From Actinacidiphila alni (GTDB lineage: Bacteria > Actinomycetota > Actinomycetes > Streptomycetales > Streptomycetaceae): a stretch of 64,000 bases of DNA. Positions 1-64,000 of this stretch are shown piece by piece (position 1 is the stretch's first letter; each line of letters begins with the position of its first letter). The position numbers and the translations under genes are program-made. A model generated the notes under the pieces. The model saw only the letters and a list, made by a program, of their open reading frames with translations. It was not told the origin of the DNA and did no database searches. The stretch covers positions 124,001-188,000 of the forward strand of contig NZ_FONG01000010.1 of the NCBI RefSeq assembly GCF_900112845.1, in the 5' to 3' direction.

Positions 1-648
1 GAGTCCTTCCGCGGCGCGGGCAGCGAGCCCTTCGCCGGGGACCGGTCGACGCTCACCCTGGTCGATCCGATGCGGGTCGACATGTGCAACATCGCCTTCC
101 ACGGGGTGCACGAGCAGGTGCCGCTGATGCCCGCGAGGGACACCATCGGCAGCGACTACTTCCTCATCCATCTCGTCCCGGATTCCACTTTGCCGGGTGT
201 GCTGCACAATCGGCACATCGTGAACTACTACACGGGCGAGCGACGCACGGACGCCGGTTTCCTCGCCTATCAGTTGCGCTTCGCCAAATTCTTCCTCTCG
301 ATGCTCTATCTCAATTTCGTGTACGACCGGATGACCGCGGCCGGCGCCGCACTGCTGGACGGGCAGGACCGCGTGCGGGTGCCCGCGATCGTCGAACTGC
401 TGCGGGAGAGCGCGTCGCTCGACCGTACGGAGAACGAGGAGCGGCTGGACATCATCGACCGTTCCTATCGCACACTCGGCGGTCGTTACGCGGAATTCGC
501 GGATCTGCTCGCGGGGCGGCGGGAACGACTGCTGGACGAAGCCCGGGGGGACATCGAGGATTACGCCCTGCTGACCGAAGTCTGGTCGGCGTTGATCGGG
601 ACGTGCAGATCCATGGGTGCCGGCGAATTCCAGCGGCTGCCCGGCTGA
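1..648 (+). CDS. Hypothetical protein, N-terminus cut off by window edge (DUF6271-like?)
   Basis: The frame is open from base 1, so the start codon lies outside the window; 215 residues plus the stop are visible. It is a soluble protein with no membrane segment or signal. Distinctive stretches are TLTLVDPMRVDMCNI, GVHEQVPLMPARDTIGSDYF and VLHNRHIVNYYTGERR, followed by a helical C-terminus rich in Glu and Arg. These resemble my memory of the actinobacterial DUF6271 family, whose function I do not know; this was not checked. The decarboxylase gene begins 8 bases after the stop, so the two are almost certainly co-transcribed, and this protein probably works in the same small-molecule pathway. 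Function unknown. Confidence 0.7.
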   Translation, partial: ESFRGAGSEPFAGDRSTLTLVDPMRVDMCNIAFHGVHEQVPLMPARDTIGSDYFLIHLVPDSTLPGVLHNRHIVNYYTGERRTDAGFLAYQLRFAKFFLSMLYLNFVYDRMTAAGAALLDGQDRVRVPAIVELLRESASLDRTENEERLDIIDRSYRTLGGRYAEFADLLAGRRERLLDEARGDIEDYALLTEVWSALIGTCRSMGAGEFQRLPG

Positions 649-656
649 AGCCGCTC

Positions 657-1895
657 ATGACGCACGAGAATTCCTCGCTGCTCGCCGCGCTCGCGGACGC
701 CACCGAGGACCGGATCATCTTCGATCTCACCGCGATCGAAGAACGCTACGATTCCCTGCTGCGCGAACTGCCGGGGATATCGGTGCGCTTCGCCATGAAA
801 GCCTGCCCCGTGGACGAAGTGCTCGCCTGTCTGGTGAACAAGGGCAGCGGTATCGATGCAGCGAGCCTCAACGAGATCACCCAGGCCGTCGAATCCGGCG
901 TGGCGGTCGAACGGATCCATTACGGGAACACCGTGAAATCCGACCGGGACATCGCGGCGGCCCACCGCCTCGGTGTCCGCGACTTCGCCACCGACAGCCT
1001 GGAGGACGTGGCGGCGATCGCCGCGCACGCCCCGGGCTCCCGGGTGTTCTGCCGGCTGGCGACCGACGGGGCCGGGGCGCTGTGGGGTCTGAGCAACAAG
1101 TTCGGCTGCTCGGCCGAGGACGCGGTGGCCGTGCTGGAACGGGCCCGCGCGACCGGTCTGCGGCCGGCCGGCCTTTCGGTGCACGTCGGTTCGCAGCAGA
1201 TGACGGCCGGCGCCTGGCGGCGCGCGTTCGAGCAACTCGTGGACGTGCTGGGCGTGCTCGGCGAGCGCGGCATCGCGCTGGAGTACATCAATCTGGGCGG
1301 CGGGCTGCCGGCGCTCGGCTATCTCGACAAGTGGGGCCGGCCGCTCGATCCGCCGATCGACAAGATCTTCGCGGTCGTCCGGGACGGGATGCACCAGTGC
1401 CGGAGCGTGTCCGGCCGCCGTCTGCGCTTCGTGATGGAGCCCGGCCGCCATCTGGTCGCGGACGCCGGCGCGGTCCGCGCCCATGTGTCCCGGCTCTCCA
1501 CCCGGCACACCCCGGACGGGGCCACGCACCGCTGGCTGTATCTGAGCTGCGGCAAGTTCAACGGCCTGTACGAGATGGACGAGTTGCAGTACCGCCTGGT
1601 GTTCCCCACCCACCCGGCGGCGGGCAGCGGGGCGGGACCCGGCACCGGATTCGTGCACGCCACCGTCGCCGGACCCACCTGTGACAGCGACGACGCCTAT
1701 TCGCGCGAGCACAGCCAGGTCGCCGTGCCGGAGGCGGTGCAGTCCGGGGATCCGGTGTGGGTGCTCTCCAGCGGTGCCTACGCCGTCAGTTACACCACCC
1801 AGGGGTTCAACGGCTTCAGCCCGCTGCCGTACGCGTGCATACGCGGCGCGGGCCGGCCTGCGCCGGACCCGGCCGCGGACGGAGGCGTGCGGTGA
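657..1895 (+). CDS. PLP-dependent group IV (ornithine/DAP/arginine-type) decarboxylase
   Basis: A 412-residue alanine-racemase-fold decarboxylase. The PLP lysine is K48 in RFAMKAC (equivalent to YAVKCN in eukaryotic ornithine decarboxylase). HVGSQ (H176), NLGGG and EPGR follow in the usual order and would hold the PLP ring and phosphate. GPTCDSDD carries the conserved cysteine (C342) donated across the dimer interface. The active site therefore looks complete. The amino-acid substrate cannot be read from the sequence: ornithine, lysine, arginine or a modified amino acid are all possible. The start is the ATG 8 bases after the preceding stop, and the stop overlaps the next start (GTGA). The neighbouring acetyltransferase and MFS exporter suggest that an amine product is acetylated and exported, which is an inference. 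Confidence 0.85.
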   Translation: MTHENSSLLAALADATEDRIIFDLTAIEERYDSLLRELPGISVRFAMKACPVDEVLACLVNKGSGIDAASLNEITQAVESGVAVERIHYGNTVKSDRDIAAAHRLGVRDFATDSLEDVAAIAAHAPGSRVFCRLATDGAGALWGLSNKFGCSAEDAVAVLERARATGLRPAGLSVHVGSQQMTAGAWRRAFEQLVDVLGVLGERGIALEYINLGGGLPALGYLDKWGRPLDPPIDKIFAVVRDGMHQCRSVSGRRLRFVMEPGRHLVADAGAVRAHVSRLSTRHTPDGATHRWLYLSCGKFNGLYEMDELQYRLVFPTHPAAGSGAGPGTGFVHATVAGPTCDSDDAYSREHSQVAVPEAVQSGDPVWVLSSGAYAVSYTTQGFNGFSPLPYACIRGAGRPAPDPAADGGVR

Positions 1896-2464
1896 GCGAC
1901 GAGGTACGCGTACGGCGGATCGGCGACGGTGACTGGGACGGCATCGTCGCACTGGAGGCGGCCGCCTACACACCGCTCGGGCTGTCCGAGGGGCGGGCGG
2001 CGCTGGAGTCGAAGGCGCGGGCGTCGCCGACGACCTGCTTCGTGCTGGAGTCCGGGGACCGGCTGGCCGGCTATCTGCTGTCCCTGCCGTATCCGGAGTC
2101 CGCGGCGCCGGAACTCGCCGGCGGCGCCCCGGAGATCCACACCTCGCGCAATCTGCATCTGCACGATGTCGTCGTCGCCGAGGATCTGCGCGGGCGGGGC
2201 CTCGGCGCGCGGCTGCTGCGGCATCTGACCGGGCACGCCCAAGCGGCGGGCTACGAACGGCTGTCGCTGGTGGCGGTCGGCGGCAGCCACACCTACTGGG
2301 CGGCCCACGGCTTCGCACCACGGCACGAAATCGCCAACTCCGGAAGCTACGGCGCCGGTTCGGTCTACATGACGATGCCGCTGCCGGCCGGGCACACCGC
2401 AAGACCGACCACGCCGACCAGCGGCCTGCTGAGCGGGACACCATCGCGAGACGAAGTGGGATAA
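1892..2464 (+). CDS. GNAT-family N-acetyltransferase
   Basis: A GTG start overlaps the decarboxylase stop by 4 bases, giving a 190-residue protein. The GNAT core is plain: strand beta-4 LHDVVVAEDLRGRGLGARLL supplies the acetyl-CoA pyrophosphate loop (RGRGLGA), and the C-terminal part ends with YERLSLVAVGGSHTYWAAHGF, a typical beta-5/alpha-4 region. The last 30 residues are a Thr/Pro-rich tail without domain character. It would transfer an acetyl group from acetyl-CoA to an amine. Tight coupling to the decarboxylase suggests its substrate is the amine made by that enzyme or a later product, but self-protection is also possible. Cytoplasmic. Confidence 0.85.
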   Translation: MSDEVRVRRIGDGDWDGIVALEAAAYTPLGLSEGRAALESKARASPTTCFVLESGDRLAGYLLSLPYPESAAPELAGGAPEIHTSRNLHLHDVVVAEDLRGRGLGARLLRHLTGHAQAAGYERLSLVAVGGSHTYWAAHGFAPRHEIANSGSYGAGSVYMTMPLPAGHTARPTTPTSGLLSGTPSRDEVG

Positions 2465-2469
2465 CTCCT

Positions 2470-3702
2470 GTGCTGCACGTTCACGATCCGTTCCGGCGCG
2501 GGCAGGTGGCCATCGGCGCCCTGTTCTTCTCGCTGGGCTTCCAGTACGCCACCTGGGCGTCGCGGCTGCCGTCGATCAAGTCGCGCCTGGACCTGACCGC
2601 CGCCCAGGTCGGGCTGCTCCTGATGGCCACCGGCATCGGCGCGGCGGCGGCCTTCCCGCTGGTCGCGATGCTGATGCGGCGGTTCGGCTCGCGCCGGCTG
2701 TCGCTGTGGTCGGCGCTCGGCCTGACACTGCTGCTGATCCCGCTGTCGGTGATGCCGAACTATCCGGTCGCCCTGCTGATCATGGGGGTCGACGGGGTGC
2801 TGGTGGCGTGCCTGAACGTGGCGATGAACGCGCAAGGTGCGGCACTGGAGGCGCTGCACGGGCGCAACGCCATGGCGAAGCTGCACGCGACCTTCAGCGG
2901 CGGCTCGCTCGGCGCGGCCCTGCTGGCGTCCGGGATGACGTCCCTGACGTCCACGGTGGCCGTGCACTTCGGTGTCGCCGCCGTGCTGCTGCTCGCGCTG
3001 TCCGGCTATGCCAGGACGGGCCTGCTGACGCAGGAGCAGATCGACGCGGAGCCGGGGACCGCCGAGGCCGGCGCGGCGGCGCAGGAGGCGGCGCAGGAGG
3101 CGTCGCGGGACGCCGGTGCCCCGGTGGACGCGGACGTGAAGAAGAGGAGCAAGTGGACGCTGCCGACCCGGGTGACCTTGTGGATGGGCCTGGCCATGGC
3201 TTTCGGCACCATCACCGAGGGCGCCATGAACGACTGGTCGGCGATCTACATGAAGGACGTCGCGAAGGCGTCGGCGGGTGTCGCCCCGATGGGCATCGCG
3301 GTCGTGTCGGTGATGATGGTGCTCGCCCGGCTCTTCGCGGACGGCTGGCGCAGCCGCTGGGGCGACGGCCTGATCGTCAAGGCGGGCAGCGCGCTGGCCG
3401 GCTGCGGTCTGGCACTCGCGCTGCTCAGCGGTGGTGTCGTGCCCGCGCTGATCGGCTTCGCCGCGGTGGGTCTGGGCATCGCGGCGGTGACGCCGTGCGT
3501 GTACGTGGCGGCGGCGGGCCAGGGTTCCGACGCGCTGACGCTCGTCGCGACGATGGGCACGACGGGGCTGCTCGCGGGCCCGCCGGTGATCGGTTTCATC
3601 GCCAGCGCGAGCGGTCTGGTGTGGGGCCTGGGCGCGGTGGCCGCGTGTGCCATCGTCGTCTCGCTGTGCAGCACCCAGATCCGCTGGCCGCGCCCGGCCT
3701 GA
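2470..3702 (+). CDS. MFS transporter (YbjJ-like, 12 TM)
   Basis: A 410-residue integral membrane protein with about twelve hydrophobic segments in two halves, split by a charged Ala/Glu-rich loop near residues 193-225 (AEAGAAAQEAAQEASRD). The loop after TM2 contains RRFGSRR, the position of the MFS motif A. WASRLPSIKSRL near the N-terminus and HATFSGGSLGA are features I associate with the YbjJ branch of MFS proteins. The GTG start lies 5 bases after the GNAT stop, so it is the last gene of the cassette. It is probably the exporter of the cassette's product; the direction of transport is inferred. Confidence 0.82.
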   Translation: MLHVHDPFRRGQVAIGALFFSLGFQYATWASRLPSIKSRLDLTAAQVGLLLMATGIGAAAAFPLVAMLMRRFGSRRLSLWSALGLTLLLIPLSVMPNYPVALLIMGVDGVLVACLNVAMNAQGAALEALHGRNAMAKLHATFSGGSLGAALLASGMTSLTSTVAVHFGVAAVLLLALSGYARTGLLTQEQIDAEPGTAEAGAAAQEAAQEASRDAGAPVDADVKKRSKWTLPTRVTLWMGLAMAFGTITEGAMNDWSAIYMKDVAKASAGVAPMGIAVVSVMMVLARLFADGWRSRWGDGLIVKAGSALAGCGLALALLSGGVVPALIGFAAVGLGIAAVTPCVYVAAAGQGSDALTLVATMGTTGLLAGPPVIGFIASASGLVWGLGAVAACAIVVSLCSTQIRWPRPA

Positions 3703-3802
3703 CCTTTCGCAGGGTGGCGGCGTCCGGCGTGTCCCGGGCGCCGCCGCCCGTGCCCTCGAATCCCGGTTGACGTGCGGCTCGGGGCACCGGTTCGCTGTGC
3801 CG

Positions 3803-4243
3803 GTGAGCAGACTCCGTATCGAGCGCGTCGCCGACGACGCCTTCGCCGCCGACTGGCGGCACGTCCACAACACGATCATCCCGACGCACCTGCTGTCGCC
3901 CGAGGACGTACGTGACCGCGGCCGCCGCAATCTCCTGGACGTCGCCTATCTCGGCGACACCCTCGTGGGCAATACGACGGTGCGCCCGCCGACCGAGGAG
4001 GAACCGGCCGCCACCGTCATCGCCCGGGTGCTCACCGCCCACCGCGGCCGGGGTTTCGGCCGGGAGCTGTACGCGTACGCGCTTGGTCGGGCGCGGGAGC
4101 TGCGGCCGGAGCGGATCGAGACGGTGGTGCTGGAGTCCAACGAGGCCGGGCTGCGGTTCGCGCTCAAACAGGGCTTCGCCGAATTCGAGCGCTATGTGCT
4201 GCCCGGCGACACGATCGCCTATGTGACGCTGCGGCTGCCCTGA
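3803..4243 (+). CDS. GNAT-family N-acetyltransferase
   Basis: A compact GNAT of about 146 residues, starting VSRLRIERV at a GTG. Another in-frame GTG lies two codons upstream at 3797 and neither has a strong ribosome binding site. Acetyl-CoA loop: VLTAHRGRGFGRELYAYAL. The C-terminal half has VVLESNEAGLRFALKQGFAEF, the usual beta-5 and following helix. The open frame continues to 3647, but the extra N-terminus does not look like protein. It converges with the next gene and the coding ends overlap by 25 bases. Substrate unknown. Confidence 0.75.
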   Translation: MSRLRIERVADDAFAADWRHVHNTIIPTHLLSPEDVRDRGRRNLLDVAYLGDTLVGNTTVRPPTEEEPAATVIARVLTAHRGRGFGRELYAYALGRARELRPERIETVVLESNEAGLRFALKQGFAEFERYVLPGDTIAYVTLRLP

Positions 4244-4872
4244 CCCGCCGCGTCCGGGCGGGTGTCCTGACCGTCGGCGCGGCGTCCGCGGACCGCCGGG
4301 CGCAGGTCGAGCATCTGGAAGACCTTGTCGTAGCGGCGGTCGCCGACCGCGACGAAGCCGGGCAGCCTGCCGTATTCGCGGAAACCCAGCGAGGTGTAGA
4401 GGCGCAGCGCGTGGGTGTTGTCGGCGCGGGCGTCCAGGGTGAGCACCTCGACGCCGGCGCGGCGCGCGTCGGCGATCAGGGCCGCGGTCAGGGCGCGGCC
4501 GATGCCGTGACCGTGGGCGGCGCCGGCCACCGCGAGCTTCTCCAGGTCGGCGTGCGGGCGGTGCGTGGGCCGGGCGTACCGCCGCCAGTAGCCGAGGCCG
4601 ACCAGTTCCTCGCCGAGGCGTGCCACCCGCAGCGCGGCGTCGCCCGCGCGGGCCGCGGCCCGGACCTCGTCGAGGAGTGCGGCGATCTCGGCGCGGTCGG
4701 GCGGCTCCACCCAGCCGAGCGCCGCGCCGTCCCGTACGAGCGCGGCCAGCAGCCCGTGGGCCGCGTCGGCGAGACGGTCCCTGGCGTCCGGGCCGGAGTC
4801 CAGTTCGCGGGCGGACACGATGTGCAGCGCGTCCCCCGGCACCGCCGTCTCGGCCGTCGTCGTCATCGACAT
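4219..4872 (-). CDS. GNAT-family N-acetyltransferase
   Basis: 217 residues starting MSMTTTAET behind a good ribosome binding site (GGAGAG about 5 bases upstream of ATG). The acetyl-CoA loop is near AGAAHGHGIGRALTAALI and the characteristic LDARADNTHALRLYTSLGFREYGR region follows. The last 25 residues are polar and probably disordered. Its coding end overlaps that of the convergent GNAT gene on the other strand. The typical 'LEKLAVAGAAHGHGIG' spacing fits an acetyltransferase for small metabolites or antibiotics. Substrate unknown. Confidence 0.8.
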   Translation of the reverse strand: MSMTTTAETAVPGDALHIVSARELDSGPDARDRLADAAHGLLAALVRDGAALGWVEPPDRAEIAALLDEVRAAARAGDAALRVARLGEELVGLGYWRRYARPTHRPHADLEKLAVAGAAHGHGIGRALTAALIADARRAGVEVLTLDARADNTHALRLYTSLGFREYGRLPGFVAVGDRRYDKVFQMLDLRPAVRGRRADGQDTRPDAAGQGSRSVT

Positions 4873-4980
4873 CCGCCTCTCCCCTGCGCGTAGGACCGCC
4901 GCGGCCGGACCACCGGGCCGACATCAGTGCATCACCCATCGACCCCCGGGCGCTACGGCGCCTCGGGCGCGTCCGCGCCG

Positions 4981-4986
4981 TACAGT
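4981..4986 (+). promoter_or_regulatory. Possible -10 element for a leaderless transcript
   Basis: TACAGT (TAnnnT form) ends 6 bases before the ATG at 4993, and no ribosome binding site lies between. This spacing would place transcription start at or next to the A of the start codon. No convincing -35 box is seen, so confidence is low. Confidence 0.3.
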
Positions 4987-4992
4987 GGCGGT

Positions 4993-5925
4993 ATGGCCGT
5001 CAGTTTGCTGGACATACCCGGTGTCGGCGCGGTGCGTCAGCGGCTGCGGGCGGAGCTGTTCGCCCGGGTGGCGGGGCCGCGCGGGCCGGAGAACCGGGCG
5101 CGTATCCACGAGACGGCCGGGCCGCGGTGGTTCGGCCCCGACCGGCCGATCCGTACCGTGCACGGCGACGCGTCGATGTTCATCGGCGGCCTGCGCGCGC
5201 TGCTCCTGCAGTCGCTGCACCCGCTGGCGATGGCGGCGGTCGCGGCGCACTCCGGCTACCGCGGCGATCCGTGGGGCCGCCTCCAGCGCACCAGTACGTT
5301 TCTGGCGGTGACGACCTTCGGCACCGCGCAGGACGCCCGCGCGGCCGTCGGGCAGGTGCGGGCGGTGCACGGGCGGGTCGCGGGCACGACGGCCGCGGGC
5401 GAGCCGTACCGGGCGTCCGACCCCCATCTGCTGGGCTGGGTGCACGCGGCGGAGGTCGACAGCTTCCTGCGGGCCCACCAGCGGTACGGCGCCCGGCCGT
5501 TGGACCCCGCGGGCTGTGACGCCTATCTGGCGGACACCGCGCGGGTGGCCGAGGCACTCGGTGTGGTCGACCCGCCGCGCGACCAAGCCGCGCTGGCGGA
5601 GCGGCTGGCCGCGTACCGCCCGGAATTGCGGGCCACCCGGGAAGCGCGGGACGCCGCGCGTTTCCTGCTGCTCGACCCGCCGCTGCCCTGGGCCGCCCGC
5701 GGCCCGTACGCGGTGCTGGCCGCCAACGCGGTGGCGCTGCTGCCGTCCTGGGCGCGCAGTCCGCTGCGGCTGCCGTATCTGCCGGTGCTGGAGGCGACGG
5801 GGGTCCGGCTGGCGGGGCACGGGCTGACCCGGACCATCCGGTGGGCGATGGATCCGCGGGCCGCCGGGGAGCCGGCACGCACGCCGCCCGGCGGGGCCGC
5901 GGCAAAAGCGGGGCGGACCCGGTGA
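4993..5925 (+). CDS. Oxygenase MpaB / DUF2236 family protein
   Basis: 310 residues from the ATG in MAVSLLDIPGVG. Family features visible are the N-terminal RIHETAGPRWFGPDRPI segment, VHGDASMFIGGLRALLLQSLHPLAMAAV with its His in a helix, the YRGDPWGRLQRTSTFLAVTTFGT block, and LLGWVHAAEVDSFL with a second conserved His. In MpaB-like proteins these histidines and acidic residues are thought to bind haem. The family includes rubber-cleaving latex-clearing proteins and fungal MpaB, but most bacterial members lack an assigned substrate. It has no signal peptide, only hydrophobic helices. It stands alone, convergent with the protease gene. Confidence 0.8.
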   Translation: MAVSLLDIPGVGAVRQRLRAELFARVAGPRGPENRARIHETAGPRWFGPDRPIRTVHGDASMFIGGLRALLLQSLHPLAMAAVAAHSGYRGDPWGRLQRTSTFLAVTTFGTAQDARAAVGQVRAVHGRVAGTTAAGEPYRASDPHLLGWVHAAEVDSFLRAHQRYGARPLDPAGCDAYLADTARVAEALGVVDPPRDQAALAERLAAYRPELRATREARDAARFLLLDPPLPWAARGPYAVLAANAVALLPSWARSPLRLPYLPVLEATGVRLAGHGLTRTIRWAMDPRAAGEPARTPPGGAAAKAGRTR

Positions 5926-5937
5926 GGTCCGCCCCGC
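5908..5937. terminator. Bidirectional hairpin terminator
   Basis: A perfect 12-bp GC stem (GCGGGGCGGACC / GGTCCGCCCCGC) with a 6-base loop. It sits between the converging MpaB-like and protease genes, and the MpaB stop codon lies in the loop. There is no U-tract, as is normal in this group. Confidence 0.75.
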
Positions 5938-5955
5938 CTGCCGGGATCGGTCGGG

Positions 5956-7230
5956 TCAGCCGGTGAAGGCGGTGGTCCCGATCGGGGTGCCGAGGCCGGT
6001 CGGGCCGTCGTAGCCGGCCTTGCCGGTGCACAGGTAGCTGCCGCCGCACGAGCCGTTGGAGCCGCTGGTCACGTCATTGAGCGCGGAGGTGTGCGCGTAC
6101 GGGAAGGACGTCGGGTACGAGCCGGCGGACGGGGTGCCCGCGAGCGCGTACACACCGGCGATGACCGGCGAGGCGACGCTGGTGCCGCCGAAGGTGTACC
6201 AGCCTGCCGTGACGCCGTAGGAGTCGTAGACGGCGACACCCGTGGCGGGGTCGGCGACCGCGGAGACGTCGGCGATGGTCCGCTTGGCGCAGCCGGTGTC
6301 CTTCTGCCACGACTGCTTGGCGTCGTAGGCCGAGCAGCCGGAGCCGGTGCCCTCGGTGCTCGAGGTGGACCAGACGGTCTCGGTCCAGCCGCGGGTGGTG
6401 GAGGACTTCTTCAGCGCGGTGCCGCCGACGGCCGTCACGTACTTCGAGGCCGCCGGGTACTCGGCGCCGTAGCCGGAGTCACCGGCGCTGACGGTGATCG
6501 CGACACCCGGGTGGTTGAAGTACGAGGAGTCGTAGCTGCTGTCCGAGGAGGACTCGGAGCCGCCGTAGCTGTTGGAGACGAATTTCGCGCCGAGCGAGAC
6601 GGCCTCGTTGACCGACTTGCCGAGGTTGGCCATGGACGCGGACTTGGCCTCGACGAGCAGGATGTTGCACTTGGGGCACAGGGCGCTGGCCATGTCCAGG
6701 TCGAGCGAGATCTCCTCGGCCCAGCCGCTGTCGGCGGACGGCAGCGAGGTGGTCGAGCCGGTCTGGCTGACCTTCTTGAAGCACCCGTTGGCCACGGTGC
6801 AGGCGGGCAGTCCGTAGTACGACCGGTAACTGGCCAGATCCTTGGCCGCGTTGGGGTCGTCGTACGCGTCGACGATCGCGATCGTCTCGCCCGCGCCCTT
6901 GGACGCCGCGGCGGAGGTCAGGCCGTAGGCGGCGAGCAGGTCGCTGGGGCCGTAGCCGGACGGGGTGGCGGCGGTCGCCGCGTCGGGGGTGACGGTGGCG
7001 GTGCGGGCCGCGTGCACGGTGCCGCTGGTCACGCGCAGCGCCTTGCACGCCATCTCGCCGGCCCTGGCGGGGGTGGCGCAGGCACGCGCGGTGTGCACGG
7101 GGCGCGCCGTGGCCGCGGGCTGCGCGGCCTGGGCGGACGGGGTGAAGGCGAGTGCGGAGGCGGCCAGGGCGGCGACCGCGGTGAGGGGAAGACCGGCGCG
7201 ATGTATCGCCCGGCTCAGGGTGTTGCGCAA
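5956..7230 (-). CDS. Secreted sedolisin-type serine-carboxyl protease (S53)
   Basis: 424 residues with a Sec signal peptide (RNTLSRAIHR, hydrophobic core, cleavage around AQA-AQP). The sedolisin catalytic set is complete: E173 and D177 in WAEEISLDLDMAS, oxyanion Asp D251 in VSAGDSG, and nucleophile S351 in FGGTSVASP. SNSYGG before D251 is also typical. It is much shorter than classical sedolisins because the large N-terminal pro-domain is missing; only about 60 residues with paired cysteines (RACATPARAGEMACKAL) precede the catalytic domain. This short form is common in Streptomyces. It probably digests extracellular protein at acidic pH. Single gene; a strong hairpin follows it. Confidence 0.9.
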   Translation of the reverse strand: MRNTLSRAIHRAGLPLTAVAALAASALAFTPSAQAAQPAATARPVHTARACATPARAGEMACKALRVTSGTVHAARTATVTPDAATAATPSGYGPSDLLAAYGLTSAAASKGAGETIAIVDAYDDPNAAKDLASYRSYYGLPACTVANGCFKKVSQTGSTTSLPSADSGWAEEISLDLDMASALCPKCNILLVEAKSASMANLGKSVNEAVSLGAKFVSNSYGGSESSSDSSYDSSYFNHPGVAITVSAGDSGYGAEYPAASKYVTAVGGTALKKSSTTRGWTETVWSTSSTEGTGSGCSAYDAKQSWQKDTGCAKRTIADVSAVADPATGVAVYDSYGVTAGWYTFGGTSVASPVIAGVYALAGTPSAGSYPTSFPYAHTSALNDVTSGSNGSCGGSYLCTGKAGYDGPTGLGTPIGTTAFTG

Positions 7231-7420
7231 CGAACTGCCTCCTGTGGTGGGTTACCTGGGGGCCCTGCGGATGCTCCAGTGGCTCCGGTGCCGGATGGGG
7301 CGGCAGAGTCACTGAACCGCCACTATGGGTGACGCGGGCACGTCAACAAAGTGGGCGGGTGAAGTCTCTACCTCCGCTTTGCACAAGGGACTTCGCCTTG
7401 GGGAAAGCCTGAACGAGAAA

Positions 7421-7458
7421 TGACCGCGCGAGACGCATGAACGGCGCTCGCGCGGTCA
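7421..7458 (-). terminator. Hairpin terminator downstream of the rhamnosidase-like gene
   Basis: A perfect 12-bp stem (TGACCGCGCGAG / CTCGCGCGGTCA) with a 14-base loop, 45 bases past the stop of the minus-strand gene that ends at 7503. Plausible rho-independent-type stop without a U-tract. Confidence 0.65.
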
Positions 7459-7482
7459 CTCCGGTCGGCTCGGGACCGCTCA

Positions 7483-7506
7483 GCGGTCAGGCGGTCAGGC
7501 GGTCAG
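7483..7506. repeat. Three tandem copies of GCGGTCAG across a stop codon
   Basis: An 8-base unit is repeated exactly three times without gap. The third copy contains the stop codon of the minus-strand gene (TGA, complement of 7503-7505). It looks like slipped-strand expansion at the gene end. Confidence 0.8.
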
Positions 7507-10499
7507 GACGTCAGATAGCAGGATTTGGCGACGCCCGGCAGCGGGTCACCGCCGAAGGCGTCGTTGGTGCAGGGCGCGCCGCCGGTGAAGGTCGCGTACC
7601 GGTAGTCGCCGTTGGCGCCGTAGGCCACGGTCCTGCGGCCGGTGAAGGCGCAGGTGCCGTTCTCCGCCGAGCAGGTCGCGGGGAAGCCGGCCGGCGCTCC
7701 CGCGTAGCCGTAGCAGCTCTTGCCGACGCCGTAGACCGGGTCGACGCCCATGGTGTCGTTGCCGCAGGTCGTCGCCCCGTTGGCGCGGCCCGGCCAGAAG
7801 GCGCCCGCGGCGCCGTACGCGACCGGCCGATCCCCCGCGCCCTGGCAGACCGACTTCTCGGCGGCGCACAGCGCCCAGTTGCCGGCGGGCGGCCCGTTGG
7901 GCGCGGCCCAGCAGCTCTTGGCCGTGTTGTACAGCGGATCGGCGCCGAAGGCCGCGTTGGTGCAGTCGACGCTCCCGGTGACGACCTGGAAGCGGTAGGC
8001 GCCGTTCGCCCCGTAGGCGACCTCGCGGGTCCCGCTCACCGCGCAGGTGCCGTGCTCGGCCGCGCAGGAGGTGTATCCGGCGGGCCCGCCAGAGGGGGCG
8101 AGATAGCAGGACTTCAGCACGCCGTAGGCGGGATCGGCGCCGCCGAAGGAGGCGGCGTCGCAGGCCGTGGCGCCGCTGACCGCCCGGTAGACGTAGCCGC
8201 CCGCGCCGTAAGCCATCACCTGGCTGCCGGACGGGGTGCAGGTGCCGCCCTCGGTCGCGCACAGGGTGTAACCGGCGGGCAGCGCCGTGCCGTTGACGGA
8301 CGTGGCGAAGGGCACTGCGGCGCCGAGGCCGGTGGCGGTCACCGTGTAGCTCCCGGCGGGCACACCGGTCAGCCGGACGTAACTGCCGTCCGTGCTGCCG
8401 CCGGTGATGCCCGCGCCCGGGTGGAAGGTGCCGCCGCTCCACACCGTGGCGCCGTTGACGGTGATGGTGACCGCCGAGGACGAGGGCGCGTCGGCGACGG
8501 GGATGCCGATCCGTCCGGTGGTCCCGGCCGGTGCGGACAGCGTCTCGTGGAGGGTGCCCGCCGCCGTGTCCTGGTCCCAGGAGCCGGTCACCGTGCCCTG
8601 CGGCAGGGTGATGGTGCCCTCGGTGTGCGCGATGTCGCCCGGGTGCGGTACGAAGTCGTAGCTCGCGGTGCCGGTCGGCGCCAGGCCCAGCAGGTAGAAG
8701 GTGAGGGCGGAGGTCGGCCCGGTGCCCCAGCCGTGCGCCAGGCTCATATAGGTGCCGCCGTAGTCGAAGGAGCCGTCCGAGCGGAAGCCCTCCCAGAACG
8801 TACTGCCGGTGCCGGTCGGGCTGTTGAGCATCCAGCCCCACTCGCGGCGGATCAGCGCGAGCGCGTCGACGTCGTCGCCGGCCACGAAATGCGCCTGCAC
8901 CTCCATCGATCCGGGGAAGGTGCCGATCGCGCCGCCGTCCTTCTCGGGGCTGGCCGCGCCGTGGTCGTTCCAGCGGGCGGACAGGCCCCGGGCCACGGCG
9001 GTGTTCTTGGCCGCGCTGTCGGTGAGGCCGTACCAGACGGCGAGCGAATTGCCGTCCTGCGGATACAGCGTGCTGGTCGGATTGTCGCGGTAGAGGCCGA
9101 CGGCGGAATTCCACAGCCGTTGATTGGCGGCCGACTTGAGGGTGGCCGCGCGCTGCCGCCATGTGCTCGCGTCCGCGGTGTCGCCCTCCGCGTCGGCGAG
9201 GGTCGCGCCGCCGGTCAGGGCCGCGTACAGCAGTGCGTTCGCCTCGATGTTCTCGCCGCCCTGGCCGCCGCGCGCCCAGTCGTTGGTGCCGGTGACGTTC
9301 AGCAGGCCGTTGCCGTCGATCTTCGCGGTGATGAAGGACATGCCCAGCCGGTAGCGGCTCCAGACCGAGTCCAGCCACGTCTTGTCGGCGGAGTACGTGT
9401 AATACGCGGCCGTCCCGATGAGGGTCCAGGTGTGATATGTGTCCGAGCCGTAGAAGTTGACCGCGGGACCGCCGTACTCCAGCTCGCCGGTCGACGAATT
9501 CTGGTGCTGGTAGAGGCTGTTCAGGGCGTTCTTGGTGGACGCGAGGTCATGGGTCGAGACGTATTCGGTCGGCAGTGAGACTCCGAGGTCGCCGGGCCAC
9601 ACGGCGCGGTCACGCTTGGCGCCGTCGGTGAGGATGCCCGCGCCGGAGCCGATCACGGCGTTGTTCTCCCAGCCGGAGGCGGGCGGCGGGTAGGCGCGTC
9701 CGGTGTCCGGCGCGATGGTGTCCATCTGGACGGTGTAGGCGCCCGCGTACCAGATCTTGTTGAGCAGATCGTCGCTCGAATAGAAGTAGTTGCTGTACGC
9801 GGCCGGGTCGCTCATTCCCGCCGCGCCGGTGAACGCCAGTGACACACCGTTGAGATCGACCCAGCCGGACGACGCCATGAAGACCGTCAGATAGCGGAAG
9901 CCGCCGCGCAGCTTGTCGGCCGGCATGGTGTAGCTGCCCGCGCCGTTCACCGTCGCGGTCAGGGCGCCGTCGGTGCCCGAGCCGGAGTAGACCGTGCCGC
10001 TGCTCAGATCGCTGACCGGGCCGACGTACAGCGACGACTCGCTGAAGGCGAGCCCGACCCGCTGCCCGGCGCCGCTCGCACCGGCGAATTTCAGCGTCAC
10101 CAGGCCGCCGACCTCCTTGCCGAAGTCGAGGACGAGGAAGGAATTCGTGCCGGATATCCGGGTCGAGGCGCCGGACAGCACATTCCCCGGCGCGCTCACG
10201 GAACCGGACGTGCCGTGGACGGCGACCGGGGCGAGCGTCCGGCTGTGCGGGGCGTAGATGTACGCGTCACCGGCGGAGCGGCCCGCCGTGGCGGCGGGTG
10301 AGGCCGCGGCTTGCGGTGCGGCCGACGCGGCGGAGGTCGCTGCGGATCCCGCCGTGGATATCGCTGCGGATCTCGCTGCGGCGGGCGGGGTCGCCGACAG
10401 GCCGAGCGCCGCGCACAGGGCGGCGACGAGCAGCGCCACCCGCAGGCGGCGGGAGGCCGGTGCGGGTGGACGCCGCCGCGGCGGACGAAGTGGGGTCAT
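7503..10499 (-). CDS. Secreted alpha-L-rhamnosidase-like six-hairpin glycosidase with four C-terminal Cys repeats
   Basis: 998 residues counted from the ATG at 10499 (MTPLRPPRRRPP), which gives an Arg-rich n-region and a clear signal peptide ending near PPAAA. An upstream start at 10544 adds 15 unlikely residues. After an Ala/Ser-rich linker and a beta-sandwich, an (alpha/alpha)6 barrel shows DGAKRDRAVWPGDLG, the counterpart of the GH78 D..R.ER..W.GD catalytic block, though Glu is replaced by Asp/Arg here. Fungal rhamnosidase-like proteins share this form, so substrate is uncertain. Residues 741-998 are four repeats of about 65 residues with four Cys each. Expression probably follows the promoter and LacI-type operator upstream. 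Confidence 0.8.
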   Translation of the reverse strand: MTPLRPPRRRPPAPASRRLRVALLVAALCAALGLSATPPAAARSAAISTAGSAATSAASAAPQAAASPAATAGRSAGDAYIYAPHSRTLAPVAVHGTSGSVSAPGNVLSGASTRISGTNSFLVLDFGKEVGGLVTLKFAGASGAGQRVGLAFSESSLYVGPVSDLSSGTVYSGSGTDGALTATVNGAGSYTMPADKLRGGFRYLTVFMASSGWVDLNGVSLAFTGAAGMSDPAAYSNYFYSSDDLLNKIWYAGAYTVQMDTIAPDTGRAYPPPASGWENNAVIGSGAGILTDGAKRDRAVWPGDLGVSLPTEYVSTHDLASTKNALNSLYQHQNSSTGELEYGGPAVNFYGSDTYHTWTLIGTAAYYTYSADKTWLDSVWSRYRLGMSFITAKIDGNGLLNVTGTNDWARGGQGGENIEANALLYAALTGGATLADAEGDTADASTWRQRAATLKSAANQRLWNSAVGLYRDNPTSTLYPQDGNSLAVWYGLTDSAAKNTAVARGLSARWNDHGAASPEKDGGAIGTFPGSMEVQAHFVAGDDVDALALIRREWGWMLNSPTGTGSTFWEGFRSDGSFDYGGTYMSLAHGWGTGPTSALTFYLLGLAPTGTASYDFVPHPGDIAHTEGTITLPQGTVTGSWDQDTAAGTLHETLSAPAGTTGRIGIPVADAPSSSAVTITVNGATVWSGGTFHPGAGITGGSTDGSYVRLTGVPAGSYTVTATGLGAAVPFATSVNGTALPAGYTLCATEGGTCTPSGSQVMAYGAGGYVYRAVSGATACDAASFGGADPAYGVLKSCYLAPSGGPAGYTSCAAEHGTCAVSGTREVAYGANGAYRFQVVTGSVDCTNAAFGADPLYNTAKSCWAAPNGPPAGNWALCAAEKSVCQGAGDRPVAYGAAGAFWPGRANGATTCGNDTMGVDPVYGVGKSCYGYAGAPAGFPATCSAENGTCAFTGRRTVAYGANGDYRYATFTGGAPCTNDAFGGDPLPGVAKSCYLTS
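7506..8279 (-). repeat. Four protein-level tandem repeats (about 65 codons each)
   Basis: Each unit follows the pattern PAGxxxCAxExGTC..G...VAYGA.G.Y.Y......C....FG.DP.YGV.KSCY, with four Cys at fixed spacing, probably two disulfides. Protein residues are 741-805, 806-870, 871-935 and 936-998. The third unit is the most divergent. They look like small secreted binding modules, possibly for sugar; I know similar units at the ends of other Streptomyces glycosidases. Confidence 0.8.
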
Positions 10500-10587
10500 G
10501 GCACGGGCCTCCGTACGAGGTGGGGGGTGCTCAACGGCGGACATGGCGCGGCTGGGGCGGAAGTGCGGGGTGCGGGAACACTGTCAA

Positions 10588-10599
10588 TGAATCGTTTCA
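10588..10599. promoter_or_regulatory. LacI-type operator (TGAATCGTTTCA)
   Basis: A 12-base near-palindrome differing at one base from the perfect TGAAACGTTTCA at 43678. It lies just downstream of the predicted transcription start of the rhamnosidase-like gene, where a bound repressor would block transcription. Confidence 0.6.
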
Positions 10600-10617
10600 T
10601 TCACGGTGTGCGAGGAG

Positions 10618-10647
10618 ACCGTACGAGAAGCGCTGACACAGCGTCAA
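10618..10647 (-). promoter_or_regulatory. Promoter of the rhamnosidase-like gene (TTGACG-N18-TACGGT)
   Basis: On the minus strand the -35 box TTGACG is at 10647-10642 and the -10 box TACGGT at 10623-10618, with an 18-base spacer. Transcription would begin near 10611, about 12 bases before the operator. The arrangement matches the promoter of the GH78 gene at 40058-43642. Confidence 0.5.
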
Positions 10648-10742
10648 GACAGCGTGCGTCGGCGGATTGCCCGGGGCTGGCTGGTGAGTACCGAGGGCTC
10701 AGCGAATTCCGGGCACCCGAACGGAACCGGCCACGGGAGTGG

Positions 10743-10925
10743 TCACTCCTCGCCGTCGGTGATGTCCTCGGGCAGCGTGCCGCTGAAATAGGCCAGCGCG
10801 GCACGCGCGCCGGGCCGCGGTTCCGTGTCGAAGCACGCCCACGAGCAGAAGGTCGTCGGATTCCAGTCACTGGTGCGCCCGCACTGGGCGCAGACCATCA
10901 CCGGATCGTCGTCGCGATCAGCCAT
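10743..10925 (-). CDS. Small hypothetical protein with Cys pairs
   Basis: 60 residues starting MADRDDDPVMVC. CAQCG and CSWAC form a CxxC...CxxxC pattern that could hold one zinc ion; the C-terminus is acidic (EDITDGEE). The longer open frame upstream of the ATG is not protein-like. No function known; such tiny zinc-ribbon-like proteins are common in Streptomyces. Confidence 0.6.
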   Translation of the reverse strand: MADRDDDPVMVCAQCGRTSDWNPTTFCSWACFDTEPRPGARAALAYFSGTLPEDITDGEE

Positions 10926-11053
10926 GCGGTGAGTCTGCCCGGTCGCAGGCTCCGGCGACGAACGGATTCCCGGCGCGGCGCGGGACGCGCCCGACTCTCC
11001 ATGGACATACCGGCCGCCGACCGGCCGCTCGGCCGGTGGCGTAGATGGGCTTG

Positions 11054-11383
11054 CTAGGCGGCTTCGAGAGCGGTCTTCCGGGCCTCGTCCGCGACCTTCG
11101 GCGCGTCGGCGCCGCGGGCTCCGCTCTCCGGCGCGGGTGCGGGCGCCGGTACGGTGGCCTTCGCCGCCCCGGCGAGCCGGGCCCGGGCCGCGGCGAGCGC
11201 GGCGTCGATGTCCCGCGTGCCCGTCGTCACGCACAGGGTGTAGGCGGTGTCACGCAGCAGATCGCCGATCCTCGGCTCCGCGAGCACCTCCGGGCTCTGG
11301 GCGCTCAGGCGCTCGTATCTTTCCAGCAGTTCACGCAGCACGGCAGGGCGGGCCGACATCATCACAGCCTCTCGGGTTTCCAC
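11054..11383 (-). CDS. DUF5133 domain protein
   Basis: 109 residues. The conserved DUF5133 core is visible: RPAVLRELLERYERL at the N-terminus and RDTAYTLCVTTGTRDIDAALAAARARL in the middle. The C-terminal 40 residues are Ala/Pro-rich and probably disordered. Family members usually begin a few residues before RPAVL, so the true start may be the ATG at 11362 or 11359 rather than 11383. DUF5133 proteins are small, streptomycete-specific and of unknown function, sometimes associated with developmental or stress genes. Single gene. Confidence 0.8.
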   Translation of the reverse strand: METREAVMMSARPAVLRELLERYERLSAQSPEVLAEPRIGDLLRDTAYTLCVTTGTRDIDAALAAARARLAGAAKATVPAPAPAPESGARGADAPKVADEARKTALEAA

Positions 11384-11482
11384 GCATGTCCCGTGTCACG
11401 GAACACCGGTCGCCTACCCCGGAATTCGGCGCTCACTCCCCCGAATCACCATTGATCACCTCAAGAGTGACGCAGATCGCAC

Positions 11483-12223
11483 TCAGTAACCTCGGCTGCG
11501 GTAGGTGGCGTTGGCCCGGTCGAGCCGGGTGGTGCGCAGCCGGCGCTCCTCGGCCAGCTCGTCCACCGCCTGCCGCAGCCCGTCGACGACGACGCGGGCC
11601 GGGCTGTGTTCCGGCACCTCGTCCGGCGGCGGCTCCTCGCCCTTGACGCCGATGAGCGTGCCGAGCGCCCGCAGGACCGGCGCGTCGGACGACCAGTGCT
11701 GGGCGGCCCTGCGCCTGCCGGGCGTATCGGCGAGCACCCGGCGGCTGGTCGGCAGCAGCCGCCAGCGCCGCTGGTCCTCGCGCACCAGGGTGCCCTCCTC
11801 CTCGAGAGCCGCCAGATACGCGGTCGGCAGATCACGCCCGCGCCGCCACAACCAGTCCTCGACCCGCTCCCCCGTCTCCTCGTCCTCGGCGTCCTGGCCG
11901 CTCCCCGCCGGGGCCCGGCCCGTATCGCCCGCGCCGGCCGCGTCGCCCTCCGGCCGCCGGTCACCGGCGGTTCCGGGGCGGGTGGCGGCTTCGTACGCGG
12001 TCAGCGCCTGCGTCAGCAGCCGGTCCCGGCTCGCCTCCGTGCCCTGCCCCTCGTCCCGCCGCTCCCCCGGCACCACGAGGTCGCCGCGCAGTGCGAGGGC
12101 GCGCGCGGCCAGCAGATCGATCAGTTCGGCGGCGGCCAGGGCGAGCGACAGGTCGCCGCGGTCCACGAGGAGGTCGGCGGGCACGTCCATGGCGACGACG
12201 ATCAGGTCCCGGGCAGTGGTCAT
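11483..12223 (-). CDS. GOLPH3/VPS74-like (GPP34) protein
   Basis: 246 residues starting MTTARDLIVVAMDVP at 12223; the open frame upstream is rich in Arg/Pro and not homologous. The N-terminal DLIVVAMDVPADLLVDRGDLSLALAAAELIDLLAARALAL is the hallmark opening of bacterial GOLPH3-like proteins, followed by LVVPGERR and a helical C-terminal half containing VEDWLWRRGRDLPTAYL. In eukaryotes GOLPH3 binds phosphatidylinositol-4-phosphate on Golgi membranes. In Streptomyces the role is unknown although paralogues are common. A Gly/Asp/Ala-rich insertion near residues 80-115 is probably disordered. Peripheral membrane or cytoplasmic. Confidence 0.8.
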   Translation of the reverse strand: MTTARDLIVVAMDVPADLLVDRGDLSLALAAAELIDLLAARALALRGDLVVPGERRDEGQGTEASRDRLLTQALTAYEAATRPGTAGDRRPEGDAAGAGDTGRAPAGSGQDAEDEETGERVEDWLWRRGRDLPTAYLAALEEEGTLVREDQRRWRLLPTSRRVLADTPGRRRAAQHWSSDAPVLRALGTLIGVKGEEPPPDEVPEHSPARVVVDGLRQAVDELAEERRLRTTRLDRANATYRSRGY

Positions 12224-12422
12224 CGCGCGGCTCCGCATCACGGGCGGTGCGGGCGGACCGCCGGGCGCTGGTCGCCGCCGGGGTCCGGCCCGTACCGCTG
12301 GGCAGGTGGGAAGGACACCGCCCAAACTACCCAACCGGCCCCCGCCCCGGTGCGCGGCTCAGCCGGGCGCACCGCCCGGACCTCGGCCTTCGGCCGTGTC
12401 CGTCGCCCGGGGGCGGCTACTT

Positions 12423-13157
12423 CTATCCCTTCATCACATTGCGCACCGTGGCGATCAGCGCGGGCTGGTAGACCCTGAGGTCGGTCGTGTTGCCGCTGTC
12501 GCCCTGCTGGCCGTTCACGCTCGTGGCGAGGTAGTCGTAGCCGGTGAGCGTGATGGTGAAGACCGCGCCGCCGTGCAGCACCTTCAGCTGCTGCGACCCG
12601 CTGTCGATGGTGAGGAGATACGCCTTGTCGCCGAGGTCGGGCACGGGCTCGGTGGTCGTGACGGGGACGAGGTCGCTGGTGTCGAGGTCGCGCTGGTCCT
12701 CGAATTCCGCCGCCGGGTCGGTCGCCTTGTGCAGGTCGATGGAGACGACCACTTCGTAGCGCGCGGTGCCGCCGCGCAGCGGGATCGGCGAGGTGGTCTC
12801 GATGGTGCAGCGGATCTGGTCCAGTGCCGGGCCGAGGTGGACGACGGCGGGTGAGACGGTCTGGGTGTCGGTGGCCTTGAGTGCGTCGGTGAGCGGTTTG
12901 AGGGTGAGCGCGGCGCACGGGCTGCCGTGCAGGACGTAGCCGTGCATGTCCGGCGCTCCGGCCCGGCGCGGCCCTGCCGCGTACAGCGCTCCCGCCCAGA
13001 CCGCCGACGCGATGAGGACCCCGCCGAGGCCGGCGGCCCACACGCGCCGGTTGAGCGCCGCGAACGGGCTCCTGCGCGGGGCGGGATCGTCGTCGGTCAC
13101 GATGTCCGCGGGTGCGGGCTCGTCGAGTCCGCCGGTGAGTTCCGGCTCGGATATCAC
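12423..13157 (-). CDS. Membrane-anchored extracytoplasmic hypothetical protein
   Basis: 244 residues. An acidic cytoplasmic N-terminus (about 35 residues) is followed by one transmembrane segment, VWAAGLGGVLIASAVWAGALYAA, and then an exported domain of about 180 residues. CAALTLKPL and IRCTIETTSP place two cysteines that may form a disulfide. The layout resembles DUF3558-like and other cell-surface proteins that start with a single anchor, but I cannot assign a family. No neighbours in the same operon. Function unknown. Confidence 0.65.
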   Translation of the reverse strand: MISEPELTGGLDEPAPADIVTDDDPAPRRSPFAALNRRVWAAGLGGVLIASAVWAGALYAAGPRRAGAPDMHGYVLHGSPCAALTLKPLTDALKATDTQTVSPAVVHLGPALDQIRCTIETTSPIPLRGGTARYEVVVSIDLHKATDPAAEFEDQRDLDTSDLVPVTTTEPVPDLGDKAYLLTIDSGSQQLKVLHGGAVFTITLTGYDYLATSVNGQQGDSGNTTDLRVYQPALIATVRNVMKG

Positions 13158-13675
13158 GGCTGCTCCTCGCGGTGTGCCCGGTCGGTCGCCGGGCGGTACG
13201 CGTCCGCCGCCGTGCCACCGCCCGCCTCGGTGCCGCCCGGCGTGGTCCGGCCCGCCGTCACGCCGCCTGCCGTCATGCCGCCCGCTGTCGTGCCTTCTGC
13301 CGTCCGTCGCACACGCTCACCCCCCTGCTCAGCCGATTGTCCCCGCGGCGCCGGTCCCCGGACACCGCCCGGACGGGGTCCGGGAGGGCACCAGTGACCG
13401 TACGCCCTGCCGCGCCCCGGCAGCAGGCGAATCGTCCCCGGCCCGAGCGCGTACGGCCGCGCGGCGGCGGCACCACGTCATGTTCCCGGTGGGCGCGCGG
13501 TCAACCCGCCGCGGGCCGCGGCGACTTCGTGCCCCGTACGCCCCCTCGGGCCGGGACATGTGAAAGGTCCCGCAGCCGGGGGGGGTGGCTGCGGGACCTC
13601 TCCTACCTTGGCACAGGGTGCGGCCGACCGCACGCCGACGTGCGAATGACCGCCGTCACCCGGCGCCGGTGCCCG
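13158..13675. other. Gene-free stretch
   Basis: No convincing gene on either strand. 13201-13310 is low-complexity DNA made of degenerate 12-15-base units (GCCGTCaTGCCGCCcGC and variants). The only defined element is the terminator hairpin at 13566-13598; promoters for the gene ending at 12423 are expected here but I cannot point to one. Confidence 0.6.
13566..13598 (-). terminator. Hairpin terminator
   Basis: A perfect 12-bp stem (GGTCCCGCAGCC / GGCTGCGGGACC) around a 9-base G-rich loop, 78 bases past the stop of the minus-strand gene ending at 13676. Confidence 0.7.
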
Positions 13676-14602
13676 TCAGGCGTCGGTCACCGTCACCGGG
13701 CTCTTCTGCCGGCGCAGCAGCGCCGAGCCCGCGAGGGCGGCGGCGAGCGCCGCGCAGACCAGCACCGTCGTGGTGGACCCGGCGAAGGAGCGGCCGAGGC
13801 TGTCCCTCAGCAGGTGGACGGGGCCGAGGCCCGCCGCCAGCGAGTGCAGCGCGATCGTGCCGATCGCCGCGGCGGCGCTCGTCACCCAGGTCACCACGGT
13901 GTCCTGGACGGCCAGCAGGACCGCGAGGAGCAGGCACAGTGCCGCGATCGCCAGCGAGACACCGGCGGCGACGTCGCCCGCGCGCAGGCCGGCGATGTCC
14001 GTGGGCAGGTGGATCGCGCCGACCGCGAGCAGCGCGACGGCCGCGGGCCAGCGCAGGACCGAGCGCAGCGACGCCTGGCCGGTGCGGGCGCCGCCCCCGC
14101 CGATGAGCGGGCGGGCGGCCGGGTCCGTCGGCGCGCCGGCGTCCCGCGTACGGCCCTCCCTCTCGGTTCGCGGCGTGGCCGCTTCCGCGGTCCGCCCGGG
14201 CGCGCCGGGTCCGCCACCGCCGCCGGCCGCGGTGTCCGCGGCCTCCTCCCCCGGCGCCCGCGTGCTGAAAATGGTGACCAGTTCTGCGACGTCCTCGATG
14301 GGCCGGCCCATCGCCGCCGCGCGCAGCGCGGTGCCGGCTTCGCCGTTCGCGTGCGGGGGTTCGCCGAGCAGCGTGACCAATTGCCGTACCTCGTCGACCG
14401 GGCGGGCCACCGCGGCCAGCCGCAGCGCCTCGTCGCCCGCGCTCGGCGCGTCGTCGGTCCGCCGGAGCAGGCTGACCAGCGAGGCGACTTCGGGCAGTGG
14501 ACGGCCGCTCGCCGCCGTGCTGAGGAGGGTGTGCCGCGGTTCGTCGCCCGGGTCGGCGGAGGTGCGGTCGTCGTCGTGGGGGGAGTGCGGATCAGATGCC
14601 AT
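13676..14602 (-). CDS. Membrane protein with three N-terminal helical repeats
   Basis: 308 residues. The cytoplasmic first third holds three related helical units: ASGRPLPEVASLVSLLRR, VARPVDEVRQLVTLLGE and AMGRPIEDVAELVTIFST, spaced about 33 residues. A Gly/Pro/Arg-rich linker (about residues 115-175) leads to four hydrophobic segments, including WPAAVALLAVGAIHLPTDIAG, VSLAIAALCLLLAVLLAV and VTSAAAAIGTIALHSLAA. The C-terminus RRQKSPVTVTDA is cytoplasmic. I do not recognise a named family. The repeats suggest a protein-interaction platform tied to the membrane. Single gene with its own terminator. Confidence 0.7.
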   Translation of the reverse strand: MASDPHSPHDDDRTSADPGDEPRHTLLSTAASGRPLPEVASLVSLLRRTDDAPSAGDEALRLAAVARPVDEVRQLVTLLGEPPHANGEAGTALRAAAMGRPIEDVAELVTIFSTRAPGEEAADTAAGGGGGPGAPGRTAEAATPRTEREGRTRDAGAPTDPAARPLIGGGGARTGQASLRSVLRWPAAVALLAVGAIHLPTDIAGLRAGDVAAGVSLAIAALCLLLAVLLAVQDTVVTWVTSAAAAIGTIALHSLAAGLGPVHLLRDSLGRSFAGSTTTVLVCAALAAALAGSALLRRQKSPVTVTDA

Positions 14603-14803
14603 GGTGCGCTTTCCTTTGCCGAACTGCCGGGGGTGGGACTTCCCCGGCGGTCGCGGTGCGTCACAGGTGACGCACGCTGAGTACCATGAGATCCGATATA
14701 TCCTTATTGCGCCATTCGGCCGTGTGCGAGGACCGCTCGGCAGCGGCCCGCCGGTGGCCCGTGGAGCCCCGCGCTCCGCGCCGCCGGCCGCCGGACGCGG
14801 CGC

Positions 14804-15091
14804 TCAGCGGCCCGGGGGTTTCCAGTACGGCGCGAGGACGCACTGCATGTAGTGCGTGAGCGCCCAGCGCTCCCAGACCTGCGCGCGGACGGTGCCGGGA
14901 CCCGTCGAATACTTGACGCATTCCGGGCAGTCCGCCAGCGGTTCGGGCTTCGCGTCGTGGTCGTCCAGCTGGTGGGTGGCCCAACCGTACAGATACGCAC
15001 CGGGGTTGACCGTCGAGGGATCTCTGAACCGGGCCTCCAGCTCCGCGCACCGGACGCACTCTTCTTGCTCAACACCCCTCAGCCGACTCAC
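14804..15091 (-). CDS. Small hypothetical protein with two CxxC motifs
   Basis: 95 residues from a GTG at 15091 (VSRLRGVEQEECVRC). The CVRC and CPEC pairs, about 40 residues apart, may bind zinc; the rest is rich in Trp and Tyr (LYGWATHQLDDHD, VWERWALTHYMQC). The open frame continues far upstream but that part is antisense to the alcohol dehydrogenase and is not real. Not recognised; probably a streptomycete-specific soluble protein. Confidence 0.6.
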   Translation of the reverse strand: MSRLRGVEQEECVRCAELEARFRDPSTVNPGAYLYGWATHQLDDHDAKPEPLADCPECVKYSTGPGTVRAQVWERWALTHYMQCVLAPYWKPPGR

Positions 15092-15250
15092 GTGTTCGAG
15101 CCTACGTTCAACACCGTCGCCCGCGCACGTTTTCCCTGTCGGTGTCGCCCGACCGCGTCCCATGTGCGAACGTGCGAGCCGGTGGCGACGCGGGGTACGG
15201 CCGTACCCGGCGCGGGAGCACGACAGGACGGCGGTGGGTCGGTGGCGGGC

Positions 15251-16294
15251 ATGCGGGCCGTGGTGTTCGAGGAATTCGGGCGGCTGCCGGAGGTGCGGGA
15301 GGTGCCCGTTCCGGTCGCGCCGCCCGGCGGTGTCGTGGTCCGGGTCGAGGCGACGGGCCTGTGCCGCAGCGACTGGCACGGCTGGCTCGGGCACGACGAC
15401 ACGATCGCGCTGCCGCATGTGCCGGGGCACGAATTCGCCGGGCGCGTCGCCGAGGTCGGCCCCGGCGTGACCGGCCGGCGGGTCGGCGACCGGGTCACCG
15501 CGCCCTTCGTCTGCGCCTGCGGGAGCTGCGCGGCGTGCGCCCGCGGCGATCAGCAGGTGTGCGAGCGGCAGGAGCAGCCCGGCTTCACCTACTGGGGGTC
15601 GTTCGCGCAGTACGTCGTCGTGCCGCGCGCCGAGGTCAATCTCGTCCGGCTGCCCGACGACATGGCGTTCACGACCGCGGCCTCGCTCGGCTGCCGCTTC
15701 GCCACCGCCTATCGCGCGGTCGTCGCGCGGGGGCGGGTGCGGCCCGGTAAGTGGGTGGCGGTGCTCGGCTGCGGCGGTGTCGGCCTTTCCGCGGTGATGA
15801 TCGCGGCGGCCTGCGGGGCGCGCGTGGTCGCGGTGGACACCTCGGACCGGGCGCTGGAGCTGGCGCGGCAGTTCGGCGCCGCGGTGTGCGTGACCGCCGC
15901 GCGGGACGGCGCCGGCACGGCGGACGCCGTCCGTGCGGCGACCGATGGCGGTGCGCACCTGTCGCTCGACGCGCTCGGCTCCCCCGCCACCTGCGCGGCC
16001 TCCGTCGCGGGCCTGCGGCGGCGCGGCCGGCATGTCCAGGTCGGTCTGCTGCCGGCCGGCGGTGTCGCCGTCCCCATGGACCGGGTCGTCGCCCTGGAGC
16101 TCGAACTCCTGGGCAGCCACGGCATGGCCGCGCACGCCTATCCCGAGATGATGCGCCTGGTGGCGGCCGGCACCCTGCGCCCCGACCTGCTGGTCGGCTC
16201 GGTCATCGGCCTCGACGCGACGCCCGCGGCCCTCGCCGCGCTGAGCGACGGCTCCGGCGCCGGCGTCACCGTGATCGAGCCCGGGCGGACGTGA
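15251..16294 (+). CDS. Zinc-dependent alcohol dehydrogenase (MDR family)
   Basis: 347 residues. The catalytic zinc ligands are seen in TGLCRSDWHGW (Cys) and LPHVPGHEFAGRV (GHE), and four structural-zinc cysteines in CACGSCAACARGDQQVC. The Rossmann fold starts AVLGCGGVGLSAVMIAAACGARVVAVD, with the Asp after the second strand favouring NAD over NADP. The YWGSFAQYVVV segment and the overall layout fit the threonine/sorbitol/alcohol dehydrogenase branch of medium-chain dehydrogenases. Substrate unknown. It is a single gene, convergent with the ManD-like dehydratase. An oxidative step in sugar breakdown is possible given its neighbours, but this is a guess. Confidence 0.85.
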   Translation: MRAVVFEEFGRLPEVREVPVPVAPPGGVVVRVEATGLCRSDWHGWLGHDDTIALPHVPGHEFAGRVAEVGPGVTGRRVGDRVTAPFVCACGSCAACARGDQQVCERQEQPGFTYWGSFAQYVVVPRAEVNLVRLPDDMAFTTAASLGCRFATAYRAVVARGRVRPGKWVAVLGCGGVGLSAVMIAAACGARVVAVDTSDRALELARQFGAAVCVTAARDGAGTADAVRAATDGGAHLSLDALGSPATCAASVAGLRRRGRHVQVGLLPAGGVAVPMDRVVALELELLGSHGMAAHAYPEMMRLVAAGTLRPDLLVGSVIGLDATPAALAALSDGSGAGVTVIEPGRT

Positions 16295-16552
16295 GCTGGC
16301 TCGTACCGACGCCGCGCTGCCGCACGACCGCACGAGCAGAAGCCGGCCGTACCGTGTCCGCGCCGCAGCGGCCTCGGCCGTGAACGTGCTCGGTCGCGTA
16401 CGCGTGTCGGCGCCGAGCCGCCGCACGACCGCGCCATCGGGGCAGGCAGCGGCGCTCTCGCGCCGGCACGAGGTGGCCTTGTCCGTGGGCGCCGGGCCTC
16501 GGCAGGCGTGGTCCCGGCCGGCCTTTCAGCGGCGCCGGGTCGGACCAGGACG

Positions 16553-17848
16553 TCAGGGGGCGTCCAGGCCGCCGTCGGGGCGGCGGACCTGAGCCGACCA
16601 GCTTTCGTGGCGGAATTTGACCGGCGGGTACTTCGCGGCCTCCTTCTCGTCCAGGTCCACGCCCCAGCCGGGTGCGTCGGACGGCGCCAGGTAGCCCTCG
16701 CGCACGACGGGGGTGCCGGGAAAGACCTCGTGGGTCGCGTCGTTGTAGGTGTGCGATTCCTGGTAGCCGAAGGCCGGGGTGGAGATGTCGACGGCGAGAT
16801 TGGCGGCGACGCCGACCGGAGAGGTGTCGCCCGGGGCATGGAAGGCCGTGCGGACGCCCAGCAGTTCGGCCAGTGCGACGAGTTTGCGGGTCGGGGTGAG
16901 GCCGCCGACGGCCGAGGTGTGCAGCCGCAGCAGGTCGATCCCGCCGTCCCGGATCAGCCGGACGGCGTCGGTGACCGAGCCGATCTGCTCCCCCACCGCG
17001 ATCGGCACCGGGGAGGCGGCGCGCACTTCGGGCAGCCGGTCGTAGTGCTCGGGCGCGATCACGTCCTCCAGGAAGGACAGCCGGTACGGTTCCAGTGCCC
17101 GGGCCAGGACGACGGCCTGCTTCGGGGTGAGGCGGCTGTGCACGTCGTGCATCAGGCTGATGCCGTCGCCGAGGCGGTCGCGCGCGGCGGCGAAGAGTTC
17201 CGGTGTGGTGCGCAGATACCGGTCGACGTCCCAGCCGTCGGGGTGCGGGGAGCGCGGGTAGCCGCCGCGGGTGCCGGGGGCGCCGTACGTGCCGAGGCCC
17301 GGGCCGCCGGTCTGGAGCCGGATGTGCCGGTAGCCGGACGCGATGAGCTGCTCCGCCTCGTCGAGCGTCTCCTCGACGGTGCCGCCCGCGGCGTGCGAGT
17401 ACACCTCGACGGCGGCACGGCTGCGGCCGCCGAGCAGTTCGTACACCGGCAGCCCGGCGCGTTTGCCGGCGATGTCCCACAGCGCCTGGTCGACGCCCGA
17501 CAGCGCGTTGTTCAGGACGGGGCCGCCGCGCCAGTAGGAGGAGTAGTGCACGAGTCGCGTGATGTCCTCGATGTCGGCCGGGTGCCGTCCGATCACCAGC
17601 GGCGCCACGTGTTCCTCGACGGCCGCGGCCACGGCGGCGTACCGCTGGGTGAAGGTCGCGCAGCCGAGCCCGTACAGGCCGGGCTCGGAGGTCTCCACCC
17701 GGACGACGACGAGTGCGATGCCCTCCGGCGCGGTGACGATCGGCCGGACCGCGGTGACGCGCAGTGCGTCGCGGGGCGTCCAGGGCGGTGTCGCCTGGGG
17801 CAGCGCTCCGGAGGCGTCGAGCAGGTCGTCGGGGCCGGAACCGGTCAT
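16553..17848 (-). CDS. Enolase-superfamily sugar-acid dehydratase (ManD/RspA-like)
   Basis: 431 residues from the ATG in MTGSGPDDLLD. The mannonate-dehydratase subgroup signature is present: LMHDVHSRLTP (metal ligand Asp plus catalytic His two residues later), FLEDV and VGEQIGS (second and third metal ligands), and HAPGDTSPVG near the C-terminus. The enzyme would bind Mg and remove water from a sugar acid such as D-mannonate or D-gluconate; RspA-like members have low activity and uncertain roles. It is divergent from the uronate-dehydrogenase-like gene at 18021, sharing a 172-base gap with it, so the two probably act in one sugar-acid pathway. Confidence 0.82.
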   Translation of the reverse strand: MTGSGPDDLLDASGALPQATPPWTPRDALRVTAVRPIVTAPEGIALVVVRVETSEPGLYGLGCATFTQRYAAVAAAVEEHVAPLVIGRHPADIEDITRLVHYSSYWRGGPVLNNALSGVDQALWDIAGKRAGLPVYELLGGRSRAAVEVYSHAAGGTVEETLDEAEQLIASGYRHIRLQTGGPGLGTYGAPGTRGGYPRSPHPDGWDVDRYLRTTPELFAAARDRLGDGISLMHDVHSRLTPKQAVVLARALEPYRLSFLEDVIAPEHYDRLPEVRAASPVPIAVGEQIGSVTDAVRLIRDGGIDLLRLHTSAVGGLTPTRKLVALAELLGVRTAFHAPGDTSPVGVAANLAVDISTPAFGYQESHTYNDATHEVFPGTPVVREGYLAPSDAPGWGVDLDEKEAAKYPPVKFRHESWSAQVRRPDGGLDAP

Positions 17849-17938
17849 GCGCAACTCCCGTTCTCCGCTTCCCTGTTCACCAGCCGGGCCGTACCGCCGG
17901 GGCGATCCTGGCCGGCGGGGCACCGGGACTGTATGTCG

Positions 17939-17968
17939 TTGACAGCTTAATTACCCCGTCCTTACTGT
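17939..17968 (+). promoter_or_regulatory. Promoter of the uronate-dehydrogenase-like gene (TTGACA-N18-TACTGT)
   Basis: A perfect -35 TTGACA (17939-17944), an 18-base AT-richer spacer, and -10 TACTGT (17963-17968), about 50 bases before the GTG start at 18021. It lies in the divergent gap with the dehydratase gene. No clear operator palindrome was found here. Confidence 0.55.
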
Positions 17969-18020
17969 CCTGATCACCCCCACCGTCGAGCGGCGCCGCG
18001 GCGCCGGGAGGAAGGGCAGC

Positions 18021-18869
18021 GTGAAAGTCCTGGTCACCGGTGCGGGCGGCACGCTCGGCCGTGAAGTGGTCGCCCATCTGCGGGCGACGGGGTGGACCGT
18101 ACGGGCGCACGACCGGATCCCGCTCGATCCGGCAGCCGCCGACGAGGTCGTCACCGGCGAACTCCGCGACCGCGCGCGGGTCGGCGAGGCGGTCGCGGGC
18201 ACGGACGCCGTGGTGCACGCGGCGGCGCTGCCGTCGCCCCACGCGGCGCCCGAGGACGAGGTGTTCGGCAACAATGTGCGGTCGACGTATCTGGTGCTGG
18301 ACGCGGCGGGGCGGGCCGGCGTCGGCCGGATCGTGAACGTCTCCAGCCTGTCGGCGCTCGGCCTGGCCTTCGCCCGGCACGCGGTGTCGCCGGTCGGCGT
18401 TCCGATCACCGAGGAGCACCCCTTCGTCGGTGACGATGTGTACGGGCTGTCCAAGCACCTCGGCGAGACGGTCGCGGCGACCGTCAGCAGGCGCTGGAAC
18501 GTGCCCGTGGTCAGCCTGCGCTTCCCCTTTCTGGGGACCGGTGAGCGGCTGCACACCCATATCGCCCGGGTGCACGCGGATCCCGGGTACGACCGGGGCT
18601 CGCTGTGGGCCTGGCTGGACAGCCGGGACGCGGCGCGGGCGATCGGCGCGGCCCTGACCGCGACGACCGAGGACCATGTCGTGATCAACGCGGTGGCGCC
18701 CGACACCACGGCGCTGGTGCCGACCGCGGAGCTGCTGCGCCGCTACCACCCCTCGACCCGCTTCGACGCCCCGCTCGACGGCTTCGCCACGCCCTTCTCC
18801 CGGCAGCGCGCCCATGAGCTGCTCGCCTTCGAGCCGGTCCACACCTGGCGGCCGTCACCCGGGAGTTGA
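18021..18869 (+). CDS. NAD-dependent epimerase/dehydratase family protein (uronate-dehydrogenase-like)
   Basis: 282 residues, extended short-chain dehydrogenase fold. VLVTGAGGTLGREVV is the N-terminal dinucleotide loop, Ser in VNVSSLSALG and YGLSK (YxxxK) form the catalytic triad. Its length and lack of the large sugar-nucleotide domain fit uronate dehydrogenase or related sugar oxidases better than UDP-sugar epimerases. It would oxidise a free sugar or uronic acid with NAD to a lactone. It is the divergent partner of the ManD-like dehydratase, which could process the resulting acid. Start GTG with GGAAGGG-type ribosome binding site. Confidence 0.78.
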   Translation: MKVLVTGAGGTLGREVVAHLRATGWTVRAHDRIPLDPAAADEVVTGELRDRARVGEAVAGTDAVVHAAALPSPHAAPEDEVFGNNVRSTYLVLDAAGRAGVGRIVNVSSLSALGLAFARHAVSPVGVPITEEHPFVGDDVYGLSKHLGETVAATVSRRWNVPVVSLRFPFLGTGERLHTHIARVHADPGYDRGSLWAWLDSRDAARAIGAALTATTEDHVVINAVAPDTTALVPTAELLRRYHPSTRFDAPLDGFATPFSRQRAHELLAFEPVHTWRPSPGS

Positions 18870-18927
18870 GCCCGGGTCCCGCGGGGACGACCGGTTTACC
18901 GCGACCGGTCGGGGCAACCCGCCCGCC

Positions 18928-19953
18928 ATGGCGCGGGAACACAGAGACGACGAACAGAACCTGCCGGCGGACGCCGCGGAGGGCCCCGGGCCCGAAGTGG
19001 AGCGCGCCGCACCCGACGAGCCCACGGAACTGGCCGCGCGGTCCTGGTTGTCGGTGCTGCGGGGCACGGCCAGGGAATTCCAGGACGACGAGCTCGGCGA
19101 CCGCGCGGCGGCTCTGACGTACTACAGCGTGCAGTCGCTCTTCCCGGCGCTGCTGGTGCTGGTGGCGCTGCTCGGCGCGGCAGGACGCTCGACCACGGAC
19201 AAGGTGCTCGACAATCTCACGCAGCTCACGCCCGGCTCGGCCCGCGAGATCATCACCAACGCCGTCAGAGAGCTGCAGGGCAAGGGCGGCACGGGGTCGC
19301 TGCTGGCCGTGATCGGTCTGCTCGGCGCGGTGTGGTCGGCGTCCGGTTACGTGGCCGCGTTCATCAGGGCCTCCAACGCCGTCTACGACATGCCCGAGGG
19401 GCGGCCGGTGTGGAAGGTCATGCCGCTGCGCCTGGCCCTGACGGTGACACTCATGCTGCTGGCCTGCGCGAGCGCGCTGATCGTCGTGTTCACCGGCGCC
19501 GTCGCGCATCAGGCAGGTACCGCCCTGGGCATCGGGGACACCGCGCTGACGGTCTGGTCGATCGCGAAGTGGCCGGTGCTGCTGGTGCTGGTCACGGTCA
19601 TGATCGCGCTGCTCTACTGGGGCGCGCCCAACGCGAAGGGGCGGGGCTTCCGCTGGGTGACCCCCGGCAGTTTTCTCGCGCTCGTCCTCTGGATGGCGGC
19701 GTCCGCCGGCTTCGCGCTCTACGTGGCCAATTTCAGCTCGTACAACAAGACGTACGGCACGCTCGCCGGCGTGATCGTCTTTCTGGTGTGGATGTGGATC
19801 ACCAACCTGGCGATCCTGCTCGGACTCGAATTCGACGCGGAATTGGCACGTCAGCGGGCGATCGCCGGCGGAATGCCGGAGACGCGGGAGCCGTATGTGG
19901 AGCCGCGGGACACCCGTAAGTGGAATGCGGAGGACTTCCGCGGCAGCCGGTGA
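18928..19953 (+). CDS. YihY/BrkB-family membrane protein
   Basis: 341 residues with about six transmembrane helices. The family opening GDRAAALTYYSVQSLFPALLVLVALL is intact, as are ASGYVAAFIRASNAVYDMPEGRPVWKVMPLRL and the C-terminal GVIVFLVWMWITNLAILLGLEFDAEL. The cytoplasmic N-terminus (about 45 residues) is acidic. YihY proteins were once called ribonuclease BN, but that assignment was withdrawn; a transport or lipid-related role is suspected. The open frame extends upstream to 18814, but the ATG at 18928 begins the first sensible sequence. A weak stress-sigma-like promoter lies just upstream. It precedes another membrane-stress type operon. Confidence 0.88.
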   Translation: MAREHRDDEQNLPADAAEGPGPEVERAAPDEPTELAARSWLSVLRGTAREFQDDELGDRAAALTYYSVQSLFPALLVLVALLGAAGRSTTDKVLDNLTQLTPGSAREIITNAVRELQGKGGTGSLLAVIGLLGAVWSASGYVAAFIRASNAVYDMPEGRPVWKVMPLRLALTVTLMLLACASALIVVFTGAVAHQAGTALGIGDTALTVWSIAKWPVLLVLVTVMIALLYWGAPNAKGRGFRWVTPGSFLALVLWMAASAGFALYVANFSSYNKTYGTLAGVIVFLVWMWITNLAILLGLEFDAELARQRAIAGGMPETREPYVEPRDTRKWNAEDFRGSR

Positions 19954-20073
19954 TCGCGCGCCGGGACGACACACCCACCGCGCGGCAGCACGGGGCGGTG
20001 CGGCGAGCCGGGTGTGTGCACGTCAGTGCCCGGGGTAGCCGGGCGGGTAAGGAAACGGAAGGGCCGGTGAGCG

Positions 20074-20535
20074 GTGATGGATCAGGTCGAGACACCCCTG
20101 GCGGCGCGTACCCCCGCTGCCGCCGGGGACCGGACGGCGGACAACGGCTCCGCGGAGCCGTCGGTCGGTGAGCTGGTGTCACGTGCGACGCGGCAGATGT
20201 CGCAGCTCGTGCGCGAGGAGATGCAGCTCGCCCAGGCGGAGATGACGCAGAAGGGCAAGCGCTTCGGCATCGGCGGCGGACTGTTCGGCGGTGCGGGTCT
20301 GCTGGCGTTCCTCGGCCTCGGGGCGCTGGTCGGCGCGGCGGTCGCGGCGCTCGCCCTGGCGCTCCCGGTGTGGGCGTCGGCGCTGATCGTGGCGGGTGCG
20401 CTGTTCGCGCTCGCCGGGGTGCTGGCGCTGGCCGGGAAGAAGGAAGTGGGCCGGGCGACGCCGCCCGCTCCGGAGCAGGCGATCGAAGGCGTGAAGGCCG
20501 ACGTCGCCACGATCAAGGAAAAGACGAAGCGATGA
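20074..20535 (+). CDS. Phage holin family / DUF1469 membrane protein
   Basis: 153 residues beginning at GTG-ATG, either of which could start. SVGELVSRATRQMSQLVREEMQLAQAEM is the conserved amphipathic N-terminal segment, followed by two transmembrane helices (GGAGLLAFLGLGALVGAAVAAL and VWASALIVAGALFALAGVLAL) and a Lys-rich tail (KADVATIKEKTKR). The domain is called Actinobacterial holin-X or DUF1469; it is chromosomal and not linked to a prophage here. First of three coupled genes; its stop overlaps the next start (ATGA). Confidence 0.85.
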   Translation: MMDQVETPLAARTPAAAGDRTADNGSAEPSVGELVSRATRQMSQLVREEMQLAQAEMTQKGKRFGIGGGLFGGAGLLAFLGLGALVGAAVAALALALPVWASALIVAGALFALAGVLALAGKKEVGRATPPAPEQAIEGVKADVATIKEKTKR

Positions 20536-21092
20536 CGATCGACCCCCAGGAAGACAAGGATCCCGCCACCCCGGAGGAGCTGCGCGCGCAGGTGGAGAAC
20601 ACCCGCGAGCAACTCGGCGAGACGGTGGAGGAGCTGGCGGCCAAGGCCGACGTCAAGGCACGCGCCAAGGACAAGGCGGCGCAGGCCAAGGAGAAGGCCG
20701 TCGAGGTCAAGGACGAGGTCGGGCACAAGGCCGCCGAGGTCGGGCACAAGGTGCAGGACACGGTGGGCCGGCTCAAGGACCGCACACATGCGGCGAAGGA
20801 CGACGCGGGCGAGGCGGCGGGAAAGGCCGCCGAGTCGGCCGGCGCGGCAGCGGAGGCGGTCGGCGAGCAGGCCGGAAAGGCCGGCGGCGCCGTCGCGGAC
20901 GCCTCGGCGCCGGTGCGCGACAAGGCCAAGGCGGTCGTGAGCGCGGTACGGGAGAAGACGCCGGAGCCGGTGGCGGAGAAGTCCCGCCAGGCGGCCGAGG
21001 CCGTGAAGCGGCGGCCCGCCGCGGCGGTCGGGGCGGCCCTCGGCGCGATCGTGGTGTTCTTCACCGTCCGGTGGAGGCGTGGTCGCCGATGA
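20532..21092 (+). CDS. DUF3618 protein
   Basis: 186 residues. The N-terminal DUF3618 core is TPEELRAQVENTREQLGETVEELAAKADVKARAK. The middle is a long run of charged Lys/Ala/Glu heptad-like repeats (KDKAAQAKEKAVEVKDEVGHKAAEVGHK), like apolipoprotein or LEA-type amphipathic helices. A single C-terminal transmembrane helix (AAVGAALGAIVVFFTV) ends in Arg residues. It overlaps both neighbours by 4 bases. Probably a tail-anchored envelope-stress protein; its partner is likely the DUF1469 protein. Confidence 0.85.
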   Translation: MTIDPQEDKDPATPEELRAQVENTREQLGETVEELAAKADVKARAKDKAAQAKEKAVEVKDEVGHKAAEVGHKVQDTVGRLKDRTHAAKDDAGEAAGKAAESAGAAAEAVGEQAGKAGGAVADASAPVRDKAKAVVSAVREKTPEPVAEKSRQAAEAVKRRPAAAVGAALGAIVVFFTVRWRRGRR

Positions 21093-21355
21093 ATGCCGCG
21101 AAGATCGCCTACCGGCCCGTCGGGCTGCTGCTGAGCGTGGCCGCCGGAGCGCTGGCCGGGGCCGCGTTCAAGCAGACGTGGAAGGCCGTCGGGCACGACG
21201 ACGACACACCGGACGCCCTGGACGAGGACCGCGGATGGACGGAGGTGCTGGTCGCGTCGGCGGTGCACGGGGTGATCTTCGCCGTCGTGAAGGCCGCGGT
21301 GGCGCGCAGCGGTGCCACCGCGACGCGGCGGCTCACTGGCACCTGGCCCGCCTGA
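21089..21355 (+). CDS. DUF4235 membrane protein
   Basis: 88 residues. Two hydrophobic segments, YRPVGLLLSVAAGALAGAAFKQTWKAV and EVLVASAVHGVIFAVVKAAVARSG, match the DUF4235 layout, separated by an acidic loop (DDDTPDALDEDRG). It is the last gene of the DUF1469-DUF3618-DUF4235 operon and overlaps the DUF3618 stop (ATGA). Small membrane protein of unknown role. Confidence 0.85.
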   Translation: MNAAKIAYRPVGLLLSVAAGALAGAAFKQTWKAVGHDDDTPDALDEDRGWTEVLVASAVHGVIFAVVKAAVARSGATATRRLTGTWPA

Positions 21356-21566
21356 CTCACCCGATCTGCCTGATTCACCTTATTCGCCTGATCTCGTGCG
21401 GGCCGGGCGGCTCGGTCCGGCGGGCCCGGACCCCCGGTGTCCCATGGCTCGCGCGCCGTGTCCGCGGAGCGCGGTGACGGCCCTCCCTTCCGGCCGCCAC
21501 CGCGTCACCCGTACGGACGCGGCGCGCGTCGGCGGCTCCGCGCCCCCCGGCGGTTAACTTCGGCGA

Positions 21567-23684
21567 ATGCAGAAATGGTCCGGACTTCCGTATCCCCTGG
21601 GCGCGACCTATGACGGCTCAGGCACCAATTTCGCCCTCTTCTCGGAAGTGGCCGAGAAAGTCGACCTCGCTCTCATCGACGGTTCCGGACGCGAACAGCG
21701 CACCCCGCTTGCGTCGGTGGACGGTTCGGTCTGGCACATCTACCTGCCGGGTGTCGGCCCGGGGCAGCGTTACGGGTACCGAGTGCACGGCCCGTACGAC
21801 CCGGCGCGCGGGCACCGCTGCAATCCGGCGAAGCTGCTGCTCGACCCGTACGCCAAGGCCGTCGACGGCCAGCCGGACGGGCACCGTTCACTGCTCGGCT
21901 ACCGCGACGACGGTTCCGACGAACCCGACACCACCGACAGCCTGGGCCACACGATGCTGTCGGTGGTCGCCGACCCGGCCTTCGACTGGGGCGACGACCG
22001 GCTGCCGAAACGGCCGTACCACGAGTCGGTGCTGTACGAGGCGCATGTCCGCGGGCTGACGGTACGTCACCCGGAGCTGCCGCCGAAGCTGCGCGGCACC
22101 TACGCGGGTATGGGGCACCCGGCGGTCATCGGGCACCTCACCGAACTGGGCGTCACCGCCGTCGAATTGATGCCGGTGCACCAATTCGTGCAGGACGGGC
22201 ATCTGCGGGACCGGGGTCTGTCGAACTACTGGGGCTACAACACGATCGGCTTCTTCGCGCCCCACAACGCCTACTCCGCGAGCGGCAGCCGGGGTCAACA
22301 GGTCACGGAATTCAAGGAGATGGTCAAAGCCCTGCACAAGGCGGGGATCGAGGTGATCCTCGACGTCGTCTACAACCACACGGCCGAGGGCAATCACATG
22401 GGCCCGACGCTCTCCTTCCGCGGCATCGACAACGCCTCCTACTACCGCTTGGTCGACGACGATCCGAGGCACTGTTTCGACACCACGGGCACCGGCAACA
22501 GCCTGCTGATGCGGCATCCGAATGTCCTTCAGCTCATCATGGACTCGCTGCGCTACTGGGTCACCGAGATGCATGTGGACGGCTTCCGCTTCGACCTGGC
22601 GTCGGCGCTCGCCCGGCAGTTCCACGAGGTGGACCGGCTGTCCGCGTTCTTCGACCTGGTGCAGCAGGATCCGGTGATCAGCCGGGTGAAGCTGATCGCC
22701 GAGCCGTGGGACATCGGCGACGGCGGCTATCAGGTGGGCAACTTCCCCGCGCTGTGGAGCGAGTGGAACGGCAAGTACCGTGACTCGGTACGGGACTTCT
22801 GGCGCGGCGTGCCGTCGACGCTGCCAGAATTCGGCTCCCGGCTCACCGGCTCCTCGGACCTGTACGAGGGCAGCCGCCGCCGGCCGCGCGCGAGCGTCAA
22901 TTTCGTGACGGCACATGACGGTTTCACGCTGCGCGACCTGGTCTCGTACAACGACAAGCACAATGACGCCAATGGTGAGGGCGGCCAGGACGGCGAGAGT
23001 CACAACAGGTCCTGGAACTGCGGCGCCGAGGGCGAGACCGAGGACAAGGAAATTCTGGCGCTGCGCGCACGGCAGCAGCGCAATCTGCTGACCACGCTCT
23101 TCGTGTCGCAGGGCGTGCCGATGCTCGCGCACGGCGACGAAATGGGCCGCACCCAACACGGCAACAACAACGTCTACTGCCAGGACAACGAAACCACCTG
23201 GGTGGACTGGGAGTTGGACGAGGAGCGGCGCAATCTGCTGGCCTTCACCCGGCGGGTGATCGCACTGCGCGCCGAGCATCCGGTGCTGCGGCGGCGGCGC
23301 TTCTTCCGCGGCGCCGACACCGGCGGCGCACCGGATCTGGTGTGGTTCCGGCCGGACGGCGGCGAGATGGCGCACGATAACTGGCTGCGCGAGGACGCGC
23401 ACGCCGTGGGCGCCTTCCTCAACGGGGACGCGATCGCGGAGCCCGGGCCGCACGGCGAACGTGTCGTGGACGACTCCTTCCTGCTGCTGGTCAACAGCCA
23501 TTACGAGCAGGTGGACTTCCATGTTCCGTCCGCCGCCTTCGGCAGCGGCTGGCGGATCGTCGTGGACACCGCGGTCGAGTCCGACACCGGCGGGCCTGAC
23601 GGACCGCGGGTGCCCGCGGACGCGGTGGTGCCGGTACAGGCCCGCTCGATGACGATCCTGACCCGCAAGCGCAAGGCCGGATGA
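21567..23684 (+). CDS. glgX: Glycogen debranching enzyme
   Basis: 705 residues, usual length for bacterial isoamylase-type GlgX/TreX. An N-terminal CBM48-like sandwich ([20 protein letters not shown]) leads into the GH13 barrel. Motifs: [10 protein letters not shown] (region I), [11 protein letters not shown] with nucleophile D343, LIAEPWDIG with acid/base E379, and TAHDGF with transition-state Asp D451. [11 protein letters not shown] following region IV is typical of GlgX. It hydrolyses alpha-1,6 branches of phosphorylase-limit glycogen in the cytoplasm. Single gene with a strong hairpin after it. Confidence 0.95.
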
Positions 23685-23708
23685 CGGCGACGCCACGACG
23701 CACCGCAG

Positions 23709-23751
23709 CCGGGAGCGCGTCGTGAGGTGCTGACACGTCCGGCGCTCCCGG
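23709..23751. terminator. Bidirectional hairpin terminator
   Basis: A perfect 10-bp stem (CCGGGAGCGC / GCGCTCCCGG) with a 23-base loop between converging glgX and the DUF72 gene. Confidence 0.6.
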
Positions 23752-23753
23752 AG

Positions 23754-24692
23754 TCACGCCGTGCCGGTGTCGTCCACCGGTACGGCGGGCCGGGCAGTCC
23801 GCCGACCGCTCGGCCCCGGTCGCTCCAGCAGGTGCGTCATCAGCTCGGCCGCGGACACGGCCGCGTCACCGCAGCAGTTGTTGAACAGCACGTGCACCCG
23901 GTCGGCCTTCCCGGCCAGCTGCTGGATCCGGGGGAGCCAGGGCCGCAGTTCGGCAGCGGTGTACCGGTGCCGGAAACGGTCTTCCTTGCTGCCGGTCCCC
24001 CACTGCCGGCTGCGGCCGTGGAAACGGACGACCGCGGTGGCCGACGAAGTGACGGCGGTCACCGGCGGCAGGGAGGTCGGCAGCCCTTGGGCGACGTCGA
24101 CCGCGACGAACGCCGCTCCCGCGGACCGCAGCAGTGCGGTCGTCCCAGGGAAGGCCGAAGGGGTCAGCCAGGCCGGGTGGCGCAGTTCGACGGCGAGCGG
24201 GATCTCGCGCGCACGTTCCGCCCACCGGCCGAGGGCGGCCTGTGCCGCGGGTCCCGGGGCGAACCACGGCGGGAACTGGAGCAGCACCGTCCCCAGCCGG
24301 TCGGCGGCGATCAGCGGATCGAGGGCGCCGGCGAACCGCTCCCAGATCTCCTGTTCGGCCCCGACGGGTAGCTCGGCGGCGCGCACCGGGCGGCCGGGCG
24401 GTCCCGGCACCCGCAGGGTCGCGGGCAGCGCGCCGGCGCGGGTCGGGTGCCCCGTGAGCAGTGAGAACGCCTTCACGTCGAAGCGGAAGCCGTCAGGGGT
24501 GCGGGCGGCCCACAGTTCGCTGTTGCGGGTGCTCGGCAGCGCGTAGTAGGTCGCGTCCACCTCCACGACCGGGAAGCGCGAGGCATAGTGCCGCAGCCTC
24601 CCTTCGGGCCCGCGTGCCGACGGCGGGTACCAGCCGCTCGCCAGGAGCGCGGGATCCGTCCACGAACAGGTGCCGACGTCGATCCGTGTCAT
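23754..24692 (-). CDS. DUF72 family TIM-barrel protein
   Basis: 312 residues from ATG at 24692. The opening VGTCSWTDPALLASGWYP and the segment HYASRFPVVEVDATYYALPS are the DUF72 signature; LLQFPPWF, LAVELRHPAWL and VRFHGRSRQWG complete the barrel, and VHVLFNNCCGDAAVSAAEL ends it. The protein is about the usual family length and folds as a TIM barrel; no enzymatic activity is established for the family. The open frame upstream to 24779 is not conserved-looking. Convergent with glgX. Confidence 0.85.
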   Translation of the reverse strand: MTRIDVGTCSWTDPALLASGWYPPSARGPEGRLRHYASRFPVVEVDATYYALPSTRNSELWAARTPDGFRFDVKAFSLLTGHPTRAGALPATLRVPGPPGRPVRAAELPVGAEQEIWERFAGALDPLIAADRLGTVLLQFPPWFAPGPAAQAALGRWAERAREIPLAVELRHPAWLTPSAFPGTTALLRSAGAAFVAVDVAQGLPTSLPPVTAVTSSATAVVRFHGRSRQWGTGSKEDRFRHRYTAAELRPWLPRIQQLAGKADRVHVLFNNCCGDAAVSAAELMTHLLERPGPSGRRTARPAVPVDDTGTA

Positions 24693-24814
24693 GGACGACC
24701 GGCTACCCCTGTACGGCCGGTCGTCCCCTACCGCGCGCCTCGGGGCCGGACGTGACGCGCGTCCTATGACGAGCGCCATGTCATGACCCGCGCGATCAGG
24801 GACAGACGCCCCGT

Positions 24815-25141
24815 ATGACTTCGGACCAGCCGCACACTCCGCTCACGGACGCCTACATCGGACCGGCCGCTCTCGTCACCGGCCGGGGGGACATTCCGGT
24901 GATGGCCGATCTGTTCCTGGAACCCGCGGACCTGGCCCTCGGCGCCGGGGGCGCGCCGCGCGCCTGGTCGGGGCGGCTGGAAGCCGCCGAGGACGTCAAC
25001 ATCTTCGCTGTGGCCGTGGGTCCGTGCACCCTGCGGATGCCGGACGGCCGGCAGGCCACCGTGGTGCCGGACTCGGTCGCCGTGGGCACCGGCGTCATTC
25101 CGGTGGCGGGCGTCGGGCCCGCCCCCTTCGGCGACGCCTGA
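24815..25141 (+). CDS. Small hypothetical protein
   Basis: 108 residues, no membrane segment or signal. AYIGPAALVTGRGDIPVMADLFLEP and the closing IPVAGVGPAPFG hint at a small beta-barrel reminiscent of DUF4873-type domains, where a Y-x-GPA opening is followed by a beta-rich core, but the match is too weak to name. The gene converges with the AMP-dependent ligase; the 45-base gap has no obvious hairpin. Confidence 0.55.
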   Translation: MTSDQPHTPLTDAYIGPAALVTGRGDIPVMADLFLEPADLALGAGGAPRAWSGRLEAAEDVNIFAVAVGPCTLRMPDGRQATVVPDSVAVGTGVIPVAGVGPAPFGDA

Positions 25142-25186
25142 CAGGTCCCATACGCGGACAAGGGCGAGGGCGCGGGCGGTGAACCG

Positions 25187-26770
25187 TCAGCCTGGCGTGC
25201 CCGCCGGGCCCGGGTCGAGCAGTGCCAGCAGGGCGCGCTTGTCGGGTTTGCCGCTCGGGGCGACCGGCACCTCGGTCAGCAGGGTGACCGTCGCCGGGAC
25301 GGCGGCCTCGCCCAACTCCCGGCGTACGACGGCCCGCAGGGCGTCCTCCCCGGGGGTCCGGCCGGCGGCGGGGACGATGAAGGCGTGGGCCGCCTCACCG
25401 GTGTGCTCGTCGGGCGCGCCGACGACATAGACCTGGTCGACGTCGGGGTGTGTGGCCAGCGCCGACTCGATGGCGCCCGCGTAATGCAGCACGGCGTTGA
25501 CGAAGATGACGTCACGGGCGCGGCCGAGCAGGCGCAGGAAGCCGTCGTCGGCGAGGGTGCCGAGGTCGCGGGTGCGGATCCAGCCGTCGCGCAGCACATC
25601 GCGGGTCTCCGCCTCGTCCTGCCAGTAGCCGGACATGGCGCCGCCGCTGCGTACCCAGATCTCGCCGCGCGCGCCGGCGGGCACGGGCCGGCCGTGCGGG
25701 TCGCGCACGCTGATGTCCACCCCGGGCATCGGCCTGCCGACCGCGTCCAGCACCTGGTCGGCGCCCTTGGCGAGGTCCTCGGGCGTGAGCAGGGTGAGCA
25801 TCCCCGTCTCGGTCTGCCCGTAGCCCTGGTGGACGGCGGGGCCGAGCCGGTCGACGGCCTCGGCGAGCCGGTGCGGCGGCAGCGGTGAACCCGCGACGAG
25901 CAGGGCGCGCATGCTGCTGGTGTCGATGTCGTGCTCCCGCAGTGTGTCGAGGATCTGGTAGAGCCGGGGCACGGTGCACAGGCACGCGGTGATGCGGTAC
26001 CGCTGCCAGATCTCCGGGAATTCCAGCGGGGGTTCGGGGATGACGGCGGTGCCGCCGCTGAGCAGGCACAGCGCGAGGTGTTCGAGCATCACCGCGCTGG
26101 TGAGGGTGCCGAAGACGAGATAGCGCCGGTAGCCGTCGGCGAGCCGGGCGGCGGTCTCGCTCCAGCGGGCGGGCTGCCACGACCAGTGTTCGGTCAGTGC
26201 CCGGTAGGTCTGGGCGCAGCCCTTGGGGCGGCCGGTGCTGCCGCTGGTCAGGGTGATCAGGCCGATGTCGTCGGGGCGGCCCCGGGCGGTGAGGGCGCCC
26301 TCGTCACCTTCGTCGCCCTCGTCGTCCGCGGAGGCGGCACCGGCCGTCGCGGTCGCCCGCTCCGCCACCAGGTCGCGGTCCACGTCGAGGACGGGGCGGC
26401 CGGCCGCCGCGGCGCGCAGTTCCGGTGTGCCGGTCGAGGCGTCGGCGATCACCGCGTCGATGCCGGTCCCCAGGACGTGGTCGAGCTGCGCGGGTGTGAG
26501 GCCGGGCCGCAGGCCGGTGACCCGGCAGCCCAGCAGGTGGGCGGCGATCTGGACGGCGAAGCCCTGCGGGGTGACGGCGGTGGTGACGGCCACTCCCCCG
26601 CCGGGCCCGAGTCCGGCCGCCCGCAGTCCCACGACGCAGGCGCGTACCTGGGTCAGCACCTCGCCACGGGTGACCGGACGTGACCGGTACTCGAAGGCCG
26701 GGGTCCGCGGGTCGGCCCGGAAAGCGTCGACAAGTGGTTGCGGAAATACCGATTCGGCCGGATTTTTCAC
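25187..26770 (-). CDS. AMP-dependent acyl-CoA synthetase/ligase
   Basis: 527 residues. The adenylation motifs are complete: LTSGSTGRPKG (phosphate loop), GYGQTETG (A5), TRDLGTLADDG (A7 Asp) and PSGKPDKRAL with the catalytic Lys. I place the start at the GTG at 26770 (VKNPAESVF) because GGAG lies 7 bases upstream; the longer start at 26839 lacks a spaced ribosome binding site. It would activate a carboxylic acid as its adenylate and pass it to CoA or a carrier. No carrier protein is nearby. It faces the oxidase operon across a 212-base gap with a Crp-like palindrome, suggesting joint control. Confidence 0.85.
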   Translation of the reverse strand: MKNPAESVFPQPLVDAFRADPRTPAFEYRSRPVTRGEVLTQVRACVVGLRAAGLGPGGGVAVTTAVTPQGFAVQIAAHLLGCRVTGLRPGLTPAQLDHVLGTGIDAVIADASTGTPELRAAAAGRPVLDVDRDLVAERATATAGAASADDEGDEGDEGALTARGRPDDIGLITLTSGSTGRPKGCAQTYRALTEHWSWQPARWSETAARLADGYRRYLVFGTLTSAVMLEHLALCLLSGGTAVIPEPPLEFPEIWQRYRITACLCTVPRLYQILDTLREHDIDTSSMRALLVAGSPLPPHRLAEAVDRLGPAVHQGYGQTETGMLTLLTPEDLAKGADQVLDAVGRPMPGVDISVRDPHGRPVPAGARGEIWVRSGGAMSGYWQDEAETRDVLRDGWIRTRDLGTLADDGFLRLLGRARDVIFVNAVLHYAGAIESALATHPDVDQVYVVGAPDEHTGEAAHAFIVPAAGRTPGEDALRAVVRRELGEAAVPATVTLLTEVPVAPSGKPDKRALLALLDPGPAGTPG

Positions 26771-26894
26771 GGACGTTCTCCGATCCTGTGCGGCGGTCAC
26801 GGGGTCGCTTTTCGGCCGCGGGTACACCGCGGCACTCACCTCTACGGCAATGTGTGAGGCCGAAATTATCCGCCACAGGACATCCGGAAGACAG

Positions 26895-26910
26895 TGTGAG
26901 GTGGATCACA
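26895..26910. promoter_or_regulatory. Crp-type binding site (TGTGA-N6-TCACA)
   Basis: TGTGAGGTGGATCACA matches the canonical cAMP-receptor-protein site perfectly in both half-sites. It lies between the divergent ligase and flavoprotein genes, 73 bases before the ATG at 26983. Streptomyces Crp recognises this type of sequence and is known to control antibiotic gene clusters. Confidence 0.65.
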
Positions 26911-26982
26911 TTCCTGCCTCTGGATATCTCCTTTAACTCTCAACTACGGTGACTCCGACCACTTCGGACGCCTGGAGGACGC

Positions 26983-28662
26983 ATGCCCCGAGAAGAGCGG
27001 ATCGATTACCTCGTCGTCGGCGCGGGACCGGCGGGAATCCAGGCGGCATATTTCCTCGAGCGGGCCGGTCGCGACTATCTGGTCGTCGAGGCGGGTACGG
27101 CACCCGGGACGTTCTTCACCCGTTTTCCGCGGCACAGGAAACTCATATCCATCAACAAGGTGCACACCGGCTGGGACGACCCGGAACTGAAGCTGCGCAC
27201 CGACTGGAACTCGCTGCTGTCCGACGAGGGCGCCCCGCTGTTCACCTCGGTCACCCCGCGCTACTTCCCCGACGCCGACGACCTCGTCGGCTACCTCGCG
27301 GACTTCGTCGCCACCCACCGGCTGCGGATCCGCTACGACACGCGGATCACCCGGATCGCCCGGCCGCCGGCCGAGGACGGCGGCGGGCGCGGCGACTTCA
27401 CGGCCGTGGACCAGGACGGCCACACCATCAGGGCCCGCCGGATCATCATGGCCACCGGCGTGTCCCGGCCGTACATCCCGCCGATCGAGGGCGTCGAACT
27501 CGCCGAGCGCTACGACCTCGTGTCGGTCGACCCGGCCGGATTCACCGGTCAGCGGGTCCTCATCATCGGCCGCGGCAATTCGGCCTTCGAGACCGCGGAC
27601 AATCTCATCGAGACCGCTTCCGTCATCCATGTGGCGGGCCCAGGCTCGCTGCGTCTGGCCTGGCAGACCCATTTCGTGGGCCATCTGCGTGCCGTGAACA
27701 ACAACTTCCTCGACACGTATCAGCTCAAATCGGAGAACGCCCTGCTCGACGGTGAGATCCTGCACATCGTCCGGGACCCGGAAAACGGTCGGTTCCGGGT
27801 GGCGGTGAAATTTGCCAGGGTCAACGAGGTGGTCAAGGAGATACGCTACGACCGGGTGATCCTGGCCACCGGTTTCCGCTTCGACGCCTCGGTCTTCGCC
27901 GAGGAATGCCGTCCGGAACTCATGATCAAGGACCGGTTCCCGGCGCAGACCGAAGCCTGGGAGTCGGTGAACGTGCCGGATCTGTATTTCGCGGGCACCA
28001 TCACGCAGGCGCGTGATTTCAAGAAATCCACCAGCGGTTTCATCCACGGCTACCGCTACGGGGTCCGCGCCCTGCACCACATCCTGGAGCAGCGCTATCA
28101 CGACCGGCCCTGGCCGCGCCGCGCGCTGACCGCGGCCCCGGCCGATCCCGCCGGCCCGCCCACCGACCTGCCCGCCGATCTGCCCGCCACCATCGCGGAC
28201 GCGGTGATCGCCCGGGTCAATGTCACCTCGGCGCTGTGGCAGCTCTTCGGCTTCCTCGGCGACGCGGTGATCGCCACCAGGGGCCCTGACGGCGTCTCGG
28301 TCGGCTACCACGACGAGGTCCCCGTCGACCACCTCCACCAGGCTGTCGCGGACGGCGTGTTCGGCGACGTCGAGCGCTATCTGACCGTCACCCTCGAATA
28401 CGGCGCCGACCACGACAAGGTCAATCCGTTCGACGTGTCGGTGGGCCGGGTGTCGCAGCAGGACACCGGCGGCCTCGACGGCCGCTATCTGCACCCGGTG
28501 GTGCGGCTGTTCGAGGACGGGAAGCCGGTCGCCGAGCACCATGTCACGGAGAATCTGGAGAACGAGTGGGACAGCGAGGACGTCCATCGCGCCCCGCTGG
28601 TCCGCTTCCTCACCGACCATCCGGTGGCGGGTGACGCCCCGGCCGCCGCGAACCCGTCGTGA
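26983..28662 (+). CDS. FAD/NAD(P)-binding flavoprotein monooxygenase-like (FOXRED2-like)
   Basis: 559 residues with GGAGGAC upstream of the ATG. The FAD loop is VVGAGPAGIQAAYFLERAGRDY (G13, G15, G18) and the NAD(P) loop GRGNSAFETADN (G196, G198). The block FFTRFPRHRKLISINKVHTGW closely matches my memory of eukaryotic FOXRED2, an ER flavoprotein, as does YFPDADDLVGYLADF. DRVILATGFRFD gives the conserved ATG motif. The C-terminal 150 residues (after about 400) are an extra domain I cannot assign, lacking a transmembrane helix. Likely oxidises or hydroxylates a small molecule using NADPH. Its stop overlaps the next start (GTGA). Confidence 0.8.
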   Translation: MPREERIDYLVVGAGPAGIQAAYFLERAGRDYLVVEAGTAPGTFFTRFPRHRKLISINKVHTGWDDPELKLRTDWNSLLSDEGAPLFTSVTPRYFPDADDLVGYLADFVATHRLRIRYDTRITRIARPPAEDGGGRGDFTAVDQDGHTIRARRIIMATGVSRPYIPPIEGVELAERYDLVSVDPAGFTGQRVLIIGRGNSAFETADNLIETASVIHVAGPGSLRLAWQTHFVGHLRAVNNNFLDTYQLKSENALLDGEILHIVRDPENGRFRVAVKFARVNEVVKEIRYDRVILATGFRFDASVFAEECRPELMIKDRFPAQTEAWESVNVPDLYFAGTITQARDFKKSTSGFIHGYRYGVRALHHILEQRYHDRPWPRRALTAAPADPAGPPTDLPADLPATIADAVIARVNVTSALWQLFGFLGDAVIATRGPDGVSVGYHDEVPVDHLHQAVADGVFGDVERYLTVTLEYGADHDKVNPFDVSVGRVSQQDTGGLDGRYLHPVVRLFEDGKPVAEHHVTENLENEWDSEDVHRAPLVRFLTDHPVAGDAPAAANPS

Positions 28663-29747
28663 ACGGGGTGCTGGCCGCCCTGCGGGAGCGGGCCCGCGCC
28701 CGGCTCGATCCGGTGCACTGGGACTTCTACGAGGGCGGCGCCGGCGCCGAGACCGCGCTCGCCGCCAATGAGGCGGCCTTCGCCCGGCTCGCCCTGCTGC
28801 CGCGGGTGCTGACCGGCGCGGGCCCCGCCGATCCGGCGGTCACGCTGCTCGGCGAACGCCTGTCGATGCCGGTGCTGGTCTCCCCCACCGCCTTCCACCG
28901 GCTCGCGCACCCGGACGGCGAACGCGCCACGGCCCGCGCGGTCGCCGCGGCCGGCACCGTACTGATCACCTCGATGGCGGCCACCACCGCCGTCGACGAG
29001 GTGACGGCGGCGGCACGCGAAGTACGGCCGGACGCGGCGGTGTGGTTCCAGCTCTACCTCCAGCCGGAGCCGGCGGTCACCGAGGCGCTGGTGCGGCGCG
29101 CGGAGAAGGCGGGCTGCACGGCGCTGGTGGTCACCGCGGACTCACCGGTCTTCGGCCGCCGCACGCGCGACGACCGCAACGGCTTCCACGACCTGCCGCC
29201 GGGCCTGGCCGCCGAGAACATGCGGGACCTGCCGGGCGCGCCGCCCGGCCGCACCCGGGACATCGCGATGTCCCCCGCCCTGTCCTGGGCGGATCTGCGC
29301 CGGCTGCGGGAGCTGACGGAGCTGCCGGTGGTGCTCAAGGGGGTGCTGCACCCGGCCGACGCGCGCCGCGCCGCCGACGAGGGCGTGGCGGCGCTGCTGG
29401 TGTCCAATCACGGCGGCCGGCAGCTCGACGCGGCGCCCGCCGGTGTCGAGGCGCTGCCCGCGGTGGCCGACGCGGTCGCCGGGCGGATCCCGGTGCTGCT
29501 GGACGGCGGGGTGCGAAGCGGCGCCGACGCGGTGGCCGCGCTCGCGCTCGGCGCCGCGGCCGTCGGTGTCGGCAGGCCCGTGCTGTGGGGGCTCGCGGCC
29601 GACGGCGAGGCTGGGGTGGCGGCCGTACTGGCGGAGCTGCGGGCCGAGGTGGAGCACATCCTGACGCTGTGCGGCGCCGCCGACTGCCACGGGCTCGGCC
29701 GCGACCAGGTCGTCGTGCGCGGCGCGACGGGGGTGCGGCCGTGCTGA
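28659..29747 (+). CDS. FMN-dependent alpha-hydroxy acid oxidase/dehydrogenase
   Basis: 362 residues, the usual size of the lactate/glycolate/mandelate oxidase family. WDFYEGGAGAE is the N-terminal substrate-loop Tyr region, VSPTAFHRLAHPDGE and WFQLYLQ hold FMN, and catalytic His H251 sits in VSNHGGRQLD. LDGGVRSGADAVAALALGAAAVGVGRP completes the phosphate site. It would oxidise a 2-hydroxy acid to a 2-keto acid with oxygen or a quinone. It overlaps the flavoprotein gene by 4 bases and the P450 by 7, so the three are translated together. Substrate not predictable; no membrane anchor is seen. Confidence 0.87.
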   Translation: MNGVLAALRERARARLDPVHWDFYEGGAGAETALAANEAAFARLALLPRVLTGAGPADPAVTLLGERLSMPVLVSPTAFHRLAHPDGERATARAVAAAGTVLITSMAATTAVDEVTAAAREVRPDAAVWFQLYLQPEPAVTEALVRRAEKAGCTALVVTADSPVFGRRTRDDRNGFHDLPPGLAAENMRDLPGAPPGRTRDIAMSPALSWADLRRLRELTELPVVLKGVLHPADARRAADEGVAALLVSNHGGRQLDAAPAGVEALPAVADAVAGRIPVLLDGGVRSGADAVAALALGAAAVGVGRPVLWGLAADGEAGVAAVLAELRAEVEHILTLCGAADCHGLGRDQVVVRGATGVRPC

Positions 29748-31165
29748 GGCGCGCGGGGGCCGCGGCGCTCGCCCTGACCGTCCCGTACTGGCTGCCGCGG
29801 ACCGTGGTGGCGCTGCGGGTGAAGGTCTTCGCCCGGATCAACGGCCCGGAGGGCGTGGTCGTACCCAACGCCGAGGTCGATCCCGAGCGCTTCACCGAGC
29901 TGTACGAGCACCCGGCCGCCAGTGGCCGCAGCAAGGGCGCGGCGCTGTCCGACCTGTTCTGGTACTGGCTCTCGCCGGGGCCCGAGGTGCACCAGGAGCA
30001 CCTGGAGCCGGGCCCGCGCTACGACGCGGTGGCCCGGACCACCACCGCGATCCTGGCCGGGACGAGCGCCGAGCTGTCGGCGGCGGCCGCGCGCAGGACC
30101 GCCGAGGTACTGGACGAACTGGTGCCGGGCGAGGCCGCGTTGGTGCGGCTGCGGGATCTGATGATGCCGGTCTGGGCGGAGTTCTTCTACGAGCTGGTCT
30201 TCCGCGAGCCGTGTCCGGCGTACGCGCGCGGGCTGATCGTGGCCAATGCCGAGGACGTCATCAACTCGCTGAAGAACACCCGCCTTCGGCACATGCGGCG
30301 GCGCGAGCGGCTCACCCGCTATCTGCTGCGGCGACTGGCGGCCGGTGACGTACCGCACGCGCTGCCACCGGAGTTGGCGTCGGCGCGGGACCGTGCGCAC
30401 TACCTCCAGGGCACCTTCTTCAACACCGCGGTCGTGCAGATGTCGGAGGCGATGGCACATCTGCTGCTGGTGCTCGCGGCCGAGCCGGGCATCCAGCGAA
30501 GGCTCGCCGAACACCCGTACGACGACCGGGACTTGTCCAATGTCATGAACGAGACGCTGCGGCTGTATCCGCTGTTCGGCATCGCGCACCGGATCACCGA
30601 CGCGGACATCGACCTCGGCGGCGGCGCGCACTATCCGGCGGGCACGGTGCTCTGCTTCGACTACCCCGCCTACCACGCGACGGGTTACACCGACCCCGGC
30701 ACCTTCGACCCGGACCGGTGGAACCACCTGTCGGCCAAGCACGCGCACCACATCCCGTTCGGCGTGGCCGGCAACCGGCCCTGTCCCGCGTGGCGGCTCG
30801 CGCCGCTGATCATGCGGGCCGCCACCCGTGAGGTGCTGGCCCGGTTCACCCTGCACACCGGCGTGTCGCACACCCGCTCCATCCCGCACCGCGCGCCGGC
30901 CCTCCTCGTACGCCGCGACCGGCCGCTGCCGCCGTACCGGATCGCGGCCGTACGGCTGCTGCTGCGGGTCCGTGACCGCTGGGAGGACGTGGGCCGCAGC
31001 GTCCTGCAACTCGTGCTCGGCACCTGGATGGTGCTGGACGCGCGGCGGCAGCGGCCGACCGAGCGCTGGTTCGCCGCGCACGACACGCAGGGCTGCCCGC
31101 TGACCGGTACGTCCACCGCACGCGAGACACCCGGCGGCGACGGCCGCTGCCCGTATCCGCACTGA
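29741..31165 (+). CDS. Atypical cytochrome P450
   Basis: 474 residues from a GTG overlapping the previous stop. The haem ligand C348 lies in PFGVAGNRPCPAWR, and the K-helix ExxR is ETLR (271-274). The I-helix region (221-246, YLQGTFFNTAVVQMSEAMAH) lacks the normal A/G-G-x-D/E-T oxygen-activating motif, so it may use peroxide, rearrange rather than hydroxylate, or act on an already oxidised substrate. After the haem domain a tail of about 90 residues carries VLQLVLGTWMVLDARRQRPTERW and a Cys-containing end (GCPLT, GRCPYPH). A hydrophobic N-terminus (ALALTVPYWLP) may touch membrane. Confidence 0.8.
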   Translation: MLRRAGAAALALTVPYWLPRTVVALRVKVFARINGPEGVVVPNAEVDPERFTELYEHPAASGRSKGAALSDLFWYWLSPGPEVHQEHLEPGPRYDAVARTTTAILAGTSAELSAAAARRTAEVLDELVPGEAALVRLRDLMMPVWAEFFYELVFREPCPAYARGLIVANAEDVINSLKNTRLRHMRRRERLTRYLLRRLAAGDVPHALPPELASARDRAHYLQGTFFNTAVVQMSEAMAHLLLVLAAEPGIQRRLAEHPYDDRDLSNVMNETLRLYPLFGIAHRITDADIDLGGGAHYPAGTVLCFDYPAYHATGYTDPGTFDPDRWNHLSAKHAHHIPFGVAGNRPCPAWRLAPLIMRAATREVLARFTLHTGVSHTRSIPHRAPALLVRRDRPLPPYRIAAVRLLLRVRDRWEDVGRSVLQLVLGTWMVLDARRQRPTERWFAAHDTQGCPLTGTSTARETPGGDGRCPYPH

Positions 31166-31223
31166 CCGACCCCGTCCCCGCCGTATCCCCCCCGCCTCAC
31201 TCCCCGCCGAAGGGCAGCACGCC

Positions 31224-32510
31224 ATGTCCGCGACCGCGCTCGGCCCCGCCTTCCTGATCGCCGTTGTCGTCATCCTGCTCACCTGCCGCCTCACCACCTG
31301 GGTGCTGCGCCCGTTCGGCCAGCCGCCGGTGGTCGCCGAGATGATCGCGGGCGTGCTGCTCGGCCCGTCCGTCCTCGGCCTCGTCGCGCCGTCGTGGGAA
31401 CGCGCCGTCTTCCCCACCGATCTGCGCCCGGTGCTGTACGTGGCCGGGCAGTTGGGGCTGGTGCTGTTCATGTTCCAGGCCGGTTACGAGTTCCGTGTCG
31501 AGCGGATCAAGCCCGTCGCGCGGCCCGCGGCCGTCATCTCGACGGCGGGCATTCTCGCGCCGCTGGCCTTGGGCACCGCCCTGGTGTGGGCGGTACGCGG
31601 CCAGGTGCACACCGCGCCCGCGGGCGTACCGATGTATGTGGCGGCGCCCTTCGTCGGCGTCACCCTGGCGATCACCGCCTTCCCGATGCTGGCCAGGATC
31701 ATCACCGAACGCGGCCTGACGGACACGGTGTTCGGGACGATCTCCCTGGCGGCGGGGGCGCTGGACGACGTCATCGCGTGGATCCTGCTCGCGGGGGTGC
31801 TCAGCCTTTCGCGCGGTACGGCGGGCCCCGTGGTGGAAGCGGTGGCGGGCGCGGCCGGACTGGCGGTCGTGCTGCTGGTCCTGCTGCGGCTGCGCGGCCC
31901 GGCGGTCCGGGTGGCCGACCGGCTGCCGGCCGACCAACTCCTGCTGGTCACCCTGCTGTTGCTCTGTCTGGCCGCCTGGTACACCGACCGGATCGGCCTC
32001 TACGCCGTCTTCGGCGCCTTCAGCCTCGGCGTCGCCTATCCGCGGGCCCCGAAGATCGACCGCACCCTGGAGGCGGCGGCGCCGCTCGGCAATGTGCTGC
32101 TGCTGCCGCTGTTCTTCACCTACTCCGGGCTCAACACCGACACCGGGCTGCTCACCGACCCGACGCTGCTGCTCTTCGCGCTCGGCTGCACGCTGGCGGC
32201 GGTGGCCGGGAAATTCGGCGCGTGCTGGCTGGCGGCCCGGCTCGCCGGGCAGAGCGCCCCGGTGGCGCTGCGGGTCGGCACACTGATGAACGCGCGGGGT
32301 CTGATGCAGCTCATCGCCATCAATGTGGGCCTGGCCGAAGGGGTGGTGACCCGCGCGATGTTCACCGTGCTCGTCCTGGTCGCCCTGGTCACCACGGTGA
32401 TGGCGACCCCGCTGCTGACGCTGTGGGACCGGCGCGACGGCGGCGTCCAGGACGCGCCGGAACTGCCGGCCGACGGGCCGCCGGCCGTGGTCGGCGCCGT
32501 CAGGGAGTGA
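31224..32510 (+). CDS. CPA2-family cation/proton antiporter
   Basis: 428 residues with about twelve transmembrane helices. GQPPVVAEMIAGVLLGPSVLG, the ITAFPMLARII segment and the conserved acidic pair in AAGALDDVIAWILL mark the CPA2 (Kef/NhaS-like) family; MNARGLMQLIAINVGL is the equally typical late motif. It lacks the KefC C-terminal RCK domain. It would exchange Na or K for protons. The start is 58 bases after the P450 stop, so it is the probable fourth gene of the oxidase operon; its stop overlaps the converging serine hydrolase by 11 bases. Confidence 0.85.
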   Translation: MSATALGPAFLIAVVVILLTCRLTTWVLRPFGQPPVVAEMIAGVLLGPSVLGLVAPSWERAVFPTDLRPVLYVAGQLGLVLFMFQAGYEFRVERIKPVARPAAVISTAGILAPLALGTALVWAVRGQVHTAPAGVPMYVAAPFVGVTLAITAFPMLARIITERGLTDTVFGTISLAAGALDDVIAWILLAGVLSLSRGTAGPVVEAVAGAAGLAVVLLVLLRLRGPAVRVADRLPADQLLLVTLLLLCLAAWYTDRIGLYAVFGAFSLGVAYPRAPKIDRTLEAAAPLGNVLLLPLFFTYSGLNTDTGLLTDPTLLLFALGCTLAAVAGKFGACWLAARLAGQSAPVALRVGTLMNARGLMQLIAINVGLAEGVVTRAMFTVLVLVALVTTVMATPLLTLWDRRDGGVQDAPELPADGPPAVVGAVRE

Positions 32511-34005
32511 GCACGCGGGTCCGCGCGCCGTAGGCGGCCAGCGGGTCGGACGGCACCCGGTGCGTGCGCCATCGCGCGGTGACCTCGCGGTCCGCCAGGG
32601 TGCAGGTCAGGATCAGGTGGTGCGGGGTCTCCAGGAAGCCGAGGTCGGCGACGAAGGTGTCGGCGTCGGTCCAGCCCGCGCTGACCGCGACCGGCACGGC
32701 CGCGTCGGGGCGGTCGGTGACCGCCCACGCCGTCCCGGTGAACCGTACGGTGAGCCGCGGCGCGTCCTCGGCCGCGCCTTCCACCAGTGTCAGCGCCCAG
32801 CCGCCGTCCTCGGCGGACAGTTCCACGGCGGTCAGGGTCGTCTGATCCTCGCACACACCGCCGTGCGGGGTGAAGCGCACGCCCGACCAGGCGTCCGGCC
32901 CGTCCGGTGGTGCGGGTCGCGCGTCGGTCTCCGGGGCGGCGAGCGCGGCCAGCCGCTCGCGCAGCGCCGCGTCGGCCGCGCTCTCCCGCTCGCCCGCCCC
33001 TTCACCGGTCCGCGGCGTGGGGCCGAAGGCGGGCAGCAGGTGCTCCCAGGCGAAGTCGAGGACGGCCTGCATGCGGTTGGTCTCCGCGGTCATGGCGATC
33101 ACCGCGTCCTGCTCGGGCAGCACGACGCAGAACTGCCCGTAGGCGCCGTCGCCCCGGTAGCCGTGCCGTGACGTCCAGAACTGGAAGCCGTAGCCCTGCG
33201 CCCAGTCCGACCGCGCCGCCTCGGCCGAGCCGTCGCCGTTGGCGACGTGCGGGCGGGTCGCCTCCTCCGCCCAGCCGGCGGGCAGCAGCTGCCGGCCCTC
33301 CCACCTGCCGCCGTCGAGGTAGAGCTGCCCGAGGCGGGCGACGGCGTCGGTCGCGGCGTGCAGACCGCTGTAGCCGAGGTCGCGGCCCGCCGGGTACTGC
33401 TGCCAGGCCGTCTCCCCGATGCCGAGCGGTTCGAGCAGCCGGGGCCGCAGGTATTCGGTGAGCGTCTGCCCGGTGGCGCGCTGGATGATGGCCGCCAGCG
33501 TGTACGTGGTGGGCTGGTTGTACGCGAAGACCGTGCCGGGCGCGCGGTCCGGCGGCAGCAGCAGGAAACCGCGAACCGGTTCCCGCGGGTCCGCCGCGAC
33601 CGCCCGGCTCCAGGTCTCGGCGTCGTGGCCGCTCGCCATGGACGCGATGTGCCGCACCAGCATGGCGCGGCTGCCGGGATCGGTGATGTCGGCGTCGAAT
33701 TCCGGGAAGTACGACACGACCGTGGCGTCCAGGTCGAGCAGTCCCTCGGCGACGGCGAAGGCCGCGGCCGAGCCGGTGAAGCTCTTGCTGAGGGAGTACA
33801 GCAGGTGCGGCCGGTCCGCGGTGTACGGCGCCCACCATCCGGCGGCCACGACGCTGCCGTGCCGCAGGATCATCAGACTGTGCGGCTCGATCCCGGCGGC
33901 GTCCTCCAGCGCGTCGAGGAAGGCGTGGACGCCGCGCGCGTCGACACCTTGTGCGGCCGGGGTGCTGACGGGCAGCGATCGTGCGGGCAGCGGTCGTACG
34001 GTCAT
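32500..34005 (-). CDS. Serine hydrolase, beta-lactamase/DD-peptidase (class C-like) fold
   Basis: 501 residues from ATG at 34005, no signal peptide, so probably cytoplasmic. Catalytic SxxK is S71-L-S-K74 in LLYSLSKSFTG. The second motif region is FAYNQPTTYTLAAII, where the usual Y-x-N is Y-N-Q, a mild departure. GYGFQFWTSRHGYRGDGAYGQ is the common later core. A C-terminal beta domain of about 120 residues (TLTAVELSAEDGGWAL onward) follows, as in esterase-like EstB relatives. Likely an esterase or amidase rather than a beta-lactamase. Single gene. Confidence 0.82.
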   Translation of the reverse strand: MTVRPLPARSLPVSTPAAQGVDARGVHAFLDALEDAAGIEPHSLMILRHGSVVAAGWWAPYTADRPHLLYSLSKSFTGSAAAFAVAEGLLDLDATVVSYFPEFDADITDPGSRAMLVRHIASMASGHDAETWSRAVAADPREPVRGFLLLPPDRAPGTVFAYNQPTTYTLAAIIQRATGQTLTEYLRPRLLEPLGIGETAWQQYPAGRDLGYSGLHAATDAVARLGQLYLDGGRWEGRQLLPAGWAEEATRPHVANGDGSAEAARSDWAQGYGFQFWTSRHGYRGDGAYGQFCVVLPEQDAVIAMTAETNRMQAVLDFAWEHLLPAFGPTPRTGEGAGERESAADAALRERLAALAAPETDARPAPPDGPDAWSGVRFTPHGGVCEDQTTLTAVELSAEDGGWALTLVEGAAEDAPRLTVRFTGTAWAVTDRPDAAVPVAVSAGWTDADTFVADLGFLETPHHLILTCTLADREVTARWRTHRVPSDPLAAYGARTRVLTP

Positions 34006-34137
34006 CCGGTGTCCTCCTGCGGGTTGCGACGGCCCATCCTCACCGGGCCCCGCCACGGGTGTCCAGAGGCCCCGACCGCCACTTACCGGCGGATTCGGCC
34101 CGCTCAGCGGGTCGTTCGGCGTGTCGTACCGCGCGTG

Positions 34138-35043
34138 TCATACGGGGGGCCGCGCGGTCTCCGGCGACCCAAGTCGGGTGCCGGCCCGCTCCTCCAGCAG
34201 GGCCACCGCGAGAAGTTCGCCGTCGACCGGCCCGAAGCGGTCGAGTGCCTGCTGGTGCAGGGCGGCCACGGTGTCGGCGATCGGGTGCGGGATGCCGAGC
34301 CGTTCGGCGAGCGCCGTGACGGCGGCGAGCTGGTCGCGTATCCGGTCGAGGCCGTACGTCGCGTAGTAGTCGCCGTCGAGCAGCGCGGGCAGGTCACGGC
34401 GGACGAAGTCGCTCGCGGCGGCGCTGGTGGCCAGTGCGGCGCCGAGCGCCTGCGGGTCGATCCCGGTGGCCTGCCCGAGCAGCAGCGCTTCGGCGGTGGC
34501 GGCGGCCTGGCCGAACCAGAGGAGATTGACCAGCAGTTTCGTGGTGTATCCGGCGCCGTGGTCTCCCATGCGGGTGATCCGGTCGGCAATCAGCGACAGC
34601 AACGGCCGCTGCCGGTCGAGCAGTTCGGCGGGGCCGCCGACGAAGAGCCGCAGCCGCCCGGCGGCCGCGTCGTCGGGCGAGCCGCCCATCGGGGCGTCGA
34701 GCACACCGATGCCGCGGGTGAGCGCGCGCGTCCTGAGCCCGGCGACGGCGGTCGGCGCACAGCTGCTCAGGTCGATCCAGCAGGCCCCGGGCGCGAGGGC
34801 GTCGAGCACCGGGCCGGTGACGGCGGCTGTGACGTCCGGAGCGCCGGGCAGCACGGTGACGAGCAGGTCGGCGCCGGTCGCGGCGGTGACCGCGTCGGCC
34901 GCCCATCGGGCGCCGATGCCGAGGGCGACGTCCTGCCGATGCGGGCGGAGATCGGCCGCGCGGACGAGGTGTCCCGCGCGGCAGAGGCGGGCGGCGACGG
35001 GGGTCCCCATGCGGCCCAGGCCGATCAGCGCGATGGTGTGCAC
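34138..35043 (-). CDS. NAD(P)-dependent oxidoreductase, 3-hydroxyisobutyrate dehydrogenase family
   Basis: 301 residues. IALIGLGRMGTPVAARL is the N-terminal Rossmann loop; IDLSSCAPTA and VLDAPMGGSPDDAAAGRL form the substrate site, and the catalytic Lys is in GAGYTTKLLVNLLWFGQ. The Arg in ADLRPHR after the second strand favours NADP. The family reduces or oxidises beta-hydroxyacids or imines. A single gene, convergent to none; promoter not identified. Substrate unknown. Confidence 0.82.
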   Translation of the reverse strand: MHTIALIGLGRMGTPVAARLCRAGHLVRAADLRPHRQDVALGIGARWAADAVTAATGADLLVTVLPGAPDVTAAVTGPVLDALAPGACWIDLSSCAPTAVAGLRTRALTRGIGVLDAPMGGSPDDAAAGRLRLFVGGPAELLDRQRPLLSLIADRITRMGDHGAGYTTKLLVNLLWFGQAAATAEALLLGQATGIDPQALGAALATSAAASDFVRRDLPALLDGDYYATYGLDRIRDQLAAVTALAERLGIPHPIADTVAALHQQALDRFGPVDGELLAVALLEERAGTRLGSPETARPPV

Positions 35044-35076
35044 GGCGGGATCGTAACCCCGCGCCCGAGGCGTTGG

Positions 35077-36432
35077 TCAGCCGAGGCGGACTCGGCCGCC
35101 GGGCTCGTCCCCGCCCGTACCGTTCAGCTTCGTCACGAAGACGATCATGTCATCGGCCTGTTGCTCACCGAACGCCCGCACCAGACCGTCGCAGAGGATT
35201 TCGGGCTCGGCCGCCAAGTCGGCCGCGACGGTGGCCAGGTCCTCCATGCGCGCGACGATGTCCTTGTCCCGCGTCTCTATCAGTCCGTCCGTGACGAGCA
35301 CGATGGTGCTGCCGGGGACGACCGCATGAGTGCTGGCAGGTGGCTGAGGAAGTCCGAGGCCCAACAGCGGCCCGTGTTCCCGCACATACGTGCCCCGCTT
35401 CCCGGGGGGCATCAGGAGCGGCGGGAGATGCCCGGCGTTCGCGACCTCCACGGCACCGCCGCCCGGCGCCACAAGGACGATGCACACCGTCGCGGTCCAG
35501 CCCGGCTGGTGGAGCCGCATCAGATGGTCGAGCCGTTCGAGAAGGACGTGCGGGGGATGCCCTTCCGATGCGAACGCCCGCAGCGCGTGCCGCAGTTCGC
35601 CCATGACGACGGCCGCCTGGAGCGAATGGCCGACCACGTCGCCGACCGCGAGCAGCAGACCGGCCGGTGTGTTCACCGCTTCGTAGAAGTCGCCGCCGAT
35701 CTCGGTCTCCGCCGCGGCCGGGAGATACCGCACCGCCAATTGGCCGTCGGGGAAACTCGGCAGCGCGGCGGGCAGGAACGTCCGCTGGAGGGTGAGCGCC
35801 AGTTGATGTTCCTCCCCGTACAAGGCCACCACGCCCCGGTTGGTCTCCTCCAGTTCCGCCGTGAGCTCCGCGTAGAGCGCCATGACACCCTGGTTGGTCT
35901 CGGTCAGTTCGGCGTTGAGCCGTGCCAACTCGTCGCGTTGCGCCCGGGATTCCTCCAGGGCTGCCGCCAGATCCCAGGTCTGGGACCGCAGGTCTTCCAA
36001 GGCGGTGGCCGAGACGGCCGGCTCCAGCGCTTCCCGTACCTGCTGGGCCGCTTCCTTCACGCTCTTGCGTACGGGCACGTCGCAGAGCAGCTCGACCGCG
36101 CCACCGACCTCACCCGGGTCGTACCTCAGGTCGGGAAGAATCCGGGCGGCCAGGGCCAGCGACTCCTCGCTCGGCATTCGCCCGTCCGGCCACGCGAGTT
36201 CGACCCGAAGCCGCGCGCGTTCGGCCTCGACGACCGTGAACGTGGCCGTGAGCGCGGACTCGGCCCGCAGCAGGTCCCGGCCCAGTTCACTCACGGCCGT
36301 CGCCAGCCGTACCTGGTCGCTCTCGTCGAGTCCCACCGCCCCCGCGGCAGTCTTGGCCCTGCGGCGCAGCGCGAACACATCGTGTTCCGTGAAGAGGACC
36401 GTGCTCGGACCGAGGTGTTCCATCCCCGTCAC
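35077..36432 (-). CDS. SpoIIE-type PP2C phosphatase with N-terminal kinase-like domain (RsbU-like)
   Basis: 451 residues. I start it at the GTG at 36432, which overlaps the upstream stop (GTGA) and has GGAG five bases before it; the ATG at 36423 lacks one. Residues 1-150 form a degenerate HATPase-like domain (DESDQVRLATAVSELGRDLL), then a coiled coil (ALEESRAQRDELARLNAELTETN), then a PP2C/SpoIIE domain with EIGGDFYEAV, LAVGDVVGHSLQAA and VLVTDGLIETR (metal-binding Asp residues). It would dephosphorylate an anti-anti-sigma STAS protein. Last gene of the stressosome-like operon. Confidence 0.85.
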   Translation of the reverse strand: MTGMEHLGPSTVLFTEHDVFALRRRAKTAAGAVGLDESDQVRLATAVSELGRDLLRAESALTATFTVVEAERARLRVELAWPDGRMPSEESLALAARILPDLRYDPGEVGGAVELLCDVPVRKSVKEAAQQVREALEPAVSATALEDLRSQTWDLAAALEESRAQRDELARLNAELTETNQGVMALYAELTAELEETNRGVVALYGEEHQLALTLQRTFLPAALPSFPDGQLAVRYLPAAAETEIGGDFYEAVNTPAGLLLAVGDVVGHSLQAAVVMGELRHALRAFASEGHPPHVLLERLDHLMRLHQPGWTATVCIVLVAPGGGAVEVANAGHLPPLLMPPGKRGTYVREHGPLLGLGLPQPPASTHAVVPGSTIVLVTDGLIETRDKDIVARMEDLATVAADLAAEPEILCDGLVRAFGEQQADDMIVFVTKLNGTGGDEPGGRVRLG

Positions 36433-37670
36433 CACGCTCCCCTGGCGACCACCACACCGGCGTCGTCGCGCCGCGTTCCGGCGAGCCGCAGCAGACCTGC
36501 GGCCATGACGCTGGGCGAGTGCGGGAAGAAGGCCGCGACGTCCCGCGGAACCCACCGCTCGCTCAGACCGTCGGAATGCATGATCAGCGCCGCGCCCGGT
36601 TGCGGCAGGTACTCGTAGGTGTGCAACTGGTGCATCTGGTGGCCGACGATTCCCGGGTGCGACAGCATGTTGGTCCGGCTGTCCGGGGTGACCAGGGCGG
36701 CGGTGACATTGCCGATCCCGCAGAACAGCACGCGGCCGCTCTCCGGTTCGATCCGCGCCACCGCAACCGCGGCGCCCCGCGTACCGCGCAGTGCGCGGTG
36801 CAGCTCCCGCACGATCTGTTCGGAAGTACGCGCGGAGCCCGCACGGAATTCCTGTGCCGCGGACTGTCCGGCGAGCGCGGCCATCGGTCCGTGTCCCAGG
36901 CCGTCGCAGAGCATCACCAGGAGCGCGGGGCCGTCGCCGATGGTCACCGATCGCGTCCCGACGGACCGTACGGTCCGTCCGTACCGGGACGGCGATCCGG
37001 TACCGTGCCGCACACCGGTCAGGGTGCCCCAGTCGGCCGCCGCCGTGGCCGGGCCGGGAACCGGCAGCGGGGGGTCCGTCGGCGCCGTGGCCGCGCCCGC
37101 ACTCCCGCCGTCGCCGTCATCCTGTCGGCCGCCGGGGTCCACGCGCGCCAACCACGCGTCACCGCAAATCTCCTCACCGCTGATCGGGCGCGTCACACCA
37201 CCGACCAGGGGTTCGCCCGCCAGGGGCGGAGCCTTGCGCGGCCCGGGCCAGAAACGGGCCAGCTGTACGGTTCCCAGGCCCGGCCGGGAATGGATGTCGA
37301 AGGTGTCCGCCAGTCGTCGGACCGCGCCGAGCCCGATGCCCAGCGTCCCGCCCGTCGAGACGCCGTCCCGCATGGCATCGGACACATCGGCGATCCCGGG
37401 TCCCGCGTCCGTCACCAGAACCTCGACACCGGCTTCGTCCTTGGTGCGCACGACGCGCAGTACGAGCGACGCCTCGACGGAATGGCGCCGCATGTTCGCC
37501 ACCAACTCGGCGACCGCCAGGACGAGTTCCGCCGTTCGCCGATCCCCGAGGCCGATTCTCCGGCCAAGTGCCGCCGCAGCGCCCCGGGCGCCCTGCGGCT
37601 CGTCCCGGAACCATGCCACGTCCTCGTACTCGACGATCGGCGGCAGGGCGCCGGGACTCAACGCGCCCAC
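36429..37670 (-). CDS. Kinase-phosphatase fusion: RsbT-like HATPase plus RsbX/SpoIIE domain
   Basis: 413 residues from GTG at 37670, overlapping the RsbT stop by 13 bases. Residues about 10-135 are a GHKL kinase domain with ELVANMRRHS (N box) and TDAGPGIAD (G1 box). After a Gly/Pro linker, residues 225-413 are a PP2C/RsbX domain (MLCDGLGHGPMAALAGQ, LFCGIGNVTA, LIMHSDGLSERWVPRD). It may both phosphorylate and dephosphorylate the stressosome STAS proteins, resetting the switch. Overlaps its neighbours at both ends, consistent with one operon. Confidence 0.83.
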   Translation of the reverse strand: MGALSPGALPPIVEYEDVAWFRDEPQGARGAAAALGRRIGLGDRRTAELVLAVAELVANMRRHSVEASLVLRVVRTKDEAGVEVLVTDAGPGIADVSDAMRDGVSTGGTLGIGLGAVRRLADTFDIHSRPGLGTVQLARFWPGPRKAPPLAGEPLVGGVTRPISGEEICGDAWLARVDPGGRQDDGDGGSAGAATAPTDPPLPVPGPATAAADWGTLTGVRHGTGSPSRYGRTVRSVGTRSVTIGDGPALLVMLCDGLGHGPMAALAGQSAAQEFRAGSARTSEQIVRELHRALRGTRGAAVAVARIEPESGRVLFCGIGNVTAALVTPDSRTNMLSHPGIVGHQMHQLHTYEYLPQPGAALIMHSDGLSERWVPRDVAAFFPHSPSVMAAGLLRLAGTRRDDAGVVVARGAW

Positions 37671-38059
37671 TTGGTGATGGTGACCGTCGTTCCCCGGCCG
37701 ACCGCGCTGTCCAGGACGAAGTCGTCCACCAGACGGCGCGAGCCCGAAAGGCCGAGGCCCATGCCGTTGCCCGACGTCCACCCGTCGGTCAGGGCCAGAT
37801 CGACGTCCGCGATGCCAGGTCCCTGATCCGCGAAGACGACGCGCACACCGCGCCGGCCGAACTCGTCCACGATCGACGCGGTCATCGTTCCGCCGCCGCC
37901 GTAGATGAGCGCGTTACGGGCCAGTTCGCTTGCCGCCGTGACGAGCTTGGTCTGTTCCACCAAGGACAGTCGGCAGTCCTGGGCCAGGGAACGAACGGTC
38001 TGGCGAGCCATCACCACGCCGTTGTTGCCGGTGATGCTCAGCACGGCCGGTTCGGTCAT
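37658..38059 (-). CDS. rsbT: Anti-sigma/serine kinase, RsbT-like
   Basis: 133 residues. GHKL ATP-binding features: SELARNALIYGGGG with N49, DQGPGIAD with D78, and GMGLGLSGSRRLVD (G2 lid). Size and motifs fit RsbT of the Bacillus stressosome, which phosphorylates RsbS and RsbR and then activates RsbU. The ATG overlaps the RsbS stop by 4 bases (ATGA). It would act on the STAS proteins encoded just upstream, releasing itself to stimulate a phosphatase such as the one at 35077. Confidence 0.85.
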   Translation of the reverse strand: MTEPAVLSITGNNGVVMARQTVRSLAQDCRLSLVEQTKLVTAASELARNALIYGGGGTMTASIVDEFGRRGVRVVFADQGPGIADVDLALTDGWTSGNGMGLGLSGSRRLVDDFVLDSAVGRGTTVTITKWAR

Positions 38060-38493
38060 GAGTCGATCGCCCCGCCGGGTGGGAACCCGGCCTCCACGGC
38101 CCCGGGTTCGGCGTCGCCGTCGCCCGCCGCGGCCTCGAGTCGGCGGCGCTCCAGGACGCGCAGCCCCTTGTCGAGGGTCAGCGCCGTCGTGACCCCGCCG
38201 AGCGACAGGCCCAGCTCGACCAGGGTGATCGCCACCGCGGGGCGCATGCCGACCACGACGGTGTCGGCGTCCAGCAACCGCGAGATCGTGGCGATCGTCG
38301 CCAGCATCCGGCCGACGAAGGAGTCCACGATCTCCACGGCGGTGATGTCGATGACGACGCCGTCGGCCATGGACTCCACCACGCGGCTCGCCAGTTCGTC
38401 CTGGAGCCGCATGACGGCGTGATCGTCCAGGTCGGTCTGGATCGAGACCAGGAGGACCTGTCCGATCTGCAGAATCGGTACCTGCTCGCTCAC
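38056..38493 (-). CDS. rsbS: STAS-domain protein, RsbS-like
   Basis: 145 residues, one STAS domain: IGQVLLVSIQTDLDDHAVMRLQDEL, then VVIDITAVEIVDSFVGRML with S58 at the place of the Bacillus RsbS phosphoserine (DSFxxRxL). RPAVAITLVELGLSLGGV follows as usual. The C-terminal 30 residues form a Glu/Gly/Ala tail. Start GTG overlaps the RsbR stop by 4 bases. It would scaffold RsbT in a stressosome until S58 is phosphorylated. Confidence 0.87.
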   Translation of the reverse strand: MSEQVPILQIGQVLLVSIQTDLDDHAVMRLQDELASRVVESMADGVVIDITAVEIVDSFVGRMLATIATISRLLDADTVVVGMRPAVAITLVELGLSLGGVTTALTLDKGLRVLERRRLEAAAGDGDAEPGAVEAGFPPGGAIDS

Positions 38494-39347
38494 CGGGCGA
38501 CGCCCGTGCCGCTGGTGGTGGACAGGGTCGTCCCCGCGCGCCGCAGGGCGTGCCGCAGCGCGTCGGCGAGCGTCGCCTTCGTCGCGATGTCCCCGAAGTC
38601 GATCCCCAGGGCGACGATGGTCTGGGCGATCTGCGGACGGATACCGGAGATCGTGCACTCCGCGCCCATCAGCCGCGCGGCCACCACGGTCTTGAGCAGG
38701 TGCTGCGCCACTTCCGTGTCGACCGCGGGCACACCGGTGATGTCGATGATGGCCTGCTCGGAGCCGGTGTCGAGCAGGGACTGGAGCATCTTCTCCATCA
38801 CCACCATGGTCCGGGCGGAGTCGAGCGTGCCCACCAGCGGCACACCGATCACGCCGTCCCACAGCTTGACCACCGGGGTGGACAGCTCCAAGAGCTGTTC
38901 GGCCTGCGCGGCGATGAGTTCCTCACGGGTACGCGTGTACGCCTCGATGGTGAACAGTCCGAGACCGTCGAGCAGCGACGACAGTTGCAGATAGGCCCGC
39001 ACGTCGTCCTCGTTCCCGTCGGAGAGGACGGGCTCGAGCGCCTGCTTGAGCGAGAACACGCTCAGGGCGGTCTCGGTGGGGCTGAAGCCCTGACGGGCAC
39101 GGCTGCGGGACAGTTCGGTCAGCAGAGCGCGCAGTTCGCCGAACGCCTCGCCGTACACATCCACGCTCTCCTGCCGCAGCGCGGCGAGCAGGGCCGTGTA
39201 CAGCTCACGCAGTTCACTTTCGACCTCTGCCTTGCTCACCCGGCCGCCCAGCGAGGACGACACACGGTCGACCCACCCCGCGGCCAGGTCCTCCCCCGCG
39301 CGGGAGAGCAGAGTCACCAGGCTTTCAGTACCGCTTGCTGCAGCCAC
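38490..39347 (-). CDS. rsbR: STAS-domain stressosome protein, RsbR-like
   Basis: 285 residues from GTG at 39347, with GGAG 9 bases upstream. The N-terminal 150 residues are an all-helical RsbRD-type sensor (LAAGWVDRVSSSLGGRVSKAEVE, RQGFSPTETALSVFSLKQAL) without a haem or other visible cofactor motif. The C-terminal STAS domain reads IIDITGVPAVDTEVAQHLL and CTISGIRPQIAQTIVALG. T211 matches Thr171 of Bacillus RsbRA; the second site, Thr205 there, is Ser (S234) here. First gene of a five-gene operon. The signal sensed is unknown. Confidence 0.87.
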   Translation of the reverse strand: MAAASGTESLVTLLSRAGEDLAAGWVDRVSSSLGGRVSKAEVESELRELYTALLAALRQESVDVYGEAFGELRALLTELSRSRARQGFSPTETALSVFSLKQALEPVLSDGNEDDVRAYLQLSSLLDGLGLFTIEAYTRTREELIAAQAEQLLELSTPVVKLWDGVIGVPLVGTLDSARTMVVMEKMLQSLLDTGSEQAIIDITGVPAVDTEVAQHLLKTVVAARLMGAECTISGIRPQIAQTIVALGIDFGDIATKATLADALRHALRRAGTTLSTTSGTGVAR

Positions 39348-39516
39348 AACACACTCTCCAGACGTTACCCGGGCAGTCACCACGGACCATTGTCGTACGG
39401 CAACATTCAGCGGCAGCCGCCGGGGCAGCATACCGTCCGATCCGCCCAGATGTTCGACGTGTCCGGTCCGGCGGACCTGCCCTCAGGCAACGGCCCGCGA
39501 CAGGGCGCTGACCGGC

Positions 39517-40029
39517 TCATCCGTCCCTGACGCCGAGACCCAGACGTGCGGTGACCCGCTTGCCCGGGGCCGTGTCCATGGCCGTCACCTCGACGCTCTC
39601 GCAGAGCGCGGCGACGATCTCCAGACCGTGGCGGCCGATGCGGCCCGGGTCGTACTCCATCGCCGTCACGGGCTGGGACGAGGTGTCCCACACGCTGATT
39701 TCGATGCGGCCGTCCGACAGCGCGAGGTCCAGACCGCACGGTCCCCCGGCGTACTTCACCGCGTTGGTCACCAGCTCGCTGACGACGAGCTGCGCCCTCT
39801 CGACGATGTCGGCCGGCGCGGCCCCGATGCCCGGCGCGGTCGCGTCGCCGAGGAAGGAGGCGACCTGCCGTCGCGCCGCGGCGATGGACGCGGACCTGCC
39901 GTCAAAAGTCGCGCTCGACCGCACCACGCCTCCGCCCCGACCGCCGGCCGACGCCGACCGCGGTGACGCCGAGGTGCGCACCGCTGTTCCGCAGCTTGTC
40001 ACACCGCCGTCGCCTCGCGTTTTCCCCAT
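39517..40029 (-). CDS. ATP-binding anti-sigma-factor-like kinase (RsbW/SpoIIAB-like)
   Basis: 170 residues. An Arg/Ser/Ala-rich N-terminus of about 45 residues (probably disordered) precedes a GHKL domain: LVVSELVTNAVKYAGGPCG (N box) and YDPGRIGRHGLEIVAALCESVEV (lid and end). Such short kinases are abundant in Streptomyces and bind STAS anti-anti-sigma factors. The gene lies 169 bases upstream of the RsbR gene on the same strand, so it may be the first or a separate unit of the same system. No sigma-factor gene is adjacent. Confidence 0.8.
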   Translation of the reverse strand: MGKTRGDGGVTSCGTAVRTSASPRSASAGGRGGGVVRSSATFDGRSASIAAARRQVASFLGDATAPGIGAAPADIVERAQLVVSELVTNAVKYAGGPCGLDLALSDGRIEISVWDTSSQPVTAMEYDPGRIGRHGLEIVAALCESVEVTAMDTAPGKRVTARLGLGVRDG

Positions 40030-40057
40030 GCGGCCGCGCGAGGCGACGGTGGCCCGG

Positions 40058-43000
40058 TCAGCCCCGCAGTCCGTGCCCGGCCGGCGGCAGGGTCAGCGGT
40101 CCGACCGGCAGGTTGGGACGCCCGGTGGTGCCGTATGCCGCGCCTGCCGGGAGGCGTACCGTCACCGCGCCGTTGCCGCGGGGTGTGACGGTGACCGTCC
40201 AGGTCGTGCCCGCGGCGCCGATGCCGGCGCCGGTGAACCCTGTGACGGTGCCGTTCGACACCTTGAGGTCGGCGGCGGTCAGGCCGGTGACCTGCTGGTC
40301 GAGGGTGAGCGTGAACGGGACCGGAGTGCCGCGGCGGGCGGCGGTCGCCGTGCTGACCAGGGTGCCGGTGGGGGCGTCCCCCACTCGGTACGCGCCGCCG
40401 CAGACACCGGTCAGCAGCGGGTCGGTGATCACGTCCCGGCTGCCCGAGGTGCTGAGCACATGGCAGCCGACGCCGACGCGTACGGCGAGCCTGCCGCCGT
40501 CCTGCCGTGTGGCGGCCTGCGGGCGGCCGTCCACGTACACCGTCGTGCCCCGGTATCCGTCGGTGACGGGCAGGCTGACGGTGGCCGAGGAGTTGCCGGG
40601 CACGGACACCCCGAGGTCGGTGCGGTCACCGACCCGGTGGAAGGAGGCGCCCACGGTGCCCTTGACGGTGGGCGTGGTCACCGAGCCGTACGTCTGGTCG
40701 CCGGGCTGCGGCCTGACCGTGAAGGTGTCGTAGCCAGGGCTGTCCGGCGCGATGCCGTACATGTCGCGCGGGATGACGTAGGCGGGAGCGGCAGCCCAGG
40801 CGTGCGACCAGGTCATGTTGCTCTTCTCGCTCGGATCCCACGCCTCGCCGGTGGCGCCCGCGCCCAGCTCGATCATGTGCATCCAGCTGTTGGTGGCGTG
40901 CGAGGTGAGCAGGTCGAGCGCGTCCTGGCCGTGGTCGGCGTTGTACAGGCCCTGGAGCAGGAAACCGGCGCAGTACACGCTGCACGCCATGCCGCGTTCC
41001 GTGAGGTACGAGGCGACGGCGTCGTACTGCTGCCTGCTCGCGGGCACCCCGAAGGCGGCGGGGAAGGCGCTGGCCTGGACGGCGAAGTGGCCGGTCGGCC
41101 TCATCGCGGCGTCGAGTCCGTCGTCGTAGGCGCCCTTGTCCGCGTTGTAGAAGGACGCGTTGAGGGTGCCGCGGAGCTTGTCGGCGATGCCGCTGAAGGT
41201 CGTGGCGTCGGCGCTCTTGCCGAGCGCGGTGGCCATCACCGCCATCTGGGAGAAGTTGCTGTACGACAGCGCGCCCAGGATGGTGTTCTTCGCGGCGAAG
41301 ACATAGCCGTCGCGGCTGCCCTGGGGCCAGTCCACGATGGCGTCGGACTGGTCGATGGTGCCGAGTGCCGCGTTGTAGTCCTTGCTGAGCAGCTTCGGCA
41401 CGAGCGCGTCGTACATCCGCTTCACTTGGTCGGTGGCGCCGGTCTGCCGCCAGTTGTCGTAGACCGAGGTGATCACGTACAGCGGCCATTCCTGCGGCCA
41501 GGTGCGGTGGTTGGCGAAGTAGTCCATCGAGTACACCCCGAGCGTGGGGTCGTCGCTGAGGTAGAGGCTCGCCAACTGGTGGATGTAGCTGTCGGCTTCG
41601 TACGGGGCGCGCTCGCGGGTCCAGGAGTCGACGTAGAAGTTCTGGTTGGTGGTCTCGATCGTGTTCTTGGCGAGCTGCCAGACCGCGACCAGGTCCTGGT
41701 CGGAGGAGGTGAGCTGGGCGCCGCTCTCGTCGAACGGGTAGACCAGCGCGAGGGCCTGGAGATTGTCGGCGGTGATCGGGACGGGCGAGTCGAGGACGTC
41801 GAGATAGCGGAAGACCCGCATGCCCCAGGTGTCGACGGTCTGGGTGCCGGCGCGCAGCGTGACGACGTCCTGGTACTCGTTGCCCGCGCGCAGCCTGTAG
41901 CGGACGGTCGTCGGGTCGGACAGCTCCTCGCCGTAGCGGAGGGTGACCTTGTGGCCCGCCGTGCCGGGCAGCGTGAGGTGGACGCCGCCCTGCCAGGTCT
42001 GGCCGAAGTCGACCAGATAGTCGCCGTTGCCCTTGTCGGTGATCTTGACGGGCTTTCTGAGCTGCTCCTGGATCTTGGCGACAGGCGTCGGTTCGAGGTC
42101 GGCGAAGGCGGGCTTGGCGACCGCGGCGGTCCACGCGGAGTCGTCGTACCCGTGGCGGCCGAAGCCGTCCGGGTAGCGGCTCATCGTGATGTCCTCCTGC
42201 GGCAGATTCCAGACGCTGGTCCCGCTGGACCTGGTGGAGGGCCAGATCGACGAACCCGCCATGGACGTCCAGTCCGGCCCGGTGCCGACGGTCTGTGTGC
42301 TGCCGTCGGTGTAGCGGATCACCAGATATGCCTGGAAGCGCTGGTCCTTGGCGGTGTACGCGACGGCCGACAGCGCGTGGCCGCCGCCGGTGCGCAGCGC
42401 GGCGGTGACGTCGAAGCCGTCGTAGGGGGTCTCCTTGTCCAGCGACTCGGTGGGGCCGAGGCCGATGAATTTCCCGTCGAGATACAGCTTGTAGACGTAC
42501 TGCTTGGAGCCGTCGAAGGACGAGGCGGTGGCGAACACCGAGGCCCAGGCGACCTGTTTGGGCGCGCTGTGTCCCTTGTGGTCCTTGGTGGTGTCGAGCG
42601 TGAAGTCGTGCCGCAGCAGGGCCCAGTCGTTGCTGGTGTTGGTGCTGAGGCAGTCGGTGCTGGTGCCGACGGACAGGGCCCCGTTCTGGACGGTGCCGCA
42701 GGGGAAGCTCGCGTCGGCGGCGCCGAAGTCGTTGGCGTAGAGCGTCTTTCCGTTGTCGGCCGCGGCCAGGCCGGTGACGGTCACGTCGTCAGCGGTGCCG
42801 GTCTCGGTGCTGCCGGTGCGGAAGCCGATGCCGCCCTCGGCGAAGGTGGTGTCGGTCCTGCTGTCGACGACCACGCCGTCGAGGTACGTGGTGAGCTTCG
42901 GCCCGACCGCCTCGATCCGTACGTCGTGCGTACTGCCCACGGCCAGCGTGGTGTTGAGCGGTACGGGCGTGCCGGCCTGGAAAGTGCCGGCCGTCTCGAT

Positions 43001-43642
43001 GTGCGGGACGAGGGTGTTGGCGTTGCTGGTGCCCGCGGCCCTGAACTGCCACATGTAGCCGTTGCGGGCGTCGGGCGAGCGGAAGCGCACGCCGAGCGCG
43101 GTCCTGGTGACGGTCAGCTTCACGTCGAGCCGGTAGTCGGTCCAGGCGGTGGCGGCGGGCGGCGCGGACCAGATGGGCGTGCTCGTGCCCCAGGTCGTGC
43201 CGGGCGCCGTGCCGAAGACCGCGGGCGCCGACCAGGCGGTCGGCCGGCCGCGCTCGTCCCAGATCCGCACCGTCCAGGAGTAGCGCTCGGCGGGCCGCAG
43301 GGTGCTGCCGCGGTACGGGATCGCCGTGGCCGCGGCGGAGCCGACCCTCGCGCTGTCCCAGACGGTGTGGCCGCGGCCCTGTTCGCCCTCGGTGACCCGG
43401 ATCTCGTAGCCGGTCTGGCGGGCGACGCCGGACTGCCAGCCGAAGCCGACGGTGCCCGCCGGGTCGACGTCCACCGGTGCGGCGAGCGAGCCGGTGGTGA
43501 GGTGGGTCGGGGCGGCCGCGGGGCGTCCCGCGCCGATGCCGGTGGTGGCGCTCGCGGGCCCGGCCAGTGGCTGCACCAGGACGAGGGCGGCCAGGGCGGA
43601 TCCCGTGGCCAGGAGGGAGACAAGTCTTCGGCGTATCGGCAC
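40058..43642 (-). CDS. Secreted GH78 alpha-L-rhamnosidase, multidomain
   Basis: 1194 residues. I place the start at GTG 43642 (VPIRRRLVSLLATGSALAALVL), a clean signal peptide. The longer ATG starts (43690/43693) fall inside the operator and right at the predicted transcription start. Order: FnIII-like sandwich, a concanavalin-like insert (RLDVKLTVTRTALGVRF to GIGFRTGSTETG), carbohydrate-binding and beta domains, then the (alpha/alpha)6 barrel with FYVDSWTRERAPYEADS, the GH78 catalytic Asp/Arg/Glu block, and NSWMHMIELGAGATGEAWD near the second catalytic Glu. It would cut terminal rhamnose from plant glycosides or polysaccharide. Divergent from the GH3 gene. Confidence 0.85.
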   Translation of the reverse strand: MPIRRRLVSLLATGSALAALVLVQPLAGPASATTGIGAGRPAAAPTHLTTGSLAAPVDVDPAGTVGFGWQSGVARQTGYEIRVTEGEQGRGHTVWDSARVGSAAATAIPYRGSTLRPAERYSWTVRIWDERGRPTAWSAPAVFGTAPGTTWGTSTPIWSAPPAATAWTDYRLDVKLTVTRTALGVRFRSPDARNGYMWQFRAAGTSNANTLVPHIETAGTFQAGTPVPLNTTLAVGSTHDVRIEAVGPKLTTYLDGVVVDSRTDTTFAEGGIGFRTGSTETGTADDVTVTGLAAADNGKTLYANDFGAADASFPCGTVQNGALSVGTSTDCLSTNTSNDWALLRHDFTLDTTKDHKGHSAPKQVAWASVFATASSFDGSKQYVYKLYLDGKFIGLGPTESLDKETPYDGFDVTAALRTGGGHALSAVAYTAKDQRFQAYLVIRYTDGSTQTVGTGPDWTSMAGSSIWPSTRSSGTSVWNLPQEDITMSRYPDGFGRHGYDDSAWTAAVAKPAFADLEPTPVAKIQEQLRKPVKITDKGNGDYLVDFGQTWQGGVHLTLPGTAGHKVTLRYGEELSDPTTVRYRLRAGNEYQDVVTLRAGTQTVDTWGMRVFRYLDVLDSPVPITADNLQALALVYPFDESGAQLTSSDQDLVAVWQLAKNTIETTNQNFYVDSWTRERAPYEADSYIHQLASLYLSDDPTLGVYSMDYFANHRTWPQEWPLYVITSVYDNWRQTGATDQVKRMYDALVPKLLSKDYNAALGTIDQSDAIVDWPQGSRDGYVFAAKNTILGALSYSNFSQMAVMATALGKSADATTFSGIADKLRGTLNASFYNADKGAYDDGLDAAMRPTGHFAVQASAFPAAFGVPASRQQYDAVASYLTERGMACSVYCAGFLLQGLYNADHGQDALDLLTSHATNSWMHMIELGAGATGEAWDPSEKSNMTWSHAWAAAPAYVIPRDMYGIAPDSPGYDTFTVRPQPGDQTYGSVTTPTVKGTVGASFHRVGDRTDLGVSVPGNSSATVSLPVTDGYRGTTVYVDGRPQAATRQDGGRLAVRVGVGCHVLSTSGSRDVITDPLLTGVCGGAYRVGDAPTGTLVSTATAARRGTPVPFTLTLDQQVTGLTAADLKVSNGTVTGFTGAGIGAAGTTWTVTVTPRGNGAVTVRLPAGAAYGTTGRPNLPVGPLTLPPAGHGLRG

Positions 43643-43677
43643 GACGCATCCCGGGGAGATCAGGTGAAGCACAGCAT

Positions 43678-43689
43678 TGAAACGTTTCA
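43678..43689. promoter_or_regulatory. LacI-type operator (TGAAACGTTTCA, perfect palindrome)
   Basis: A 12-base perfect inverted repeat with the central CG typical of LacI/GalR operators, about 10 bases downstream of the predicted minus-strand transcription start. One mismatch from the site at 10588. Confidence 0.7.
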
Positions 43690-43704
43690 TCACGCTCCGT
43701 AGTG

Positions 43705-43733
43705 ACGTTACGGAGGCATGAACGGAGTGTCAA
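43705..43733 (-). promoter_or_regulatory. Promoter of the GH78 gene (TTGACA-N17-TAACGT)
   Basis: Minus strand: -35 TTGACA at 43733-43728 and -10 TAACGT at 43710-43705 with an ideal 17-base spacer. Transcription would begin near 43698, giving a leader of about 56 bases to the GTG at 43642. Confidence 0.6.
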
Positions 43734-43842
43734 GACTCGTGTCGCAAGGTGCCGATGAGAGGTGCGCCGTCGGGGTCCGAATCGTTCGACCGTTTCAATG
43801 CCGTTTCAATCCCACGGGCAAGGAAAAGGCATGCACGAGCCC

Positions 43843-43871
43843 TTGACCCCGTCCTTGAGCGGCCCTAAGTT
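43843..43871 (+). promoter_or_regulatory. Promoter of the GH3 gene (TTGACC-N17-TAAGTT)
   Basis: Plus strand: -35 TTGACC (43843-43848), 17-base spacer, -10 TAAGTT (43866-43871). The predicted start near 43879 lies directly beside the operator half-site GATTGAAACG (43883-43892), which fits repression at the start site. Confidence 0.55.
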
Positions 43872-43964
43872 CTGCGCGGTGTGATTGAAACGTTATACAT
43901 CGCGACGTGCTTGTCTCGACGTGCTCGTGTCACGCGCCGACCGCCGGAAAGAGAGGACCGACCT

Positions 43965-46900
43965 GTGCCGGAACCCATGGAGGACCGTCGGCCGTACCGC
44001 GGATCGCCGGGCGGACGAGGACGGCCGCGGGCCCGGCGGCGGATGGCAGGAGCGGCCGGCGCCCTCGCGGTGGCGACGCTGCTCACCGTGGTCACCGGCC
44101 AGGTCCCGGCCGCGGCGGGACCCGCTGTCGGCGGAGCGTCCGACTGCCCCTGGGTCGGCTCGCACGCCTCCCCGGGGCAGCGCGCCGCGCAGGTGCTGGC
44201 CCGGATGACGACCGACGAGAAGCTGTCGATGACGCACGGCAGCCAACTGCCCGGCTACGCGGGCGTCGTGGCCCCGATCCCGCGGCTGTGCGTCCCGGCG
44301 CTCAATCTCAACGACGGCGGCGCGGGTGTGGTGATGGGCGGGACCACCGCCATGCCCGCGCCGGTGGCCGCCGCGGCGAGCTGGGACCCGGCGGCGGAGC
44401 GTTCGTACGGGCAGGTCGTGGGCGCCGAGGCGAAGACCAAGGGGGTGAGCGTCGACCTCGGGCCCGACACCAATCTGGTGCGGGACCCGCGCGGTGGCCG
44501 GGTGTTCGAGATGGCGGGCGAGGACCCGTATCTCGCGGGCGCGATGGCCACGCAGTACGTCAAGGGTGTGCAGTCGCAAGGGGTGATGGCCGACCTGAAG
44601 CACCTGGTGGCCAACGACACCGAGCAGAACCGCAACAACGGCAACGCGATCGTCGACGAGCGCACCCTCAACGAGATCTACTACCCGGCGTTCAAGCAGG
44701 CCGTGCAGGAAGGCGGCGCGGCGTCCATCATGGCCGCGACCAGCCTGGTCAACGGGGTGCACGCCAACGAGAACGCGTATCTGCTGAACGCGACGGCCAA
44801 GCAGGACTGGGGATTCGACGGCTTCGTCGTCACCGACTGGGACGGCGCGCGCAGCACCGTCCGGGCCGCCAACGCCGGTCTCGACCTCAACATGCCCGCG
44901 CCAGGAAACTTCGGGCAGCCGCTGTCGGACGCCGTGCGCTCGGGCGAGGTGAGCATGGCGGTGCTCAACGACAAGGTCGCCCGGCTGCTCACCGAGGAGT
45001 TCGCCTACGGCCTCTTCGACTCCGCACCCGGCTCCCCCGGCGCCACCGCGACCACCCCGGAACACGTCGCCACCGCACGGGACATCGCGGCCGAGGGCAC
45101 CGTCCTGATGAAGAACGACGGCGGACTGCTCCCGCTGGACACCGCCGGGACACCGTCGATCGCGGTGATCGGCGCGGCGGCGAAGGAGGCCCCGGTCACC
45201 GGGGGCGGCGGCAGCTCGCACGTCCCGGTCGGCGGTTCCTCCGTGGTCACCGTCGCCGACGGGATCGCGCAGCGCGCCGGGGACTCCGTCCGTGTGGACA
45301 CCGTCGGCAGCTGGACGGGCGCCGCGTCCTCCTCGGCCAGTGGCTCCGACCAGCCGGGCAACATGTTCGACGGCAACACCGCCACCCGCTGGTCCAGCGG
45401 CGCGCCGATGGCCGACGGCCAGTGGGTCACCGCCGACATGGGCGGCTCGCACCCGGTCGACCGGATCACCCTGGACGCGGGCAACGGCACGGACTACGCC
45501 CGCGGTTACCGGATCTATCTGTCCGCCGACGGCTCCGACTGGGGCGACCCGGTGGCGGAGGGCACCGGCACCGGGCAGGTGATCACCGCGACCTTCACCG
45601 CACGGCAGGCCCGTTACCTCAAGATCGTGCAGACCGGTTCCGCGAGCAGCTGGTGGTCGATCGCGGAGCTGACGGCGTACACCGCGGACGGCAGCGGCGG
45701 CCAGAGCGCGGTGCCGCGTACCGGCGTACGGGTGCCGGGCGTCACCGACAAGCTGCCCACCGTCCCCTCGGCGCGCTTCAGCACCGCCGACGGGAAGCAG
45801 GGCCTCACCGCGAGCTACTACAACAATCTCGATCTGTCCGGCACGCCCGCGCTCACCCGGGTGGAGCCCGCGATCGACGACCACTACACGTCCGCGCCGG
45901 GCCCCGGCGTCAATCCGGCCGGTTTCTCGGTGCGCTGGAGCGGCTATCTGACGGCGCCGGTCACCGGCACCTACACCTTCTCGATGGCCAACACCGGCGG
46001 GGTCAGGATGACGCTCGGCGGTGAGCCGGTCTTCCAGGACTGGGCGCAGTACGGTCCCGGCGTCTCCGCGATCCACCTCAAGGGCGGGGTGCGGACGCCG
46101 ATCACGGTGGAGAACTACCAGCCCGTCAACGGTCCGAGCGGCCCGGTGGCGGGCACGCCCACCAGCCCGCCCTCCAACGGCAGCATCACACTGGGCTGGC
46201 AGGTCCCGGACACCGACGCCATCGCCGCCGCGGCGGCCGTCGCCAAGCAGGACAGCGTCGCCGTCGTGGTCGTCAACGACGACGAGAGCGAGGACGGCGA
46301 CCGGCAGAATCTCACCCTGCCCGGCGCGCAGGACGACCTGATCGCGGCCGTCGCCGCCGCCAATCCGCACACGGTCGTCGTCCTCAACACCGGCGCCCCG
46401 GTGCTCATGCCGTGGCTCGGTTCGGTCGACGGGGTGCTGGAGTCCTGGTACGGCGGTCAGCAGAACGGGGCCGCGCTGGCGTCCGTGCTGTTCGGCGACG
46501 TCAATCCGTCGGGCAAGCTGCCGCAGACCTGGCCCGCGAGCATGGACCAGCTGCCGACCGCCGACACCTCCCGCTACCCCGGGGATGTCGATGTGTCGAC
46601 CAACACCACGAACTACCACTACAGCGAGGGCCTCGACGTCGGCTACCGCTGGTACGACGCCCACAAGCTCAAGCCGCTGTTCCCCTTCGGCTACGGCCTC
46701 AGCTACTCGACCTTCTCCTTCAGCGGGCTGTCGGTGACGCCGGGGCGTACGGACACCACCGGTCCCGTGCGGGTGTCGGCGACCGTGAAGAACACCGGCA
46801 GGCGGACGGCCACCGAGGTCGCCCAGCTCTATGTCGGCGAGCCGGCGAGCACCGGCGAACCGCCCAAGCAGCTCAAGGGATTCCAGCGGGTCACCCTCGC

Positions 46901-48272
46901 GCCCGGAAAGTCGCAGCGCGTGACCTTCACCGTCGACCCGGCGGACCTGCGCACCTGGGACGACGCCACGCACGCCTGGCGCAGCAATGACGGAACCTAC
47001 CGGATGTACGTCGGCGACTCCTCCCGGGACCTGCCGCTGACCGGCAGTTATACGCTGCGCCGCTCGTCCGGCGCACGGACGGTCACGGCCCACGCACCCA
47101 CCACGCTCGATCCCGCGCATGGAAATGTCGTCACCACGACACTCACCGCCGGCGGCAGCCGGACCCTCAGCCGGGTCGGGCTCGGCCTCGATCTGCCGGA
47201 CGGCTGGACGGCGCGGGCGCTGAGCCGTACGGTCTTCGCCACGGTCAGGCCCGGCCAGCGGCTGACGGCGTCCTGGCGGGTCACGCCGCCCGCCGGGGCA
47301 CAGGACCGGCTGTGGCGGCTGACGGCGACGGCCACCGCGAACGGCGGCTGGCGCCTGTCCGGCGGCCTCGGCGTCACCGTGGGCCCGCTGGTGTCGGCGA
47401 CCCTCACCTCGACGGCGAAGCTGGCCCGTACCGGCAGCAGCTACCCGGCCACGCTGACGCTGCGCAACACCACCGACCGGCAGGTCACGGTGGACGCGGC
47501 GACGCGGGCGCCGGACGCGGTGACCGTCACCCCCGCGACGGTCTCGGTGGTGATCCCGCCCCGGTCGACGGTCACCAGAGCGCTCACGGTCGCCGTGGGG
47601 GACGGTGCGAAGTCCTCGTCGATCGGCCTGACCGGCACGGTGACCGCGGCCGGCACCGGCTATCCGCTCCAGGGCGGCGGGCTCGATCTGCCGCTGCTGT
47701 TCGGTTCGGTGGCCGCGGCCTTCGACAACACCGGGGTGAGCGACGACTCCGCGCCGGGCAAGGGCGACTTCGACGGGTCCGGCTACAGCTACTCCGCCCA
47801 GTCGCTCGCGACCGTCGGCCTCGTCCCCGGGCAGCCGGTGCCGCACGGGCCCGCCGCTCTCACCTGGCCGGACGCGGCGCCCGGCGATCCGGACAATGTG
47901 GTGTCCGCGGGCCAGCACATCGCGGTGCGCGGCACCGGCTCGCAGCTGCTGGTGCTCGGCGCGGCCAACAACGGCAGCGGTTCGGGCACCGGGACGCTCA
48001 CGTACACCGACGGCAGCAGCGAGCCCTTCACGCTGTCGCTGACCAACTGGACGCCGAGCACACCGCTGCCCGGCAACGACGTCGTGGCGACGGCACCGAC
48101 CTGGAACCGGCCGGCCGGCAGCGGCTATCCGCCGGACACCGCGGTCAGCGTCTACGCGACGCAGGTGCCGCTCGCGGCGGGCAGGACGCTCGCGTACGTG
48201 ACGCTGCCGAGCACGGTCAGCGGCGATCAGGCCGGCACCCGGCTGCACGTGTTCGATCTGGCCGTCGGCTGA
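43965..48272 (+). CDS. Secreted multidomain GH3 beta-glucosidase-type glycosidase
   Basis: 1435 residues; GTG start behind GAGAGGA. A long Arg-rich n-region precedes the signal core (AGALAVATLLTVVTG). GH3 N-terminal barrel with nucleophile D291 in FVVTDWDGARST. The GH3 C-terminal domain is interrupted: after MKNDGGLLPLD and GGGGSSHVPVGGSSV come an F5/8-type sugar-binding domain (about 445-575, GNMFDGNTATRWSSG) and a PA14 domain (about 605-730, GLTASYYNNLDLSG). It resumes with AVVVVNDDESEDGDRQNL, then an FnIII-like domain, NEW3-like sandwiches and a C-terminal module shared with the next gene. It would release glucose or related sugars from plant glycosides. Confidence 0.88.
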   Translation: MPEPMEDRRPYRGSPGGRGRPRARRRMAGAAGALAVATLLTVVTGQVPAAAGPAVGGASDCPWVGSHASPGQRAAQVLARMTTDEKLSMTHGSQLPGYAGVVAPIPRLCVPALNLNDGGAGVVMGGTTAMPAPVAAAASWDPAAERSYGQVVGAEAKTKGVSVDLGPDTNLVRDPRGGRVFEMAGEDPYLAGAMATQYVKGVQSQGVMADLKHLVANDTEQNRNNGNAIVDERTLNEIYYPAFKQAVQEGGAASIMAATSLVNGVHANENAYLLNATAKQDWGFDGFVVTDWDGARSTVRAANAGLDLNMPAPGNFGQPLSDAVRSGEVSMAVLNDKVARLLTEEFAYGLFDSAPGSPGATATTPEHVATARDIAAEGTVLMKNDGGLLPLDTAGTPSIAVIGAAAKEAPVTGGGGSSHVPVGGSSVVTVADGIAQRAGDSVRVDTVGSWTGAASSSASGSDQPGNMFDGNTATRWSSGAPMADGQWVTADMGGSHPVDRITLDAGNGTDYARGYRIYLSADGSDWGDPVAEGTGTGQVITATFTARQARYLKIVQTGSASSWWSIAELTAYTADGSGGQSAVPRTGVRVPGVTDKLPTVPSARFSTADGKQGLTASYYNNLDLSGTPALTRVEPAIDDHYTSAPGPGVNPAGFSVRWSGYLTAPVTGTYTFSMANTGGVRMTLGGEPVFQDWAQYGPGVSAIHLKGGVRTPITVENYQPVNGPSGPVAGTPTSPPSNGSITLGWQVPDTDAIAAAAAVAKQDSVAVVVVNDDESEDGDRQNLTLPGAQDDLIAAVAAANPHTVVVLNTGAPVLMPWLGSVDGVLESWYGGQQNGAALASVLFGDVNPSGKLPQTWPASMDQLPTADTSRYPGDVDVSTNTTNYHYSEGLDVGYRWYDAHKLKPLFPFGYGLSYSTFSFSGLSVTPGRTDTTGPVRVSATVKNTGRRTATEVAQLYVGEPASTGEPPKQLKGFQRVTLAPGKSQRVTFTVDPADLRTWDDATHAWRSNDGTYRMYVGDSSRDLPLTGSYTLRRSSGARTVTAHAPTTLDPAHGNVVTTTLTAGGSRTLSRVGLGLDLPDGWTARALSRTVFATVRPGQRLTASWRVTPPAGAQDRLWRLTATATANGGWRLSGGLGVTVGPLVSATLTSTAKLARTGSSYPATLTLRNTTDRQVTVDAATRAPDAVTVTPATVSVVIPPRSTVTRALTVAVGDGAKSSSIGLTGTVTAAGTGYPLQGGGLDLPLLFGSVAAAFDNTGVSDDSAPGKGDFDGSGYSYSAQSLATVGLVPGQPVPHGPAALTWPDAAPGDPDNVVSAGQHIAVRGTGSQLLVLGAANNGSGSGTGTLTYTDGSSEPFTLSLTNWTPSTPLPGNDVVATAPTWNRPAGSGYPPDTAVSVYATQVPLAAGRTLAYVTLPSTVSGDQAGTRLHVFDLAVG

Positions 48273-48283
48273 CGCACGGGCAA

Positions 48284-48313
48284 GGGGGCCGCCTCCGGCG
48301 GGCGGCGGCCCCC
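48284..48313 (+). terminator. Hairpin between GH3 and GDSL genes
   Basis: A perfect 10-bp stem (GGGGGCCGCC / GGCGGCCCCC) with a 10-base loop, 12 bases after the GH3 stop. It may stop or merely attenuate read-through into the esterase gene 36 bases further on. Confidence 0.55.
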
Positions 48314-48349
48314 GCGCTCTCCCCACCGATCACCCGTCAGGAGTGCGAC

Positions 48350-50137
48350 ATGAAACGGATCGTGTTGGCGACCGCATTGCTCGTCACCGCGCTGGCGCCA
48401 CCGGCGACGGCCGCGGCGAGCGGCGGCCCGGTGCGGCACACCGAATACGGCAGCCTCGCCGCCGCCTACGACAACGCCGGCATCAGTGCCGCGGGCGCGC
48501 CCGGCTCGGCCGACCTGGACGGCCTGGGCAACAGTTTCGTGGCCGAGGACCTGAGCGCCGCGGGCTGGGGCCCGGGCGCCCCGGTCACCCTGGTCGGCAC
48601 CCGGCTCACCGTCCCGCACACGGCGCCGGGCGCGCCGGACAATGTCGTGGCCGACGGCCAGCGCATCAGGCTGCGCGGCTCCGGCTCCGCCCTGACCTTC
48701 CTGGTGACCGGTACGGCCGCGGCGGCCGGCGGCACCGGCACGCTCGACTACGCCGACGGCAGCGCGCAGAGCTACACGCTGACCGCGCCCGACTGGTACA
48801 GCGGGCCGAGCGACGCCATGGCCGTCCGTGTCCCGCGCCGCAACACCCCGGCGGGGCCGACCGCGCTGGACGTGAAGCTCTACGCGGTGTCGGTGCCGGT
48901 CGACACCCGCAAGCGGCTGGCCGCCGTCACCCTGCCCACCGTCGCGTCCACGGGTGGCTCCCCCGCCCCGGAGCTGCATGTGTTCTCGCTCGGCCTGCGG
49001 CCGAAGTCGTCCGGCTGGACGGCCAGTTGGTCCACGGCCATCGACGACGGCCTCGCGCCGTACCAGTGGACCGACCGCACACTGCGGATGGTCGAGCACA
49101 CCAGCGTCGGCGGCAACCGCGTACGGGTCAGGCTCGACAACGCCTACGGTCCGGGTCCCCTGACGGTGGGTCACACCACCATCGCGGTACGGGCGTCGGG
49201 GCCGGATCCGGTGGCGAAGCCGGTGACGCTCACCTTCGGCGGCAAGCAGCAGGTGACGATGCCGGCCGGCGGCCAGGCGTACAGCGACCCGCTGCCGTTC
49301 ACGGTGCCCGCGGACCGGGACCTGCTGGTGAGCCTGTACCTGCCGGGCACGGTGCAGTTCGCGCCGATGCACAGCCAGGGCCTTCAGGACATGTACTCCA
49401 CCAACGACGGCGGCGTGGACGACGCGGCCGACGGCTCGGACTTCCCGGTGAACAATCTCTTCGGCTTCTGGACGGTGCTGTCCGGTGTCGATGTCACCGG
49501 CCCCTCGCACAGCACCGTGGTGGCGCTCGGCGACTCGATCACCGACGGCTACGCCTCGACCGTCAACGGCAATCAGCGCTGGCCCAACTACCTGGCGCAG
49601 CGCCTGAACGCACGGTACGGGCCGAAGGCGCCGGCCGTCGCCAACGAGGGCATCAGCGGCAACAGGGTGCTCACCGACGCCTTCAACGGCCTGCCGAACA
49701 CCGGCACGGCCGGGGTGAGGGCGACGGCCCGGCTCGACCGCGACGTGCTGAGCCAGAGCGGTGTGCGCACCGTCGTCGTCCTCGAAGGCATCAATGACGT
49801 CAACTCCGACAGTTCGGCGGCCGATGTGATCGCCGGTCTGAAGCAGATCGCCGCGACCGCGCACTCCTACCGGCTGCGGGTGGTCGTCGGGACGCTCACC
49901 CCGACCGCGGGCTGCGGCTGCACCAACCCGGCGCGGGCGGCGGCCAGGGATACGATCAACGCCTTCATCAGGGACAACGGCGGTGCCTTCGACGCGGTCG
50001 CCGACTTCGACGCCGCCGTCCGCGACCCGGCGAACCCGCAGGCGATGCTCGCGCAGTACGACTCCGGTGACCATCTGCACCCCAATGGCGCCGGCTACCG
50101 GGCGATGGCCGACGCGTTCGACCTCGCCTCCCTCTGA
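48350..50137 (+). CDS. Secreted GDSL/SGNH-family esterase
   Basis: 595 residues with a Sec signal (KRIVLATALLVTALAPPATAAA). Residues about 30-215 are a beta module homologous to the C-terminus of the upstream GH3 (AAAYDNAGISAAGAPGSADLDG). After a linker sandwich (LGLRPKSSGWTASWSTAIDDG) comes the SGNH hydrolase: block I VALGDSITDGY (catalytic Ser), block II NEGISGNRVL, block III EGINDVNS, and block V DHLHPNGAGY (Asp-x-x-His). It would remove acetyl or similar esters from plant polysaccharide, helping the glycosidases beside it. Likely co-transcribed with the GH3 gene. Confidence 0.88.
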   Translation: MKRIVLATALLVTALAPPATAAASGGPVRHTEYGSLAAAYDNAGISAAGAPGSADLDGLGNSFVAEDLSAAGWGPGAPVTLVGTRLTVPHTAPGAPDNVVADGQRIRLRGSGSALTFLVTGTAAAAGGTGTLDYADGSAQSYTLTAPDWYSGPSDAMAVRVPRRNTPAGPTALDVKLYAVSVPVDTRKRLAAVTLPTVASTGGSPAPELHVFSLGLRPKSSGWTASWSTAIDDGLAPYQWTDRTLRMVEHTSVGGNRVRVRLDNAYGPGPLTVGHTTIAVRASGPDPVAKPVTLTFGGKQQVTMPAGGQAYSDPLPFTVPADRDLLVSLYLPGTVQFAPMHSQGLQDMYSTNDGGVDDAADGSDFPVNNLFGFWTVLSGVDVTGPSHSTVVALGDSITDGYASTVNGNQRWPNYLAQRLNARYGPKAPAVANEGISGNRVLTDAFNGLPNTGTAGVRATARLDRDVLSQSGVRTVVVLEGINDVNSDSSAADVIAGLKQIAATAHSYRLRVVVGTLTPTAGCGCTNPARAAARDTINAFIRDNGGAFDAVADFDAAVRDPANPQAMLAQYDSGDHLHPNGAGYRAMADAFDLASL

Positions 50138-50167
50138 TCCCACCGCCCCGTCCCACTCGTCCATGGG

Positions 50168-50203
50168 GTCCGGCTCGGGCTCGCGTACGAGCCCGAGCCG
50201 GAC
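50168..50203. terminator. Strong bidirectional hairpin terminator
   Basis: A perfect 16-bp stem (GTCCGGCTCGGGCTCG paired with its complement) closed by a CGTA loop, between the converging GDSL and GH78 genes. Confidence 0.85.
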
Positions 50204-50212
50204 CGGCACGTC

Positions 50213-53200
50213 CTACGCGGTCCGCACGCTGAATTCGTAGTGTCCTGAGCCGACGCGGTAGACCCCGCCGCCGAGCGCCCGGACACCGGACGCCTTCTCG
50301 GCGGGTCGGCCGCCTTCCAGCACCGCCCTCCCGTCCGCGCCGGGCACATGGACGTCGGCCGTGGCGTTCCCCGGCACGTCGACGGTGAGGGTGAGCAGGC
50401 CCTTGGGGTGCTTGCGCCAGCTGACCGCGACCCGGCCGCGGACGGTGTCGACCCATGCGGCGGCGTGGTCGAGCGGTCCCGCCACCGACGGCTGGACGGT
50501 GATCCGTTCGTAGCCCGGTGCGCCGGGAGTGATGCCGCCGACCTGCTCGTAGAACCACTGGTCGATGGAGCCGAAGAGATAGTGGTCGTGCGACGGCGGC
50601 CGGCCCTGGCCGTCCTGTTGCAGCTCCCAGGTCTCCCAGAGCGTGTCGGCGCCGTTGGCCAGCCAGAAGCCCCAGCTGGGAAAGGTGCGCTGGCCCGCGG
50701 CGGCGTGCGCCACGTCGGCGTGGCCGGTCGCGGTCAGCACGGGCAGCAGGACGGCGGTGCCGACGGCGCCGGTGTTGAGGTGGTCGCCGTGCGCGTGCAC
50801 ATCGGCGGCGAGGCTGTCGGCGACGCGGGAGCGCAGATCGTCCGGGACCAGACCGAAGGCCAGCGCGATGGCGTTGGAGCACTGCCGGTAGCCGGGGTCC
50901 TTGCTGGTCCGGTACAGGGCGCGGTCGCGGTCAAGGAAGGTAGTGTTGAACAGGTCGCGCAGCCCGTCGGCCTGCTTCTGGAGCCGGGCCGCGTCGGCGC
51001 TCCTGCCGAGGATTCCGGCGGCGTCGGCGAGGATGCTCAGGCCCCGGTGCAGATAGGCGGTCGCCGTCAGCCGGGTGTCCTCCGGCGGCTGGGTGTAGCC
51101 GCCGGGCGAGAGCCAGTCGCCGAGGCCGCTTGTCGCCAGTCCTTCGGCGTCGCGGTTGCCGTACTCCCAGTCGACGTAGCGCAGCACACCGGCGTAGTGG
51201 TCGGACAGTGCGCGCAGATCGCCGAAGCGGCGGTACAGCTCCCACATCACGATGGGGTAGGCGGCCTTCCACTCGGGGGCCTGCCAGTCGTCGCCCCAGC
51301 CGCCGGTCGGCGCGATCACCGGGATGGTGCCCGAGTCGAGCTGGCTGTCGGCCAGGTCGTCGAGCCATTTGGCGAGGAAGCGCCGGGTGTCGTAGTTGAA
51401 CGTCATCGACGGCACATTGAGCTGCGCGTCGGCGGTCCAGCCGATCTTCTCGTACATGACGTCGACCGCGGGGATGCCGAGCAGGTGGTGGCCGAGACTG
51501 CGGCCGACCATGGCGTGGATCCGCGCGTAGAGGTCGCTGGAGGAGCTGAAGCCGCCGGTGGTGGCCAGGTCGCTGCGCACTTCCTGGCCGCGCAGGGTGT
51601 CCTTGCGCGGGGCGCCGGGCAGTCCGGTGACCTGGACGTAGCGGAAGCTCTTGTGACTGAAGCGCGCGTGCCAGGTCTCGACGCCGTCGCCGGAGAGCAC
51701 GTATTCGTCCTGCTGGAATCTGCCGCCCGAGACGTATCCCTGCGACAGGTCGACGGTGCCGTCGGCGGTGAGCTGCTGGGCGTACTTCAGCGTGACGCGG
51801 GTGCCGCGCGGGCCCGAGACGCGCAGCGCCGCCCAGCCGCCGAGGGTGCGGCCGAGGTCGAAGACCCTGACGCCCGGCTGGGGTTCGGTGACGGCGACCG
51901 GCGAGAAGGTCTCCTTGATACGGATCGGCTGGAGGGGCTGTGCGACCAGCCGTCCCGCGGGCGCGCTCATCGCGGTCGCCGCGCTCCAGGCGGTGTCCTC
52001 GAAGCCGGGCTTCGACCAGCCGGGCTGTGCCTGGCGGGCGTCGTAGGTCTCGCCGGCGTAGATCGAGTCGGAGCGGGTCGGTCCGTCCGTGGTCCGCCAG
52101 CCGTCGTCGGTGGCAACGATGTCATGCGTGCCGTCGGCGTAGCCGATCTCCAGTTGCAGGCGCAGCCGGGGGTCGCCGTTCCAGGGGGCGTTGGTCCAGT
52201 CCCATGCCGTGACGGTGCGCAGGCCGAAGAAGCCGCGGCCGAGTTCGGCGCCGATGGCGTTGCGCCCGCGCCGCAGGTGCTGTGTGACGTCGTGGGTGAC
52301 GTACAGGACACGCTTGTCGTAGTCGGTCGGTGCGGGGTCGAGCACGCTGTCGCCGACCTTCCGGCCGTTGATCTCCAGCTCGTGGTAGCCGACACCGGCC
52401 GCGTACAGGCGGGCCTGGCGGACCGGTTTGGTGACGGTGAAGTCGCGGCGGAGCAGCGGGGCCGGGGCGGGCGGGAGACTGACGCCGTGGCCCCACGGGC
52501 CCGAGCCGTAGGCGGCGGTCTCGCGGGCCGCGGGCCAGCCACTGTCGTCGAAGCCGGGCTGCTGCCAGCCGGCCGGCTGGTCCTGCGCGGCTCGCCAGGC
52601 CGCGCCGGTCGGGACGATCAGCGGGTCGCCGGAGTCGAATTCGACGATCAGCCGGCCGAGCAGGCCCGCGGGTGACGGATTGCCGTTGGTGTCCAGGGCG
52701 TTGGTGGCGGCGACGGCGAGGGTGTTGCCGCCGGTGGTCAGCGCGGAGGTCACGTCGATGACCTGGCCGTCGTACCAGAGCGCGCCCTCCGGGGTGCCGC
52801 CCGCCTCCTGGCCGTTGGCGTACAGCACGAAGCTGTCGTCCGCGGTCATCACGACCCGGGCACGGGTGACGTGCCGGTCGGCGGGCACGTCGAAGTGCAG
52901 CCGGAAGGAGCGCACCATCGGGGGCAGGCTCTGGGTGGGGTCGCCTTCCGGGTACCAGATCCAGTGGGCGCCCTCGAAGGTCAGCAGGGGTGAGGTCGCG
53001 TTGCCGATCCACCGGCCCGTCCAGTCGTCCGGCGAGAGCAGGCCGGTCTCCCACAGGCTCGGCGCGCTCCACTGCGAGGCGCGGCCGTCCTGGTCCCAGA
53101 CCCGGACCTTCCACACGTAGCGGGTCCTGGAGCGCAGCGGCGGCCCGGCGTAGACGACGCCGACGGAGTCCGCGGACGTGACCTGTCCGCTGTCCCACAC

Positions 53201-53512
53201 ATCGGCGCGGTCACGGGCGAGCGACTCCGTCGAACTGGCGACCAGGACGCGGTACGACCGCTGCCGCAGGCCCCGGCGCCCGCCGGCGTCGAGCTGCCAG
53301 CCGAGGCGGGGTGCGGTCACGTCGATGCCCAGCGGGCCGTCCGCGGACTCGACGGTGAGCGTGGTGGGACGCGGCGGGCCCGAGGCGGCGGTGCTCGCGG
53401 CCTGCGCCGGTACGAGCGGCAGGCCGGTGACGGCCACGCCGGTGCCGACGGCGATGGCGACGAACTCCCTGCGGGAGAAGGGTGACCGGGGCTGTTCAGG
53501 GGTGGTGCCCAT
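50213..53512 (-). CDS. Secreted (Tat) GH78 alpha-L-rhamnosidase
   Basis: 1099 residues. The signal is twin-arginine (PFSRREFVAIAVG), so it is exported folded. An FnIII-like N-terminus (PRLGWQLDAGGRRGLRQRSY), Bac_rhamnosid_N sandwiches (YAAGVGYHELEINGRKVGD) and the concanavalin-like domain precede the barrel, with VDVMYEKIGWTADAQL as the catalytic block (E and D retained) and WLANGADTLWETWE near the second catalytic Glu. The C-terminal rhamnosidase sandwich ends the protein. Length and order are textbook for GH78. It lies 130 bases downstream of the dehydratase gene at 53643 and probably belongs to the same operon as the transporter. Confidence 0.9.
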   Translation of the reverse strand: MGTTPEQPRSPFSRREFVAIAVGTGVAVTGLPLVPAQAASTAASGPPRPTTLTVESADGPLGIDVTAPRLGWQLDAGGRRGLRQRSYRVLVASSTESLARDRADVWDSGQVTSADSVGVVYAGPPLRSRTRYVWKVRVWDQDGRASQWSAPSLWETGLLSPDDWTGRWIGNATSPLLTFEGAHWIWYPEGDPTQSLPPMVRSFRLHFDVPADRHVTRARVVMTADDSFVLYANGQEAGGTPEGALWYDGQVIDVTSALTTGGNTLAVAATNALDTNGNPSPAGLLGRLIVEFDSGDPLIVPTGAAWRAAQDQPAGWQQPGFDDSGWPAARETAAYGSGPWGHGVSLPPAPAPLLRRDFTVTKPVRQARLYAAGVGYHELEINGRKVGDSVLDPAPTDYDKRVLYVTHDVTQHLRRGRNAIGAELGRGFFGLRTVTAWDWTNAPWNGDPRLRLQLEIGYADGTHDIVATDDGWRTTDGPTRSDSIYAGETYDARQAQPGWSKPGFEDTAWSAATAMSAPAGRLVAQPLQPIRIKETFSPVAVTEPQPGVRVFDLGRTLGGWAALRVSGPRGTRVTLKYAQQLTADGTVDLSQGYVSGGRFQQDEYVLSGDGVETWHARFSHKSFRYVQVTGLPGAPRKDTLRGQEVRSDLATTGGFSSSSDLYARIHAMVGRSLGHHLLGIPAVDVMYEKIGWTADAQLNVPSMTFNYDTRRFLAKWLDDLADSQLDSGTIPVIAPTGGWGDDWQAPEWKAAYPIVMWELYRRFGDLRALSDHYAGVLRYVDWEYGNRDAEGLATSGLGDWLSPGGYTQPPEDTRLTATAYLHRGLSILADAAGILGRSADAARLQKQADGLRDLFNTTFLDRDRALYRTSKDPGYRQCSNAIALAFGLVPDDLRSRVADSLAADVHAHGDHLNTGAVGTAVLLPVLTATGHADVAHAAAGQRTFPSWGFWLANGADTLWETWELQQDGQGRPPSHDHYLFGSIDQWFYEQVGGITPGAPGYERITVQPSVAGPLDHAAAWVDTVRGRVAVSWRKHPKGLLTLTVDVPGNATADVHVPGADGRAVLEGGRPAEKASGVRALGGGVYRVGSGHYEFSVRTA

Positions 53513-53642
53513 GGCTGCTCCTACGATCGGGTGTTGCAGCGAAGGTGGGGTCGGTGCGGGTGCCGGGCAGGGTCGCCCGGCGCGGGTCGCCGTCGCGGGT
53601 GCCGGGCGGCCGGCGCGGGTGGTGAACGCCGGCCGGCGGCGG

Positions 53643-54764
53643 TCAGCGGCGGTAGCGGTCGAGGACGTCCTCGCGGATCTCGACGCCGAGTCCCGGGCCG
53701 CGCGGCGCGGTGAAGTGCCCGTCGCGCGGGAGGAGGGGACGGGGCGTCAGCTCGTGCTGCATGGGGTTGACCAGGGGTTTGATCTCGACCTGGCGGCAGC
53801 CCGGCGCCGCGAAGGACAGGGCGAGGCTGGCGGCGGTGACGACGGCGCTCGACCAGGCGTGCGCGTTGATCTCCCGGCCCGCCGCGTGGGTGTGGGCGGC
53901 TGCCGCGCGCCAGCCGGTGATGCCCTCGCAGCGTCCGGGGTCGACGCCGACGACGTCGACGGTGCCGGTCGCGACGATCCGCTGGACACCGCGCGGGGTC
54001 CACTCGCGTTCCCCGTAGGCGATCTTCGTGGTGACGGCGGCCCGCAGTTCGGCGTAGCCCTCGGGGTCGTCGGCGCCGAGCGGCTCCTCGATCCAGTCGA
54101 TGCCGTGCTCCTCGAAGGCGCGGGTGCGCCGGATCGCGGTCCGTACGTCCCAGCGGACGGACGCGCCGAGGTCGATCATGATCGAGGGTTCCGGGCCGAG
54201 TTCGCGGCGCAGGGCGGCGACGAAGGCGACGTCCCGGTCGTGGTCGACGCCGAGCCGGGCGGTGCCGCGCTTGCCGAAGCCGACCTTGATGCCCGTCGCC
54301 CGGTGCTCGCGCACCCAGCCGGCCATCGTCGCGGCCATCGCGTCCAGATCCTCGACGGTCGCGTGGCAGCTGACCAGGGCGGGCAGCGCCTGGTGGACGG
54401 GGCCGCCGAGCAGATCGAGCAGGCTGAGCCCCGCGGCCTTGCCCGCCAGGTCCCACAGCGCGATGTCCAGTGCGGAGATCGCGAAGGAGGCGATGCCGCC
54501 GTTGCCGTACCACCAGGTGTGGTCCTTCAGGGCGGTGTGGATCGCGGCGTGCTCCATCGGGTCGCGGCCGACGACGAGTGGGGCGAGCCCTTCGACGAGG
54601 GCGGCGCACGCGGTGGTGGCCTCCGGCCACATCGTGACGGCCTCGCCCCAGCCGACCGTGCCGTCGTCGGCGGTGATCCGGACGAAGAGCAGGTGGCGGA
54701 CGCCGTCGCTGTCGTTGGGCTCCGGGTAGGCGACCGGGATCGCCTCGATGCTCGCGGCCCTCAT
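53643..54764 (-). CDS. Enolase-superfamily dehydratase (mandelate racemase/muconate lactonizing type)
   Basis: 373 residues. GIKVGFGKRG supplies the catalytic Lys region, and the three metal ligands are in MIDLGAS, WIEEPLG and YGEREW. NAHAWSSAV near the end carries the possible base His. The substrate lid (AIPVAYPEPNDSDGVRHLL) differs from the other two dehydratases in this window, so substrates differ. A sugar-acid dehydratase is most likely. Start overlaps the Gfo/Idh stop by 4 bases, and a GH78 gene follows, tying it to rhamnoside breakdown. Confidence 0.82.
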   Translation of the reverse strand: MRAASIEAIPVAYPEPNDSDGVRHLLFVRITADDGTVGWGEAVTMWPEATTACAALVEGLAPLVVGRDPMEHAAIHTALKDHTWWYGNGGIASFAISALDIALWDLAGKAAGLSLLDLLGGPVHQALPALVSCHATVEDLDAMAATMAGWVREHRATGIKVGFGKRGTARLGVDHDRDVAFVAALRRELGPEPSIMIDLGASVRWDVRTAIRRTRAFEEHGIDWIEEPLGADDPEGYAELRAAVTTKIAYGEREWTPRGVQRIVATGTVDVVGVDPGRCEGITGWRAAAAHTHAAGREINAHAWSSAVVTAASLALSFAAPGCRQVEIKPLVNPMQHELTPRPLLPRDGHFTAPRGPGLGVEIREDVLDRYRR

Positions 54765-55819
54765 GAGACGGTCTCGAACAGGCCGCTGGCGGCGCTGCGG
54801 TAGGCGAGTTCCAGTGCTTCCACGGTACGGGCCCCCAACTCCCCCGGTGCCGGATTGTCGGTGGTCCTGCCGAGGGCGAGGTCGATCAGCCTGCGGACGG
54901 CGCGGCCGCCGTCGTACGCGCCCTCGCCCGGTGTGACGGGCAGGTCCTGCTGGCCGCTCCCGGTACGGAAGAGCGACACGCGTTCACGGAAGACGTCGAC
55001 GGTGAACTGTCCGCCGGAGCCGACCGCCTCGACCGCCAGATGGTGTTTGTTGCCGTCCACGCCGAGGTGCGCGGAGGCGCCGCCGACGCTGCAGATGCCG
55101 CCGTCGGTCAGGGCGAGGCAGATCGCGTCGTGCAGTTCCACACGGGCGCCCAGCGGCGCCGCCATCAGCGCGAAGGCGCCGCGGGCGCGCACCCCGGTGA
55201 GGCCGAGGGCCAGGGCGAGGGCGTGCGAGAGCTGTGCCTGTCCGTAGCCGCCGCCGGATTTCAGCGGGTCGGTCCAGGTCGCCTGTTCCGGTGCGGTGTC
55301 GGGGCTGGCGTCGGGGTACGCGCCGGTGTCGGCCAGCAGTTCGCGGGTCTGCGAGGACATGGTGATGGCCAGGTGCTCCACCGTGCCGATGCCTTCGGCG
55401 GCCAGCGCGTCCCGGGTCCGGGTGATCATCGGGGCGAAATTCCAGCCGAAGGACACCAGCAGATGGCGGCCGGTGCGCTCGGCGGTGTCCACCAGCGACC
55501 ACGCCTGGGCGGCGGTCATGGTGAACGGCTTCTCGCACAGCACGTGCGCGCCCGCCTCCAGCGCCGCCATGGCGTGCGTGTAGTGGTCGGCGGTCGGGCT
55601 GGCGATCACCACGATGTCGGCGCCGGCCGCCAGCACGTCCCGGTAGTCCTCGCTGGCGACCCGGAAGCCGTAGCGTTCCTTGATCCGGCCGAGCGCGTCC
55701 CCGCCGTGCCGGCACACACCGACGAATTCGACGTCGTCGCGGGCCGCCTCCAGGATCGGCAGATGGGCCGCCAGTGCCCAGGAGCCGGCGCCGATCAGGC
55801 CCAGGCGCAGTTGTGTCAC
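54761..55819 (-). CDS. Gfo/Idh/MocA-family sugar oxidoreductase
   Basis: 352 residues. The NAD(P) loop is LGLIGAGSWALAAHL, with VIASPTADHYTHAMAALEAGAHVLCEKPFT containing the catalytic EKP motif. The C-terminal beta domain shows GGGYGQAQLSHALALALGLTG (GGG.....H). These enzymes oxidise sugars, inositols or their acids at a ring carbon. It overlaps the dehydratase start (ATGA) and lies 40 bases downstream of the permease, so it is co-transcribed with the importer and probably acts on the imported sugar. Confidence 0.85.
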   Translation of the reverse strand: MTQLRLGLIGAGSWALAAHLPILEAARDDVEFVGVCRHGGDALGRIKERYGFRVASEDYRDVLAAGADIVVIASPTADHYTHAMAALEAGAHVLCEKPFTMTAAQAWSLVDTAERTGRHLLVSFGWNFAPMITRTRDALAAEGIGTVEHLAITMSSQTRELLADTGAYPDASPDTAPEQATWTDPLKSGGGYGQAQLSHALALALGLTGVRARGAFALMAAPLGARVELHDAICLALTDGGICSVGGASAHLGVDGNKHHLAVEAVGSGGQFTVDVFRERVSLFRTGSGQQDLPVTPGEGAYDGGRAVRRLIDLALGRTTDNPAPGELGARTVEALELAYRSAASGLFETVS

Positions 55820-55859
55820 CTTGTTGTTCCCTTCACCCTTCGCTGCTGTCGCGAGTTGA

Positions 55860-57020
55860 TCACAGTTTGGAGAACCTGAGCCGCAACTGGTCGAAGCTGA
55901 CGGCGATGATCAGGAGCGCGCCGCTGGCGACCTGCTGGTAGAAGCTGGAGACATTGAGCAGGGTCAGCCCGTTGTTGAGCACGCCGATGATCAGCAGGCC
56001 GACGATGGTGCCCTGGATGGTGCCGCGGCCGCCCGCCAGGCTCGCGCCGCCGAGCACGATCGCGGTCACGACGCTGAGTTCGAGGCCGGTCGCCGCGTTG
56101 GGCGAGGCGGCCGAGAGCTGCGAGTCCAGGATCAGTCCGGACAGCGCGACCCCGACGCCGCTGAGCACGAAGGCCACCACGATCATCTTGCCGCCGCGGA
56201 CACCGACCAGCCGGGCCGCGACCGGGTTGGAACCCGCCGCGTACAGCGAGCGGCCGAAGACGGTGTAGCGCATCACCAGGGCGGCGAGCACCGCGATGCC
56301 GAGCAGCAGCAGTCCTGGTACGGGGATGTTGAGGAACGGGCGGGCGGTGCCGAGGCCGGAGAAGTTGGCCAGGGTGACGGTCGCGCCGTGCGCCCGTACT
56401 TCGGTCAGGCCGCGCAGGACGGCGAGCATGCCGAGGGTGGCGATCAGCGCGTTCACTCTGAGGACGGTCACCAGCAGGCCGTTGACCAGGCCGATGAGGA
56501 TGCCGAGGCCGACGGCGACCAGCACGCCGAGGATCAGTGCGTGGTTCTGCGAGACGGTGGCCATCATGACGCCGCAGAAGGCGGCGCCGCTGCCGACCGA
56601 CAGGTCCACCTGTCCGGCGATGAGCAGCATGGTGCCGGGGATGGCGATGATGCCGGTCACCGCGATCGCGGTGAGCACATTGACGATGTTGTCCTTGGTC
56701 ATGAAGTACGGCGACTTCAGCCAGAAGAACGCGATCAGGGCGACGAGCACGACCAGCAGGGCGGCCAGTTCCGGTGCGGAACGGGCCCGCCTGCGGGCGG
56801 TGGGCGGCGCGTCGCCGCCCTTGGAGGCGGGTGTGCCGCCGGCGGCCGGGTCGGTGGACGTCCTGCCCGCCGGCGTCTTGTCGACGGACACCTTTTCGGG
56901 GGGCGTCGCGTCGGCGGGCGCCGTGTCCGGGGGCGCGGTGTCGGTCGGCGTGGTGTCGGGCACGGTGCCCTCGGTCGGAGTCGTGTCGGTGGTCTGCTTC
57001 TTGCCGGTGACGTTGGCCAT
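55860..57020 (-). CDS. Sugar ABC transporter permease (RbsC-like)
   Basis: 386 residues, about ten transmembrane helices, with GQVDLSVGSGAAFCG and NGLLVTVLRVNALIATLGML as family motifs and GGASLAGGRGTIQGTIVGLLIIGVLNNGLTLL near the end. A Thr/Pro-rich hydrophilic N-terminus of about 70 residues is unusual and probably cytoplasmic. I favour the ATG at 57020, which has GAGGG four bases before it; an upstream ATG at 57053 overlaps the ATPase stop (ATGA) and would add 11 residues. Partner genes are the ATPase and binding protein just upstream. Confidence 0.87.
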   Translation of the reverse strand: MANVTGKKQTTDTTPTEGTVPDTTPTDTAPPDTAPADATPPEKVSVDKTPAGRTSTDPAAGGTPASKGGDAPPTARRRARSAPELAALLVVLVALIAFFWLKSPYFMTKDNIVNVLTAIAVTGIIAIPGTMLLIAGQVDLSVGSGAAFCGVMMATVSQNHALILGVLVAVGLGILIGLVNGLLVTVLRVNALIATLGMLAVLRGLTEVRAHGATVTLANFSGLGTARPFLNIPVPGLLLLGIAVLAALVMRYTVFGRSLYAAGSNPVAARLVGVRGGKMIVVAFVLSGVGVALSGLILDSQLSAASPNAATGLELSVVTAIVLGGASLAGGRGTIQGTIVGLLIIGVLNNGLTLLNVSSFYQQVASGALLIIAVSFDQLRLRFSKL

Positions 57021-57049
57021 GGAACCCTCTTCGGAGCTGGTGGTGTCCT

Positions 57050-58651
57050 TCATCCGCCCGCGGCGTCCGTCAGCGCCTCGGTGGTGATCTGGTCGGCTTG
57101 CAGTTCGCGGGTCACCCGGCCGCGGATCATCACCACGGCGCGGTCGGCCAGTTGGACGACCTCCTCGTAGTCGCTCGTGGCGACGAGCACGGCCGCGCCC
57201 TGGGCGGCCATCGCACGCAGCGCCGTATAGATGTCGGCGCGCGCACCGACATCGACGCCGCGGGTCGGCTCCACCAGAACGAGCAGTTTCGAGCCACGCT
57301 CCAGCCAGCGGGCGAGCAGCACCTTCTGCTGATTGCCGCCGGACAGCGTGGCCAGCAGCTGGTCCGCCCCGCCGACGGCCTTGATGTCGAGCGTGGAACT
57401 CCAGCGCTCGAACGCCTCCTGCTCGCGCGCGGCGCCGATCGCGCCGAAGCGGCTGAGCCGCGGCCAGGACGGGGCGGCGAGATTCTCGCCGATGGACCGG
57501 GTGATCAGGGCGCCCTCGCGCTGCCGATCGGCCGCGAGGTAGCCGACCCCCTGGTCGATGGCCTGCCGGGGTTCCTTCGCGGGTTCCCTGCCGAAGACGT
57601 GCACGGAGCCCGCGGCCGGCCTGCGGCGGCCGAAGACGGTGTCGGCGACGTCGGCGGTGCCGCTGCCGACCTTGCCGTACAGGCAGACGATCTCCCCGGC
57701 CCGTACGGTCAGGTCCACGTTCTCGTAGGCCGGGGGCGATCCGGCGGCGCGGAATTCCAGCACGGCGGCGCCCGGTTCCGTGTCGGCCGCGTCGGGGCGG
57801 CGCACCACGCCGATGTCCCGGCCGACCATGGCGGTGACCAGCTCCGACCGGTGGAATTCGGCGGCGGGTCCGGCCGCGGAGACGGCGCCGTCGCGCAGTA
57901 CGACCACGTCGTCGGCGATGGCGGCCACCTCGTCCAGCCGGTGGGTGATGTAGACGATCGCCACGCCCTGGGCGCGCAGTCGGCGGACGAACCGGAAGAG
58001 CCGTTCGACCTCCTCGGCGGAGAGCGCGGCGGTGGGTTCGTCGAGCACCAGGCAGGTCGCGTCGTCCGACAGCGCCCGGGCGATCTCGACGATCTGGCGC
58101 TCGCCGATCCGCAGGGTGCCGACGGGCGCGTCGAGATCGAGGTCGACGCCCATGCTGTCCAGTACGTCGCGGGCCCGGCGGCGCAGCGCCCGCCAGTCCA
58201 CGAAGCCGCGCCGCCGCGGCCAGTGGCCGAGGCCGATGTTCTCGGCGACGGTCAGGTCGGGCGCGTCGGACAGCTCCTGGAAGATCATCCGGATGCCCCG
58301 CCTGCGGGCACCGAGCGGGTCGAGCGCGGTGACCGACTCCTCGGCGCCGTCCGGTCCGGTGAAGCCGAGGGTGCCGGCGTCCGGCGCGTGGGCGCCGGCC
58401 ACGACACGGACGAAGGTGGACTTGCCCGCGCCGTTCTCGCCGAGCAGGGCGAGCACGCGGCCGCCGAGGATGTCGACGTCGATGCCGTGCAGGACCTCGG
58501 TGCCGCCGAAGGACTTGACGATGCCGCGGGCGCGCAGCGTGAAGGCGGCGGGCCCTGCGGTGGCGACGGCAGCGCCGGCGGTCTCACCGGCGCCTGCGCC
58601 TGGCGTCTGGGAAGGGTGGGGGCGGCCGGAAGCGGCCGGCGTGCGGGTCAT
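57050..58651 (-). CDS. Sugar ABC transporter ATPase (RbsA-like, two nucleotide-binding domains)
   Basis: 533 residues. The first domain has Walker A GENGAGKST, signature LRIGERQIVEIARAL and Walker B CLVLDEPTAAL. The second is degenerate at Walker A (YGKVGSGTAD) but keeps LSGGNQQKVLLARW; its Walker B reads LVLVEPT, with the usual Asp replaced by Val. This asymmetry is common in RbsA/XylG-type proteins. An Ala/Gly-rich N-terminal extension of about 35 residues is probably disordered. It starts 14 bases after the binding-protein gene and powers the permease at 55860. Confidence 0.9.
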   Translation of the reverse strand: MTRTPAASGRPHPSQTPGAGAGETAGAAVATAGPAAFTLRARGIVKSFGGTEVLHGIDVDILGGRVLALLGENGAGKSTFVRVVAGAHAPDAGTLGFTGPDGAEESVTALDPLGARRRGIRMIFQELSDAPDLTVAENIGLGHWPRRRGFVDWRALRRRARDVLDSMGVDLDLDAPVGTLRIGERQIVEIARALSDDATCLVLDEPTAALSAEEVERLFRFVRRLRAQGVAIVYITHRLDEVAAIADDVVVLRDGAVSAAGPAAEFHRSELVTAMVGRDIGVVRRPDAADTEPGAAVLEFRAAGSPPAYENVDLTVRAGEIVCLYGKVGSGTADVADTVFGRRRPAAGSVHVFGREPAKEPRQAIDQGVGYLAADRQREGALITRSIGENLAAPSWPRLSRFGAIGAAREQEAFERWSSTLDIKAVGGADQLLATLSGGNQQKVLLARWLERGSKLLVLVEPTRGVDVGARADIYTALRAMAAQGAAVLVATSDYEEVVQLADRAVVMIRGRVTRELQADQITTEALTDAAGG

Positions 58652-58665
58652 CGCGGTGCTCCGGT

Positions 58666-59742
58666 TCAGCAGGACGGGTGGTAGACGTCGGTGATGTTCG
58701 CGGAGTTGATGATCTGGTGCGGCACCAGCAGCTTCTCGGGGACGGTCTCGCCCTTGATCGCCTTGATCAGGTACGGGACGCCGATCTCGCCGTAGCGCTC
58801 GGGGAAGTAGGCGGTGTCGCCGACCCACTGCTGGTTGGACTTGATGTCGCACCAGGACGACGGGTCGGCGCCCTGGCCCGAGACGAACAGATCCTTGGCG
58901 CGGCCCGCGGTCTTGGCGGCGGCGAGCGCGCCCTCGATCGCGTCGTCGTTGATCGCGGCGACGACGATCCGGTGCGCGCCGGGCAGCGTGGTCAGGACGT
59001 CGGCGAAGGTGGTGCGCGCCTGGTCGATCCGGAAGGCGTTCTCGGTCTTGAGGTTCTTGACCGGGCCGCACACCGACTCGAAGCCCTTGCGGTAGCCGCC
59101 CATGCGGGCGGTGTTGACCTCGCCGGCGTCGGGCTCCTCCATCGAGACGAAGGCGTCGTACTTGCAGTCGAACTTCTGCTTCATGTAGGTGCCGAGCGCC
59201 TTGCCCGCGAGATTGCCGGCGAATTCGTTGTTGGCGCCCATGAAGGACGTCTGGCACGAGCCCTGGGCGATGTCGATCGCGATGACCGGCACCGAGGGGC
59301 CCGCGGCGCAGATCGCGTCGGCCGACTTCGCGTCGGACTGGAAGTTGAGATAGCCCTTCACGCCCTGGACCTTGAAGTTCCGGGCGCAGGCCAGGGCGGT
59401 GGCGCCGTCGCCCTTGGAGTCGCAGTAGACGAGCGTCGCGCCCGCCTGCTTGGCCTGCTTCTTGATGCTGTCGCTGACCAGCTTGGAGAAGGGCACCGAG
59501 TCGTCGAGCGTGATCAGCCCGATCTTCAGTCCCTTGCCGCTGCCGGGCGCCGCCTGCTGGAACGCGACCGCGTCGCTCTCGCCGCTCGGCGCGGCCACCG
59601 AGGCGGTGCTCGACGCGGACGGGACCGTCTGCGAGGAGGCGCTGTCGCCGCCGGTACTGGCCTTGCCGGTGCTGCACGCGGTGGGCAGCACCATCGCGGT
59701 CGCACTGGCCAACACGGTGATCAGAAGCCTTCTGGATCGCAT
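58666..59742 (-). CDS. Sugar ABC transporter substrate-binding lipoprotein (RbsB-like)
   Basis: 358 residues from ATG at 59742 with AAAGG upstream. The lipobox is LPTAC (Cys about 22), so it is a membrane-anchored lipoprotein. After a Ser/Thr-rich linker the two-lobed type I binding fold opens with LKIGLITLDDSVPFSKLVSDSIKKQA and carries VPVIAIDIAQGSCQTSFMGANNEFAG and AINDDAIEGAL as hinge and ligand regions. Extra Cys residues (Cys in CSKG, ACARN, DCKYD, SWCD) may form disulfides. Ligand unknown, probably a pentose or deoxyhexose. First gene of the transporter operon with a LacI-type operator at its promoter. Confidence 0.88.
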   Translation of the reverse strand: MRSRRLLITVLASATAMVLPTACSTGKASTGGDSASSQTVPSASSTASVAAPSGESDAVAFQQAAPGSGKGLKIGLITLDDSVPFSKLVSDSIKKQAKQAGATLVYCDSKGDGATALACARNFKVQGVKGYLNFQSDAKSADAICAAGPSVPVIAIDIAQGSCQTSFMGANNEFAGNLAGKALGTYMKQKFDCKYDAFVSMEEPDAGEVNTARMGGYRKGFESVCGPVKNLKTENAFRIDQARTTFADVLTTLPGAHRIVVAAINDDAIEGALAAAKTAGRAKDLFVSGQGADPSSWCDIKSNQQWVGDTAYFPERYGEIGVPYLIKAIKGETVPEKLLVPHQIINSANITDVYHPSC

Positions 59743-59797
59743 GGGAACTACCTTTCGGCTGACTCGATGCCCGCCGGACCGAGCGATGATGGACGCT

Positions 59798-59813
59798 CCG
59801 GAATGGATTCCAG
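59798..59813. promoter_or_regulatory. LacI-type operator, site 1 (reverse: CTGGAATCCATTCCGG)
   Basis: A 16-base near-palindrome with core GGAATGGATTCC. It begins just downstream of the -10 box of the transporter promoter, overlapping the predicted transcription start. 14 of 16 bases match the consensus CTGGAATCGATTCCAG. Confidence 0.7.
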
Positions 59814-59816
59814 CTC

Positions 59817-59846
59817 TTCCTAACCCCGTTCCGCACCGACCGTCAA
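59817..59846 (-). promoter_or_regulatory. Promoter of the sugar-transporter operon (TTGACG-N18-TAGGAA)
   Basis: Minus strand: -35 TTGACG at 59846-59841 and -10 TAGGAA at 59822-59817, 18-base spacer. The operator at 59798-59813 follows immediately. Confidence 0.5.
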
Positions 59847-59956
59847 GGCTCTGATCCAAACGGGTCGCGAGTCTTTTACTAGGTCAGAGCCTGATGGGGC
59901 GGATGGGGAGATCAAGTGGACACAAGTGGTTGACCGCCGCCCGGCGAAGTGCAAGC

Positions 59957-59972
59957 CTGGCATCGATTCCAG
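59957..59972. promoter_or_regulatory. LacI-type operator, site 2 (CTGGCATCGATTCCAG)
   Basis: 15 of 16 bases match the consensus palindrome. It ends 14 bases before the ATG at 59987 and lies within or just after the weak promoter (TTGACC at 59930-59935, no clear -10). Confidence 0.7.
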
Positions 59973-59986
59973 CCTGAGGAGACCCT

Positions 59987-61195
59987 ATGTCGGATGCACC
60001 TAATGTCGCCGGGGCCGTCCCCGGAGTGATCCCGGAGACGCCGGCGACAGCGCCGACCCGCCCGCCGGGAACCCACGGCCCCGGACCGCGGATCGAGTGG
60101 ATCGACGTCGTACCCGTACGCGCCCCGCTCATCGGCGACTTCCGCGGCAGCTACTACCACATGACCCACCGCGCGACGCTGGTGATCCGGGTCCACACCG
60201 ACCAGGGCATCGTCGGCGAGGCGTACGTCGGCGACGAGGACGCGACCGCCCACGAGATCCGCTCCGTACTGCTCGACGAGATCGCCCCGCGGGTGGTCGG
60301 CATGGAGGTGCTGGAGACGGAGAAGTGCTGGCAGGCGGCCTATCCCGCCACCTTCGACATCCTGCGCGACCGCCGGATCGGTCTCGTGGCGCTCGCGGGC
60401 CTGGACACCGCGGTTTGGGACGCGGCCGGCAAATTCCTCGGCCAGCCGCTGTGGCGGCTGTGGGGCGGCGCCCGCGCCCGGGTGCCGATGACGGCCATCG
60501 GCGGCTACTACGGCGAGCCGCTCGGCCCGATCGAGGAGGAGATCACCTACTACCGCGAGGTGCTGGGCCTGGCCGGGATGAAGTTCAAGGTCGGCGGCCG
60601 GTCACCGGAGGTCGACGCCGCGCGCGTACGGGCCGCCCGGGCCGCCGCGGGATCGGACTTCGTGCTGTGCATCGACGCCAACCAGGGCTACACGGTGCCG
60701 GACGCCGTCGATCTCGCGCGGCGCCTGGAGGACCAGGACATCCGCTGGTTCGAGGAGCCGGTGATGTGGCACAACGACCGGCGCTCGCTGCGCGACGTCC
60801 GTTACCTGGGCGGGATACCCGTCTGCGCCGGGCAGAGCGAGCTGTCGGCGAGCGGCTGCCGCGATCTGATGGAGACCGGTTCCGTGGACGTGTGCAACTT
60901 CGACGCCTCGTGGTCCGGCGGCCCCACGGCGTGGCGCCGCGTGGCGGCGATCGCCTCCAGCTATGACGTGCAGATGGGCCATCACGAAGAGCCGCAGGTC
61001 AGCACTCATCTGCTGGCGAGCGTCCCGCACGGCACCTTCGCCGAGTGCTTCCACCCCAGCCGCGACCCGTTCTGGTGGAATCTGGTGACCAACCGCGGCG
61101 ACCTGGTCGACGGCGAGATCGTCCTGACCGACCGGCCGGGTCTCGGCTGGGAACTGGACTGGGACTACATCGACAAGCACAGGATCGACAAGTGA
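59987..61195 (+). CDS. Enolase-superfamily sugar-acid dehydratase (mandelate-racemase type)
   Basis: 402 residues with GAGGAGA upstream. GMKFKVGG gives the KxK catalytic pair; metal ligands are in CIDANQGY, WFEEPV and CAGQSELSASG, and MGHHEEPQ carries the His base. The N-terminal 35 residues are Pro/Thr-rich and extra to the fold. RDFRGSYYHMTHR is the substrate lid. It would dehydrate a sugar acid to a 2-keto-3-deoxy acid. It is divergent from the transporter operon and first of a three-gene operon (4-base overlap with the SDR). L-rhamnonate is a plausible substrate but its motifs do not match E. coli RhmD closely. Confidence 0.82.
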   Translation: MSDAPNVAGAVPGVIPETPATAPTRPPGTHGPGPRIEWIDVVPVRAPLIGDFRGSYYHMTHRATLVIRVHTDQGIVGEAYVGDEDATAHEIRSVLLDEIAPRVVGMEVLETEKCWQAAYPATFDILRDRRIGLVALAGLDTAVWDAAGKFLGQPLWRLWGGARARVPMTAIGGYYGEPLGPIEEEITYYREVLGLAGMKFKVGGRSPEVDAARVRAARAAAGSDFVLCIDANQGYTVPDAVDLARRLEDQDIRWFEEPVMWHNDRRSLRDVRYLGGIPVCAGQSELSASGCRDLMETGSVDVCNFDASWSGGPTAWRRVAAIASSYDVQMGHHEEPQVSTHLLASVPHGTFAECFHPSRDPFWWNLVTNRGDLVDGEIVLTDRPGLGWELDWDYIDKHRIDK

Positions 61196-61938
61196 CCTCA
61201 CCCCTGGACGACGGACTGCGCGGCGCCCGCGTGCTGGTGACGGGCGCGGCGGGCGGCATCGGCGCGGCGACCGCCGCCGCCTTCGCCGCCGCGGGCGCCC
61301 GGGTGGCCGCCGCGGACCTGCCCGGCCGGCCGCCGCCCGAGGGAATGGCGGCGGCGCTCGAGGCCGATCTGCGCGACCCGGCGGGCTGCGCTGATCTGGT
61401 GGGCGCCGCGGCCGGGCGGCTCGGCGGGCTCGACGTGGTCGCGCATCTGGCGGGGGTGATGCGGCGCCGCGCCGACCTCGGCGAGGTGACCGAGGAGGAC
61501 TGGGACGTCCAGCACGACGTCAATCTCAAGTCCGCGTTCTTCCTGCTGCGCGCGGCCGGCGAGCTGATGACCCGGCAGGGCGGCGGGGGCCGGCTGATCG
61601 CCGCGGCCTCGCAGGGCTGGTGGAGCGGCGGTTACGGGGGCTCGGCCGTCTACGCGGCGACCAAGGGCGGCCTGGTCTCGCTCTGCCGCGGCCTGGCCCG
61701 TACGTACGGGCCTGCCGGGATCACCGTGAACACGGTCGCACCCGGCGCGATCGACACCCCGATGCTCACCACCGACCTGTCCCCCGGCGCGTTGGACGCG
61801 ATCGTCGCGGCGACGCCGCTCGGCCGGGTGGGCGCGCCCGAGGAGGTGGCCTCGGCGGTGCTCTTCCTCGCCTCGGCCCGCGCCTCGTTCGTCACCGCCG
61901 CGACGCTCAATGTCAGCGGCGGCTGGCTGGCGTACTGA
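61192..61938 (+). CDS. Short-chain dehydrogenase/reductase (SDR)
   Basis: 248 residues, classical SDR. GTG start overlaps the dehydratase stop by 4 bases. VLVTGAAGGIGAATAAAFAAAG is the cofactor loop, AADLP (Asp) suggests NAD, VYAATKGG holds the catalytic YxxxK, and VNTVAPGAIDTPM follows. LNVSGGWLAY is the standard end. It would oxidise a hydroxyl of a sugar, sugar acid or keto-deoxy acid. Because it is translationally coupled to the dehydratase, it probably acts on its product or substrate. Confidence 0.87.
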   Translation: MTSPLDDGLRGARVLVTGAAGGIGAATAAAFAAAGARVAAADLPGRPPPEGMAAALEADLRDPAGCADLVGAAAGRLGGLDVVAHLAGVMRRRADLGEVTEEDWDVQHDVNLKSAFFLLRAAGELMTRQGGGGRLIAAASQGWWSGGYGGSAVYAATKGGLVSLCRGLARTYGPAGITVNTVAPGAIDTPMLTTDLSPGALDAIVAATPLGRVGAPEEVASAVLFLASARASFVTAATLNVSGGWLAY

Positions 61939-61964
61939 CCGGCCAGGACGAGGAGGCCGACGAC

Positions 61965-62243
61965 ATGGAATTCCTGGTGACGATCCGCCAGGACTGGACC
62001 GCCCTCCGCGATCTGCCCGACCTCGCCGCGCTCGTGGAGGAGGAGCGGCGTACCGGGCGGGAACTGATCGCGGAGGGTGTCATCGTACGGATCTGGCGGG
62101 TGCCCGGGCAGCGCGCCAACATCGGCGTCTGGCGGGCCCGGGACGCCACGGAACTGGTGGCGCACCTGGACCGGCTGCCGCTGCGCCGCTGGCTGGACGC
62201 GGAGGTGCGGGCGCTGGCCGCACACGAGTTGGAGGCGCCATGA
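61965..62243 (+). CDS. Muconolactone isomerase-like small protein
   Basis: 92 residues, GAGGAG upstream. MEFLVTIRQDWTAL and the central LIAEGVIVRIWRVPGQRANIGVW with LDRLPLRRWLDAEVRAL match the ferredoxin-like fold of muconolactone delta-isomerases (MEFLV..., ...LLPLxxW...). That enzyme acts in aromatic catabolism; here the gene lies in a sugar-acid operon 26 bases after the SDR, suggesting a lactone or keto-acid isomerase. Last gene of the operon; it converges with RhaM. Confidence 0.75.
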   Translation: MEFLVTIRQDWTALRDLPDLAALVEEERRTGRELIAEGVIVRIWRVPGQRANIGVWRARDATELVAHLDRLPLRRWLDAEVRALAAHELEAP

Positions 62244-62338
62244 CCGCGGGCAGGGGCGGCGCGCACGCACGGACGCGCCGTACGGCGGCCGCGTCGGGCG
62301 CGGTCGCGGCACGGCGCGGGGCGCGGCGCGGGGCACGG

Positions 62339-62653
62339 TCAGTCCATGTGCCAGACCTCGGCGGCCTCGATCAGGCCGCCGTCGGGGCCCAGGTGCTCGG
62401 CCAGCACGTCCTGGAACCACGCGGACCAGCGGGCGTTGACCTCGGTGGCGCCGACCTTGCCGAAGGCGGTGGCCGCGTCCGGCTCGCACTCGGCGTAGGC
62501 GATCACCGTGGTGCCGCGGCGGAAGAGGCTGTAATTGCGTACGCCCGCGTCGCGCAGCGCGGCCACCAGCTCCGGCCAGATCTCGTCGTGCCGCCGCTGG
62601 TACTCCTTTTCGCGGCCCTCGATCACCGTCATGAGAAAACAGATGCGCTGCAC
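62339..62653 (-). CDS. rhaM: L-rhamnose mutarotase
   Basis: 104 residues from GTG with AGGAG six bases upstream, as long as E. coli RhaM. VQRICFLMTVIEGREKEYQRRHDEIWPELVAALRDAGVRNYSLF is the characteristic opening with the His of RRHDEIWPEL; VIAYAECEPD and the closing VWHMD are also typical. It interconverts alpha and beta anomers of rhamnose in the cytoplasm. It is transcribed away from the isomerase-LacI operon, with two operators in the gap. The close relative FucU-type or other mutarotases are longer. Confidence 0.85.
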   Translation of the reverse strand: MQRICFLMTVIEGREKEYQRRHDEIWPELVAALRDAGVRNYSLFRRGTTVIAYAECEPDAATAFGKVGATEVNARWSAWFQDVLAEHLGPDGGLIEAAEVWHMD

Positions 62654-62720
62654 TGCGGCTCCTCCCTTTCGGCCCGATCCGGACGACGCCTTGCGTTCGG
62701 CCGGATGCTCCGGCACTGTA

Positions 62721-62736
62721 CTGGAACGGATTCCAG
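62721..62736. promoter_or_regulatory. LacI-type operator, site 3 (CTGGAACGGATTCCAG)
   Basis: An inverted repeat with CTGGAA and TTCCAG arms around CGGA (seven paired bases each side counting the outer A/T). It is 68 bases upstream of the rhaM start. Confidence 0.7.
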
Positions 62737-62738
62737 TA

Positions 62739-62754
62739 CGAGAAACGATTCCAG
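62739..62754. promoter_or_regulatory. LacI-type operator half-site, site 4 (CGAGAAACGATTCCAG)
   Basis: The right arm CGATTCCAG is perfect, the left arm degenerate (reverse: CTGGAATCGTTTCTCG). Centre lies 18 bases from site 3, close to two helical turns, which could allow cooperative binding. Confidence 0.55.
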
Positions 62755-62965
62755 TGCTGTTTTCAGGTCTGCATTCGGGTCCGCTTTCAGGATCGCTTCC
62801 CGGCACGATTCCCGTGCCGCGCCCGGCGCCGGCCTCACCGTCGGCGGCCGGAGCGGCCGGGCCGCCCACGGCCGGTGCGACCGGAGGGCGGGAGCGGCCG
62901 GAAGTACCGGAAGAATCAGCCGTACTGAGTCCCGACCCTGTCAGAGTCCGAGCGGAGAGCACTCG

Positions 62966-63820
62966 ATGCGCCTGTCATGCGCTGACTACACCTGGCCCCT
63001 GCTGCCCCACGGCAGCGCACTGGACATCGTCCGCGCGCTCGGCTGCGAGGCGGTGGACATCGGCTTCATGACGGGCCGCTCGCACGTGCGCCCGGAGACC
63101 GCCCACGGTTCGATCGGCCTGGCCGCGGGCGCGGTCCGGGAGCGGGTGGAGTCCCGCGGGCTCGCGGTGGCGGATGTCTTCGCGATTCCGGCGGCCGATT
63201 TCGAGAGCCTGGCACCGAACAATCCCGACGCGCGGCGGCGGGAGCTGGCGATGGAGTTCTTCGCCGACGCGGTGGACTTCGCGCGGGCGGTCGGCGCGCC
63301 CGGTCTGACGACGCTGCCCGGTGTGGTCTTCGGCGACGAGCCGTTCGAGCAGGCCCTGGAGCGTTCGGCGCAGGGGCTGCGCCGCCGGGTCGACCTGGCG
63401 GGCGCGGTGGGCCTCGCGCTGTCGGTCGAGCCGCACACCGGTTCGCTGATCGACACCCCGGACAAGGCGGCCCGGCTGCTGGCGGCGGTCCCGGGTCTCA
63501 TGCTCACCCTCGACTACGGGCACTTCGTGTACGGCGGCAGCCCGCAGGAGGACATCGACCCGCTGCTCCCGCACGCCAGGCACCTGCAGTGCCGGGCGGC
63601 CCGCCCCGGTGTGCTCCAGGCGCGCGTCGCCGAGGACACCGTCGACTGGGCGCGGGTGGTCGCCGCGCTCGGCGCCGGCTACGACGGCTATCTGGCGCTG
63701 GAGTACGTCTGGCAGGAGTGGATGGACTGCGACCGTGTCGACACGGTCGCCGAGTCCGCGCTGCTGCGCGACGTGCTGCTGGCCGCCGCTCGCGCGACCG
63801 CCGGGGCAGGTGCCCGATGA
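62966..63820 (+). CDS. Sugar phosphate isomerase/epimerase family protein (TIM barrel)
   Basis: 284 residues. The opening MRLSCADYTWPLLP and the EVDIGFM strand, VEPHTGSL, LTLDYGHFVYGG and LALEYVWQEW contain the acidic and His residues that bind metal in xylose-isomerase-like barrels. Family members isomerise or epimerise free sugars, inosose or keto-acids; the substrate here is unknown. It overlaps the LacI-gene start by 4 bases (ATGA), so regulator and enzyme are one transcript. Confidence 0.82.
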   Translation: MRLSCADYTWPLLPHGSALDIVRALGCEAVDIGFMTGRSHVRPETAHGSIGLAAGAVRERVESRGLAVADVFAIPAADFESLAPNNPDARRRELAMEFFADAVDFARAVGAPGLTTLPGVVFGDEPFEQALERSAQGLRRRVDLAGAVGLALSVEPHTGSLIDTPDKAARLLAAVPGLMLTLDYGHFVYGGSPQEDIDPLLPHARHLQCRAARPGVLQARVAEDTVDWARVVAALGAGYDGYLALEYVWQEWMDCDRVDTVAESALLRDVLLAAARATAGAGAR

Positions 63821-64000
63821 GTACCGAGCCGACCCGCCGCGGGCGCAAGGCCGCCAAGACGTCCCCCGCCGCCTCCGCGGCCCCCGCTCCCGCGGCCGCG
63901 CCCGTCGCGCCGTCCCGGCCGCCGGCCGCGATCGCCGACCGGGCGGGCATGCGCCAGGTCGCCGACCGCGCCGGTGTGGCCATGTCGTCGGTCTCCCGCG
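63817..64000 (+). CDS. LacI-family transcriptional regulator, 3' end cut off by window
   Basis: Only 61 residues are visible. After a disordered Ala/Pro-rich stretch of about 44 residues (unusually long for the family), the HTH begins at MRQVADRAGVAMSSVSR, matching the LacI opening I.DVA..AGVS..TVSR. It is translationally coupled to the isomerase gene. It is the natural candidate for binding the CTGGAATCGATTCCAG-like sites in this region, including the one upstream of its own operon. Confidence 0.85.
   Translation, partial: MSTEPTRRGRKAAKTSPAASAAPAPAAAPVAPSRPPAAIADRAGMRQVADRAGVAMSSVSR

Follow-up and report, generated by a model that had tools for sequence, protein, structure and literature searches.

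A module shared by two neighbouring genes of Actinacidiphila alni, encoding a GH3 glycosidase and a GDSL/SGNH esterase, probably represents a new family of ancillary domains of the carbohydrate-binding type: a beta-sandwich of about 185 residues on secreted carbohydrate-active enzymes, one branch of which is a free protein that occurs with AziU3. Both genes lie in the window, which denotes the whole stretch of 64,000 nucleotides that was analysed (Table 1).

Table 1. Features of the window discussed in the text.
Feature	Positions	Strand	Details
GH3 gene	43965..48272	+	1435 aa; Pfam; GTG start taken at 43965, chosen by eye
GDSL/SGNH esterase gene	48350..50137	+	595 aa; ATG start at 48350; predicted secreted; Pfam
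AziU2-like module of GH3	47700..48269	+	aa 1246-1435, C-terminal
AziU2-like module of esterase	48446..48997	+	aa 33-216, directly after signal-like N-terminus
G+C-rich hairpin between GH3 and esterase genes	48284..48313	+	fold computation

The initial annotation had described a module common to the end of the GH3 protein and the esterase, and this was borne out by BLASTP, in which 81 of 190 columns were identical (43%, E=9e-31). The motifs DN.G.S, APG..D.DG, PDNVV..GQ, RG.GS.L, GTGTL.Y.DGS and LHVF.L were found in both proteins in the alignment. Its score of 359 lies about 39 standard deviations above the mean obtained with the shuffled esterase module (44.7 ± 8.1, maximum 83 in 2000 shuffles), and at the DNA level the pair shares 68.6% identity across 334 nt. 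A search for further modules detected nine copies in the genome, located on GH3, GH92 and GH29 enzymes and on the esterase.

Pfam assigned the N- and C-terminal GH3 domains (PF00933, E=1.4e-35; PF01915, E=8.8e-57) carrying inserted F5/8 type C and PA14 domains, followed by an Fn3-like domain, NEW3 (NPCBM_assoc, residues 1054-1124), approximately 120 unassigned residues and finally the module. The GH3 signal peptide was judged by eye, and secretion is a prediction. Residues ~210-595 of the esterase match solved SGNH hydrolases (PF13472, E=3.1e-26). Between the genes, an 80 nt segment folded with -44.9 kcal/mol (z -2.35), a value equalled in 6 of 200 shuffles; no T run follows the hairpin on its 3' side, and it is missing from the terminator-scan output.

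Among 85 modules, no match of the whole module to a curated Pfam or NCBIfam model was obtained, so that long stretches of many annotated glycosidases are left blank. The best matches were Rib in Pfam (E 2.5e-4, 25 members) and the Rib/alpha repeat in NCBIfam (E 2.1e-5, 19 members); these were read as a short YxDGS hairpin motif (profile positions 86-115), and identity with the Rib domain was rejected. The structure-related alignment of the modules comprised 85 of 99 eligible ones. When the isolated GH3 module was modelled with AF2, a beta-sandwich was predicted (pLDDT 96.9, pTM 0.93), while the model of the full-length esterase (pLDDT 45.7) was set aside. Being a discrete predicted fold within carbohydrate-active enzymes (GH3, GH92, GH29, GH31, GH2 and GH76), the module is a candidate CBM in the CAZy sense.

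Azinomycin is an antitumour compound, and AziU2 is part of the enzyme building its reactive aziridine ring. AziU2 (Azi28), a subunit of the AziU3/U2 aziridine synthase (PDB 7wuw, 7wux, 8gs1), is homologous to the entire module. The module profile matched AziU2 with E=6.2e-18 in hmmsearch, covering positions 7/8-183 of 184, and hhalign gave 99.4% (E=2.2e-21, 171 columns). Searching Pfam, NCBIfam and PDB sequences with the single GH3 module returned nothing useful, with AziU2 only at E=0.13 among the PDB sequences; the relationship became clear once a profile was used. With the AziU2 fragment as single query, the GH92 and GH29 modules of the A. alni genome were found at E=5e-12 and 4e-11. The predicted model of the GH3 module matched AziU2 in Foldseek (E=9.7e-11, TM 0.80) and superimposed on the AziU2 structures with Z 20.8-21.7 (rmsd 2.2, 174 residues, 21% identity). 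AziU2, the sole solved relative of the module, is a partner in a biosynthetic complex and no lectin. Many of the next structural matches were CBMs, at Z 5.4-7.0; values of this size are described by the tool as common among unrelated folds, and Cry toxins, meprin and laminin domains stand in the same list. A best Z of 7.0 is too weak for a claim of kinship to CBMs by fold.

Of 394 Streptomycetaceae genomes, 271 contain the module, as do 15 of 296 from the phylum, each count including the A. alni genome; it was seen in Actinomycetota, Chloroflexota and two Pseudomonadota records. The collected set, which was chosen by similarity and contains certain genomes twice, holds 125 modules in 108 frames from 106 loci. 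By BLAST labels, these frames are GH92 (50), GH3 (25), GDSL (10), GH31 (4), GH29 (2) and ThuA (1) proteins, with 16 unassigned; Pfam annotation covered 32 of these 108 frames as well as the two window proteins, the other hosts being named by their BLAST labels. In 24 of 25 GH3 and 49 of 50 GH92 frames the module is C-terminal, as it is in GH2 and GH76 enzymes, and in GH31 hosts it is internal or at the end. It precedes the catalytic domain in both GH29 proteins and all ten GDSL esterases, and lies at the C-terminus of one plasmid-borne SGNH hydrolase. A partial match fell on a GH20 enzyme. One host region (L110) had no match in the PDB search and another (L085) had a weak subtilisin-like match (E=1.2e-5). 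A free-standing module behind a signal-like peptide was found at least once (L061). A second candidate, L083, was rejected since its upstream frame looks, by eye, like out-of-frame sequence, so only L061 was counted as convincing; the N-terminal part of L053 is probably out of frame as well.

In the trees, the modules sort largely by host enzyme family. This bears on the proposal of the initial annotation that the module was duplicated or swapped locally, with duplication or gene conversion between both neighbours producing the similarity. The proposal is disfavoured and we regard it as very improbable, as the closest relatives of each module come from other species and sit on an enzyme of the matching type. 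The GH3 module is most similar to modules of other GH3 enzymes, at 84% in A. yanglinensis and 49-56% further down; for the esterase module, the top eight matches (45-56%) all belong to other GDSL esterases, whereas the two window neighbours are only 43-44% alike. The GH3 copy L010 (44%) and the neighbouring esterase module are equally close to the GH3 module, although the similarity of the GH3 module to the GH92 and GH29 copies of the genome is slightly lower (33-41%) than the 43% of the window pair. Besides the window, the two genes neighbour each other in G375 and G405, two further genomes of the genus, but in A. yanglinensis the GH3 and esterase genes are at separate loci and the module is kept in both. 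The esterase modules form one clade in three trees: the first (99/89), built from 57 of the 125 modules after thinning with a 72% identity cutoff, ten rows having been retained deliberately; an ortholog-enriched one (98/80, 15 rows in the clade), made from these 57 rows minus four plus 12; and one with AziU2 (92/91), made from the 57 rows minus three plus 13 AziU2 rows. With the 57 rows, a local clade survived the AU test at the 5% level (p=0.0616), but p fell to 0.0204 after closer orthologs were added; together these tests (p=0.062 and 0.020) are marginal.

The most strictly conserved residues (DN, GQ, DG, LP and H.F) are common to enzyme modules and AziU2 and therefore look structural. This would suit a module that acts as a passive spacer or stabilising cap and has no ligand, as would the many esterase relatives in the genus that align only from about residue 190-220 and seemingly lack the module. 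Such a role is nevertheless rather improbable, given that the module is repeated in tandem, in twos and threes, and is used on at least seven enzyme families, and that a set of residues, D27, W119 and N138 among them, is present in at least 84% of 57 enzyme-borne modules but altered in the AziU2 branch. From this conservation pattern, such residues may mark a functional site.

The AziU2 branch mostly lacks D27, W119 and N138 and is marked by HYPxHV and ERR motifs of its own. The only solved relative operates in a hetero-complex with AziU3 (7wuw, 8gs1), and in one genome the module is found on several different enzymes; hence it could alternatively be a docking or oligomerisation domain that binds another protein, as AziU2 binds AziU3, or itself and so gathers secreted enzymes. 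We consider this unlikely. No AziU3-type partner (BtrH_N domain, E 1e-4) was detected among 10 scanned window neighbours, and the AziU2-type HYPxHV(Q) and ERR residues are absent from both window modules, which have N-R-P and N-T-P instead. Moreover, CBMs are typically placed in tandem or at the N- or C-terminus of polymer-active enzymes, and the module shares this habit.

We therefore prefer an ancillary domain of the carbohydrate-binding type. Outside the cell, the module would act like a CBM and hold the GH3 enzyme and the esterase on a glycan; judging by the solved esterase relatives, that glycan might be acetylated hemicellulose or some comparable polymer of plants. That the two window modules share a polymer or complex as their target, as suggested earlier, is a plausible hypothesis. 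AziU2 would be a free, probably cytoplasmic branch in which the site near module residue 138 was rebuilt for AziU3, with N replaced by HYPxHVQ.

All 12 AziU2-like loci that were fetched have, within 3.5 kb, a frame homologous to the AziU3 frame of L187, and an AziU2-like gene (at least 39% identity) was present in 30 of 394 genomes, with 32 matches. When the tree with AziU2 was midpoint-rooted, the AziU2-like rows stood beside all 54 enzyme-borne rows and none was nested inside. The module trees themselves are unrooted, so that the direction from enzyme module to AziU2 is a proposal, while the kinship itself is shown. On balance we lean towards AziU2 being a domesticated lectin-like module of polysaccharide enzymes, which would have come out of secreted glycosidases, lost, as we assume, its signal peptide and its sugar site, been rebuilt as a partner of a BtrH_N-type protein and become the source of the AziU2-AziU3 pairs in many Streptomyces clusters.

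Among the literature matches listed, none was an earlier description of such a module. A figure legend of the AlphaFold 3 paper terms the AziU3/U2 complex a novel fold. A link between AziU2 and CBMs was not seen among the matches listed from the open-licence PMC literature, a scope outside which the original AziU3/U2 paper (10.1021/jacs.2c07243) falls, nor in passages of PMC9570651, PMC11880133 (terms in reference lists only), PMC11168924 and PMC12559475. The kinship places a puzzling biosynthetic subunit in an evolutionary context and points to residues that were altered along with function, and the AziU2-AziU3 pair offers a sequence handle for locating aziridine-type clusters.

Compared with known systems, the module resembles CBM6, CBM35, CBM36, CBM4 and CBM16 (from the PDB list) in being a beta-sandwich ancillary domain of polysaccharide-degrading enzymes, but these show no sequence match to it and their Z of 5.4-7.0 is too low for kinship. 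NEW3 (PF10633) lies shortly upstream of the module in a number of GH3, GH31 and GH2 hosts, and about 120 residues further upstream in the window GH3; it is a distinct domain, shorter than the module and covered by a Pfam model, and no match to the module was seen. FjoAcXE-like acetyl xylan esterases (7tog-7tok) combine a CBM-like and an SGNH domain, as described in PMC9105624. By sequence the window esterase has the same two domains and is a candidate acetyl xylan esterase: residues 220-593 match 7tog with E=1.2e-51, and its best PDB match is a different hydrolase, 9kr0 (E=1.4e-52). It differs from the FjoAcXE-like enzymes in carrying an additional AziU2-like module in front. AziU2 itself is a free protein beside AziU3 with no fused enzyme, whereas the modules of the window are fused to enzymes.

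The module that the initial annotation had described as shared by the GH3 enzyme and the neighbouring GDSL esterase was recovered in full. Residues 1246-1435 of the GH3 and 33-216 of the esterase align pairwise with 43% identity (E=9e-31) and 81 identical columns, every motif listed at the time is present, and the score lies about 39 standard deviations above 2000 shuffles. Both genes (see table) stand where they had been placed. In the GH3, Pfam finds the two GH3 domains along with inserts of the F5/8C and PA14 types, plus Fn3-like and NEW3 domains, and gives no match beyond residue 1124, module included. For the esterase, all Pfam matches at or above the curated score were GDSL-type and residues 1-389 were blank, and a PDB sequence search matched residues ~210-595 to the solved SGNH hydrolases 9kr0 (E ~1e-52) and 7tog (E ~1e-51). 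Entries 7tog-7tok come from a study of FjoAcXE-like acetyl xylan esterases, described there as combining a CBM-like domain with an SGNH domain (PMC9105624); given this match, the esterase is, judged by sequence, the module joined to an FjoAcXE-like enzyme. Fold computation placed a G+C-rich, very stable hairpin without a T run between the two genes, which was absent from the terminator scan's list. By eye, a similar palindrome lies 3' of the GH3 stop in an A. yanglinensis locus (L065).

Features of the window and of fetched loci
Feature	Position or loci	Strand
GH3 gene	43965-48272	+
Hairpin	48284-48313	
GDSL esterase gene	48350-50137	+
Flanking genes, with two GH78 rhamnosidases, one on each side of the pair	40058-43693 and 50213-61195	
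Three-module tandem proteins	L110, L112, L118, L131, L135 (Chloroflexota), L104	
Short module protein, Micromonosporaceae MAG	L099, 5197-6543	

The likeness had been attributed to a probable local duplication or swap, and on balance the evidence argues against this. The GH3 module has its closest relatives on GH3s, the esterase module on esterases, and the esterase modules form a single clade (99/89) in a 57-row tree; host labels on that tree require 11 changes vs 33 in shuffles, four for GH92 and two for GH3. Forcing the GH3 and esterase modules into one clade was not rejected by the AU test (p=0.0616), and after addition of orthologs from other genomes the same clade gave p=0.0204. The GH3-esterase tandem is retained in two genomes (G375 and G405) and split in A. 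yanglinensis (G381); in G425 and G354 the 19 kb retrieved around the esterase gave no GH3 catalytic match. Within the genus, the alignment to many esterase relatives starts only at residue ~190-220.

The predicted structure of the GH3 module (85 sequences; pLDDT 96.9, pTM 0.93) resembles AziU2. The top four Foldseek rows against the PDB belong to 7wuw and 8gs1 and are AziU2-type chains (E 9.7e-11 to 1.3e-9, TM ~0.8); a fifth row follows at E=4.5e-3. VIA-align gave AziU2 at Z 21.7 and 20.8, then a CBM at Z 7.0, and below it CBM36, CBM6, CBM35, CBM4 and CBM16, but also Cry toxins, meprin and laminin. Sequence comparison points the same way: a profile of enzyme-borne modules matches AziU2 (E=6e-18), profile-profile comparison gives E=2.2e-21 over 171 columns, and an AziU2 fragment as sole query matches the GH92 (E=5e-12) and GH29 (E=4e-11) modules of the window's own genome. 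A figure legend of the AlphaFold 3 paper presents the AziU3/U2 complex, drawn with its sulfated ligand, as having a novel fold (PMC11168924).

The window's own genome holds nine module places, on three GH3s, four GH92s, the esterase and a GH29 fucosidase with the module in front, and their alignment has 13 invariant columns. The module was detected in 15/296 genomes of the phylum with a nine-row profile and in 271/394 Streptomycetaceae genomes with an 85-row profile, own genome included in both; copy numbers are lower bounds because about eight to eleven candidates were scored per genome. In named genomes, confirmation succeeded for 141/201 candidate stretches; the 80 best of these were retained and comprise 70 from Actinomycetota, 9 from Chloroflexota and 1 from a Pseudomonadota MAG. 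A Burkholderia arboris record has a GH92 with the module at its end (31.7% identity, E=3e-9). Matches occurred in 17 plasmid records; these include an SGNH hydrolase carrying the module C-terminally (L218) and a GH20 (L217) in which the match covers 45% of the module.

Altogether 125 modules were found on 108 frames from 106 loci, labelled by BLAST as GH92 (50), GH3 (25), GDSL (10), GH31 (4), GH29 (2), ThuA (1) and unassigned (16). Pfam, applied to host frames in sets of 7, 9, 8 and 8, bore out the GH92, GH3, GH31, GH29 and GDSL assignments and revealed two further host types, GH2 (L077, L081) and GH76 (L089). Five frames, four of them Catenulispora esterases, have two modules; three modules occur on six frames, of which five are from Chloroflexota and one from a Pseudomonadota MAG. 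In L110 the three modules follow a 600-residue region for which Pfam and PDB searches gave no match. L061 is a free-standing module behind an apparent signal peptide. The short L099 protein seems membrane-anchored; its middle resembles a lytic transglycosylase by eye, and Pfam gave no match.

As an ancillary module it would hold the secreted enzyme on its glycan. Such anchoring is most likely as the simplest role, and it fits the position, tandem copies and host range. The main rival is docking, with the module acting as a protein partner, since AziU2 demonstrates that the same scaffold can serve in this way. In the window, beyond the rhamnosidases follow an enolase-type enzyme, a GFO/IDH oxidoreductase, an ABC permease and ATPase, and a second enolase-type enzyme. 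These neighbours fit a plant-polymer or glycoside locus, probably a cluster for uptake and breakdown of rhamnose or plant glycosides.

AziU2 matches of at least 39% identity numbered 32, in 30/394 Streptomycetaceae genomes; five AziU2-like frames gave no Pfam match at E 0.1. In 12/12 fetched loci from different genomes (L187-L198), a frame homologous to the AziU3 frame of L187 lies within 3.5 kb, and two examined match AziU3 (E=4e-201, 2e-81) and carry a Pfam BtrH_N domain. Nearby are a sulfotransferase (L187), a sulfotransferase, DegT-type aminotransferase and transketolase (L188), and, among three neighbours scanned at L196, a thioesterase/acyl-CoA dehydrogenase, a P450 and an acetyltransferase. 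These AziU2-AziU3 pairs are possibly uncharacterised aziridine-type clusters; their neighbours differ.

In a joint tree the AziU2-like rows group as a single clade (100/100) with a long branch; under an assumed midpoint root this clade is placed next to the enzyme-borne rows as a whole and joins near the GH29 and L015-type GH92 modules. Both branches share DN67-68, GQ73-74, DG106-107, D118, LP171-172, H185 and F187, which we infer to be scaffold. Residues conserved in 84% or more of the 57 enzyme modules and mostly altered in 13 AziU2 rows, D27, W119 and N138 among them, likely mark a putative site. From position 138 onward the AziU2 branch reads HYPxHV, whereas the enzyme modules mostly have N138.
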